A stretch of 38,884 nt of DNA, taken from positions 1 through 38,884 of IMG/VR virus record IMGVR_UViG_3300034096_000909; one strand, written 5' to 3'. Origin of the DNA: a virus. The translations under genes were made by a program, and so were the position numbers. Positions 1 through 38,884 of the stretch are shown piece after piece (position 1 is the first letter of the stretch; each line of letters opens with the position of its first letter). Below the pieces are notes generated by a model. It searched no databases. It saw nothing but the letters and a program-made list of their open reading frames with translations, and had not been told where the DNA came from.

Positions 1-1397
1 AAGAATAGCACTTCGCCGAACTGGCCCTTTGTGTATCTGTAGTTTTCGCCGTCCTGCCCAACAGTCAGTTTTATGTTTGTGGCTGCTCTCGGCCTGTTTG
101 TTGACGTGTTGGTTGCTCCCTGCTGTGTGCCATTAATGTAAAACTTCGTGTCGTTGCCTGAGCGAGTGACCGTGATTCTGTAAAGAATATTATTTGCAGG
201 AGTCCAGCTAACGCCAAAAGTGTAATTGCTTGAAGTTGAAGTATTGTATAAAAACCCAAGCACGCCCGCGCCTGCAACGCCGGGGTTATTTAACCCGAGA
301 ATCCATTTTGGCTGAAATCCGCCGCCAGCATCTTGTCCTAATAAGTCTTGCTGTGCCGTGTTGCTGGTAAATTTTGCCCATAGGTCGATTGTATAGTCAC
401 CTGAGAACACCAATCCCCAATTTTCAGTGTTTGACACAGAAAAAAAGTCGTTGGAGCCATCGTATGATGTTGTTGAAAGCCCGTTGTGCCCGCTGGCAGG
501 TGAACGATATAAAGGCCGGTTTGCCAAAGTTGTTTGCAAGGCTGTACGACTGTTGCCTGACAGATCATTCCACTGGTAAACAGCCTGCCCATCTGTATTG
601 ACGTTGGTTGCCCCGGCGTCCGTAAACAGACTGCTTTGCTGCGAGGCATCCAGCCATAAAGCCGCACCTGAAACAGGCAAACTTAGCGGATAGGGCGCAA
701 CATAAGTCTGATCCGCCCAGCTTAACACCTGCGACTTTGTGGCGTTGTCGTGATATTGGTTGTAAACCAGAAATTCAGCCAGATCGACCTTTGCATAGCC
801 CGTATAAACCCTGCCAATCTGCCCAATCACAGGATTAGCATTAACTGGCCCGCTTGTTGAGTTTGTAACACCGTTGACTTCAATCGTGACCGTTGTGCCG
901 GTTCGCCTTGCGACAATCTCACAGAATAGACCGTTTGTTATGGCATTATTGTTGCCATAAACAATGTCGCCCGAGCCGGTAAACCAATATGTTCCTTGCA
1001 AGTAAGTGTTCAGCGAATTTAGGCTGGCTTCTGCCTCACCAAAAAAGCCGCCGCCGTTACCATCCGCCTCTCGCATGTAGCCGATCCAGTAAATCGTAAA
1101 ATCACCGGTCAGGGTCATTGATGCGAAATTGATAATGTCATCGACACCATCAAAAGAGACGGTCTGAAAGCCGCTGCCCTGATTGGTCTTTAATACTGGC
1201 TGTTTCGTGCCGGTGGCCTGCGTGGCGTGATTTGTGCCGCCTGATTTGTCGTTAAACTGAGTGACATTTGTTCCAGAGGTGACAACATCGGTTGCGGAAT
1301 ACCACCGCTGAAGGCCGGTAAGCTGCGATGGGGTAAAAGCACCACCACCACCTCCGCCTGCTGTTGCCGTTTTGCGTTGTAAGAGCTTGGCAATCAT
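1..1397 (-). CDS. LamG/concanavalin-like tail fibre tip protein, left copy, cut by window edge
   Basis: The frame is open from an ATG at 1397, which overlaps the stop of the preceding fibre gene as ATGA, to the window edge; about 24 C-terminal codons are missing by comparison with the copy at 34951-36417. Two tandem beta-sandwich units are visible, each with the run 'LQRWYSATD' or 'ALWLDAS', then 'W.D.SG..', 'SFDG..D' and a 'FTI.W' strand. This is typical of LamG/ConA-like carbohydrate-binding domains at fibre tips. After the start there is a Gly-rich linker of about seven glycines. It probably binds the host surface. The family assignment is by eye. Confidence 0.8.
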   Translation of the reverse strand, partial: MIAKLLQRKTATAGGGGGGAFTPSQLTGLQRWYSATDVVTSGTNVTQFNDKSGGTNHATQATGTKQPVLKTNQGSGFQTVSFDGVDDIINFASMTLTGDFTIYWIGYMREADGNGGGFFGEAEASLNSLNTYLQGTYWFTGSGDIVYGNNNAITNGLFCEIVARRTGTTVTIEVNGVTNSTSGPVNANPVIGQIGRVYTGYAKVDLAEFLVYNQYHDNATKSQVLSWADQTYVAPYPLSLPVSGAALWLDASQQSSLFTDAGATNVNTDGQAVYQWNDLSGNSRTALQTTLANRPLYRSPASGHNGLSTTSYDGSNDFFSVSNTENWGLVFSGDYTIDLWAKFTSNTAQQDLLGQDAGGGFQPKWILGLNNPGVAGAGVLGFLYNTSTSSNYTFGVSWTPANNILYRITVTRSGNDTKFYINGTQQGATNTSTNRPRAATNIKLTVGQDGENYRYTKGQFGEVLF

Positions 1398-2362
1398 TGA
1401 TTTTGCCCTGATACAAACGCTTTCCAGGACGTTCCGCCATCGACCGAATAAAAGACAAACGTGTCACTCTTGCCGTTGGTCGAAGTGAGCGTAGGGGCTG
1501 TGCCTGAAGGCCATTTGATCGAAGCAGGCCACGTCACTGCCCGAGCCGAGCCATCGGCTGTAAATTCCAAGGTAAAAGCCGCCGCCATCGAGCTGGTAGG
1601 CACATTCGAGATTGTCAGTGTGGTTATGGCTGCATTCAGGCTGACTTTGAAAAAATTGCTGCCAGAAAGATCAAGCGTGAGCGTGCCGCTGCTAATCGCC
1701 GGGCTGGTAAATGTTTCCCGCCAAGCCTGAAAACGTGGTTTGTCCAGAATATTACTATTGAAGTTCTGCTGGCCTGTAAATGTATTGGTCGAAAGTGTTG
1801 CATACGCTGAAAGGCTGGCTGTTGTGGCATAGCTGGAAAGGCTTGCAATCGTGGCATAAGTAGCCGATGCGTTACTGGTCGTCAGGCCATCGGTAATGCC
1901 GTATCCTGCAAGTGTCGTCGGCTTGCCGGTCAGGTTTGCATAACTGAAATTGGCCGATGGCAGATACGTTGCCGCTGCATTGGCGGTTGTCAGGTAAAGC
2001 GATAAATTCGGCGTGCCTGAAATGTTCGAATAAGTTAAGCACGAGGCCGTAATATAGCCCGATGGGTTCGTCTGCAAATAATAGGTGCTTGCCGCTGTGG
2101 TGCTAAGCAGGTAAACGCCCAGATTCGGCGTGCCGGTCAGGTCAGAATAAGCCCCCGATGTTGCCACTGTCGCAAATGTCGGTTTACCCGTGATATTCGA
2201 CCATGTAAGGCAGGAAACCGTCGCATAGTTGCCGATGGGCTGATAGGTCGATGCTGCGTTGGCAGTGGTCAGATAAACATTCAGATTCGGCAGGCCGGTT
2301 AAATCGCTGTAAAGGCCGCTGGTTGCGACTGTCGCAAGCGTGGGCTTGCCTGTCAGGTTCGC
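1..2362. repeat. Left copy of duplicated fibre-tip module
   Basis: This block matches 35024-37382 in the same orientation at roughly nine bases in ten, with one 3-base indel (an extra codon in the left Gly-rich linker). It covers the whole tip gene as far as the window shows it and the C-terminal part of the fibre gene. The match fades abruptly near 2362, where the N-terminal parts of the two fibre proteins stop resembling each other. Confidence 0.9.
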
Positions 2363-2563
2363 CCAAGTGTTATTGGCAATCGTCTGATAAACGGTCAGGT
2401 TGGGCGTGCCGGGAAGGTTGCCGTAATTGATCGAGACGTTGCCCGTCATGTTATTGACGGCTGTTACCATCGCCGTTCGATCATCCTGAAGGATCGTTAC
2501 GGAAAGGGGCGGAATGACGATCTGATCCGGCGAATTTGCCAGAATAACGATTGGGTCAGGCAT
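1394..2563 (-). CDS. Repeat-built tail fibre protein, left copy
   Basis: About 389 residues from ATG 2563, which has a strong 'GGGGG' Shine-Dalgarno run just upstream and overlaps the stop of the preceding gene. A longer frame to 2599 exists but is less likely. The centre consists of repeats of about 25-30 residues of the form 'YSNITGTPNL..YLTTANAA.TYLP', as in trimeric fibre shafts. The C-terminal 110 residues ('TLTLDLSGSNFFKVSLN', 'FTLEFTADG', 'VFYSVDGGTSW') look like a beta-rich tip. It is shorter than its paralogue at 36414-38069: the N-terminal, virion-proximal part differs and lacks the collagen-like segment. Confidence 0.82.
   Translation of the reverse strand: MPDPIVILANSPDQIVIPPLSVTILQDDRTAMVTAVNNMTGNVSINYGNLPGTPNLTVYQTIANNTWANLTGKPTLATVATSGLYSDLTGLPNLNVYLTTANAASTYQPIGNYATVSCLTWSNITGKPTFATVATSGAYSDLTGTPNLGVYLLSTTAASTYYLQTNPSGYITASCLTYSNISGTPNLSLYLTTANAAATYLPSANFSYANLTGKPTTLAGYGITDGLTTSNASATYATIASLSSYATTASLSAYATLSTNTFTGQQNFNSNILDKPRFQAWRETFTSPAISSGTLTLDLSGSNFFKVSLNAAITTLTISNVPTSSMAAAFTLEFTADGSARAVTWPASIKWPSGTAPTLTSTNGKSDTFVFYSVDGGTSWKAFVSGQNQ
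1880..2400 (-). repeat. Shaft repeats of the left fibre gene
   Basis: Degenerate in-frame repeats of about 75-90 bases encode the alternating motifs 'ANLTGKP', 'ATVATSGLYSDLTGLPNL' and 'YLTTANAASTY'. The same array, slightly diverged, lies at 36910-37420. Repeats of this kind change copy number easily by slippage or recombination. Confidence 0.75.
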
Positions 2564-2924
2564 TGCAGCCCCCTTTGCACAAGGCAACGGCTGGGCCAAT
2601 AATTATCGTTCGCTTGTAATTGCCTGCGTCGGTCATGCCCAGTTCCCAGCCGTGGCAACCTTCAGGCACATTGGCCGTAAGTTCTCGCGAAAAGGCCGGG
2701 GCTATCGTGCCATTGGCTGCACTGATTACCGAAACATTGCCTGTAAACACCTGACCGTTTACAAGCAAATTGGCCTCAAACTGATACCCCGTAATATTGA
2801 CCGGAACATTCGTCGTGATGTTATTGGCCGTAACCGGCGTCGTAATCTGGAAAGCCAGCGTGACGTTGTTGCCGGGGTAGAACTCAATTCCTCGGGTTGC
2901 GGCGGTTTGTTTCCATTTACTCAT
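2556..2924 (-). CDS. BppU-like N-terminal fibre/baseplate anchor protein
   Basis: 122 residues; ATG 2924 overlaps the end of the portal gene by 8 bases. The pattern 'GNNVTLAFQITTPV...NITGYQFEANLLVNG', followed by 'SAANGTIAPAFSRELT' and an aromatic 'HGWEL' strand, resembles the small beta-sandwich at the N-terminus of BppU-type baseplate proteins. Its place between portal and fibre matches the unrelated-looking but similarly folded 38062-38406 in the right module. It probably anchors the fibre. There is no catalytic motif. Confidence 0.55.
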   Translation of the reverse strand: MSKWKQTAATRGIEFYPGNNVTLAFQITTPVTANNITTNVPVNITGYQFEANLLVNGQVFTGNVSVISAANGTIAPAFSRELTANVPEGCHGWELGMTDAGNYKRTIIIGPAVALCKGGCNA

Positions 2925-4548
2925 TTTCGCCGCCCTCTTCGGTCATTTCTTCCGGCTCTTCTTCTGTCTGCCCTTCTGTGCCCGCTTCCGTTTCCGTTGG
3001 CTCTTCCGGCATAGTCTCAGGCTGAATGGGCTGGCCTGTAAGCGGGTCAACCTGAGGCGCGATTTGAGCCAGGTAAGCAGCTTGACGCGCCTTTTGCTCA
3101 AAATGCTCCAATGCCTCTTCTTCCGTTGCTCCGGTCATCTGCATGTAAACTTGAACCGGGCCTGAGATTTCGTTGACCATCTCAAACTGCAAATGCTGAT
3201 CAAAATCCGGTCCTGGTCGATTCTTTGTTAAGGGCGGCCAATCAATTGAGAGCTCAAAATCATTGATGGCTTGCGTAATAGCCGGCACATTGCCCAGCCA
3301 GGCATTGACCGTCATTAGCGTCACCAAGGCTAAATCGCGTTCGGTCTCTTCGAGTAGCTCTTGGCGCGCTTCGCATTCTTCAATAATTGGCAGTTGCTCG
3401 GAAATGATTGCTACTCCGCTGGTAGCCGCGTTGCTCTTATTCCGCCAGGCTTCAGCCGGTACACCGTGCATTTCGCCTTCAAGGTCAAGAAATGTATCCA
3501 GCTCTTCCCGATCTGCTGCAAGGTAGCTCAGGTCCGCTACAGTGGCCTCAATCGATGGCCCCTCAATTCCATCACCGATGATGTCATGAAGGCCAGGCAG
3601 CTTCACCACGTCGCCGGCAACGTACCGATCCGGTATTTTGAACGTGTCGGCAATGTTTCGGCCAAAAAGGATCGGCCGCGTCCAGAGTGTGTCATCGGCA
3701 ATCTTCGTTAGCCTGGCGTTCGCATGGTCATTAATGCGCATCAGTTCCGGGCCTGGTGCCCAGCCCCAAAATTCTTTGGTTGGTGCTTCCCACCACAAAA
3801 ACGCGAAAGGAACCAGCCCAAGAAAGTTATCTTCAACCGAAACCGGCTCAAATGTCCGCGTGCCACGAGTGTTAGTCGATCCGTCCCATTTTTTGGTGCG
3901 GTAAACTGCAAAAGTCTCGGGCGTCCAGAGTCGGCAACGTGTCTGATTATCGTATCGGTCGATGGTTGCCACTGCCCAGGGCGTTAGGGGCTCATCAGGG
4001 CTACACCACACACAAAACTCATCAGGTGCCCACAAACGAAAATTAACGGCCGGCCTGGCAAGTGATAGCGTTGCCTGCGATTGTTCCTGGTTTACCTGCC
4101 CGTCTAAGGACATGCCAGGCTGATTCAGCTCTACCTGAATTGCACTCACCCCGCCCAAGGCCGCAAACTTCAAGGCCGCTTTCAGTTTTGGATTAATCCG
4201 ACCTTTGTTGTAAAGCATTTCCAGATAGCCGGTTGCGTCTGGATTATCTTTGATCTTGCGGACCGGGTTGCTCATGTAATGCCGACGAATCTTGGCATTA
4301 ATGATCGACCGGACAAACGGAATGGACCGCCTTACCAAATCTTCATTATGCACGCCCAGGCGGTGCGGGTAATCTTCCTGATAGGGCTGAAAATTGCCCT
4401 CGTAGAAGTCTCTCACCGTCCGCGCCCGGTCAAGGCGCGGTTGTTCGTTTTTCAGGCCTTCACGGATTTCCTTGTCAATTGCCGCGAAGTTTGCCGGCGT
4501 GGCTGACGTGGTGAAAACAGAGAGATTTCCCAAAATCCCGAGATTCAT
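2917..4548 (-). CDS. Phage portal protein (SPP1/P22-like, not HK97-type)
   Basis: 543 residues directly after terL (ATGA overlap). The opening ('TVRDFYEGNFQPYQED', 'RRSIPFVRSIINAKIRR') and the helical core ('SGVAIISEQLPIIEECEARQELL', then 'ERDLALVTLMTVNAWLG') fit large portal subunits that form the dodecameric DNA channel. The C-terminus is very acidic and Pro/Glu-rich ('ETEAGTEGQTEEEPEEMTEE'). The size and the position after the terminases agree. A second, clearly different portal C-terminus lies at the right edge. Confidence 0.85.
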   Translation of the reverse strand: MNLGILGNLSVFTTSATPANFAAIDKEIREGLKNEQPRLDRARTVRDFYEGNFQPYQEDYPHRLGVHNEDLVRRSIPFVRSIINAKIRRHYMSNPVRKIKDNPDATGYLEMLYNKGRINPKLKAALKFAALGGVSAIQVELNQPGMSLDGQVNQEQSQATLSLARPAVNFRLWAPDEFCVWCSPDEPLTPWAVATIDRYDNQTRCRLWTPETFAVYRTKKWDGSTNTRGTRTFEPVSVEDNFLGLVPFAFLWWEAPTKEFWGWAPGPELMRINDHANARLTKIADDTLWTRPILFGRNIADTFKIPDRYVAGDVVKLPGLHDIIGDGIEGPSIEATVADLSYLAADREELDTFLDLEGEMHGVPAEAWRNKSNAATSGVAIISEQLPIIEECEARQELLEETERDLALVTLMTVNAWLGNVPAITQAINDFELSIDWPPLTKNRPGPDFDQHLQFEMVNEISGPVQVYMQMTGATEEEALEHFEQKARQAAYLAQIAPQVDPLTGQPIQPETMPEEPTETEAGTEGQTEEEPEEMTEEGGENE

Positions 4549-5855
4549 GCGTCCACCATCACAAACGACATAATCAGGGCATCGGCCAGGTCAGGGCTTC
4601 GCCCGATTCGGCTTCTGATCTTTTCTTTTTCGGTCAGTTTCAACTTGTCTTTTCCTGTGATCTCATACGTGAAAGCCTGCAATTCCCCTCGCATCTCACT
4701 CGCCATGTGCGCCGGGATCACAAACGGAATTGGTTGCGTGTTTTGGTCTAGCCGCTGCCTCAGTCGCCAGGCCGCCGCTGTTTTCAAGTTTTCGAACCGC
4801 TTTTCAAAGCCCTTTGCCGCTGCCCCGCCCTGAAATCCGGTGGCGCCATGCAAGCCTGCAAGCTCCAGGTATTTCTTAAATCCCTCGCCTAATCCTGAGT
4901 GGTCATATACCACCCTGGCCGGCCGAATTTTGAAGCGGTCAAACTGCGTTTTTGCCCGTGCCGCCGTCTCTTCCATGCTCCATTGGTTTGACCATTCCAT
5001 AAACAAAACTTGCCGCTGGTCACGTACCAAAATCACGGACCTATCACCACCGCGGCCGGCTGCCAGGTCGATTGTTAAAGCCGGGTCTGATCGGTATTCA
5101 CCGTCAACCTTGCTGAAAACGGCCCGGTCAATCCAATCACGCGGGTAAAGCTGCCCCTCTGCGCTGTCTGGAAACTCTGCCAAAACGTGCGACTGCCACC
5201 ATATCGAATCTTCGCCATAATCCCGCCGTCTGTCATCCAGCCAATCAAGCCCGACAAAGCCGTCTGGGCTCCGCCTCTGCCCTGCCTTGATCGCTGGTGA
5301 CTCCGTTGAAGGTATTTTGATTAATACCGTTGCCGGGTCAGGCTCGATCAGTTGCCGTTGGCACATCTCATAAAACGGGCCGTCAGGTCGAATCGGGTTG
5401 CCCAGGTAGATTCTTTTTTCCGGGTCCCAAGAGTTAATTGCGGCCTGCTTATCGGCTGTAAGAGCGCTTGATTCATCGACCAGCGCGAGCAGCTTTTCAC
5501 CGTGATAGCCCGATGCCGCTTCAATGTTGTCTGGGTTAATCCCCGTACAAAACCAGTCTTTCCCAAGCTCAAGCGTGGGCGGCTTTTGCAGATCGCGGGC
5601 CTGCCCGTTAAGTTCGGAAGCGTAGTAAGCCCCGAAAATATTGGCCCACAAGATACGGATGAGCTGGTCAAATGTCGGCCCCGTCGTGACTACTTTTGAG
5701 CCCTGGAACGAAAACAGATACCAAAGCGCGATACCCGCCCCTAAAAACGACTTGCCGACACCGTTACCCGCTGGAACCAGAATCGTTCTTATTTTCGGGT
5801 CCGCTGCTGCCCTGCAAATCTCTATCTGCTTCGTCCAATACGGCTTCCGATTCAA
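4545..5855 (-). CDS. terL: Terminase large subunit (packaging ATPase/nuclease)
   Basis: 436 residues from a TTG. Walker A is 'AGNGVGKS' at residues 29-36 and Walker B is 'LLALVDE' at 121-127. The nuclease half shows 'LTIDLAAGRGGDRS' near residue 235, 'VVYDHSGLGEG', and a C-terminal 'RSPDLADALIMSF' acidic site. The protein translocates DNA through the portal and cuts concatemers. The frame stays open and coding-like for 43 more codons upstream, to a TAG at 5987-5985. That stretch contains no ATG, GTG or TTG; only ATT 5984 and CTG 5981 lie at its head. The true start is therefore uncertain. Confidence 0.92.
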   Translation of the reverse strand: MNRKPYWTKQIEICRAAADPKIRTILVPAGNGVGKSFLGAGIALWYLFSFQGSKVVTTGPTFDQLIRILWANIFGAYYASELNGQARDLQKPPTLELGKDWFCTGINPDNIEAASGYHGEKLLALVDESSALTADKQAAINSWDPEKRIYLGNPIRPDGPFYEMCQRQLIEPDPATVLIKIPSTESPAIKAGQRRSPDGFVGLDWLDDRRRDYGEDSIWWQSHVLAEFPDSAEGQLYPRDWIDRAVFSKVDGEYRSDPALTIDLAAGRGGDRSVILVRDQRQVLFMEWSNQWSMEETAARAKTQFDRFKIRPARVVYDHSGLGEGFKKYLELAGLHGATGFQGGAAAKGFEKRFENLKTAAAWRLRQRLDQNTQPIPFVIPAHMASEMRGELQAFTYEITGKDKLKLTEKEKIRSRIGRSPDLADALIMSFVMVDA

Positions 5856-6423
5856 TACTTCCAGATTGAACCGCGTTGGACTGGTCTTGTAAGCCGAGTA
5901 GTCTTTCCGGGTCCTGGCTTGTTTTGACGCTTCGAATTCGGCCGCTTGCTTTCTGAGGTAGGCTGCGTAGTTGGTGTTCAGAATCTAGCGTCCCCAGCCC
6001 GATTAACTCGAATGTTTGCCGCAAAATAGCAACGTGTTTTTGCAGCTCGCCGGCTTCAAGCCCTGCCAGGTTGCGGTTTTGAATTGCTTCAAGGTGCCTT
6101 ATCGCTTCTTCGAGAACGATTTCCCGGCCCTTGATCCGCTTCTTTGCTAAAACGGCTTGCTCTCGGTGCAGCCGTTGCCGGATTGCTTCGTCTTGTTTTT
6201 CCTGCTTATGGTGGTCAAAAGCTAGCGCCCGGGCTTTCCAGTTGTGGTTTTTGCTAATTATTCCAGCATTTGTATTACTTGCTGGGACTGGCGATTTTTC
6301 AGAATAGGCGGCTACGGCCTTGCGTATGCTTCGAGTGCCTTTAAGTGCCAGATACGCTTCAAAGAGCTTGTAGGCATATTCCGATTCATCTTCTTGACGG
6401 TGCCAGGGTCGCTTTACTGGCAT
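5764..6423 (-). CDS. terS: Terminase small subunit (DNA recognition)
   Basis: 219 residues; the ATG at 6423 overlaps the previous stop as TAATG. The N-terminal 70 residues ('SEYAYKLFEAYLALKGTRSIRKAVAAY', 'ISKNHNWKARALAFDHHKQ') have the helix-turn-helix and 'W..RA.A.D' pattern of small terminases. A long charged helix for oligomerisation follows, up to 'LRQTFELIGLGTL'. The last 75 residues lie over the upstream open frame of terL and are low in complexity, so part of this tail may simply be overlap. Confidence 0.78.
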   Translation of the reverse strand: MPVKRPWHRQEDESEYAYKLFEAYLALKGTRSIRKAVAAYSEKSPVPASNTNAGIISKNHNWKARALAFDHHKQEKQDEAIRQRLHREQAVLAKKRIKGREIVLEEAIRHLEAIQNRNLAGLEAGELQKHVAILRQTFELIGLGTLDSEHQLRSLPQKASGRIRSVKTSQDPERLLGLQDQSNAVQSGSIESEAVLDEADRDLQGSSGPENKNDSGSSG

Positions 6424-6941
6424 TACTTGCGGCCCTTAAGGCTCTCAATTGCGGCTCTGCCTGGGTCGGCTCCGCGTCGCCCGCTTCCTGGCCGCCTGAC
6501 GCTTGCCCGCTGCAATCGCTGGGCATTGGCTCTTGCCTGGATTGCCAGGCTGGTGAAAAGTCGCGATTTTGCCACGTTGGCATTTAGCGTTTTCAGCGCC
6601 ACCGTGATTAATCGCTCAAGTGGCATTGATGCCCTGGTGCAAGCAATGCACAGGGCAAATTGGCTCTTTTGCGTTGCCAGCTTGCGGCCATTATCGCAGA
6701 TTTTACAGGGCTGATAAGGTGCCGGCTCTTTCCAGCCCTCAGCGCTTTCCATCCCTACCAGCGAAAGGCCCTGGCCTCTCACGGCCTTGGCTATGGTTTT
6801 ATCGGCTATGTTTTCGGCTTGATCTTCGGTAATCGGTATTTCTGAACACAATGAATCTAGCTTATCTTGACAATAATAAGCCGAAAAATTTTTGTCAAGA
6901 GCGGTTTGTAACTCTAGCGGAGACAAGTAGATAGTTTTCAT
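6423..6941 (-). CDS. Zinc-finger protein of unknown function
   Basis: 172 residues starting 'MKTIYLSPLELQTALDKNF', with an 'AAGGA' ribosome site. A four-cysteine knuckle ('CKICDNGRK' and 'CIACTRASMP') sits near residues 80-100 and a very basic C-terminus follows ('RRPGSGRRGADPGR'). It probably binds nucleic acid. Its place immediately before terS suggests a role in late regulation or in packaging. Family not recognised. Confidence 0.6.
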   Translation of the reverse strand: MKTIYLSPLELQTALDKNFSAYYCQDKLDSLCSEIPITEDQAENIADKTIAKAVRGQGLSLVGMESAEGWKEPAPYQPCKICDNGRKLATQKSQFALCIACTRASMPLERLITVALKTLNANVAKSRLFTSLAIQARANAQRLQRASVRRPGSGRRGADPGRAAIESLKGRK

Positions 6942-6951
6942 CGCTGTTCCT

Positions 6952-7203
6952 TCAGTTGGTGCGCCTGTTTTCCTGCATCCAGCTAATTGTTGATTCCAGC
7001 TCGTTTATTCTGTTTCTCAGGTCATTTTCAACCAGGTCTCTTCGTTTTTTCTCCTTCCTGCCTGCATCAAGCATTTCGGCAATCGTGGCTCGCAATTGGC
7101 TTTCAGCGGCCTTGGCTGATTCGTAATCGACATCCTTCTCACGATCAAAACCGACGCGGCTTTTGCAGCTCGGGCAGGTTGCAAAAATTGGTTCTCGGCT
7201 CAT
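6952..7203 (-). CDS. Small zinc-ribbon plus coiled-coil protein
   Basis: 83 residues, ATGA overlap with the preceding gene. The N-terminal 'CPSCKSRVGF' looks like half a zinc ribbon (only one CxxC). From about residue 28 to the end it is a charged amphipathic helix. Unrecognised; possibly a dimeric nucleic-acid or protein adaptor. Confidence 0.55.
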   Translation of the reverse strand: MSREPIFATCPSCKSRVGFDREKDVDYESAKAAESQLRATIAEMLDAGRKEKKRRDLVENDLRNRINELESTISWMQENRRTN

Positions 7204-7460
7204 TCTGCTTGCCCCTTCCAGTGTTCTTCACCCTCTGTAAAAACCAGAATATGCCCGAACGGTGTCTTTTTTAATCTCCCGTCGCGATAGCGCTCGCAAT
7301 ACACCGGTGGGCTGACAATCCCGACCTCAATGAGTGCGTTGGCAATCTTTTCAATCGGGATTGCCTGGTAATCATTCAGGAACCGCCCAAAATCGGCGTC
7401 CATTAATTCGGCGAACTTTTCCGCCTGTTGTTTGGTGATAGATTCAGGCTTGATCGGCAT
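7200..7460 (-). CDS. Hypothetical phage protein
   Basis: 86 residues from ATG 7460 with an 'AGGGG' ribosome site; it overlaps the end of the upstream gene by 17 bases. The protein is mixed helix/strand ('ESITKQQAEKFAELMDADFGRFL', then 'YCERYRDGRLKKTPFGHILVF'). No domain recognised. It is part of the continuous early operon. Confidence 0.55.
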   Translation of the reverse strand: MPIKPESITKQQAEKFAELMDADFGRFLNDYQAIPIEKIANALIEVGIVSPPVYCERYRDGRLKKTPFGHILVFTEGEEHWKGQAE

Positions 7461-8109
7461 TATTAACCCCTTTGGTCACGAAATCAATTTCACTACCAGA
7501 CAACGGTACGACTTCACACATGCAGAATTTCGGCTGATTACCGCAGTTTGGGCATTCAAGCTCTTCCAGCCTGTCCCTCAACCGCTCAATCTCTTTCCTC
7601 TGCTCTGCCGCATGCTCGATCATCCTTGTGGAAAGCAGTTTTTGCTCGTCATATCGTTCTTTTAATCGTTTACTTTCATCTACCAGTGCCAGCACCACAT
7701 CGGGCGTTGCGATCTGCTCAAAACTAGCCTTGTCAGACATTAAATCGCGTCTAAACATCGCAATGATGCCATAAGCCTCGCACACCTTATCGAAAACGCC
7801 CGTTGTCAGGTCTTTTTTGCCATTTAACCAGCCGCCCAGAGTGGTTTTGGGTACACCTGTAACACGGCTTATTTCCGCAAGAGTGCCTGACTTTTCTAAT
7901 ACAAAATTGCGGACATGCTCAGACAGTCCAGAGCTCAATTTATTACCACTGCTTTCCAGCATTTCCAGCCTTTGCGTTTTAAAATCAATTAGCTTCCAAA
8001 CAATATCTAAAAATGGATTCAATGGCCCATCACAGATATCGTAATCGATTTCAAGCACCGCCTTTAGTTTTTCAATATCACTTTTTAGCTTGGCAATTTC
8101 TTCGCTCAT
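7444..8109 (-). CDS. HTH and coiled-coil putative regulator with C-terminal zinc knuckle
   Basis: 221 residues from ATG 8109 (ribosome site 'AAGGGG'); an alternative GTG at 8178 would add 23 residues. The centre has an HTH_3-like segment: 'FVLEKSGTLAEISRVTGVP' followed by 'KTTLGGWLNGKKDLTTGVFD'. A coiled coil follows ('RYDEQKLLSTRMIEHAAEQRK'), then a cysteine knuckle 'CPNCGNQPKFCMC'. A DNA-binding regulator seems likely. It lies far from the divergent promoter pair and so is not an obvious CI-type repressor. Confidence 0.65.
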   Translation of the reverse strand: MSEEIAKLKSDIEKLKAVLEIDYDICDGPLNPFLDIVWKLIDFKTQRLEMLESSGNKLSSGLSEHVRNFVLEKSGTLAEISRVTGVPKTTLGGWLNGKKDLTTGVFDKVCEAYGIIAMFRRDLMSDKASFEQIATPDVVLALVDESKRLKERYDEQKLLSTRMIEHAAEQRKEIERLRDRLEELECPNCGNQPKFCMCEVVPLSGSEIDFVTKGVNNADQA

Positions 8110-8196
8110 TGCTTTCCCCTTGAAATATCGGGCGTCCGTGCCCTCTTGCGGTTGCAACCATTCCTTTACCGCTGCCACTGCCCTACCAAGTGGCTT

Positions 8197-8418
8197 TCAC
8201 GCTTGAAATTTCGTCAGTCTAGCCGTTGTATCAATGCCCTGTTTTTTCAGCCCTGCCAGCACTGTTTGACGGAATTCTTCGCCCTTGGCAAGTGCTGATG
8301 ATTCTTCGTAATTGAGCCGAATCGGCCCCTGGGCGGATCGGTCGATAATATCATCGATAATCCGCCGTTGTTCACGTATTACCTGGCAGGATTGTAGCAG
8401 CGTCGTTTGTTCGTTCAT
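8197..8418 (-). CDS. Small helical hypothetical protein
   Basis: 73 residues, predicted mostly helical; ATG 8418 overlaps the previous stop (ATGA). Rich in Arg, Glu and Ile with no recognisable domain. An 87-base gap (8110-8196) separates it from the following gene unless that gene starts at GTG 8178. Confidence 0.5.
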   Translation of the reverse strand: MNEQTTLLQSCQVIREQRRIIDDIIDRSAQGPIRLNYEESSALAKGEEFRQTVLAGLKKQGIDTTARLTKFQA

Positions 8419-8678
8419 CTGTCCACCCCTAGCCCGTTTCGGGTCAATTCTTCTTTCGTTTTTTGGTCCATCTCTTCAAATGTCGAAGGCCAGTTGGCCC
8501 CTAGTTTTTCCTTGACTTGACCAATGCAAACGACATCTTCAGCGCTCAACAGTTTTTCGCGGTCCACCTTATCTTCAATCGCCATCACCATTTCCACCAC
8601 GTCAAGCGAATCGAGCTTGTCGGCGTTCGTTGCGTACTCCGCAAAAGTGCCTGAAAAAAACAAGGTATTGTCCCGCAT
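8415..8678 (-). CDS. Acyl-carrier-protein-like small protein
   Basis: 87 residues from ATG 8678 (TGATG overlap with rusA). Residues 22-36 read 'LDSLDVVEMVMAIED', which matches the helix-II signature of acyl carrier proteins ('ADSLDTVELVMALEE' in the classic case), including the Ser (here S24) that would carry 4'-phosphopantetheine. The rest is acidic and helical ('SAEDVVCIGQVKEKLG' would be helix III-IV). It is surrounded by DNA-metabolism genes and no fatty-acid enzyme is nearby. It may be a real ACP, an ACP mimic, or an ACP fold reused as an adaptor. Confidence 0.62.
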   Translation of the reverse strand: MRDNTLFFSGTFAEYATNADKLDSLDVVEMVMAIEDKVDREKLLSAEDVVCIGQVKEKLGANWPSTFEEMDQKTKEELTRNGLGVDR

Positions 8679-9118
8679 CACACCCCCCAAACCTTGATAA
8701 ATACGCCATTTTCAGAGCTGTAAGCCTTTGACGATTCCCGCTCGATTACCTGGCAATCATCCTGCCAGACAATCCCCGTTAAAGCGTCCTCAGTGCATCG
8801 AATCAGCTTCGTAAGGTCTGGCTTTTTCGTGTGTGCTTTGGGCGCCGTCTCTTTCACCTGGCTTGATTTCTTGCCGGTGCCGAAATGGCTTTTCGGCCTG
8901 GTGAATGAAAATTCAACCAGCATTTTGACCGGTCCCGTAATCATTTCGGCCCCCGCGTCTGTCATTGCCTTTTGAGCGTGCATCGCAACAAGGGCTTGCC
9001 AAGTGCCCTTATTTTTGGCCGTATCCATCACGACAATTTTGCCTGTTTTCGGGTGCATGAATGCCTTTTTACTACCCGATGGGCTGGGAATGCCGGCAAC
9101 GAAGAATTCAATCATCAT
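8678..9118 (-). CDS. rusA: RusA-family Holliday junction resolvase
   Basis: 146 residues, ATG 9118 (a second ATG follows directly). The family core is visible: N-terminal 'FFVAGIPSPSGSKKAF' and the acidic catalytic stretch 'KPDLTKLIRCTEDALTG' followed by 'WQDDCQV', which supplies the Asp residues that hold Mg2+. It resolves branched recombination and replication intermediates before packaging. This fits an operon that also encodes RecT and a YqaJ exonuclease. Confidence 0.88.
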   Translation of the reverse strand: MMIEFFVAGIPSPSGSKKAFMHPKTGKIVVMDTAKNKGTWQALVAMHAQKAMTDAGAEMITGPVKMLVEFSFTRPKSHFGTGKKSSQVKETAPKAHTKKPDLTKLIRCTEDALTGIVWQDDCQVIERESSKAYSSENGVFIKVWGV

Positions 9119-9390
9119 TCCGCCCCCCTGATTTCTTGAATAAACCTTTTAATCATCTTCGCCGGCTCTCTGTCTGCCACTGATCCCGTCATTGCCTCGC
9201 GAATAAGGGTTAGCTCCTTCATGGCAAGTTTCGTATATTTCGTTTCCTTGCCGCTTGCAAAATGCACGGTAACGGATACTTGCGTCCGTTCCGCTTTAAA
9301 TTTATTTGGCTCGAATTCGACCGTTTCCGTCACGATTCCGATGGTGCCGGTCCTGTCTCTCACAATGTCGCCAGGGTAAAACTGCATCAT
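9115..9390 (-). CDS. Small beta-rich hypothetical protein
   Basis: 91 residues from ATG 9390, chosen because it overlaps the upstream stop as ATGA; the longer frame to 9561 runs inside the neighbouring gene. The sequence 'FYPGDIVRDRTGTIGIVTE' followed by 'VTVHFASGKETKYTKLAMKEL' resembles a small SH3/KOW-like barrel, then a basic helix. Function unknown. Confidence 0.6.
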   Translation of the reverse strand: MMQFYPGDIVRDRTGTIGIVTETVEFEPNKFKAERTQVSVTVHFASGKETKYTKLAMKELTLIREAMTGSVADREPAKMIKRFIQEIRGAE

Positions 9391-10073
9391 TGCCACTCGC
9401 TCCTTTCGTCCCCGTTGTAGTAAGCCTGAAGGCTCAAACGCTGCTCGTTTTGCTCTGGCCTGATTTTTCCGGCCTTTGGCTGATCTCGTTTCAGCAGATT
9501 CTGCCAGAATTCGCCGAATGTCGGCTTGCGTGGCAATCCCCTTGATTCCAGCCAATCGCAAGCGTTTTGATACTCAATCTTTTCCTCTGCTAATCGTGCG
9601 TCGGCAATCTCAGAATTAATCATGATCAAACCGGAATAGCGGTTTTTGCCGATCTCGCAGGTGCAAGCAAAAGCCTTTTTTGTCCGTCTGATTTCTCCGT
9701 CTTTATGCCTTACGACGGGAACCATCACGACCCCAAGGTTATCGCAGATTCGGCATTTGTGGCCGTCTGGAATCTCATAGCGGGCCTCTGCTTCTTCTCG
9801 CAATTCGGCCGGCTTTTCAGCAATAAACGCCGCGAAATGTTCGAAGATTCGACCAGCGCCACCGATAACGCGATGGGTCGAAAACGAATAAGCAACCTGG
9901 CTGGCAAGCCGCTGATTCTGAATCAGGCCGTTTTCAAACAACAGTCGTTTCCAATTTTCCCACTGTAGCCCGATGATTTCTTGCGAATCATCAAGTGGTA
10001 TTCCTCGCTGGGAAAAGAGCGATTGCACCCAGCCCCTTACCCAAGGCTCTGTTTTAATTTCAATTTCAATCAC
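9387..10073 (-). CDS. Zinc-knuckle replication-module protein, possible helicase loader
   Basis: 228 residues from GTG 10073 (GTGA overlap with the initiator gene). The N-terminal half is helical; the centre has a four-cysteine site ('CRICDNLG' and 'FACTCEIG'). There is no Walker motif, so it is not a DnaC-type ATPase. Its position right after the initiator suggests a helper role at the origin, but this is inference only. Confidence 0.6.
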   Translation of the reverse strand: MIEIEIKTEPWVRGWVQSLFSQRGIPLDDSQEIIGLQWENWKRLLFENGLIQNQRLASQVAYSFSTHRVIGGAGRIFEHFAAFIAEKPAELREEAEARYEIPDGHKCRICDNLGVVMVPVVRHKDGEIRRTKKAFACTCEIGKNRYSGLIMINSEIADARLAEEKIEYQNACDWLESRGLPRKPTFGEFWQNLLKRDQPKAGKIRPEQNEQRLSLQAYYNGDERSEWQ

Positions 10074-10930
10074 GATAGACTCTCCAGAAAGGCTTTATTA
10101 CGCTCCTCAGCCAATCGCTTGGCTTCTTGCCTGGCTTGTTTTGGGCTTACCCAGGCCCCGTCTGCCCAATCCGTTTTGACTTTGTGCTGAAAGAGCTTCC
10201 AGGGCGTTGGCTTGCCCTTGCACTCCTCCAGAGCCCAGGCAACAAAGCCTGTGTCAACCATCGCTTGATCAATGCGACGTGTGAGCGGCTCGGCATAAGG
10301 ACCGAACACCGCGATAAAATTTGACTTCAGTTCGCCCAGGTCAACCGGAATAAATTCAATCGGCTGGCTTTCAATTCGTGGCACGATTCGAAGTGATCGG
10401 TTTTCTGGACCAGCCCCCGACTCAAAAGGCTCGATGTTTTGATCATCAGTTGGCGAAAAATCTTCAATGCTGCTGCTGGGTTCTGTAGCATCAGTTGTAA
10501 TAGTAGATTGGAAAGATAGATTGATTCCTATATAGGGGTTATTAGGGGAGGTGACGCTAGGCGTCATCCCCCCCTGACGCTGCGCGTCATCCCCCCCCGG
10601 CGTGGCGCGTCGTGGGGTGACGTTTTCCGTCATGTCGTTTTCCGTCATGGGGTGACGCTGCGCGTCATCTGTAATTTTGTCCATGATTAAGAGGAAATAT
10701 CGACGGCCTTTTTCATCATATTTTCGATAAATAAAACCAAGTTGAATTGCTTGGTTTAAATCGGATTGAATTCGCCGTACATCCTTTTTGAGAATGCTGG
10801 CAAGTTTGTCATTTGACACATAAACGTGATCCTGGCGGTCTTTATGCAATGCCAGTACGGTTAGCGTCCGAAAAGCGGCGTCGCTCAGCTCAGAACAAAC
10901 CCAGTTTTCAGGAACAAACGCGCGCCGCAT
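10070..10930 (-). CDS. Phage replication initiator (winged-helix, lambda O-like organisation)
   Basis: 286 residues. Residues 1-85 form a winged-helix-like domain ('LSDAAFRTLTVLALHK', 'VSNDKLASILKKDVRRIQSDL', 'LGFIYRKYDEKGRRYFLL'). The middle (about 90-125) is a linker encoded by the iteron array, rich in 'MTE/TP' turns. The C-terminal 100 residues ('FIAVFGPYAEPLTRRIDQAM' to the end) are helical with a basic tail. The initiator probably binds repeats inside its own gene and recruits the helicase, as lambda O does. Confidence 0.72.
   Translation of the reverse strand: MRRAFVPENWVCSELSDAAFRTLTVLALHKDRQDHVYVSNDKLASILKKDVRRIQSDLNQAIQLGFIYRKYDEKGRRYFLLIMDKITDDAQRHPMTENDMTENVTPRRATPGGDDAQRQGGMTPSVTSPNNPYIGINLSFQSTITTDATEPSSSIEDFSPTDDQNIEPFESGAGPENRSLRIVPRIESQPIEFIPVDLGELKSNFIAVFGPYAEPLTRRIDQAMVDTGFVAWALEECKGKPTPWKLFQHKVKTDWADGAWVSPKQARQEAKRLAEERNKAFLESLS
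10552..10667. repeat. Iteron array, candidate phage replication origin inside the initiator gene
   Basis: Six 15-base units with inverted symmetry, consensus TGACGNNNNNNCGTCA-like, lie at 10552-10566, 10575-10589, 10598-10612 (degenerate), 10618-10632, 10633-10647 and 10653-10667. Two are exact copies of TGACGCTGCGCGTCA. C-runs or G-runs separate several units. An A/T-rich stretch (about 10480-10550) borders the array and could be the unwinding element. Confidence 0.68.
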
Positions 10931-10933
10931 TGT

Positions 10934-11128
10934 TTATTCTGCTTTCTGTGCCTGGCTATCCAATTCCTTTTGCTTTTCGACCCAGATTTCTTCGCGGTTC
11001 ACGTCAATATCTTCCGGGGCATCAATCCCTAGTTTGACCTTATCCCCCCTTATTTCTACGACTGTCACTTTTACAGCCCCGCCCGCAATGATCAGAGATT
11101 CGTTTTTCTTCCGACTAAGAACCAGCAT
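10934..11128 (-). CDS. csrA: CsrA/RsmA-family RNA-binding regulator
   Basis: 64 residues, full length for the family. It opens with the hallmark 'MLVLSRKKNESLIIAGG' and continues 'VKVTVVEIRGDKVKLGIDAP' and 'VNREEIW'. CsrA dimers bind GGA motifs in mRNA leaders to block or stabilise translation. The ribosome site is GGAGG at 11140-11136 on the minus strand, within 'ACGGAGG', itself a CsrA-like ANGGA site, so self-repression is plausible. The gene lies between recT and the replication initiator. Confidence 0.95.
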   Translation of the reverse strand: MLVLSRKKNESLIIAGGAVKVTVVEIRGDKVKLGIDAPEDIDVNREEIWVEKQKELDSQAQKAE

Positions 11129-11151
11129 CGTTGTACCTCCGTGTTGTAAAT

Positions 11152-11310
11152 GCCGGGCGACAACAAGCCGCCCGGCAGCCTGGATATACCTCTTTGTCGA
11201 TTCATGTGATGAATGGACTCAGAGCCCGGCCTGGTGAGTTGTAGTACCAAGCCGGAACACAGGGGGCGAGATCGAACTCGCCGGCTCTCGGCTGGAAATC
11301 CCCGAGAGCC
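11152..11310 (-). ncRNA. Hairpin-rich intergenic RNA region upstream of csrA
   Basis: No convincing gene fills 11129-11333. Five inverted repeats follow one another: 11283-11291/11302-11310 (9 bp), 11265-11270/11277-11282 (6 bp), 11226-11235/11246-11255 (5+4 bp with a mismatch), 11200-11205/11209-11214 (6 bp) and 11152-11159/11169-11176 (8 bp). On the minus strand the first loop carries GGA. This may be a structured csrA leader, an mRNA-processing region or a small RNA; the strand and boundaries are not known. Confidence 0.5.
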
Positions 11311-11333
11311 CCGCCTGGCCCCGTAAACGTGCA

Positions 11334-12359
11334 TCAGTTCCCTGCCTGATGTTCGCTTGCAATTCGCCCCGCTGCATATTTCAGCATCGAAAGCGTTGTT
11401 TCCCAATTGTCGTTACTCTTGGCGATTTCATTTACTTTCTGGCGGTAAGTTGTGGCCTTGCCGCTAACAATTGTTTCATTCGCCATTGTTTCATAAATGG
11501 TATTTATGACCGCCCCCGGGTGCCCGTATTGAGCCAGTCCCCGGCGTGCGTATTCATCCGCTGCTTTTGAGGCCCAATTATCGATCTTGGTGACGATTTC
11601 GCCGAACGATTGCGCTTGCGATTGCATTTCGACCGGCTGTTGACTCTCGGCCGGCTTCGATAAATCAGGCTCTTCCCAGGGTGTTTCGACGGCCTCTGGG
11701 ATTGGCTCAGGCGCAGGCTTGGCTGGCGTGGTCTGTACTTTCGGCTTACCGTTCTTCGCGGGCTCTGGTGCGGGCTCTGACAGTGTTTCCGTCAATGGTT
11801 CGACATTGACATCAATAATTTCGCCCTCAATGATTTCATCAGGCGTATAAACCGGACCCATGAAAATATCAGGCGTATAGGCCCGGGCGCCTTGTGTAAT
11901 GGCCCTGGCAAATACCATTGATTTCGGGTATTTCTCCCAGTTTGATGAAGGTTTAACCAGTTGAGCCCGCTTGGCATCTTCAATCGTATAAACTGACGTA
12001 CCTAAAAGCTGGTTGCCCTGGTAAAACGAAATTTTACAGGCTGTGGCGCTCCATTCGTTTACCCGGTAATCATAACGATTTGACTGTTTAATGAGGCTGG
12101 AAACAAGCCCGGCCGATAGGCTTGGCCGGCCCTGAATCACTGACACGCCCATCATGGCCTGAAACGTCGATAGTCCCAGCTCTTTTCCGAGCAAAATCTT
12201 AACGGCCGCTTCTTCGACACTACGGACGCCAAAATACTGACTCTTCAGCGCGATTGCGGCGTATGTCATGATTTCGTCAAGTGTCGCCGGTTCAATCACG
12301 TTCCGACGCGGTAAATCTTCAGTTACAGGTATCGTTGCCAGTCTGTTATTATTCGCCAT
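11334..12359 (-). CDS. recT: RecT-family single-strand annealing protein
   Basis: 342 residues from ATG 12359, preceded by AGGAAAGG; a TTG two codons upstream is less likely. The central region 'AAVKILLGKELGLSTFQAMMGVSVIQGRPSLSAGLVSSLIK' and 'YTPDIFMGPVYTPDE' is characteristic of RecT annealing proteins. The C-terminal third is a Pro/Glu-rich linker and a helical tail. It pairs with the exonuclease next door to form a two-component recombinase. Start and stop overlap the exonuclease gene by 11 bases. Confidence 0.88.
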   Translation of the reverse strand: MANNNRLATIPVTEDLPRRNVIEPATLDEIMTYAAIALKSQYFGVRSVEEAAVKILLGKELGLSTFQAMMGVSVIQGRPSLSAGLVSSLIKQSNRYDYRVNEWSATACKISFYQGNQLLGTSVYTIEDAKRAQLVKPSSNWEKYPKSMVFARAITQGARAYTPDIFMGPVYTPDEIIEGEIIDVNVEPLTETLSEPAPEPAKNGKPKVQTTPAKPAPEPIPEAVETPWEEPDLSKPAESQQPVEMQSQAQSFGEIVTKIDNWASKAADEYARRGLAQYGHPGAVINTIYETMANETIVSGKATTYRQKVNEIAKSNDNWETTLSMLKYAAGRIASEHQAGN

Positions 12360-13299
12360 TGCCAAAAGCCTTTCCTATGCGTGGTGTTCTGTGAGGTGCG
12401 CCCGTCTTTTGATAGGCTGCAAACAATTCTGGATGATCCGCCTTGAAACGCTCCTGATCAAACGACTTGCGGCCCGCTGTGGTTTTTAGCGTGAAAGCCG
12501 GCTTGCCGTTTATCAGGCCTATTTCTGCATCGTCAAGAGCTGCCCGAAAACGGTTTGTCATTTCCGTTTCCCGGTTTTCCAGCTCTTTAATTTGTGCCTT
12601 AATTTCAACCAACTGCCTTAAATCGTCGGCCAGGTTGTCGATATTAATTTCTTTCCCAGGCGTGGCCTGGATCGCTTTCAGCAGGTCGGTTGTACCTGAT
12701 CGATAATCGACCGGTGGCAATTCCTTCCCGCGTACATAACGCAACCAGAATTCAATCACCTGATCTAAGGCACCTTCAAAGAATTCAGGTGAGAAGGGTA
12801 TCTGGAAGATTTCAACTTTGCGGGCATAGCTGCCCAGGAACAAAACGGCAAGATCGGCCTGATAAATGCCCGATATGCCCATTTGCCACTGCACTTGAGC
12901 CTTATAACGCTCCGGTACATCATCCCATTTGTAATCGGCCGTTGTTTTCGCTTCAACAATCTTGACGGGATTGCCATTGTCGAAAACTAGGCCGTCAACA
13001 GTGGCCCCGCAAAACTCCCAATCTGGATGACGGTAGAAAACTTGAGTGCGGCCGATCTTAGCGGCCTGGTCGTCCTGGTATCGTCTCAGAACGTAGTTTT
13101 CCAGATACAGGCCCAGCTCCATCGCTTCATTCGATTCGGTAGGTGGTGTCAGGCCCTTTTTTCTCATGGCAATTTCAAAGGGGCTGGAAAAGGCCCCATC
13201 GACGCCCAGAATTCCGGCCGTATCGGCTGATCCGCAATAAGTATTGCGGTCAATCGCGGCGGCCAGCGCCGGCCCTGTGGTTGGCTGTATAACGCTCAA
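12349..13299 (-). CDS. YqaJ / lambda-exonuclease-type recombination nuclease
   Basis: 316 residues from a TTG start with a strong AAGGAGG ribosome site. Motifs in order: 'GSADTAGILGV..FSSPFEIAMRKKG', 'MELGLYLENYV', 'CGATVDGLVFD' and 'VEAKTT', which are the conserved Glu, Asp and Glu-X-Lys residues of the PD-(D/E)XK YqaJ fold. It degrades one strand of duplex ends so that RecT can load. A C-terminal coiled coil ('IKAQIKELENRETEMTNRF') follows. It is the second gene of the leftward early operon. Confidence 0.9.
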   Translation of the reverse strand: MSVIQPTTGPALAAAIDRNTYCGSADTAGILGVDGAFSSPFEIAMRKKGLTPPTESNEAMELGLYLENYVLRRYQDDQAAKIGRTQVFYRHPDWEFCGATVDGLVFDNGNPVKIVEAKTTADYKWDDVPERYKAQVQWQMGISGIYQADLAVLFLGSYARKVEIFQIPFSPEFFEGALDQVIEFWLRYVRGKELPPVDYRSGTTDLLKAIQATPGKEINIDNLADDLRQLVEIKAQIKELENRETEMTNRFRAALDDAEIGLINGKPAFTLKTTAGRKSFDQERFKADHPELFAAYQKTGAPHRTPRIGKAFGNGE

Positions 13300-13399
13300 A
13301 TCTGGCCTCCTTGCTTTGCTGACTGATTTCCTGTAAAATTCACTTGAGACTCCTCGGATAAGGAACGGTTGACCCTCGTTGCAAGGCGGGGGTTATTTT

Positions 13400-13591
13400 T
13401 TATGCGGACGTAATTTTCTTTTTTCTTTTGGGCATTACCTCGCTTGCGTTTTTTGGCAATGGAAGCTTTGAGAGTGCCAATTCGACACCCTCTTGAATCG
13501 TGATGTTGTTGACCGCGCAAAAGATTCGAAGCGCGTGCTTCGTTTCTTTTTTGACTCGCGTTTCAAGCCGGTCGAGTGGTTCCGCTGGCAT
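13400..13591 (-). CDS. Ribbon-helix-helix (CopG/Arc-like) putative repressor
   Basis: 63 residues, ATG 13591 with GGAG upstream. The sequence 'LETRVKKETKHALRIFCAV' then 'NNITIQEGVELALSKL' has the strand-helix-helix spacing of MetJ/Arc/CopG regulators. It is the first gene leftward from the divergent promoters and may control them. The basic tail 'PKRKKKI' could contact DNA. About 100 bases with no gene follow (13300-13399). Confidence 0.7.
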   Translation of the reverse strand: MPAEPLDRLETRVKKETKHALRIFCAVNNITIQEGVELALSKLPLPKNASEVMPKRKKKITSA

Positions 13592-13605
13592 GTGTCTCCT
13601 TTCAC

Positions 13606-13705
13606 TAACTGACTACGAAAAGATTCTAATACCATCACGAATTGTAGTCAATTAGTATTTTGAATATTTTTTGAAACTTTGTACGAATTTTACGATTTGA
13701 CTACA
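13606..13705. promoter_or_regulatory. Three TTGACTAC-like candidate operators
   Basis: The core 'TGACTAC' occurs at 13610-13616 (plus), 13644-13650 (minus; it contains most of the leftward -35) and 13698-13704 (plus; it contains most of the rightward -35). Two copies over the two -35 boxes and a third downstream of the leftward promoter suggest operators for a shared repressor. Confidence 0.5.
13623..13651 (-). promoter_or_regulatory. Leftward early promoter (sigma70-type)
   Basis: On the minus strand, -35 TTGACT at 13651-13646 and -10 TAGAAT at 13628-13623 with an exact 17-base spacer. It would drive the early operon beginning with the ribbon-helix-helix gene. Confidence 0.72.
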
Positions 13706-13725
13706 TCTACTTATTGAATGATAAT
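13697..13725 (+). promoter_or_regulatory. Rightward promoter (sigma70-type)
   Basis: -35 TTGACT at 13697-13702 and -10 GATAAT at 13720-13725 with a 17-base spacer. It would drive the gene starting at GTG 13751 and is arranged back to back with the leftward promoter. Confidence 0.72.
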
Positions 13726-13750
13726 AGTTAATGCAGAAAGGAGGGTATCT

Positions 13751-13990
13751 GTGTCTAAGCTAGATAACTTAACGGCTAGACTTCAGATTAGGGTAATGCC
13801 GTCAATCATGGCATACCTTGATATGGAAATAGGCCGGTTAAGGACTTCGCAACTTTGGTTCGGTAATCGCAAACCAAAGCAGGCGGCTATCGTCATGACA
13901 GCTATTAAGGCTTTTATGGAATTGCCAGCCGAAGAAAAAGACAGGCTTTACGCCAAGTTCTTACCAGAATTTGACGACGGCCAATCCTAA
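13751..13990 (+). CDS. Small putative DNA-binding regulator facing the early operon
   Basis: 79 residues from GTG 13751, chosen because AAAGGAGGG lies 6 bases upstream; a longer ATG frame from 13718 overlaps the -10 box. 'LTARLQIRVMPSIMAYLDMEI' and 'KQAAIVMTAIKAFMELP' give a strand-helix-helix pattern like ribbon-helix-helix proteins, with an insertion between the helices. It is probably the opposing regulator in the lysis/lysogeny region. Function inferred from position and fold guess only. Confidence 0.6.
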   Translation: MSKLDNLTARLQIRVMPSIMAYLDMEIGRLRTSQLWFGNRKPKQAAIVMTAIKAFMELPAEEKDRLYAKFLPEFDDGQS

Positions 13991-14049
13991 CCACCTGAAT
14001 AAATGAGTAGAGCCTGTGACCAATGCGATGATTAAGCCACAAAAACGCT

Positions 14050-14091
14050 TTTCTAATCCGTTGGGCGGGGGTTCGAATCCCTCCGGGTGTA
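14050..14091 (+). other. 3' half of a tRNA-Arg(UCU): phage attachment-site core
   Basis: The sequence reads as a tRNA from the anticodon loop onward: TCT anticodon at 14052-14054, 3' anticodon stem TCCGT, a 5-base variable loop, T-stem GGGGG/CCCTC around TTCGAAT (14067-14083), acceptor CGGGTGT and discriminator A at 14091. No matching D-arm or 5' acceptor strand lies upstream, so it is a fragment. tRNA 3' ends are standard att sites for tyrosine integrases, and the integrase starts 115 bases downstream. Confidence 0.8.
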
Positions 14092-14205
14092 TTTTGCCAA
14101 AGATTTGTTTTTATGCTATTTTATTTTTGTCACCTGCCTACATGTACTCCCGTCAAAATGCCGAGTTTTTGAGTAATGTACTCAATTATCGATGTTTTTG
14201 CTGAT

Positions 14206-15252
14206 ATGGGACGCCCTAAGCACAACGTCCCAACTTTACGCCATCATGCTCATTCCGGGCAGGCGTTCATCTTGTTCAATAGCGTGACCATCTATCTAGG
14301 CCACGCCGGGTCGGCTGAAGCGGCAGCTGCTTATCAAGCGATATTGGCGAATATCACTTCTACCGGTCAGGCTGTGATTTTACCGGTCGAGAATCGGCCA
14401 AAAATGACCGTAGGCGAAATAGTTAATGAGTATTTGAGTAACTTACCTAAAAACTACCCTCAAGCCTCTGGCGAGCCGAAAATGATCGGCCTTGCGATCC
14501 GTTGGTTGCTGCGGCAAGAGTTTGCAACAATTCAGGCTGAATCATTTACCCCAGCCAAGTTTCTTGAACTTCGCCAGGCGTGGGTTGATACGGGCAAAAG
14601 CATCCTTACTATCAATAAATGGCACAACTACACATTGAATCTGTTTCGTTGGGCGGCCATGACTGACAGACTTCCGGCAAGTGTCTGGCATTCATTACAG
14701 ACAGTGCCGAAGCTCAAGCCGGGCAGATCGCCCGCCAAGCAAGCCAAAAAGGTCGATCCCGTGCCGATTGCAGACGTGGAAGCGGTCAAGGCGGTGGTGT
14801 CGGATGTGATCCGTGATTTGATCGACCTGCAGATATTTACCGGCATGAGGTCAGGCGAGGTCTTGAGCATGACCACCCGGCAGATTTCGGATAACGTTTA
14901 TCGGCCTGAAAAGCATAAAAATAAATGGCGAGGCCACAAGCGGGAGATTCACCTGGGGCCGCAAGCACGCGCAATCGTTGCTCGCCGGTCGGCTGGATTG
15001 TCGCCAGATGATCGACTGTTTAAAATGCGGGTCGATAGCTATACCACGACCATCGACCGAGCATGCAAACGGGCAGGGGTGGCGCATTGGCACCCGCACC
15101 AGCTTCGGCATTTGGCCGGGTCGATGGTACGGGATAAATATGGCCTGGATGCCGCTCAAGCGTTTCTAGGCCACGCCACGGCCAAAACCAGTGAAATCTA
15201 TGCAAAGGTTAAGACTGATCTATCCCGGCAGGCGGCTGAGGAGATTGGCTGA
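14206..15252 (+). CDS. int: Tyrosine recombinase (phage integrase)
   Basis: 348 residues from ATG 14206 ('MGRPKHNVPTLRHHAHSGQAF', an opening I associate with planctomycete integrases); an upstream ATG at 14176 is possible. A SAM-like core-binding domain is followed by the catalytic domain with Arg in 'FTGMRSGEVL', 'HPHQLRH', 'FLGHA' and the nucleophile Tyr in 'TSEIYAKV'. It integrates and excises the phage at the tRNA-Arg site upstream. Confidence 0.93.
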   Translation: MGRPKHNVPTLRHHAHSGQAFILFNSVTIYLGHAGSAEAAAAYQAILANITSTGQAVILPVENRPKMTVGEIVNEYLSNLPKNYPQASGEPKMIGLAIRWLLRQEFATIQAESFTPAKFLELRQAWVDTGKSILTINKWHNYTLNLFRWAAMTDRLPASVWHSLQTVPKLKPGRSPAKQAKKVDPVPIADVEAVKAVVSDVIRDLIDLQIFTGMRSGEVLSMTTRQISDNVYRPEKHKNKWRGHKREIHLGPQARAIVARRSAGLSPDDRLFKMRVDSYTTTIDRACKRAGVAHWHPHQLRHLAGSMVRDKYGLDAAQAFLGHATAKTSEIYAKVKTDLSRQAAEEIG

Positions 15253-15276
15253 ACTATTCGGAAATTCCGAACAGTT
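15252..15276. repeat. 25-base palindrome at the integrase stop codon
   Basis: AACTATTCGGAA and TTCCGAACAGTT form an inverted repeat around a central A, with one mismatch. No T-run follows. It could be a weak terminator stem or a protein-binding site, and it overlaps the last base of the integrase stop. Confidence 0.55.
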
Positions 15277-15314
15277 GCAAGTGCATATGAATTATGCGTT
15301 TAAACTATATCATC

Positions 15315-15427
15315 AAAAATATTTTTTTATTTTTCTATTTTTTATGTTGACTTCGTACTATCAACCCGATATAAATAATAGCGTAGGGCAGAGAAAACAA
15401 AACAACTCAGCAAGGGGCAGACAGATG
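15315..15427 (+). repeat. Promoter-leader repeat, copy 1
   Basis: About 113 bases repeated at 16806-16918: an A/T tract, TTGACTTCGTA, a 17-base spacer, a TATA-type -10, then 'AACAACTCAGCAAGGGGCAG' and the start codon. Flanks and leader are conserved; the spacer is less so. Confidence 0.88.
15347..15375 (+). promoter_or_regulatory. Strong sigma70 promoter P1
   Basis: -35 TTGACT at 15347-15352, a 17-base spacer, -10 TATAAA at 15370-15375. An A/T-rich tract upstream (15315-15345) resembles an UP element. It drives the small plus-strand genes. Confidence 0.82.
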
Positions 15428-15622
15428 ACCAAGCGACAAATCAATAATCTTCGAAAGCCAATGACAAGCCAAGAGCGATCAAACGTCATGGGCCTGCTGA
15501 AACATGACCGCCAACTACTGGCTGGCAAGGTCAGCGACTACAACCCTAATCTGGGCGACCGTCGCAAGCGATTGAGCGACCAGATAAAGACACGCATCTT
15601 TATGCTGGCAATGTCAATCTAA
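15425..15622 (+). CDS. Small basic helical protein, accessory cassette 1
   Basis: 65 residues from ATG 15425, preceded by AAGGGG. Nearly all helical and strongly basic ('MTKRQINNLRKPMTSQERSN', 'DRRKRLSDQIKTRIFMLAMSI'). No recognised family. It sits in its own casing: promoter P1 and leader before it, a GC hairpin after it. The position between integrase and tail genes is typical for phage accessory (moron) genes expressed in the lysogen. Confidence 0.65.
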   Translation: MTKRQINNLRKPMTSQERSNVMGLLKHDRQLLAGKVSDYNPNLGDRRKRLSDQIKTRIFMLAMSI

Positions 15623-15634
15623 ACCCACCACCCC

Positions 15635-15652
15635 GCCCCGGTTCGCCGGGGC
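15635..15652 (+). terminator. GC hairpin without T-tract (decayed or leaky terminator)
   Basis: GCCCCGG-TTCG-CCGGGGC is a perfect 7-bp stem. Its flank ('ACCACCCC' upstream) matches the true terminator at 17141-17167, but no T-run follows, so transcription probably continues into 15680. Confidence 0.5.
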
Positions 15653-15679
15653 AATCACTCAGCAGATAGGAAAAAGACA

Positions 15680-16159
15680 ATGGCCGGATATAGCGGATTC
15701 TCAAAAAGTAATAACGCCGTTTATGCCGAAGAAAATGATCGGTTTCCGGCAACAAAGCTGGGAAAAATTCTTGGCATTTCTCCAGCCGCAATCAAAGCGG
15801 TTTTAACGCCTTGTGAATGGCATCATACTTCGAAGCATTATAATAAAACAAACTATTATGACCTCGAAGAAGCAAATGAAAAAATAGACCAGCTAAAAGC
15901 CTGGAAGCCTGAAAAGAAAGATGAACAGGTTTTTGAAGGATGTACTGTTTGCTGGATAGAATGGTCTGGCACTCGCAACTATCCGCGTAAAATTGAACAC
16001 AAGATTATAAATGTAACAGTGACTAAAAAAGGTGACTGGTTTCATTTTGATCATGTGATTAATGAAAAACTTACGGTAAAAATGAAAAAAAACGGAAAAA
16101 CAAACGGATTTTCTGTGACACATAACAATAAGATCATTAATAATTCATGGGGCTTCTGA
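15680..16159 (+). CDS. AT-rich accessory protein with HTH-like N-terminus
   Basis: 159 residues from ATG 15680 (AGGAAAA upstream). Residues 10-45 ('NNAVYAEENDRFPATKLGKI' and 'LGISPAAIKAVLTPCEW') look like a helix-turn-helix or MerR-like segment, and 'KTNYYDLEEANEKIDQL' follows. The C-terminal half is rich in aromatic, Lys and Asn residues and in beta strands. The gene is visibly richer in A/T than the structural genes, a sign of separate origin. Function unknown. Confidence 0.62.
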   Translation: MAGYSGFSKSNNAVYAEENDRFPATKLGKILGISPAAIKAVLTPCEWHHTSKHYNKTNYYDLEEANEKIDQLKAWKPEKKDEQVFEGCTVCWIEWSGTRNYPRKIEHKIINVTVTKKGDWFHFDHVINEKLTVKMKKNGKTNGFSVTHNNKIINNSWGF

Positions 16160-16368
16160 TGAATGATTTTATCTGTGATCTTGAAGCCGGGACGGTCACT
16201 CACAAGACAATGGATCTTGTGTTTTCAATTACGAAAAATCGTGATGGTTCTGTTGATTTGAGATGCTCGAAATTCCCGCCCGGATTCAAAGTGACGATGC
16301 AGGAAATTCGAGATTTAAATAACGGTGCAAGAGACTGTTATCTTGACGCCGTAAAACGCCAGAAATAA
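16159..16368 (+). CDS. Small hypothetical protein coupled to 15680 gene
   Basis: 69 residues from ATG 16159, chosen because it overlaps the preceding stop as TGATG; an ATG at 16147 is also in frame. Begins 'MNDFICDLEAGTVTHKTMD', a short beta-rich protein with a helical C-terminus. Not recognised. Translational coupling suggests it works with the 159-residue protein. Confidence 0.6.
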   Translation: MNDFICDLEAGTVTHKTMDLVFSITKNRDGSVDLRCSKFPPGFKVTMQEIRDLNNGARDCYLDAVKRQK

Positions 16369-16407
16369 TCACACCACCCCACGGCAGGAGGCCGCGACAA
16401 TGACCGG

Positions 16408-16719
16408 ATGGAGCTTGACACTATCCTTTTTTGGGGCCAGTGTAACGCTGGCCAGACAACCAGAATGTCAGACGAATCAGCAGACAAACCCAAACGAGGC
16501 CGACCAGTCGGCACCCGCAACCGCGCCGGCACTCAAAAGCCGGGCCGCAAGCCCAAACCACGCGAGCGAGAGAAGCGAATTGCGTCGTTGGGCGAGCGTG
16601 CGCAGATCAGCGTCGCGTTATCGCAGACCACGGCGGCCAAGCTGGCGGCGATTGCTGCGAAGTGGCGCGTGACGCGGGGCGAGGTGGTCAGGCGATTGAT
16701 TGATAGGGCAGAGGAGTAA
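16408..16719 (+). CDS. AT-hook plus ribbon-helix-helix putative regulator
   Basis: 103 residues from ATG 16408, or about 84 from ATG 16465 ('MSDESADKPKRGRPVGTRNR'). 'KPKRGRPVG' is an AT-hook. 'QISVALSQTTAAKLAAIAAKWR' then 'VTRGEVVRRLIDRA' is a clear ribbon-helix-helix unit. The best ribosome site (AGGAGG, 16386-16391) is spaced for ATG 16400 in a different frame, so the true start is unsettled. A strong terminator follows. Confidence 0.72.
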   Translation: MELDTILFWGQCNAGQTTRMSDESADKPKRGRPVGTRNRAGTQKPGRKPKPREREKRIASLGERAQISVALSQTTAAKLAAIAAKWRVTRGEVVRRLIDRAEE

Positions 16720-16759
16720 ATGCTATACTAAATACTCCAGCACCCAGTTGGACAAACCG

Positions 16760-16797
16760 GCCTTGAATCGTTTGCAGCGGTTCAAGGCTTTTTTATT
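16760..16797 (+). terminator. Rho-independent terminator after the AT-hook gene
   Basis: GCCTTGAA and TTCAAGGC (8 bp, 13-base loop) followed by TTTTTTATT. Confidence 0.88.
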
Positions 16798-16805
16798 GGT
16801 GCTGT

Positions 16806-16918
16806 AAAAATATTTTTACTTTTTCTATTTTTATTATTGACTTCGTATCCAGTAGTCGATATATTAAATAGTGTAAGGCAGTGACAAACAAAACAACTCA
16901 GCAAGGGGCAGAGAGATG
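16806..16918 (+). repeat. Promoter-leader repeat, copy 2
   Basis: Second copy of the casing at 15315-15427, ending at the start codon of an unrelated short gene; one base difference in spacing. Confidence 0.88.
16837..16865 (+). promoter_or_regulatory. Strong sigma70 promoter P2
   Basis: -35 TTGACT at 16837-16842, a 17-base spacer, -10 TATATT at 16860-16865, with an A/T tract before it. Confidence 0.82.
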
Positions 16919-17128
16919 AACGCAGCACAAGCAAAAAGCATTTTGAAATCAGCAGGTTATAAAGCAAACGTCAAATCATGCAGTTGTTACGGTCAAAATT
17001 ACATCCAGATTTGTTTCAAAGATGAAACAACTGTTGTAAAGTCTGACGAAAGCAAACTGCAAACATTATTTGCAGGGCTAAGCGTAAATGTTCATTGCGT
17101 CAATCAAGCTACAATCGAACTGAACTAA
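16916..17128 (+). CDS. Small Cys-containing protein, accessory cassette 2
   Basis: 70 residues from ATG 16916 (AAGGGG upstream). Alternates helix and strand: 'MNAAQAKSILKSAGYKANVK', 'NYIQICFKDETTVVKSDESK', 'LQTLFAGLSVNVHCVNQATI'. Carries a 'CSC' and two further single cysteines. No homology visible to the 65-residue protein although both share the same promoter casing. Unknown; an accessory or anti-host function is a guess from position. Confidence 0.62.
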   Translation: MNAAQAKSILKSAGYKANVKSCSCYGQNYIQICFKDETTVVKSDESKLQTLFAGLSVNVHCVNQATIELN

Positions 17129-17140
17129 ACCTACCACCCC

Positions 17141-17167
17141 GCCCCGGTTCACCGCCGGGGCTTTTTT
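17141..17167 (+). terminator. Rho-independent terminator of cassette 2
   Basis: GCCCCGG-TTCACCG-CCGGGGC followed by TTTTTT. The upstream flank 'CTACCACCCC' matches the hairpin at 15635-15652. Confidence 0.9.
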
Positions 17168-17200
17168 ATTGAAACAATCTTTAATGGCAGTGATTTAATT

Positions 17201-17222
17201 AAAATTTCAGGGCAGAAATTTT
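17201..17222 (-). terminator. Possible weak terminator of the tail operon
   Basis: AAAATTTC-AGGGCA-GAAATTTT is an 8-bp stem starting at the stop codon of the last tail gene; on the minus strand TTTTAATTAAAT follows. A/T-rich, so only a modest terminator. Confidence 0.45.
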
Positions 17223-17955
17223 AAGACCATCTAATTTCTAGCGTGGCTGTGCCGGCATTGTCTGTATAATAAATTCCGCCAAAAGAACGCCCAAACGCTT
17301 TTGCCGGTACTTCAATCGTCATCGTGCCTGTAGTGCCGGCTTGCGGTCCACCGCTGGCAAAACCGATTTGCGTAAAAGAATCACCGTTTAACATTTGAAC
17401 GCCGTTAGTTGGATTATCAAATGTTAATATTGATTTTTTTGCTAATTGAATTCTTCTGTCAGTTGCATTTGCACTTGAACCGAAAGCGATTTCGATTTGC
17501 AAAAGCGACGAGCCAAGATATCCATCATTAAATGATTCGTTTAAAGTGTATGGCTGAAACGTGTAACCAATCCCATTTACAGTTGATTGGTAAGTGTTGA
17601 CATCCTTATTTAATGTGTGCCAACTGAATAGCTTGTCCTGGCTGGTAAGTGCAAACATATAAAAAATATCACGCGGCGGGTATCCAATATGCTCAAGCTG
17701 GGCAATTTGGCTGTTTTCGGGGTCGGTGTAAAGCGTTGTATCTGGCAATAACACTTGCACGAGCCGCATTTCAAGCGTATTCGCCCATGACACAAGCCCG
17801 TTTAGCTGATCGCTTGACCTCGCAAAGCTGCCACTCGAAATAATATTTATCTTCTGCTGCAATTCAGCCCTTTTTTGTTCCAATTGAAATTTCCGCGATT
17901 GCAGACGCAAAACGCGCCTTTCAAGCTCTAAAAGCCTTCCCCAATAGTCGATCAT
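17221..17955 (-). CDS. Distal tail/baseplate protein with N-terminal coiled coil
   Basis: 244 residues, ATGA overlap with the gene before it. Residues 1-42 form a coiled coil ('YWGRLLELERRVLRLQSRKF'), the rest is beta-rich with 'WHTLNKDVNTYQSTVNGIGY' and ends in a strand 'TATLEIRWS'. It is the last gene of the structural operon, where baseplate or fibre accessories lie. No specific family recognised. Confidence 0.6.
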   Translation of the reverse strand: MIDYWGRLLELERRVLRLQSRKFQLEQKRAELQQKINIISSGSFARSSDQLNGLVSWANTLEMRLVQVLLPDTTLYTDPENSQIAQLEHIGYPPRDIFYMFALTSQDKLFSWHTLNKDVNTYQSTVNGIGYTFQPYTLNESFNDGYLGSSLLQIEIAFGSSANATDRRIQLAKKSILTFDNPTNGVQMLNGDSFTQIGFASGGPQAGTTGTMTIEVPAKAFGRSFGGIYYTDNAGTATLEIRWS

Positions 17956-18104
17956 GGCGTTTGAAGGCTCACGGTTGGTTCACTGGCAAGCTGTAAAATT
18001 TGCATTTCCAGTTTAACGTTCTCAATCTCAATGTTTCTCACCTGGCGTTCCATTTCAGAAATTCGCCGCTCCATCTCAACAATTCGAGCCCATATCTCTG
18101 TCAT
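17952..18104 (-). CDS. 50-residue coiled-coil protein in the baseplate region
   Basis: Start ATG 18104 and stop 17954-17952 both overlap their neighbours as ATGA, which strongly supports a real gene in spite of its size. Translation begins 'MTEIWARIVEMERRISEMER' and is a continuous heptad-like helix. The following protein also starts with a coiled coil, so the two may pair in the tail tip. Confidence 0.75.
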   Translation of the reverse strand: MTEIWARIVEMERRISEMERQVRNIEIENVKLEMQILQLASEPTVSLQTP

Positions 18105-20284
18105 TTTATGCCTCCTTTGAACTTCTCGATATGTGACTCATACGACAAGTCTAATATGTGAGGGTGCAAATAGCCCTCAAAGCCGCGATATTGTGCCCGC
18201 TTGTTGCTTAATGCGTATTCCGTATGGTAAAGAATTTCGCCGTTTTGCCCGTGATTGAATTTGACCAGGCTGCCCACTATATCGGTCGTGTAATCAGCCA
18301 GGGGGTTATTTGCGTGGCAGGGGTCAACAAACGCCATGCCGACGCAAGGCCGGAAAACAGGGTCGTAGCTGTACCGATAAGCGGTGCCCTCGATAACCGT
18401 GTCTTTCACACTATCAAGGATTTCCCGCCCCCATTGGCTCATAATGCCCTTATCATCCTCGCTGATCCACTGCGCATAATTGACGTACATCGTCCGATTG
18501 ATACCGTCTATCGTGCTGCTGGTGCCGTTATAGTTGGCCGTTGTGACGTTGCCAACGGTCGTATCGGCCGGAACGGTGACAGTCAGTGCCGACGTGGAAA
18601 CGGGCAACAAAACGCGGATATTTGACGGCTGCCCGGTCACGTTCGCCCCGCCCGTGTTCAGGCTGGTTTGATCACCAAAAAACATCACCAGCGGCTTATC
18701 AAAGATGAGGGATTGCGTTGACCGGTCGATCTGAAAACCACACATTGCATTTTGATAGGGCTCGTTTCCGCTGCTGGAATACTGGACCTGGGCAATGCCC
18801 GACTCAACAAAGCTAAGCGGTGTCCCGTCATTTTTCAGCCAGGGAATTTTCGTGGGAAAGGCCGGTTGAGCATATCGGCCTATCGGCTTACCTTCTGACG
18901 TATTCGCTGTAATTAAATACCGCCGCCAGGTCTGTAATCCAGGCCAATTGCGGGCAACCATTGTAAAATTGTTGAAATTGGTATTCGGCAGGGGCTCGTT
19001 AAGCTGTAAATAACTCTTGCCGTTGGCCGTTAGATTGGTATTTGACACCACTTGCCGATTCACAAGCTGCTGCCAGGTGCTATTGCTGGTGCGCGTGACG
19101 TAGAGAAAGCCCTGATAAGCCGAACTGTTTTGATTCCAGGCGTTATTGGCCCAAGTCAGGTTATTTTGTGATGGATCGACGTAGAGCCAATTTGGATCGG
19201 CCAAAACGGCATTGCCGGGATCGGCAATATAGGCTGGGTCCGATGAATTCGCCTCGTTGGCTGTGCGTGGACGCCGGCAAAGGGCTGTGCCGGTAACGGT
19301 CTGGCCTTCTGTTTTGGTCCAGACTGAGAGATTCCAAGCGGCTTTAGCGGCCGTGTTGTTAGCATACCAGGGCGAAACGGCGAAGTTTTCGACCAGATCA
19401 CCGTTTTTCTTGTCAAGTAAAACCGGCTGAATATTCGGCCCGCCCTTGATTACAACCCTTGAGAATGAGTTGGAATAGTCGCGCCTGAGCTGGGGGGCTG
19501 GATCGTCGCCAATAGTCAAAGTTTTGGTTTCAACCCGGCTGCGCGTGTCCGAAAATCGGATGATGCCCCAAGTCTGAGGGGCAGAATTAGGATTATTGGG
19601 GTCTGATGCTGATTTTTCGTATTCAATCCACATCACATGATTCGGCGCTAAATTCTGCAGGACGCCCCTGATTGAATCGAAAAGGCTGTCGCCTTCAAAC
19701 GTGACTGATTTTGTTGGCCGAAATGCCGACAAATAAGCGTCAGTTGTCAGGTCAGAAACGGTGCGAGAATCGATTGACCAGGTTGTTATTCCGTTGGCCG
19801 TTGTGGACGTGTAACGCCCGAGCCTGTTGGCCTGAAGGCTGGCGCGGGTGTCCTCCTGCTCTAAAACAATGCGGATCATTTCGCCAAGCGTTTTTCCGGC
19901 ATAGGTCGGGTCATAATTGGTGTCGGTCACGCCCAAGTTAAAAGTGATTGTGCCTGTACCGTCAAAAGGGGAAACAACAGGAATGTCGTTACCGTGATAC
20001 TCCCAGCCCTGGGCCTGATAGGCGTAGGTATAGCCCCGCGTTTCATCAAGTATTGGTTGACGGTCACGAATGCGGCCGGTAAAGACGATATTGCCGTTAA
20101 TGGTCAGGTCAACTTGTTTATTAGTCCATGAGGCATTAGCCGGCAAAACGGCTTCGTGAGCGAAGGTCAGGCGTGAAGGCGCGTTGCGTTCATACGTGGT
20201 GATTTCATTAATTGTCACCCGGTCATTAACCAGGCTAATTGTCTGCCCGTCAATTGACAAACTCATGTTGCTGATTAGCGGCAT
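18101..20284 (-). CDS. Tail hub / baseplate protein
   Basis: 727 residues, directly after the tape measure, where siphophage hub proteins lie. The N-terminus ('MSLSIDGQTISLVNDRVTIN', 'FTGRIRDRQPILDETRGYTY', 'AQGWEYHGNDIPV') fits the two-barrel start of gp27/hub-like tail proteins. A long central insertion with Asn/Trp-rich repeats may be an exposed host-contact region. The C-terminus 'GSLVKFNHGQNGEILYHTEY' resembles an OB-like strand set. No lytic domain is visible. Confidence 0.68.
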   Translation of the reverse strand: MPLISNMSLSIDGQTISLVNDRVTINEITTYERNAPSRLTFAHEAVLPANASWTNKQVDLTINGNIVFTGRIRDRQPILDETRGYTYAYQAQGWEYHGNDIPVVSPFDGTGTITFNLGVTDTNYDPTYAGKTLGEMIRIVLEQEDTRASLQANRLGRYTSTTANGITTWSIDSRTVSDLTTDAYLSAFRPTKSVTFEGDSLFDSIRGVLQNLAPNHVMWIEYEKSASDPNNPNSAPQTWGIIRFSDTRSRVETKTLTIGDDPAPQLRRDYSNSFSRVVIKGGPNIQPVLLDKKNGDLVENFAVSPWYANNTAAKAAWNLSVWTKTEGQTVTGTALCRRPRTANEANSSDPAYIADPGNAVLADPNWLYVDPSQNNLTWANNAWNQNSSAYQGFLYVTRTSNSTWQQLVNRQVVSNTNLTANGKSYLQLNEPLPNTNFNNFTMVARNWPGLQTWRRYLITANTSEGKPIGRYAQPAFPTKIPWLKNDGTPLSFVESGIAQVQYSSSGNEPYQNAMCGFQIDRSTQSLIFDKPLVMFFGDQTSLNTGGANVTGQPSNIRVLLPVSTSALTVTVPADTTVGNVTTANYNGTSSTIDGINRTMYVNYAQWISEDDKGIMSQWGREILDSVKDTVIEGTAYRYSYDPVFRPCVGMAFVDPCHANNPLADYTTDIVGSLVKFNHGQNGEILYHTEYALSNKRAQYRGFEGYLHPHILDLSYESHIEKFKGGIK

Positions 20285-20293
20285 TGTTTACCC

Positions 20294-21955
20294 TTATCGG
20301 CTCATCCGTCGCTGCATTTGCGGCCGAGCTGGCGCTCTCATGTCGCCATTGCCCATCATTTCAAGCTGTTGCCGTACTTGATTGTTTCGGGCTTCTCTTT
20401 CTTGTGATGCTATCGCCTGACGCTGCATGATCGCTATTGCCGCCGCAAAACCTTCTGAGACGGAATCGACTTCGCGGCCGAGCTGGCCTGCGAGCTGCTG
20501 AAATGATTCCTCGCCGCCTTTGAGCGATTGCATCGCCGCTTCTTCCGCTTCGCCGCGTCCCATGCCGCCCTGCATGAGGGCTTGCGTCATGGTGTTAATG
20601 TCGCGTTGTTCAAGTTGCTGCAAACCGCGTTTTGAGCCAAAACGGCCAAGCTGTGTGCGTCTGACAAGGGCGGCCTGAAGTGGATCAAATTGCCCTAGTA
20701 ATTGATTGCGAATAGCGGCCTGCTGTGTCAGGTCTGCTTCGTTGGCCTTTTCAGCTTCCGCCCGCTGTTTAATCGCTTCCTGATTTTGTGCGTTTTCAAT
20801 ATTCTGACGATTCGGCCCAATTGCTGCCATTTTATCCGCAAATGCTTTTGATTTTGCGGTGGCGCCTTTCACGCCCTTGATCGATTCGTCAACTTCTCTG
20901 TTTAACTCTTCTTCTGATCGTGTGAATTGAAATTGCTCTCGTGCGGCCTGGGCTGCGCCCGGATTAACTCGCGAAAACTCTTCGAAGAGCTTTTCAAACT
21001 CTTGTGGAGTCGTTGCCTGGGCCATGCCGCCGATTAACGCCTCAACTTCCGCCTCTGCCTGTTTTCTTAATTCTCGGTCAACCAAGGGCAGGTATTTTTG
21101 TCGATTCTTTTTAAGGATAATTTTACGGGCTTCCTCGATTGGCATTTGGTTTCCAACTTCGCCAATTCCGTTCACAGTGCCCAGCGACATATCCAAAACT
21201 TCCTGGTCAAATTTTCCGTCAAACTTGCTTGCAAAATCCGCGAGCATTTCATCATTAATTCCCTCTCTCAACTGCCCAAAACGATTGCGTATCGACGCGT
21301 CCTGAACGCCTTTTGCAAAACCGGGCTGCACGATGGCCTCATCGTAAGCCTGTTTCATCTTCTCGACATTCTCTTTTGCCAAAATGCCAGGGTCTTTTGC
21401 CTGTTCTTCTGCGGCCTTTTCTGCTGCCCGCTGCTTATTTAATGCGTCCTCCTTTGCCTTCAAATCTTCGGTTGCCGCAATCAATTTCAAATAATCTTCG
21501 TAACGGATGTTGTCACGCTTTGATAGCTCGTCAACTGTCTTTTTCTGTCGCTCAAGGGCGGCCTCTTCAGCCTTGATTGCGTCTGTCAGTTCACCCAGGG
21601 CAAGTTTTACCTTGTTCGTCCATTCAAACCATTCTGGATGCCGCTGTGTTAATTGACCGATAGCAACGGCCGCAATACCGGCAACGCCTGCCATGCCAGC
21701 ACCAAGGCCCAAAGCCTGTACTACTTGCGGGATATTGTTCATAATCCCGCGCATGCCGTATTGCAGGTCATCAACGGCATAGGCCAGCGTCAATAAGCCC
21801 TGGCCGCCCGCCATTTTTGAGCCGGCTGCCTGGCCTGATGCCGTGCCTACGCTTCCGATCTGCTGGTTTAAGTCTCTCAGCTCTTTGGTAGCTTTTGAGA
21901 CGTTATCGACGCCCAGCACATCAAGCACCAGGCGTATCTTTTCTTCGCTTGTCAT
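20294..21955 (-). CDS. Tail tape measure protein (short)
   Basis: 553 residues. Opens 'LVLDVLGVDNVSKATKELRDLNQQI', then the Gly/Ala hydrophobic region 'VVQALGLGAGMAGVAGIAAVAIG' and long charged helices up to a C-terminal 'RPQMQRRMSR'. This is the usual tape-measure pattern, short for a siphophage, implying a short tail. Only 19 bases separate it from the tail tube gene. Confidence 0.85.
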   Translation of the reverse strand: MTSEEKIRLVLDVLGVDNVSKATKELRDLNQQIGSVGTASGQAAGSKMAGGQGLLTLAYAVDDLQYGMRGIMNNIPQVVQALGLGAGMAGVAGIAAVAIGQLTQRHPEWFEWTNKVKLALGELTDAIKAEEAALERQKKTVDELSKRDNIRYEDYLKLIAATEDLKAKEDALNKQRAAEKAAEEQAKDPGILAKENVEKMKQAYDEAIVQPGFAKGVQDASIRNRFGQLREGINDEMLADFASKFDGKFDQEVLDMSLGTVNGIGEVGNQMPIEEARKIILKKNRQKYLPLVDRELRKQAEAEVEALIGGMAQATTPQEFEKLFEEFSRVNPGAAQAAREQFQFTRSEEELNREVDESIKGVKGATAKSKAFADKMAAIGPNRQNIENAQNQEAIKQRAEAEKANEADLTQQAAIRNQLLGQFDPLQAALVRRTQLGRFGSKRGLQQLEQRDINTMTQALMQGGMGRGEAEEAAMQSLKGGEESFQQLAGQLGREVDSVSEGFAAAIAIMQRQAIASQEREARNNQVRQQLEMMGNGDMRAPARPQMQRRMSR

Positions 21956-21974
21956 TTCAGCTTATGCCCTAAAA

Positions 21975-22919
21975 TTAGGCGGCCGGATTGGTAATTGAGC
22001 AAGTCACATCAAGATTCGTACAATCATAGTACGGCTTGAGTGAACCGCTCTGCATGAAATCACCGCCAGGCGGCCGGCTGGTCGAAAGCTGATTCCAGAC
22101 GACATTGAAAAGGTTAAATGTCACCTTTTTATTTGCTGCATAGGTGAATTCAAGTTTGTTATTCGTGGCATATTGAGCCGATGCAAACGATGTCAAAATG
22201 CTCATCATCTTACTGGTGTAAGCATGAGTATCAAGGTCCATTTGTACTGAAAGCGATGGATTCCAGCCGTAGTAGGCGATTCTGTCGGCATACTGATTTG
22301 CATGGAAAATCGGGTTCGTATTATGCTGAATCTGAATGCTCGCGCTTCGCATCACGCTCTTTAAGCTGGTGTTATTCAAGAGCAAATCTGTTCCGCTCCA
22401 AAGATAAACGGATGTCGGAAAGTCGTTACAGGCCGGCGCTGTCAGTGAAACGCCCGTATCGGTCCATTGACTGCCCACAAGGTTTAATTGCATTGTCACC
22501 GGGGCCTGTGCCGCTGCATTTGAGCCGCTGAGCGTTACGCCCGTAAATTTGACGCCCGAAAACCGTTCGACTCGAAACACGCCGGCATTCGACGCATAAC
22601 TGCGGTAAATCGTGTAGCTTGGCAGGTCTGGAATGCCGTTTGTCACTGTTGGCTCAAAAACGGCTGTTTTCCAGAAATTCGCCTGCTCATGATAAAGCTG
22701 CGTGGTGAATTGGCCGGCAACGGTGTACTGAGAGGCCCCGGTATTAATATCGACCACTCCCCGCGATGGCCTGGCCCCTCGAATGGTGAATAGTTGCGGG
22801 CTAGCGTCTAACGTGGCGTCGCTTTCCGCCATTTCCAGCCAGATTACATCGGCCGCGGCCGGGCTTGCCGCTGGTGTGTTGTAAACGGCCTCTTTTACGA
22901 TTTTGATGTACTGACGCAT
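21975..22919 (-). CDS. Major tail tube protein
   Basis: 314 residues. Beta-rich with few charged clusters: 'SQYTVAGQFTTQLYHEQANF', 'FSGVKFTGVTLSGSNAAAQAP', 'VMRSASIQIQHNTNPIFHAN', as in tube proteins of lambda gpV/phiC31 type. Placed between the tail terminator and the tape measure, as expected. The second half may carry an extra surface domain. Confidence 0.75.
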   Translation of the reverse strand: MRQYIKIVKEAVYNTPAASPAAADVIWLEMAESDATLDASPQLFTIRGARPSRGVVDINTGASQYTVAGQFTTQLYHEQANFWKTAVFEPTVTNGIPDLPSYTIYRSYASNAGVFRVERFSGVKFTGVTLSGSNAAAQAPVTMQLNLVGSQWTDTGVSLTAPACNDFPTSVYLWSGTDLLLNNTSLKSVMRSASIQIQHNTNPIFHANQYADRIAYYGWNPSLSVQMDLDTHAYTSKMMSILTSFASAQYATNNKLEFTYAANKKVTFNLFNVVWNQLSTSRPPGGDFMQSGSLKPYYDCTNLDVTCSITNPAA

Positions 22920-22925
22920 GTTCTC

Positions 22926-23408
22926 TTAGCACCTCGAAGGCTTGATTTTGATAGACACCTGCACGATTGCCGTACCGCCCAGCGCGTTAAACGCTGGCAT
23001 CGGAACGACGTTAAAACCCTGTTGAATAAACGCCGGCTCGCTCAACAAAACGGCCCGCCCGGTTGCTGCTATCGGGTCCCTGAGCCAACTAATATCACCA
23101 TAAGGATCAATAGCCGATTCCAGAGCCCCGTAGAAGTTCAAAATATCGCGATGATCCGTGCCTGGAAGCATGTAATCAAAGCCAATTTGCACGATTGCCG
23201 CGTGTGTGCTGGGTGTTGCTGTCGCGATTCCGCCAGGCTTGCAGCCTATGACCATCATTGGCATTTTTGCCGCTGATTCAGGCGTCAAATCAAACGGTAC
23301 GCCCTCAAATGTTTTGATTACCCGACTGATCACAGGATCGAATTTAACGCGGTTATAAATGGCCTCGAATGCTATCGCTCGCGGGTCAATCGGTAAGTTT
23401 AGCGCCAT
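22926..23408 (-). CDS. Tail terminator-like protein
   Basis: 160 residues; TGATG overlap with the gene before. 'AIAFEAIYNRVKFDPVISRV', 'MPMMVIGCKPGG', 'HAAIVQIGFDYMLPGTDHRD' and the final 'TAIVQVSIKIKP' strand match the alpha/beta fold of proteins that cap the tail tube (gpU class). The position supports this. Confidence 0.68.
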   Translation of the reverse strand: MALNLPIDPRAIAFEAIYNRVKFDPVISRVIKTFEGVPFDLTPESAAKMPMMVIGCKPGGIATATPSTHAAIVQIGFDYMLPGTDHRDILNFYGALESAIDPYGDISWLRDPIAATGRAVLLSEPAFIQQGFNVVPMPAFNALGGTAIVQVSIKIKPSRC

Positions 23409-24169
23409 CAGCTTCGCTTTCTTCTCACAAATTTCGGATTATGCCCAGCGCCTTGAGGACCCCAATACATCGGATCAACAATCGTCATCAACATTTTGAT
23501 CCAGGCGTTTAGCTCTTTTGTGGCCTGAGTCTTTCCCCACTGCCTGAGCCCGACAAGATTCCGTTTTGGCAGGTCAACCAGGTAAAACGACTGATTAAAG
23601 CCTGTTTTGCCGACATTATCTTTTTCAATCGCTATGGTAGTCCCGTGAAAATGGGCTGCTATGAAGGGAATGCCCTTTTTACTGACAATATCATCCCAGC
23701 CGCCCTCGACTCCGATTCGATTCATCCCGGTTAAGATATTGATTCGGTAATTACTGATAACCCGGCTGGCCGGCCCTCGTGGCGCCAATGGCGGCCCGGT
23801 CATTTTCTTGTATTGAGACGTTTTCAGGTTGTCAGATGGGTTAGGCTTAAAGCCTTGACCGCTTCCGCCAAGACTTGCAAAGTGAAATAATCCGCCCGCT
23901 TCGTAGTTGTTAAACGCTTCACCTTGAGCATTAAAGAATAAATCCCCGGCCCTGCCTGGCCCTGTTTGACTGAGCGAAAGCCGGTATTTTGTCGGCTGCA
24001 TGGGGTTGCCGTCACCGTCAATCCCCATCATTACCCCGCGCCGGTTGTCCTCAATCAATACCTTTGCCCAGGCATCAACCAAGGGACCGACATAATTGTT
24101 AATTGTTTCAAGCCGAAACATGCCCTCGTAAGTCTGTTCAAAACTGCCATCGGCAGAGGCTTTGATCAC
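23408..24169 (-). CDS. Tail completion / virion morphogenesis protein (first of a pair)
   Basis: 253 residues from GTG 24169 (GTGA overlap). 'GMMGIDGDGNPMQP'-like turn, 'GPPLAPRGPASRVISNYRIN', 'IPFIAAHFHGTTI' and 'LPKRNLVGLRQWGK' resemble the gpS/virion-morphogenesis family, in which 'LPKR..LG' near the end is typical. Longer than usual by an insertion in the middle. Acts at the head-tail joint. Confidence 0.6.
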   Translation of the reverse strand: MIKASADGSFEQTYEGMFRLETINNYVGPLVDAWAKVLIEDNRRGVMMGIDGDGNPMQPTKYRLSLSQTGPGRAGDLFFNAQGEAFNNYEAGGLFHFASLGGSGQGFKPNPSDNLKTSQYKKMTGPPLAPRGPASRVISNYRINILTGMNRIGVEGGWDDIVSKKGIPFIAAHFHGTTIAIEKDNVGKTGFNQSFYLVDLPKRNLVGLRQWGKTQATKELNAWIKMLMTIVDPMYWGPQGAGHNPKFVRRKRS

Positions 24170-24942
24170 TTGGCAAAATTCCAGTTCTTAAAATCGACTT
24201 TCACAGTAATTCCTGTGTCTCTTAATCCTGGCGTGCCGGTTGCGGTGTTTCTTACGCGGCTCTTGCTGGTGTTTCTGAATACATTGACACCCGCCGCCAA
24301 GAAATCTTCCACGTCCCATTGTTCGACCGGCTTCACCGGCTTGCCGGTTTTCTTGTCCGTGCCTGAATCGAAAGGCAGCTCGATACCAAGCCCCTGATTT
24401 TCCATAATCGGACTGATTTTCTTGTTAGGCATTGTTCCGCGTCTCCAGTGGCTAAGGGCTTCACGCTTGATTTGCTGTATGCCGGCTGGCGAGATGCCGA
24501 AAACGTCACGTTTTGGCAGCTTGCCAACCACCCGCCCGCCGCGCCTGATACAAGCGCCGCGCCGGTGCATATCAAGTATTTTAGCCCATCCGGATTGCCA
24601 ATAGAACAAAATGCCAAGGCTGGTGATTGTATATTTCAACAGTCGCCTTGTTCTCGATAGCGCCCGGTGCGGCATTAACGGCTCGCCGTCCACCCGCTTA
24701 CCGGTGCGTCGGAATCTGACTTTTCGATACCGGACCGGCTTCAGTTTTCGGCCGTGCCGATCAAGCCCCTTTTGCAGCTCGCTTTGTTTCACCTTTTCGG
24801 CAATAATTCCGGCCACTTCGTAAAACCGCCGTTTTTCGCCCTCAGAGGCTTCTCGCCATTCCCGGCCCTCAGGCTCAATATCTTTAACCAGAAACGTAAG
24901 GGGGTACGTTCCTGGCGGCTCTACGATGGTGCAATCGATCAT
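24166..24942 (-). CDS. Tail completion / virion morphogenesis protein (second of a pair)
   Basis: 258 residues. 'QKGLDRHGRKLKPVRYRKV', 'EPLMPHRALSRTRRLLKYT', 'ILFYWQSGWAKILDMHRRG' and 'GKLPKRDVFGISPAGIQQI' give the same order of features as classic gpG/gpS morphogenesis proteins. A C-terminal addition of about 80 residues ('QWDVEDFLAAGVNVFRNTSK') follows. Adjacent 23408-24169 looks like a distant relative. Confidence 0.66.
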   Translation of the reverse strand: MIDCTIVEPPGTYPLTFLVKDIEPEGREWREASEGEKRRFYEVAGIIAEKVKQSELQKGLDRHGRKLKPVRYRKVRFRRTGKRVDGEPLMPHRALSRTRRLLKYTITSLGILFYWQSGWAKILDMHRRGACIRRGGRVVGKLPKRDVFGISPAGIQQIKREALSHWRRGTMPNKKISPIMENQGLGIELPFDSGTDKKTGKPVKPVEQWDVEDFLAAGVNVFRNTSKSRVRNTATGTPGLRDTGITVKVDFKNWNFAK

Positions 24943-27398
24943 GGTTGTTTTTTGCTAAATAATTTCAACAATCTGATAGCACGTTCAACCGATCCGCGAC
25001 GCATACCAGATTGATCGTTGGATAGCCACAATTCTTTTGTTTTGTTGCGGCCTTGTAGTTCGTAGGTTCGATCAATTTTATTTCGGTTTTGCAGTGATTG
25101 TGATTGAGTTTCGTAAATACCTTTTTCCGTGATTTTGTAGTTTGTGCCTGCTCCGTCGTAACTACCTTTTAGAAACTCTCGTTTAAGTTTGTATTTCGGG
25201 TCAGTATCGGTGATTTTTGCTATGTAGCCCTTTTTGGGCCCGCCCATTGATGATGGCAACTGTAAATCAGCGGCATAAGCTGAACGGACAGTAAAGCCAG
25301 ATGCTGTTTTGGCTGGCTTTATAATATCTTTAAGAGCTTTACCCGCTTCGATTATCTTATAAGCAGTGCTTTTTAGTATTTTGTCTTTTTCGTTGAATTG
25401 TTTACGGGCTTTGATTGATGCATCATAAACATCATGTGCATAGCTTGGGCCTAATGGGTTAGAACCTGGTGTGCCCTTATTTTTAAAAGTTCTTTTGGCA
25501 AGAACAATAGCCGATCTAGCTTCCTTAGGTAATGTCAGCAGGAATCTTGCATCTTGCTTTCTCTCCTCCGTCCCTCTCCCCGGCGCAAGCTGCCCGCCGC
25601 GCGAGAATTTAGGCGGCTTGCCCGCTTTTTTGATCGGAACAATAAATGAGGGTAAATCGGACTTGCTTTTGACAGTCTTTTTGCCCTGCATTGCTACTTT
25701 TAACTGTTGTAGATGATTGTTATTCTCGCCCCGGAAAGATTCAGGCTTAGAGATATAACTGCTTTGTGGGACTTTTGCCGTATTCAGTATGCGCAATTGC
25801 TTGAGAGCGGCGGACGCTGAGCCTCGCAGCATCTTAACTCGTTCAACCAATGCCTCGGCCTGTGTTTTTGTGCCCCCTCTTGTTAAAGCACTTACCCAGG
25901 TACTTTTATTTACGCTGGCCTGGCTTAGCTTGCCTGTAGGGGTTAAAAGCTCTTTTGCCTTTAACTGCGAATCTGTAAGCTTTTGTTCGATGCTTCCTCT
26001 AACATGTGCCGATTGTTCAATAATCTTTTTAGCATTACCAAGCGGCCCAAAGTTGGTAACGTCTCTTGGGTTGTTGGCCGTATAACCCCAGCTTCTACGG
26101 ACTAAAGCATTTTCCCGAATGATACTGGCAAGCCCGCGACCAATAGGCCCTTGAGAACGCAGAGATAGCAGCATTTCGGCCGCTTGCTTTCTTGTTGCTC
26201 TGCCTTCTGGTGATGTTCTCGTATTATTACGCGATTCCCTTAACCGTCTTGCTTTCCAGTATCTTGCGTCGGGATTGCTTTGTACTCCCGCCTCTTTTGC
26301 TCTTCTGTAACGATCTGCCCTGGCTTCTTCGAGAGTTCTTACAGGTGGTGGTGGGGTTGCCGGCTTATTCTTCTCTTTCATCCGCAAGCCGATAAGCTCG
26401 CGATTACCGGCCGCGCTCGCCCTTGCCACGCCATAACCGGGCTTGGATCGAACGGATTGAACCAATGCAGCAGCCCGCGAAAGCGGAGCAGGGGCAGCAG
26501 CCGGCTTTTGTAAATCTTTTCTAAGCTGATTATAAGTGTCTCTAAATAAAGGATATTGTTCTTTAGGTATATCCATCAGGTAATGATGTCCAATTGTGCC
26601 TGTTTCGGGAAAATACACAATACGGCCTTTTTCAACGCCCTTTACAAAAAATCTGTTAGGGTGCTTTCTCCATTGAGTAATATTGCCGCTTTCCATTGCC
26701 GTTTTAATTGCTGGTGGCAACTCAAGAGAATTAACATTGTCAATTAAATTTTTCTCTCGTTCTATTGCTCGTTTTGTTTTCTCAATTCCTGTCTTGCTTG
26801 ATCTTATGCTATCGCTTTGACGCTCCCAGCGGGCCATGGTTGAAGGGCCGTTTCTTTTGTCGTTTAACGGCTGCCCGTTTGCGCTGCGAACATCCGCAAA
26901 ATGCTCGTCAAACCGTCTATTAAGATCGGCTTCTTTCTTAGTAAGTGACCCCTGCAATATCGCTAGTCTTTTTGATCCTGCATTTTCAGTTGTAGCTGAA
27001 ACTACAGGCGCAGCCGGCTTTTGCTGTGCCGCTGTGGCCCCGGCTTGCTTCTCTTTCCGCTGTGCCAGCAGTGTTTTCAATCGCTCTTGCCGGCTCTTTT
27101 GCGTAATCAAGCCTTGATCAAATCGCTGTTGCAACCGCCCCTTGAGTGCGGCCGCGCCTTGATCCGAAAGGTTATAGCCCATGCGTGCCCGGTCGTCAGC
27201 CTGTTTCGCTGTCCGATTCATGGCCCGACATTTCGCCAGGGTGGAATACGTCTGAGGGTCAAGCGGTTCCTTGCCACGAATCGACAATTGCCAGTTCGAA
27301 GCGGCCTGAGAACAGGCGGAATTGCCCGTTTTTGATCGGCTTGAAGGTTTTACCGGCTTCTTTGGTGCTGATGCTTTCTTGGGTGCTTTGGCCGCCAT
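24939..27398 (-). CDS. Large basic protein with shared N-terminal domain; possible virion cargo
   Basis: 819 residues, very Lys/Arg-rich. Residues 1-112 match the start of the next protein upstream (27404-29020): 'RSKTGN.AC..AASNWQL', 'KCRAM', and an identical 'RFDQGLITQKSR'. A segment 'GRIVYFPETGTIGHHYLMDI' follows at about 265-290; the rest is helical and the C-terminus ('KGSYDGAGTNYKITEKGIYE') is beta-rich. Placed between connector and tail genes, where proteins packed in the capsid and injected with DNA are often encoded. No enzyme recognised. Confidence 0.6.
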   Translation of the reverse strand: MAAKAPKKASAPKKPVKPSSRSKTGNSACSQAASNWQLSIRGKEPLDPQTYSTLAKCRAMNRTAKQADDRARMGYNLSDQGAAALKGRLQQRFDQGLITQKSRQERLKTLLAQRKEKQAGATAAQQKPAAPVVSATTENAGSKRLAILQGSLTKKEADLNRRFDEHFADVRSANGQPLNDKRNGPSTMARWERQSDSIRSSKTGIEKTKRAIEREKNLIDNVNSLELPPAIKTAMESGNITQWRKHPNRFFVKGVEKGRIVYFPETGTIGHHYLMDIPKEQYPLFRDTYNQLRKDLQKPAAAPAPLSRAAALVQSVRSKPGYGVARASAAGNRELIGLRMKEKNKPATPPPPVRTLEEARADRYRRAKEAGVQSNPDARYWKARRLRESRNNTRTSPEGRATRKQAAEMLLSLRSQGPIGRGLASIIRENALVRRSWGYTANNPRDVTNFGPLGNAKKIIEQSAHVRGSIEQKLTDSQLKAKELLTPTGKLSQASVNKSTWVSALTRGGTKTQAEALVERVKMLRGSASAALKQLRILNTAKVPQSSYISKPESFRGENNNHLQQLKVAMQGKKTVKSKSDLPSFIVPIKKAGKPPKFSRGGQLAPGRGTEERKQDARFLLTLPKEARSAIVLAKRTFKNKGTPGSNPLGPSYAHDVYDASIKARKQFNEKDKILKSTAYKIIEAGKALKDIIKPAKTASGFTVRSAYAADLQLPSSMGGPKKGYIAKITDTDPKYKLKREFLKGSYDGAGTNYKITEKGIYETQSQSLQNRNKIDRTYELQGRNKTKELWLSNDQSGMRRGSVERAIRLLKLFSKKQP

Positions 27399-27403
27399 CG
27401 TCT

Positions 27404-29020
27404 TTATCTCCCTGCCCGGGCGCGTCGCTGTCTGGCAACTTCCCGCCGCTGTTCTGGTGTTAGTTGTTTGAGGTTTCTGGCTTCTTTCTGTCGCTGTTCT
27501 TTGTTCACGGCGTTATCCAGCAGCTTCATGATTCGCCGCTCAAATTCCGGATAAACCTTGTCCAGCTTCTTCCCGCCTGCCACCTGGCCGGCATAGCGGT
27601 CAAGCGTGCGAGATGTCAGCCCGTAATTTCGTTCGATATCAAACATCTGCAAGGCTTGATCGGCCTGGCGTGCCTGGTCCTGTGAACTGGTCGTATCGAT
27701 CTTGTTTTGACCGACTTGCTCAATCCGATTCACGTTTCGGCTACGTGAAATCTTGCCGAATAAATTGGCATCACCACGCATCCGGCTTTTAAACCGGTCC
27801 GCAAACATGGCCCGGAATTCCGCCAGGTTGACAAACTCCTCATCATCGAAGAGCCCGCCGCCCTGCTTAGCCATAAGCGGAGCCCGCTTCAATTCCTGCC
27901 CGAATTCGGCCGTTTTGCCGCTGGTCCAATTGCCCTTTTCTGATCGATTGAAGAGCTGCAATTGATCCTCTGGCCTCAGTCCTGATCGGCCGATAGCAAC
28001 GGCCCTTGAAAGCGGGGTTGTTTCATCAACCACTTTTCGCCAGATTTGAGGGGCAAGCCCTCGCAATGCCAGCCCTTCCGAAGCGGTACGTTCTGACAGA
28101 CTGATCCCGCGTTGCTTCAGTTCTGATTCAATATCAGGGCTCTTCGAATCGCGGAAAAATCGGCCTGCATCGACCGAAGTTCCACGCCCCTCGGCAATGT
28201 TCGTTAGTGCGCCCTTCTGACGTGCCTCGCCGGCGTCCTTAGCTTGGATGTACTGGACGTTTAAGCTCTTCACGCCCAGCCGCTGCGCCAGCTCGTAGCG
28301 GTGGTGCCCGTTCACGACATAAGTTTTGCCGTTGGCCGGGTCTTTCCAGACCTGGACCACGCCCGCAAGCTCTTTATTCCAGACCTTTGTTTCCTTGAAT
28401 TGATCCGTAACGCCTACAGGCCCGGAAGTATTCATTTTGTACTGAAAACGCTCAGGATCGGCCTGAATTTCGCTTGTTTTCAGCGTCCGAACGCCTGATT
28501 GCGTTTCCGCCCTGGCCTTTTCTTTGGCCTTTACCTGGCTGATCAATCGCTTTGTATCTGCAAGCCCCGGCTTAGGCTCGCGAACGGGTCTAAGTGCCGC
28601 CCGGCCTTTTTCGGTTGGTGCCAGGCGGGCAACGGTCTCTTTTTGTGGCTTGGCTTGTGTGGTGCCGTTACGCTCTGCCCGCTGTTGCAGGCGTTTTTTG
28701 AGTTCTTCGCTACGGCTTTTCTGGGTGATAAGGCCCTGATCAAATCGCTTTTGTAATCGGCCTTCAAGAGCCGCCTGGCCCTTTTCTGAGAGCTTGCCGG
28801 TTCTGCCCTGGTCAACGGCTTGCTTTTTTTGCCGTGCCATTGCCCGGCATTTGCCCAGCGTCTTATATGTGTCTGGTTCAAGAGCCGCCTTTCCTCTAAT
28901 TGCAAGCTGCCAGTTACTCGCAGCGCGTGAACAAGCGTCATTCCCGGTTTTCGAACGGGTAGAAGGCTTTTTCGGTGCTGTAGGCTTACCCGGCTTTTTG
29001 GCTTGTGCAATCGGTGGCAT
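27404..29020 (-). CDS. ParB-like-domain protein with shared N-terminal domain; possible virion cargo
   Basis: 538 residues. Residues 1-112 are the domain shared with 24939-27398. Residues 178-290 form a ParB/sulfiredoxin-like unit: 'LKTSEIQADPERFQYK', 'GKTYVVNGHHRYELAQRLG' with the NGHHR phosphate-binding-type motif, then 'ALTNIAEGRGTSVDAGRFFR'. The remainder is helical and basic. ParB-fold units of this sort occur in phage and plasmid proteins that enter the recipient with DNA. Nuclease, kinase or DNA-binding roles are all possible. Confidence 0.66.
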   Translation of the reverse strand: MPPIAQAKKPGKPTAPKKPSTRSKTGNDACSRAASNWQLAIRGKAALEPDTYKTLGKCRAMARQKKQAVDQGRTGKLSEKGQAALEGRLQKRFDQGLITQKSRSEELKKRLQQRAERNGTTQAKPQKETVARLAPTEKGRAALRPVREPKPGLADTKRLISQVKAKEKARAETQSGVRTLKTSEIQADPERFQYKMNTSGPVGVTDQFKETKVWNKELAGVVQVWKDPANGKTYVVNGHHRYELAQRLGVKSLNVQYIQAKDAGEARQKGALTNIAEGRGTSVDAGRFFRDSKSPDIESELKQRGISLSERTASEGLALRGLAPQIWRKVVDETTPLSRAVAIGRSGLRPEDQLQLFNRSEKGNWTSGKTAEFGQELKRAPLMAKQGGGLFDDEEFVNLAEFRAMFADRFKSRMRGDANLFGKISRSRNVNRIEQVGQNKIDTTSSQDQARQADQALQMFDIERNYGLTSRTLDRYAGQVAGGKKLDKVYPEFERRIMKLLDNAVNKEQRQKEARNLKQLTPEQRREVARQRRARAGR

Positions 29021-29040
29021 CTGTCGGCCCTTGGCTCAGA

Positions 29041-29142
29041 TCAATGTTTCTTGTCGCAAGTGCAGCCCTTTTTGCTGCCCTTGTGTTTTGTGCTGCTTTT
29101 TGCAGCAGGCTTGGCTGTTTTCGGTGCGGCTTTCTTTGCCAT
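29041..29142 (-). CDS. 33-residue histone-tail-like basic peptide
   Basis: ATG 29142 with AAGGA 8 bases upstream; starts 3 bases after the stop of the gene before and ends 20 bases before the ParB-like gene. Translation opens 'MAKKAAPKTAKPAAKSSTKH' and ends 'GCTCDKKH', with Cys-X-Cys and His that could bind metal. The Lys/Ala/Pro composition resembles histone H1 tails. The composition and tight placement argue for a real gene. Confidence 0.62.
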   Translation of the reverse strand: MAKKAAPKTAKPAAKSSTKHKGSKKGCTCDKKH

Positions 29143-29145
29143 TTG

Positions 29146-30009
29146 TCAGTTCCTTACGCATACATTGAGATTGATAACAACGTCGTATTTTTGGCTTGTG
29201 GCATAGCTTTTTACTTTCACCGTCGCGGCGGTTAAGGCGCTATTCGCCATTGCCCGGAATTCAGCGGCTTTTCTACGGTATGCCGATGAATCTTCTTTCA
29301 TGCTTACCTGGGCCATACAAATGAGGTGGCACGCATAAAGAGCGCAGGCCCTTCTCAGTGCCGGCGTCAATTCGATCCCTTTGCCCGATTCAATTGACGT
29401 TTTCAGCCAGTCGGGCGGTTCATCGTGCCGCGTGCCCCAATATTGGCCGTAGGCCGATGTGTAGCGGCTAAACGTGTATCTGTCGTTGTGTGACCGCATA
29501 ACGACATTATCAAGCCATAATCGGGCGGTAATCTGGTGCTCTTCAAAGCCCGTCCGGTCATATTCGCTCTTACACTGATCAATCCAGGGGGCAACCGTGC
29601 GCAGGTCCTCGATGGTCGTATAAGGGCGCTGGCTTACCGGCAAGCAACTTGCCGAATCACCAGGGGCAGGCTTCAGCGTGTAAGAGCCCCGGCAAACTTC
29701 ATAGGTCAGGCCGCCTGAGGTTGCCAACAGTCGCCACTGATAAGAGCTGGCTGGTATTTCATGGGCGCCGGTGGTGGCAATGGTGATAAGGCCGTTATTG
29801 GCATTTGACCAGGCGGCCGTTATGCCCGCGTCGTCAAGTGCTTCGGTTTCATCGCCTCGCCAGACTTCCACGGCCAATACGTCACCGGCAGACCAGCCTG
29901 TTAAGGCTGATCCTGCCAGATTGACGATTTGCAGGCTAAAGGCCCGGTAGGCTCTTGCAGAGCCTTCCAGGTCAAGCCGGCTTGTGACGGGTGTATCACT
30001 CAGGGGCAT
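29146..30009 (-). CDS. Head-tail connector with N-terminal beta-sandwich
   Basis: 287 residues. The first 115 residues ('RAYRAFSLQIVNLAGSALTG', 'GLITIATTGAHEIPASSYQW') resemble the BppU-type sandwich of the fibre-anchor proteins. After 'VSQRPYTTIEDLRTVAPWID' the C-terminal half is helical ('LTPALRRACALYACHLICMA'), like gp6/gp15 connectors that sit under the portal. Directly after the capsid gene. The fusion is unusual. Confidence 0.55.
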   Translation of the reverse strand: MPLSDTPVTSRLDLEGSARAYRAFSLQIVNLAGSALTGWSAGDVLAVEVWRGDETEALDDAGITAAWSNANNGLITIATTGAHEIPASSYQWRLLATSGGLTYEVCRGSYTLKPAPGDSASCLPVSQRPYTTIEDLRTVAPWIDQCKSEYDRTGFEEHQITARLWLDNVVMRSHNDRYTFSRYTSAYGQYWGTRHDEPPDWLKTSIESGKGIELTPALRRACALYACHLICMAQVSMKEDSSAYRRKAAEFRAMANSALTAATVKVKSYATSQKYDVVINLNVCVRN

Positions 30010-30014
30010 GAGAA

Positions 30015-30983
30015 TTACGCCGTCAAGATAGAACGGTGGATAACGCAGTGATCTTTGCGGTGTTCCTTCACATTACAAAGAGTTCTGACTGTAATCCGAT
30101 TAAATGGCCCGCCTGTAGCGCCGAGATTTTCGTCATAGGAAAATGTCAGAAGAACCGGAATCCCCATGACATTGGCATAACGAAAATTGACTGTCCCTGA
30201 AGGCGGTTCAAGCGGGGCGGCCGCAAATACGCAAGCGTTACGGTGAAATACCGCCGTTGAGTATGTCAGGTTGGGCGCGGTTCCCGATGTAACTGACTGT
30301 GGATCTTCCAAGAACTGAAAACCGTATTGCGGCTGAATAACGCCGTTATCGCGCAGCTCGCCGGCTTTACGGTCGCTGATTGCAGCTACTTTGATAAAGT
30401 TGTCATCTTGCAACCACTGGTGATAAATCTCTGAGTGGCCGACAACAAACAGATTTGCGCGGTCTCCCAAAGGAATCTTTCGAGCCGAAAGAACCTTGCG
30501 AAGATTGACAAACTCAGCAAAAGTCACCTTTGCCGGGTTTGTGTTTGTCACACTCGAAGAAGTGTTGCCAGAGACGTTGTAAGTGCCAATGACAAACTTT
30601 GCCGCAACCTTGGCATTCAGATATTCAATCATCTGAATCATGACCTTGCTGATGGCTTGGTCAATGAGTGACGGATTGTCTGCCACTCGTGCCGACTCGT
30701 AACTGGTCACGGTGAAAGACTTTGTAGGCATATCATCAAGTGCCAGGTCGGTTGAAGTCGTCGTGACGTTCTTCGTTCCCGGCGCTGTGGTAATAGCGTT
30801 TACGACATCACCATCAACATCAACCAAGTTGATTTTTACGGTGGCGTTCGGTGGCATTGGCGTATCAGGAACGGGGTTCATATAAACCGCCGAAAGATAG
30901 GCCGCGTGCGGTGTCAGGTGTTGCGAAAGCTCAGTAAACCGAGCCGCAACGGTGTTCATGTACGTACTAAAATCGTTAGGCAT
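30015..30983 (-). CDS. Major capsid protein
   Basis: 322 residues, directly after the scaffold gene. 'VKINLVDVDGDVVNAIT', 'TKSFTVTSYESARVADNPSL', 'IDQAISKVMIQMIEYLNAKV', 'DRANLFVVGHSEIYHQWLQD', 'YANVMGIPVLLTFSYDEN'. This order (beta barrel edge, long helix, then P-domain) fits coat proteins of P22/HK97 fold; I cannot tell the subfamily. No cleaved N-terminal delta domain is visible, in line with a separate scaffold. Confidence 0.82.
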   Translation of the reverse strand: MPNDFSTYMNTVAARFTELSQHLTPHAAYLSAVYMNPVPDTPMPPNATVKINLVDVDGDVVNAITTAPGTKNVTTTSTDLALDDMPTKSFTVTSYESARVADNPSLIDQAISKVMIQMIEYLNAKVAAKFVIGTYNVSGNTSSSVTNTNPAKVTFAEFVNLRKVLSARKIPLGDRANLFVVGHSEIYHQWLQDDNFIKVAAISDRKAGELRDNGVIQPQYGFQFLEDPQSVTSGTAPNLTYSTAVFHRNACVFAAAPLEPPSGTVNFRYANVMGIPVLLTFSYDENLGATGGPFNRITVRTLCNVKEHRKDHCVIHRSILTA

Positions 30984-30998
30984 TATTCGCCTCTCCTA

Positions 30999-31724
30999 TT
31001 ACTGTTTCAGACTTTTCTGATAGCTGTTCACTGCGGCCGGATTAGTCCAGTCAACCGTTTTGGCTGGGTCTCTTGCCGCTTCTGGTGCGGAACCTCCGCC
31101 GACTGCCTGAGCCCCGAACGCCCTTAGCGATGGGGCAGGGGCTGGGGGTGCAGTCTGTTGGCGAACTTCGCCTTCGCCGGCTTGGGCAGGTTGCTCGCCT
31201 GCCTGGGCGCCGGCCGCCTCAAAAAACAGATAAGGCTTCGTGGAATGCGCTTTCCCGATTGCCTCCTGTATCACCTCTGGCGTCAAATCTTCCAGGTCGT
31301 CAAGGCTGGTTCCTGCCGCGCCTAGAATTTCTTGAATTGAAACGCCTTGCTGTAAATTCATGCCTTCAGGAAGTGCCGCATAAATCGCATCTTCCACGTA
31401 AATCTGCTTTAATTCGCCGCGTAACATGGCGTTTTCTTGCGCCAGCTCGTTTTCATTCGTAAACCGCTGAAATTGCTCTGTCTGCTGCTCCATAATCGTG
31501 ATGGCTTCATCACGTTCTTGGATAAGCTGCTGTTGTGTTGATTGCAATTCGTTGAACTTGTTTTGCAGCTCTGCCAACTCGCCCTTCCGGCGCTGAAGTT
31601 GCCTGAGAACCTTTTCAAATTCTGATCGGCTTACAGTGTCGCTCATGCGATTCTTTCTGGGTAAAATACCATTGTCAGCGTCGGGAACGTCCCGGCTGGT
31701 CGATGGTTCAGGTTGTTCTGTCAT
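30999..31724 (-). CDS. Capsid scaffolding protein
   Basis: 241 residues from ATG 31724, adjacent to the protease stop. The N-terminal 110 residues are a coiled coil ('FEKVLRQLQRRKGELAELQN'); a central acidic part follows ('LTPEVIQEAIG'), then a Gln/Ala/Pro-rich linker and a short C-terminus ('AVNSYQKSLKQ') that would bind coat. Standard for scaffolds encoded just before capsid. Confidence 0.8.
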   Translation of the reverse strand: MTEQPEPSTSRDVPDADNGILPRKNRMSDTVSRSEFEKVLRQLQRRKGELAELQNKFNELQSTQQQLIQERDEAITIMEQQTEQFQRFTNENELAQENAMLRGELKQIYVEDAIYAALPEGMNLQQGVSIQEILGAAGTSLDDLEDLTPEVIQEAIGKAHSTKPYLFFEAAGAQAGEQPAQAGEGEVRQQTAPPAPAPSLRAFGAQAVGGGSAPEAARDPAKTVDWTNPAAVNSYQKSLKQ

Positions 31725-32525
31725 TTATTTTTGTAAAACGGGCGGTATCGCTTGCGGGTCAAGTTCCGCCGCAAAAACACCGTAAGCATCAAAGCCACTG
31801 CCGCGCAGATTTCTTTCAGCAATCCAGCAATAGCCTTGATTGCCCCATTCTTGGCCCCAACTGTTTCTCATGCCGATCAGCCAGCCTGATTTGCCTTGTT
31901 TCATGGCAAATCCGCCAGATACCGCGTGATTGTGCCAGCCTGCCCGGTTCATGGGCACGCCCTCTGCATCCAGTGAATTGAAACCGCTGTTTACCGGTAC
32001 GCTGAAATTGAATGGAATGCGAAGCTGTGCCGCTACGCATAAATCGTTGAAGTTTTGCAGCCTGTAGCCAATTTCAACTTTGAATCGCTTCGCATTTTCA
32101 CGGGCATTTTCATTGATTCGACGGGGATTGATCACTCCGTGTGGCACCAGTGCATCGTCACAAGTGCCGCTCTTTTGCAAGTGTGTTAAAGCCTCTGCAA
32201 TTGAGCTGCCCCGGTCGATACCACCACACAAATCAGCATAAACCAGCCAGGCCGATAAGGGCACATAGCCAAGCCCTGCGATATAACGGGCATCTTCCAG
32301 CGATGAGGCTGCTGCATGACCATTACAGGCCCCGTAAGAGCCCTGATTTTTGATTGAAACCTTGTAATCGGGGTTTGATCGATAGTCGAACTCTTGCCAT
32401 TTATGTTCGGGCACATCGGGCAAAACACCGCGAACGGGCAGGATCAGACTGACGGGCGGCTCTTGGTTGCCAAGTAAAACCGTTTGACCGTCTGGCAGTT
32501 CCCATTGTTCCAAGCCTTCGATCAT
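31725..32525 (-). CDS. Papain-family (C1) cysteine protease
   Basis: 266 residues. The active site is complete: oxyanion Gln61 and nucleophile Cys67 in 'KNQGSYGACNGHAAASSLED', His200 in 'WHNHAVSGGFAMKQG' and Asn221 in 'IGMRNSWGQEWGNQGYCWI', in the spacing of papain. There is no signal peptide; an N-terminal 45 residues could be a short prodomain. It lies between small membrane proteins (lysis-like) and the scaffold, so it may degrade the protein-rich host envelope at release, or mature the head. Confidence 0.85.
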   Translation of the reverse strand: MIEGLEQWELPDGQTVLLGNQEPPVSLILPVRGVLPDVPEHKWQEFDYRSNPDYKVSIKNQGSYGACNGHAAASSLEDARYIAGLGYVPLSAWLVYADLCGGIDRGSSIAEALTHLQKSGTCDDALVPHGVINPRRINENARENAKRFKVEIGYRLQNFNDLCVAAQLRIPFNFSVPVNSGFNSLDAEGVPMNRAGWHNHAVSGGFAMKQGKSGWLIGMRNSWGQEWGNQGYCWIAERNLRGSGFDAYGVFAAELDPQAIPPVLQK

Positions 32526-33019
32526 TTCAGCCCCGCTGCGATCAGTTTGAGTTCTTCAATCGACGTTACTTTCTTGACCTGTACAAGTTTTCCGCTCTTG
32601 TCTTGCAGAATTACCATTGGCAATCCGGTCGAGGTAACGTCTGCTCGAAAATTCAGAAGGTCGATGTCCCTTTCCGTGTCGGCATACGTTCGGAACTGTA
32701 CCCCTGCATCTTTCAGCAGGCCGCGCATTACGCTGTTTGTTCGCCATTGCGCCTGTTCCGGGTCTGATGGGTCAACGATCAGCGAGAACCAAGCCACATC
32801 CTTAACTACTGGCTTATTGTCAGGAGGCGGTACAGGTGGCGGAGTTGGCGGCGGTGTCGGGTTGCCGTCGCCAAGAACCACCACCTGACCTGTCTGCTTG
32901 CCTACAAAATATGTGAACCCGTGATGGCTGAACACCACCCGTTCCTCAGTCGATGGTTGAACCACCACCGAGGGCACGGATGATTGAGCCAGGATTAAAG
33001 CAGTAATCAAGCTGATCAT
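32522..33019 (-). CDS. Exported protein with Pro-rich linker and thioredoxin-like fold
   Basis: 165 residues. Signal-peptide-like start 'MISLITALILAQSSVPSV', a short beta region 'FVGKQTGQVVVLGDGN', a proline hinge 'PTPPPTPPPVPPPDNKP', then a thioredoxin/glutaredoxin-like C-terminus with 'VMRGLLKDAGVQFRTY' and a cis-Pro-type 'TGLPMVILQDKSGKL'. The CxxC is absent, so no redox role is expected. It overlaps the protease gene (ATGA), and the pair may act together at the envelope. Confidence 0.55.
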   Translation of the reverse strand: MISLITALILAQSSVPSVVVQPSTEERVVFSHHGFTYFVGKQTGQVVVLGDGNPTPPPTPPPVPPPDNKPVVKDVAWFSLIVDPSDPEQAQWRTNSVMRGLLKDAGVQFRTYADTERDIDLLNFRADVTSTGLPMVILQDKSGKLVQVKKVTSIEELKLIAAGLK

Positions 33020-33225
33020 TTCTGATATACCGCTTTCAAATGCGATTCGTGCCGCTTGAGGAACTTGGCAATTTCGTCATCAGAAATCGTCACCATATCG
33101 CCATTTTCGTCCGCTTCCCTCACCTTTTGTAAGATGAGGGGAATGACCAGCTTTATGATGTATGGCGCGAGTAGCTGAATAACAGGCCAGACAACCCAAA
33201 ACGGCACGAATTTTACCGCTCTCAT
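33016..33225 (-). CDS. Small membrane protein of the lysis region
   Basis: 69 residues. One hydrophobic segment of about 25 residues ('FWVVWPVIQLLAPYIIKLVI') near the N-terminus and a charged C-terminal half. ATGA overlaps on both sides. Could be a holin or spanin-like partner; assignment from position only. Confidence 0.55.
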   Translation of the reverse strand: MRAVKFVPFWVVWPVIQLLAPYIIKLVIPLILQKVREADENGDMVTISDDEIAKFLKRHESHLKAVYQK

Positions 33226-33470
33226 TTAGTCTCCCCTGGCTTTATTTGCAGAATTCGGAATTGTGGCAATCGGCCTACCCGATTTCGGCCGTAAATGAGT
33301 CCGCCAGGCCCAACGGGAGTAATCACCGTGTAAGTCGTCACCGATGGCAGCGGCTTAAGCGGCGCCGTTATTTCGACGCTGTAAACCTGCTGATTCGGAT
33401 TCTGCACGATGGTTAAGCTCTCAACTTGACACTTGCTGCACGCAGCAGCCACAACGACATCAGCCAGCAC
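33222..33470 (-). CDS. Small beta-rich hypothetical protein
   Basis: 82 residues from GTG 33470 (AGGTGA upstream). A short hydrophobic start 'LADVVVAAACSKC', then strands 'VYSVEITAPLKPLPSVTTYT' and 'GLIYGRNRVGRLPQFRILQI'. A terminator-like hairpin lies just before it. Not recognised. Confidence 0.5.
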   Translation of the reverse strand: MLADVVVAAACSKCQVESLTIVQNPNQQVYSVEITAPLKPLPSVTTYTVITPVGPGGLIYGRNRVGRLPQFRILQIKPGETK

Positions 33471-33500
33471 AGATCACCTAGCCTTTCCGGGACAGAGTAA

Positions 33501-33530
33501 AACCATTTTCCTGAGATCACGAAAATGGTT
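33501..33530 (-). terminator. Inter-gene hairpin in the lysis cassette
   Basis: AACCATTTTC and GAAAATGGTT form a perfect 10-bp inverted repeat around a 10-base loop, in the only gap of note (33471-33539) in this part of the operon. Short T-run only; probably attenuates or protects mRNA. Confidence 0.55.
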
Positions 33531-33539
33531 GACGGACGT

Positions 33540-33899
33540 TCAAACGCCAATATCGCCCTTATCGGGCACACCAAGTTTTGCGGCTTCTATCCGAAGCGCA
33601 AAGTTTTCATTTTCGAGCCTGAGCCGTTCGTTCTGTTGCTCAAGCTCTAATTTCATCCGGTAATATTCACGACGGTTTCTCATCGTGAAATAGCCGATTG
33701 TGGCCGTAACGGCTGGAATAAACAGGTCCATAATATGATGCACAAAGCCCTCAAATCCGCTTGCGTACCGGGCTTCCGTTGCTGTGATCAGCGCAGAGGC
33801 CAGTTCAAGCGTTCCCACGAGAATCCATCCCGGACCGAGCAAGCGGTCCCCAATGGAATCTATGAGGTTCTGAGTTGAATCGTGATCTATATCCAGCAT
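33540..33899 (-). CDS. Membrane protein with C-terminal coiled coil, holin-like
   Basis: 119 residues. Hydrophobic stretches 'GPGWILVGTLELASALITA' and 'IMDLFIPAVTATIGYF' followed by a long charged coiled coil ('KLELEQQNERLRLENENFAL'). Two membrane segments plus a charged tail is a frequent holin/antiholin pattern. ATG 33899. Confidence 0.55.
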   Translation of the reverse strand: MLDIDHDSTQNLIDSIGDRLLGPGWILVGTLELASALITATEARYASGFEGFVHHIMDLFIPAVTATIGYFTMRNRREYYRMKLELEQQNERLRLENENFALRIEAAKLGVPDKGDIGV

Positions 33900-33900
33900 T

Positions 33901-34152
33901 TTAGTCCCCTTGACGAATCATTCGTTTACCGAGCATACGTCCTGTGATGAGTGCAACCGCCAGCGCAAAAACCGGCGAAAGTCTGCTGCTCCAAGGCTCT
34001 GCAAGCCAAAGCGAGTGATTTTGCAGAATGGGCAGAATGACCAATTCCAAAGCCGCCTGAGCGATGTTGCTGGTAATGACAATCGTGCGAAGCTCTCGCC
34101 AGTTGATATACCCCCAAATTGAGGGCAACTGCTTTATTTCAGGATCGGGCAT
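33901..34152 (-). CDS. Small membrane protein, holin-like
   Basis: 83 residues, start overlapping the previous stop (TAATG). Hydrophobic segments 'ALELVILPILQNHSLWLA' and 'LSPVFALAVALITGRML' and a basic C-terminus 'GKRMIRQGD'. Consistent with a two-segment holin. Confidence 0.55.
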   Translation of the reverse strand: MPDPEIKQLPSIWGYINWRELRTIVITSNIAQAALELVILPILQNHSLWLAEPWSSRLSPVFALAVALITGRMLGKRMIRQGD

Positions 34153-34358
34153 TACTTTTCCCCTTTAGGCACCGTGAAACAATGACCACACACCGCACCC
34201 ACACCGAACGAAAGGGCCAGCGTTTTCTGATTCACTGCCCAAATCGCTTCTGACCACGTTTGCCCGTCTGTCTGCCACTTGTAGAGGTCAACAATCAGCA
34301 GCACAAAGGCGACAATCATCAGGAACGTAAAATTGCGGGCGGCATTGGTAAATGTCAT
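34152..34358 (-). CDS. Small two-segment membrane protein
   Basis: 68 residues, ATGA overlap. 'FTFLMIVAFVLLIVDLY' and 'TLALSFGVGAVCGHCF' are the membrane segments; the ends are polar. One of a run of four small membrane proteins that probably includes the holin. Confidence 0.55.
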   Translation of the reverse strand: MTFTNAARNFTFLMIVAFVLLIVDLYKWQTDGQTWSEAIWAVNQKTLALSFGVGAVCGHCFTVPKGEK

Positions 34359-34954
34359 GGTAATGGCCCGTTGGCTGTACCGTTTCCGTTCGGTGGTGCC
34401 GGTGGTGGTGGCGGATAGCCCCAGCCTAATCGCGGCATGGCATCTTCAAACTGTTGCAGTGTCGGCACGGGTCGAACGCCTGAAACAACGTCATTTTCAA
34501 TCTGGTACGAAGTTTTGTAACAGGCTGATCGAAACTCTCTGGCCTGCTTTGATTCAGCGGCCCATGCTGCATCTGAATCGTCTGTCCAGTCGCCAGCGGT
34601 ATCGATATTGTCGTAATCTCGCGGGGCAACTGATTTATCCAGATAATCTCTGAGATACTTGGCAAATACAGGCCGGATTGATCGCAGGTAGCTAAGCTGC
34701 TCCTGTTGCGTCAGGCTTACCACCTGCCAGCTTTGATTGACTTTTCCCTGCTGGGCGTCAAATGTCAGTGTTTCGACCGCTTTCTGGGTCTGTTCGTTGA
34801 TCGTCGGCTTGGTCGCTGGGTTGAACGGATACCAGTTATATTTCGCCAATTCTGAAGGTGGCAGGGCGTAGAAATTGCTGATATTCCGGTAATCCCGTGG
34901 CAGGTTCGCCGGGGCACCGATATTACCATTGACGACGAGGCAGTAGAGACTCAC
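34355..34954 (-). CDS. Tail-fibre-associated protein (DUF4376-like C-terminal half)
   Basis: 199 residues from GTG 34954, chosen because it forms a GTGA overlap with the tip gene; ATG 34966 is also possible. 'SVAPRDYDNIDTAGDWTDD' followed by 'WAAESKQAREFRSACYKTSY' matches the helical segment found after many phage tail fibres. A Pro-rich tail 'YPPPPPAPPNGNG' ends the protein. It may be a fibre assembly factor or a minor fibre part. Confidence 0.55.
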   Translation of the reverse strand: MSLYCLVVNGNIGAPANLPRDYRNISNFYALPPSELAKYNWYPFNPATKPTINEQTQKAVETLTFDAQQGKVNQSWQVVSLTQQEQLSYLRSIRPVFAKYLRDYLDKSVAPRDYDNIDTAGDWTDDSDAAWAAESKQAREFRSACYKTSYQIENDVVSGVRPVPTLQQFEDAMPRLGWGYPPPPPAPPNGNGTANGPLP

Positions 34955-36417
34955 GACACACCCCATTTAGCAAGAGAATAGGCTGACATCGCTGTCATGT
35001 CAGAAGCGGAGTAAGCAAACGGGAAGAATAGCACTTCGCCGAACTGGCCCTTTGTGTATCTGTAGTTTTCGCCGTCCTGCCCAACAGTCAGTTTTATGTT
35101 TGTGGCTGCTCTCGGCCTGTTTGTTGACGTGTTGGTTGCTCCCTGCTGTGCGCCATTAATGTAAAACTTCGTGTCGTTGCCTGAGCGAGTGACCGTGATT
35201 CTGTAAAGAATATTATTTGCAGGAGTCCAGCTAACGCCAAAAGTGTAGTTTTGTGTGCTGTTCAGGTTGTACAAGAACCCAAGCACGCCCGCACCAGCAA
35301 CTCCGGGATTATTTAACCCGAGAATCCATTTGGGTTGCTGTCCGCCGCCAGTATCTTGCCCTAAAAGGTCTTGCTGTGCCGTGTTGTCTGTGAATTTTGC
35401 CCAAAAATCAATCGTAAAATCACCTGAGAACACCAATCCCCAGTTTTCGGTGTTTGACACAGAAAAGAAATCATTTGTCCCATCGTATGACGTTGTTGAA
35501 AGCCCGTTATGCCCGTTGGCCGGTGAACGATATAAAGGCCGGTTTGCCAAAGTTGTTTGCAAGGCTGTTCGACTGTTTCCTGACAAGTCATTCCACTGGT
35601 AAACAGCCTGCCCATCTGTATTGACGTTGGTTGCCCCTGCGTCTGTAAACAGACTGCTTTGCCTTGCTCCATCAAGCCATAAAGCCGCCCCTGAAACGGG
35701 CAAACTCAGCGGATAAGGCGCAACATAAGTCTGATCCGCCCAGCTTAATACCTGTGCCTTTGTGGCGTTGTCGTGATATTGGTTGTAAACCAGAAATTCG
35801 GCCAGATCGACCTTTGCATAGCCGTTATAAACCCTGCCAATCTGCCCAATGACAGGATTTGCATTAACCGGCCCGCTTGTTGAGTTTGTAACACCGTTGA
35901 CTTCAATCGTGACCGTTGTGCCGGTTCGCCTTGCGACAATCTCGCAGAATAGGCCGTTTGTGATAGCATTATTGTTGCCCTGAGCAATGTCGCCCAAGGG
36001 AGTGTACCAATACGTTCCTTGAAGATAAGTATTGAGCGAATTGAGGCTGGCGTCTGCCTCGCCAAAAAAGCCGCCGCCACTACCATCTGCCTCCCGCATG
36101 TAGCCGATCCAGTAAATCGTAAAATCCCCGGTCAATGTCATACTTGCGAAATTGATAATATCATCGACACCATCAAAAGAGACGGTCTGAAAGCCGCTGC
36201 CCTGATTTGTTTTCAGGATTGGCTGTTTCGTGCCGGTGGCCTGCGTCGCGTGATTTGTGCCGCCAGATTTGTCGTTAAACTGAGTGACATTTGTTCCAGA
36301 GGTGACAACATCGGTTGCGGAATACCACCGCTGAAGGCCGGTAAGCTGCGATGGGGTAAAAGCACCACCACCACCACCGCCTGTTGCCGTTTTGCGTTGT
36401 AAGAGCTTGGCAATCAT
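34951..36417 (-). CDS. LamG/concanavalin-like tail fibre tip protein, right copy
   Basis: 488 residues from ATG 36417 (ATGA overlap with the fibre gene). Two sandwich units in tandem, as in the left copy, with Gly-rich hinge 'ATGGGGGGAFTPSQL'. It differs from the left copy mainly in short loops (for example 'WYTPLGDIAQG' against 'WFTGSGDIVYG', and 'YNLNSTQNYT' against 'YNTSTSSNYT'). Probable receptor-binding end of the fibre. Confidence 0.82.
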   Translation of the reverse strand: MIAKLLQRKTATGGGGGGAFTPSQLTGLQRWYSATDVVTSGTNVTQFNDKSGGTNHATQATGTKQPILKTNQGSGFQTVSFDGVDDIINFASMTLTGDFTIYWIGYMREADGSGGGFFGEADASLNSLNTYLQGTYWYTPLGDIAQGNNNAITNGLFCEIVARRTGTTVTIEVNGVTNSTSGPVNANPVIGQIGRVYNGYAKVDLAEFLVYNQYHDNATKAQVLSWADQTYVAPYPLSLPVSGAALWLDGARQSSLFTDAGATNVNTDGQAVYQWNDLSGNSRTALQTTLANRPLYRSPANGHNGLSTTSYDGTNDFFSVSNTENWGLVFSGDFTIDFWAKFTDNTAQQDLLGQDTGGGQQPKWILGLNNPGVAGAGVLGFLYNLNSTQNYTFGVSWTPANNILYRITVTRSGNDTKFYINGAQQGATNTSTNRPRAATNIKLTVGQDGENYRYTKGQFGEVLFFPFAYSASDMTAMSAYSLAKWGVS

Positions 36418-37382
36418 TGATTTTGCCCTGATACAAACGCTTTCCAAGACGTTCCGCCATCGACCGAATAAAAGACAAACGTGTCACTCTTGCCGTTGGT
36501 CGAAGTGAGCGTAGGGGCTGTGCCTGAAGGCCATTTGATCGAAGCAGGCCACGTCACTGCCCGAGCCGTGCCATCGGCTGTAAATTCCAGCGTGAAAGCC
36601 GACGCCATCGAGTTTGATGGAACGTTTGAAATCGTCAGTGTGGTTATGGCTGCATTCAGGCTGACTTTGAAGAAATTACTGCCTGAAAGGTCGAGCGTGA
36701 GCGTGCCGCTACTGATTGCTGGGCTGGTGTAAGATTCCCGCCAAGATTGCAGCCGTGGTTTGTCCAGAATGTTACTGTTGTAATTCTGCTGGCCCGTAAA
36801 TGTGTTTGTCGAAAGTGTTGCATACGCTGAAAGGCTGGCAATCGTCGCATAGCTTGAAAGGCTGGCAATCGTGGCATAAGTAGCCGCTGCGTTACTGGTT
36901 GTCAATCCATCGGTAATGCCGTATCCGGCAACTGTCGTCGGCTTGCCCGTGATATTGGCAAAACTGAAGTTGGCCGATGGAAGATACGTCGTAGCTGCGT
37001 TGGCTGTTGTCAAATACAGGCTTAAATTCGGCGTTCCTGTAATGTTGCTGTAGGTTAAGCAGGAAGCTGTAATATAGCCCGATGGGTTCGTCTGCAAATA
37101 ATAGGTGCTGGCTGCTGTGGTGCTAAGCAGGTAAACACCCAGATTCGGCGTGCCGGTCAGGTCAGAGTAAGCTCCTGACGTTGCCACAGTCGCAAATGTC
37201 GGTTTACCCGTGATGTTTGACCAAGTCAGGCAGGAAACCGTCGCATAGTTGCCGATGGGCTGATAGGTCGATGCTGCCGTTGAACTCAACAGATATACGT
37301 TCAGATTCGGCAGGCCAGAAAGATCGCTGTAAAGGCCGCTGGTGGCGACTGTGGCAAAAATCGGCTTTCCCGTCAGGTTGGC
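35024..37382. repeat. Right copy of duplicated fibre-tip module
   Basis: Pairs with 1-2362, direct orientation. See the left copy for extent and the position of the break. Confidence 0.9.
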
Positions 37383-38069
37383 GTAGGTAAAGTTAGCTGT
37401 GGGCAGATAGGCGTTCAGGTTAGCAGGCGTTGCATAGCGGCTGTCGGCACGACCCTGAGTGAGAAAACTACTTGCAGACCAAGTGTAACTAGCTGTGCCC
37501 GTTTCTGCTGATAACCCATCGCTTGCCAGCCGAACCGACATGTTGTTCCACCGCAGGCGAACTCCACCAAAAATGTCGTCAGGGTCTAGCTCAACAGAAG
37601 CTGCCATGCCAGTTAATTGCGACGAGACAACTGCCGTAGAGCCTAATGATAATTGGCCTGCAAAAAATGACGCTGGATCGCTTGGATTCTTTTTGTATCT
37701 CAGTCCGTAAAAAATATCGTTCCCATATGTGGTGCTGACAGGAACAGCTTTTGTATCAGCCAGATAAACACTATTAGCCAAACTGGTCACATCGTTGGCA
37801 AGCAAGGTCACATTGCCTGTGCGTCCGTTGAACGTGGTCACACCACCTGGAGTGCCTGATAACCGGCCATTTATTATCGTCAGATTGTCGCCAACAATAA
37901 TCCCGCCAAGCGTACTGTTTGTGGCTGCGGGTAATGTGTAGTTCCCACCAGGCAAACCCTGTGGCCCTTGCGCACCTTGTGGCCCCTGTGGCCCCTGCGC
38001 GGCGGTGCGGACACGAATGGTATAAGGATTTCCACCAGTCACTCTTACACGATACGGAGGATTAGCCAC
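36414..38069 (-). CDS. Repeat-built tail fibre protein with collagen-like stretch, right copy
   Basis: 551 residues from GTG 38069 (GGAGG upstream). Residues 26-42 are collagen-like Gly-X-Y ('GPQGPQGAQGPQGLPGG'). A unique region follows to about residue 230, then the same 'NITGTPNL..YLTTANAATTY' shaft repeats and beta-rich tip as the left copy. The collagen-like and unique parts would be virion-proximal. Trimeric shaft expected. Confidence 0.85.
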   Translation of the reverse strand: MANPPYRVRVTGGNPYTIRVRTAAQGPQGPQGAQGPQGLPGGNYTLPAATNSTLGGIIVGDNLTIINGRLSGTPGGVTTFNGRTGNVTLLANDVTSLANSVYLADTKAVPVSTTYGNDIFYGLRYKKNPSDPASFFAGQLSLGSTAVVSSQLTGMAASVELDPDDIFGGVRLRWNNMSVRLASDGLSAETGTASYTWSASSFLTQGRADSRYATPANLNAYLPTANFTYANLTGKPIFATVATSGLYSDLSGLPNLNVYLLSSTAASTYQPIGNYATVSCLTWSNITGKPTFATVATSGAYSDLTGTPNLGVYLLSTTAASTYYLQTNPSGYITASCLTYSNITGTPNLSLYLTTANAATTYLPSANFSFANITGKPTTVAGYGITDGLTTSNAAATYATIASLSSYATIASLSAYATLSTNTFTGQQNYNSNILDKPRLQSWRESYTSPAISSGTLTLDLSGSNFFKVSLNAAITTLTISNVPSNSMASAFTLEFTADGTARAVTWPASIKWPSGTAPTLTSTNGKSDTFVFYSVDGGTSWKAFVSGQNQ

Positions 38070-38406
38070 GCTTTACTACCTCCACATTACCCGCAATCGG
38101 TGTCCATTCATAACCAGACTGATTCACCTGCAAATACCATGGGTTGGTTGTATTAGCCAGCGTTGACGTCTGGGTTTGATTCCACAACACACCAATCACA
38201 CCATTGGCAGCATTCGCCGTTGTCAAATTGCCAGCGACAGTTGTATTACCCCAGTAAATCGTCGCCGTAATATTGGCACCCGTCAGATTGACCGGCAATG
38301 AACCGTCGCAGCTACCAGCCTGCTCAAATGTCACTGTCAGGACAAGGTCGTCCCCAGCTAATACCTTCAAATTCAGTTCATCGGGCAGGAGATTCAGTTC
38401 ACTCAT
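38062..38406 (-). CDS. BppU-like N-terminal fibre/baseplate anchor protein, right module
   Basis: 114 residues, ATGA overlap with the portal. 'NLKVLAGDDLVLTVTFEQ', 'VNLTGANITATIYWGNTTV', 'TANAANGVIGVLWNQTQTST' and 'PWYLQVNQSGYEWTPIAGNV' follow the BppU N-terminal sandwich pattern. Same place as 2556-2924 in the left module, with little sequence match. Confidence 0.62.
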   Translation of the reverse strand: MSELNLLPDELNLKVLAGDDLVLTVTFEQAGSCDGSLPVNLTGANITATIYWGNTTVAGNLTTANAANGVIGVLWNQTQTSTLANTTNPWYLQVNQSGYEWTPIAGNVEVVKRG

Positions 38407-38884
38407 AACTCAACCTCCATCGTCGCAAGTTCCTTCTCAAGTGTCTCAATGTCAGCCACCACAGTCCAGCCAACGTCAACGATACCCGTCTTGTTCACAC
38501 CCGACCGACTGGGCGACAAGGCGTCACTATTCCTCTCACCCTCCAGCTTCGATCGTTCCTGCCCATCAGACGGCACATTCACCGAACCAATGTTGTCGCC
38601 CTCTGACACCTTACCCTGAGACGCCACCACCTCGGGCAACACCTCGCTCCTGATCTTGTCTCGCTCAACACCTACCGTATCAGCATCCGGTGAGTCACTA
38701 CGACCGTAGCCAACAATATCGCGAGACTCGTTAAGAGTAAGAACCCCGCCACCATAAAGACGAATCGCACGGTTCGCCGCAATCTGCTCACGGTCGTCAA
38801 GCTCCTCGACCGGCGAGTAGTCAAAACTGAACTTGATCCGACCAGTCCGAACATCTTCTTCGTCCTCAAATTCAGTCAGCAGTT
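38403..38884 (-). CDS. HK97-type portal protein, C-terminal part, cut by window edge
   Basis: The open frame runs in from beyond the right edge: 'LLTEFEDEEDVRTGRIKFSF', 'DYSPVEELDDREQIAANRAI', 'RLYGGGVLTLNESRDIVGYG'. This 'D.RE..A......GVLT.NE.RD..G' pattern is the standard C-terminal part of HK97/GTA portals. A tail of about 90 residues, rich in Ser, Glu and Val, follows. Clearly not the same type as the portal at 2917-4548. Confidence 0.75.
   Translation of the reverse strand, partial: LLTEFEDEEDVRTGRIKFSFDYSPVEELDDREQIAANRAIRLYGGGVLTLNESRDIVGYGRSDSPDADTVGVERDKIRSEVLPEVVASQGKVSEGDNIGSVNVPSDGQERSKLEGERNSDALSPSRSGVNKTGIVDVGWTVVADIETLEKELATMEVEL

What the first reader, a model, noticed from the sequence alone, without database searches (positions are those of the whole stretch)
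24939..29020. Two neighbouring basic proteins share a delivery-like N-terminal domain but have unrelated bodies
The sequences show a shared first ~112 residues: two conserved Cys-containing motifs ('TGN.AC..AASNWQL', 'KCRAM') and an exactly repeated 'RFDQGLITQKSR'. After that, one protein has a ParB/Srx-like unit with NGHHR and the other an 819-residue body of unknown fold. A common head with different payloads, encoded between connector and tail genes, suggests a tag for packing into the capsid and injection with DNA. From established knowledge, phage and plasmid 'polyvalent' proteins and T4/P1 internal proteins work this way. That these two do so is inference.
Basis: partly seen in the sequence, partly recalled or inferred. 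Interest (0 to 1): 0.78.

Follow-up and report, generated by a model that had tools for sequence, protein, structure and literature searches.

The report
Phage cargo proteins sharing one tag
This bacterial virus makes two proteins that begin with the same small domain but carry different payloads; relatives in other viruses suggest the domain is a packing label for proteins injected into the host with the viral DNA.

Summary
Two adjacent late genes (538 and 819 aa) share residues 1-~120 (69% identical) on unrelated bodies; third codon positions agree at only 38%, so selection, not recent copying, keeps the likeness.

The head is a real but rare family. Its core (KTG[ND]xxCSxAxSxW...LxxCR, a predicted helical hairpin) occurs in seven other records, one a Planctomycetales MAG, on ParB bodies, two other bodies, or almost none. 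Wherever readable, a portal homologue lies upstream (6 of 6). The 538 body has a ParB/Noc-like fold; all 80 relatives fetched lie in large ORFs, and two annotated phages have it at a T7 gp16-like position (my reading). The 819 body starts with a domain that is mostly a stand-alone early prophage gene and also opens a conjugative-plasmid ArdC protein; its C-terminal modules are shuffled in a close relative.

All ten complete head proteins (eight distinct) have exactly two cysteines, both in the head; injected proteins of T7, N4 and P1 are cysteine-poor too.

Best reading: polyvalent-like cargo packed in the capsid and injected, with the head as docking tag. Virion location is inferred, not shown. 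New variant of a known kind.

The parts
27404..29020 (-). Cargo protein 1 (538 aa): shared head + linker + ParB/Noc-like body + helical tail
28664..29020 (-). Shared head of cargo 1 (residues 1-119); the only Cys of the protein are C30 and C58
28811..28951 (-). Conserved core of the head, residues 24-70 (KTGNDACSRAASNW...LGKCRAM), predicted helical hairpin 28-41/49-70, pLDDT 80-91 by blocks of ten
27878..28498 (-). ParB/Noc-like body, residues 175-381 (N237-G-H-H-R241 motif; Srx-like part, then HTH part)
24939..27398 (-). Cargo protein 2 (819 aa): shared head + 'D2' domain + variable C-terminal modules
27039..27398 (-). Shared head of cargo 2 (residues 1-120); the only Cys of the protein are C29 and C57
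26523..26975 (-). 'D2' domain (my label), residues 142-292: long antiparallel coiled coil plus small beta part; homologous to stand-alone early prophage genes and to the N-terminus of an Enterococcus ArdC protein; residues 188-295 also match phrog_3778 'head maturation protease' positions 13-104 (E 2.4e-5)
24939..26501 (-). C-terminal region of cargo 2 (residues 300-819), modules reordered or replaced in the close relative L010 (762 aa)
29146..30009 (-). Upstream neighbour, read as head-tail adaptor from position (phrog_302 'virion structural protein' only E 0.045); in relative L110 its homologue adjoins the neck homologue with no cargo gene between
30015..30983 (-). Major capsid protein
   Evidence: phrog_283, 1e-13
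30999..31724 (-). Scaffold-like gene
   Evidence: Phage_scaffold, E 0.00046, 20.7 bits, below the Pfam cut-off of 35
24166..24942 (-). Downstream neighbour, neck/tail-completion-like gene, overlapping the end of cargo 2 by 4 bases
   Evidence: phrog_26, E 0.0037

Best explanation
The two genes encode internal virion cargo proteins. Steps shown: a homologous head (core about 45 residues) precedes several unrelated bodies across related phages; the genes sit among head-assembly genes; the two identified bodies are relatives of domains used in polyvalent or likely internal virion proteins; bodies are free of cysteine. Steps inferred: during procapsid assembly the head (a helical hairpin carrying the protein's only two cysteines, plus a basic N-terminal tail) binds a component near the portal or scaffold and carries the payload into the capsid; on infection the largely helical, cysteine-free chain is threaded out through the tail with the DNA. 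In the host cell cargo 1 would bind or nick DNA with its ParB/Noc-like domain, and cargo 2 would supply an early-takeover function (D2) that other phages express from an early operon, plus exchangeable modules.
For: Head in seven records beyond the window family (L128, L110, L188, L190, L189, L200, L210) with bodies ParB (L110, L128, L210), a C-terminal module unlike the others (L188), a 'RADLV' module also seen in L128 (L190), or almost none (L200, 204 aa); L189 is cut by its contig end. A homologue of the window portal (phrog_64, E 7.7e-5) lies upstream in 6 of the 6 with a readable upstream side; downstream, a homologue of the window capsid protein in L110, L128 and L188, a homologue of L128's scaffold-like gene in L210, and in L190 an ORF that I read as capsid from its place. 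ParB body: 171 viral relatives, of which 80 were fetched (3 of the window family), all 80 in ORFs of at least 533 aa, and the 2563-aa and 1484-aa proteins behind the tail tubular genes of Prochlorococcus P-SCSP1f and MedDCM-OCT-S31-C1. D2: 75 of 80 fetched relatives (of 119) are ORFs of 231 aa or less; of the 78 loci outside the window family 37 have a cI-like repressor, 14 SSB, 10 YqaJ-like and 8 RecT-like genes; it also opens an Enterococcus ArdC-MPTase protein. Cys: 16 in 4753 aa of eight distinct complete head proteins, all in heads, against 28-41 expected outside heads; hand-picked yardstick: ejected T7/N4/P1 proteins 14 in 10,120 aa, other virion proteins 40 in 6,937. Close relative L010: heads 97-98% identical, cargo 2 C-terminus reordered.
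Against: I saw no virion proteomics for any head-bearing phage. The tag function rests on position and domain sharing; head and body could instead be one structural unit. The head is rare: 5 of the 80 fetched ParB loci carry it, three of them the window family. In the window family the genes lie behind the capsid gene, next to connector-like genes. Several neighbour names (adaptor, scaffold, tail, portal) rest on weak matches or position. Cys poverty is not exclusive to ejected proteins (N4 capsid protein and T7 scaffold have none; P1 DarB has nine), and the ParB region has no Cys in any of 75 other loci, so part of the pattern belongs to that family. One weak head match lies in a tape-measure-like ORF. 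No P1 DdrB or Pfam ddrB-ParB match.
Confidence: 0.65

Rival explanations
1. The head is itself the functional part: a minor head or portal-proximal assembly domain (MuF-like role), and the various bodies are fused passengers that stay in the capsid or matter little.
For: The L200 protein is a head with little behind it (204 aa), and in most relatives the gene sits directly behind portal, the usual place of minor head proteins (recalled).
Against: Two paralogues in one genome with different bodies, each head 97-98% identical between window and L010 and the cargo 1 body 98%; bodies related to polyvalent or early domains.
Confidence: 0.2
2. They are late cytoplasmic proteins (for example DNA segregation or packaging helpers) that never enter the virion.
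For: A ParB/Noc fold with HTH is used by hosts and plasmids for DNA segregation.
Against: No ParA-like family was named among the 30 window ORFs scanned against PHROGs (not a dedicated search); the ParB body recurs at an internal-core-like position in T7-like phages; D2 is elsewhere mostly an early gene.
Confidence: 0.1
3. They are connector or tail structural proteins, since they lie between adaptor-like and neck-like genes.
For: Position in the window.
Against: In L110 the adaptor and neck homologues adjoin without a gene between, and the head gene lies before the scaffold-like and capsid genes there and in L128 and L188; portable payloads are unlike a ring protein.
Confidence: 0.05

Closest known systems
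Phage polyvalent proteins (Iyer et al. 2017, PMC5512222; abstract, passages and section 29 seen)
   Same: Late-gene proteins next to virion genes, mixing unrelated domains, predicted to be packed and injected; ParB/Srx domains and ArdC-type proteins belong to that set.
   Different: Here two neighbouring proteins carry the same dedicated N-terminal domain, which is not in the Pfam, NCBIfam or PHROGs copies searched; the ParB domain is not matched by the DdrB-like model.
P1 DarB capsid targeting sequence and Dar system (PMC9024508, PMC12810830; passages seen)
   Same: N-terminal packing signal (30 residues sufficient in DarB) on a large protein co-injected with DNA.
   Different: No similarity found to DdrB or DarA (DarB itself not compared); here the signal would be a folded domain shared by two cargoes.
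T4 internal protein IPIII with CTS (as described in the PMC9024508 passages)
   Same: An N-terminal tag is sufficient to send different proteins into the head.
   Different: The T4 tag is short and cut by a head protease (recalled); no processing was tested here.
T7 gp14-gp16 and N4 vRNAP ejection proteins
   Same: Large, cysteine-poor internal proteins; the ParB body occurs at a gp16-like position in cyanopodoviruses (my reading of gene order).
   Different: No whole-protein homology was seen; the window phage has separate smaller cargo genes.
Four-cysteine module of ParB loci and of Planktothrix phage PaV-LD (found here)
   Same: A small cysteine motif repeated on several neighbouring proteins with different bodies.
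   Different: Not alignable to the two-cysteine head (hhalign probability 0.1%), and the bodies are less strictly free of Cys (0.33% outside the module).

Membership tests
Phage polyvalent proteins | Several unrelated domains in one late-gene protein next to virion genes | tested here: met
   819 aa: head, D2, further modules; 538 aa: head and ParB/Noc-like body; both between capsid and neck-like genes
Phage polyvalent proteins | Carries a curated polyvalent domain (for example LPD, MPTase, ArdC-N, ddrB-ParB) | tested here: not met
   No Pfam family for either protein at E<=1; a plasmid protein that carries D2 matches ArdcN and, below its cut-off, MPTase-PolyVal. I therefore say polyvalent-like, not member
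Phage polyvalent proteins | Packed in the virion and injected | not testable with these tools
   Needs virion proteomics
ParB/sulfiredoxin superfamily (538 body) | Fold and G-x-x-R motif | tested here: met
   VIA Z 12.3, rmsd 4.3 over 183 residues to Caulobacter ParB 6t1f_D; Z 8.2, rmsd 3.2, 83 residues to sulfiredoxin 6ky4; G238 and H239 in 61 of 61, R241 in 60 of 61 rows
DdrB-like ParB | Asp/Asn at the end of strand 2 and conserved Arg, as described in PMC5512222 | tested here: inconclusive
   N237 in 60 of 61 rows, R241 in 60 of 61; that N237 is the residue meant is my reading of the model; the conserved tyrosine helix was not tested
DdrB-like ParB | Match to the Pfam model PF18763 or to P1 DdrB | tested here: not met
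   PF18763: no match at E<=10 in the window; hhalign against P1 DdrB no match
MuF-type minor head proteins | MuF domain | tested here: not met
   No Pfam match at E<=1
T4/P1-type capsid-targeted proteins | N-terminal segment sufficient for packing a reporter | not testable with these tools
   Needs a fusion experiment

The most novel reading that the evidence does not exclude
Tailed phages carry families of portable, folded encapsidation tags built round conserved cysteines: a two-cysteine hairpin in phages of (probably) Planctomycetes and an unrelated four-cysteine module in cyanophage-like phages. Each is repeated on several neighbouring cargo proteins; behind the two-cysteine tag the bodies are free of cysteine, so that they can be unfolded through the portal. 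In that tag the pair could act as a latch: oxidised in the free virion, reduced in the host cytoplasm to release the payload.
Probability: 0.24. Interest if true: 0.82.

Novelty: new variant of a known kind. Interest (0 to 1): 0.63.

Why it matters
If the head is a packing tag it gives a sequence handle for finding injected proteins in uncultured phages, probably of Planctomycetes, and a further kind of protein-delivery tag beside those of T4 and P1. Cargo 2 also shows a function that most phages seem to express early (D2) moved into the particle, which makes the function of D2 testable in the many prophages that carry it alone.

Tried and rejected
Head against PDB sequences: only E 1.1, rejected. 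Head against 50,697 phage records by tblastn: no match. First genome-contig scan with two heads: none of 207 pattern stretches; the second scan, allowed because the first was empty, gave one locus. A degenerate pattern without the KTG part gave, beside the known contigs, four stretches (L016, L017, L020, L021) that I judged unrelated by eye. Neck protein scan found only the window family. The weak second head match in the L128 record (E 6e-4) lies in a tape-measure-like ORF and was dropped; the G323 match (E 1e-3, two TGA inside) was dropped. L109, a relative with a homologous capsid protein, has its ParB ORF cut by the contig end and gave no head match. Kinship of the two-Cys head with the four-Cys module: rejected. 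Membership with P1 DdrB: not supported. VIA rows for the 819-aa model are generic coiled coils, nearly all over residues 142-225, and were not used; its best BFVD hit (A0A8S5TS66, E 1.3e-5, uncharacterised) was not followed. Two Listeria phage fragments matched D2 weakly (E 4e-3) and were not followed. Control that went against me: sharing of N-terminal parts within a locus was 12 of 76 for ParB proteins but 34 of 136 for other ORFs of 300 aa or more. Splitting the others gave 24 of 24 among four-Cys ORFs and 10 of 112 among the rest; as the four-Cys model was built from such shared segments, this is partly by construction. Also against a general rule: four-Cys ParB proteins keep 0.33% Cys outside the module (42 in 12,613 aa, 11 proteins) against 0.53% in neighbouring ORFs; ParB proteins without it have 0.105% (116 in 110,570 aa, 60 proteins). 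Recent DNA copying of the exact 12-residue repeat: rejected. PADLOC: no match at E<=0.01.
Full report
OBSERVATION. Window genes 27404-29020(-) and 24939-27398(-) encode 538 and 819 aa. Heads are 69% identical (BLASTP E 7e-41) and score 364 against a shuffled maximum of 66, whereas the bodies score like shuffled sequence. Third codon positions agree at 0.383 between the heads in one genome, 0.417 in the exact RFDQGLITQKSR repeat, but at 0.81 and 0.91 between each head and its counterpart in contig L010. The two heads are therefore old, separately kept copies.

SURROUNDINGS. On the minus strand the order is papain-like peptidase (PF00112, 1e-11), scaffold-like gene (weak), capsid (phrog_283), a gene read as adaptor from its place, cargo 1, cargo 2, neck-like gene (phrog_26, E 0.0037), then genes that I read as tail genes without database support. 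The two cargo genes are 5 bases apart and the second overlaps the neck-like gene by 4. The large terminase (phrog_2, 8.6e-31) and portal (phrog_64, 7.7e-5) lie elsewhere in the record. The window is a virus record of 38,884 bases; its host is not known to me.

HEAD FAMILY. Scans with the two heads, and with the whole 538-aa protein, gave only three contigs of the same phage group. ParB relatives L128 and L110 then showed a head-like N-terminus (E 2e-6 and 1e-4 for the whole proteins; alignments). A pattern built from these gave L188, L189 and L190, a profile-derived scan repeated them (9 of 10 pattern stretches confirmed, 8 loci), a genome scan gave L200 from a Planctomycetales MAG (1 of 6 pattern stretches), and 397 genomes drawn from its class gave 3 matches: that genome, G080 and one doubtful frame with two TGA that I dropped. 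Eleven columns are invariant in the seven-row alignment A9: K9, T10, G11, C15, S16, A18, S20, W22, L40, C43 and R44 of its first row. Bodies: ParB in L110, L128 and L210 (G080; locus L208); a C-terminal module unlike the others in L188; in L190 a module with a RADLV motif also visible in L128; little in L200 (204 aa); unknown in L189, cut by the contig end. These body descriptions, apart from ParB, are my reading of the sequences; Pfam named none of them. In six of six records where the upstream side is readable a homologue of the window portal lies upstream (in L188 with the peptidase and at least two other ORFs between). Downstream, a homologue of the window capsid protein follows in L110, L128 and L188, homologues of L128's scaffold-like gene in L110, L188 and L210, and in L190 an ORF that I read as capsid from its place, with a homologue in L210. 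In L110 the adaptor and neck homologues adjoin with no gene between, so I take the two cargo genes between them in the window for a derived arrangement and not part of the connector. The head is rare: of the 80 fetched ParB loci five carry it, three of them the window family.

CARGO 1 BODY. Residues 171-482 match phrog_21 (4.9e-55), a family annotated 'portal protein' whose positions 1011-1327 of 1362 are this region. In annotated phages the region lies inside the 2563-aa protein of Prochlorococcus P-SCSP1f and the 1484-aa protein of MedDCM-OCT-S31-C1, behind the tail tubular genes. The authors of P-SCSP1 speculate that two genes of P-SCSP1a encode internal virion proteins by size and position (PMC9860041, passages); that one of these is the same gene is my inference. 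The folded model (mean pLDDT 81.2; 61 rows) aligns with ParB/Noc, first part and HTH part (Foldseek E 2.2e-6 to 7nfu_B; VIA Z 12.3, rmsd 4.3, 183 residues to 6t1f_D; sulfiredoxin 6ky4 Z 8.2, rmsd 3.2, 83 residues). G238 and H239 occur in 61 of 61 rows, R241 and N237 in 60 of 61. This resembles the description of DdrB-like ParB domains in PMC5512222 (passages), but neither the Pfam model nor P1 DdrB matches. I therefore place it in the ParB/Srx superfamily and do not file it as DdrB-like.

CARGO 2 BODY. Residues 142-292 (D2) match gp39 of Proteus phage Brookers (55%), a 163-aa gene among early genes, a stand-alone ORF of a Parabacteroides plasmid with phage-like genes (46%) and the start of an Enterococcus conjugative-plasmid protein with ArdC-N and MPTase-like domains beside a MobP2 relaxase (25.7%). 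Residues 188-295 also match the first part of phrog_3778, annotated head maturation protease (E 2.4e-5). Of 119 viral relatives 80 were fetched: 75 of 80 lie in ORFs of 231 aa or less; the rest are the two window-family proteins, L028 (246 aa), L086 (364) and L029 (1277). Among the 78 loci outside the window family cI-like repressors recur upstream (37 loci; 36 of 39 members on the same strand), and SSB (14), YqaJ-like exonuclease (10) and RecT-like (8) genes downstream; these names are my reading of the printed sequences. D2 is thus mostly an early-operon gene. In the close relative L010 cargo 2 has 762 aa: 819:1-386 aligns with 762:1-426 at 84% identity, beyond which segments recur in another order (819:519-696 with 762:327-506 at 25%; 819:596-621 with 762:664-689 at 81%). 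The model of 819 is confident only for the head, D2 and a few helices (mean pLDDT 63.5).

CYSTEINES. Each of ten complete head proteins (window pair and their two L010 counterparts, L128, L110, L188, L190, L200, L210; eight distinct) has exactly two Cys, both in the head, 23-28 residues apart; the partial L189 frame has a third, upstream of its first ATG. In the eight distinct proteins (4753 aa) none occur outside the heads, where 28 (rate of 21 other window proteins) or 41 (rate of 20 genes near the head genes of relatives) would be expected. The ParB region has none in 75 of 75 other loci (23,190 aa, with near-duplicate contigs), so part of the pattern belongs to that family. As a small hand-picked yardstick, ten proteins known or taken as ejected from T7, N4 and P1 hold 14 Cys in 10,120 aa (T7 gp15, gp16 and N4 vRNAP none; DarB nine) against 40 in 6,937 aa of 13 other virion proteins. 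Cys poverty fits threading through the tail but is not proof: the N4 capsid protein and the T7 scaffold also lack Cys. In the model the two head Cys lie in the two helices of the hairpin (28-41 and 49-70); that they face each other is inference from helix lengths.

A SECOND TAG. In the ParB loci a four-cysteine module (for example CTTGYGCGSTCINVKKECR) was found in 21 of 80, in two or more ORFs in 18 of 80, and in 0 of 80 D2 loci. The model was built from 35 segments of 13 of these loci, five of the 18 rest on a second match of only E 0.002-0.0045, and several contigs are near-duplicates (such as L118-L127 and L182). In Planktothrix phage PaV-LD 5 of 13 CDS tested (078, 079, 080, 081, 085) carry it in their first part; ORF081 is annotated 'virion structural protein', ORF085 'minor virion protein', and the body of ORF081 matches peptidase- or structure-annotated phage proteins and, weakly, the C-terminal part of P1 DdrB (26.8%, E 0.009). 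One tagged ORF of L130 has the Pfam domain LPD1 (1.6e-10). This module is not alignable to the window head. The same design therefore seems to exist twice with unrelated tags, though behind the four-Cys module the bodies are less free of Cys.

MECHANISM. Shown: the shared head, its recurrence on other bodies, the gene position, the relatives of the bodies and the Cys pattern. Inferred: packing by the head, injection, and the actions of the bodies in the host. For P1 it is reported that 30 N-terminal residues of DarB send a reporter into the capsid (PMC9024508, passages) and that Dar proteins are co-ejected (PMC12810830, passages); in crassvirus a domain of cargo protein C1 docks on the portal (PMC10172136, passages). 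A portal- or scaffold-docking hairpin is the analogous proposal here.

NOVELTY. Polyvalent injected proteins and N-terminal packing signals are known. I did not find this head family in Pfam, NCBIfam or PHROGs, in the 50,697 phage records at E<=1, or in the listings of the paper searches, which used general terms; no paper in the library holds both 'capsid targeting sequence' and 'polyvalent protein'. That is not a full literature search. I rate it a new variant of a known kind.

Noticed in passing
L111-L143, L175, L176 and PaV-LD L211:7370-15434: A four-cysteine module repeated on several neighbouring cargo-type proteins with different bodies, unrelated in sequence to the window head.
   Followed up: partly
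window 26523-26975; loci L028-L105: D2 is a widespread, unnamed ~163-aa gene, often downstream of a cI-like repressor and upstream of SSB/RecT/YqaJ-like genes; also the N-terminal domain of an Enterococcus conjugative-plasmid ArdC protein.
   Followed up: partly
window 31725-32525: Papain-family C1 peptidase (PF00112) between late genes, with a homologue just before the cargo gene in L188 (1915-2694); could be a head maturation protease acting on cargo.
   Followed up: no
window 3-2599 and 34951-38069: Two copies of a tail-fibre-like gene plus a second structural gene, matching the same PHROGs (phrog_9017 and phrog_10356), at the two ends of the record; the 34951 copy has a LamG-type domain.
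   Followed up: no
window 25569-25580 (819 residue 607), L110, L189, L190, L200, L210: A short motif GRGTxxR lies downstream of the head, once or repeatedly (five times in L110), in six of nine distinct head proteins; perhaps a linker or processing signal.
   Followed up: no
L029:3768-7601: 1277-aa D2 protein with three copies of an 'HPR...G...GQF..K'-like motif, another repeated short element in a polyvalent-like protein.
   Followed up: no
ParB proteins L109, L111-L127, L129-L185: ParB regions have no cysteine at all in 75 of 75 loci (23,190 residues).
   Followed up: partly
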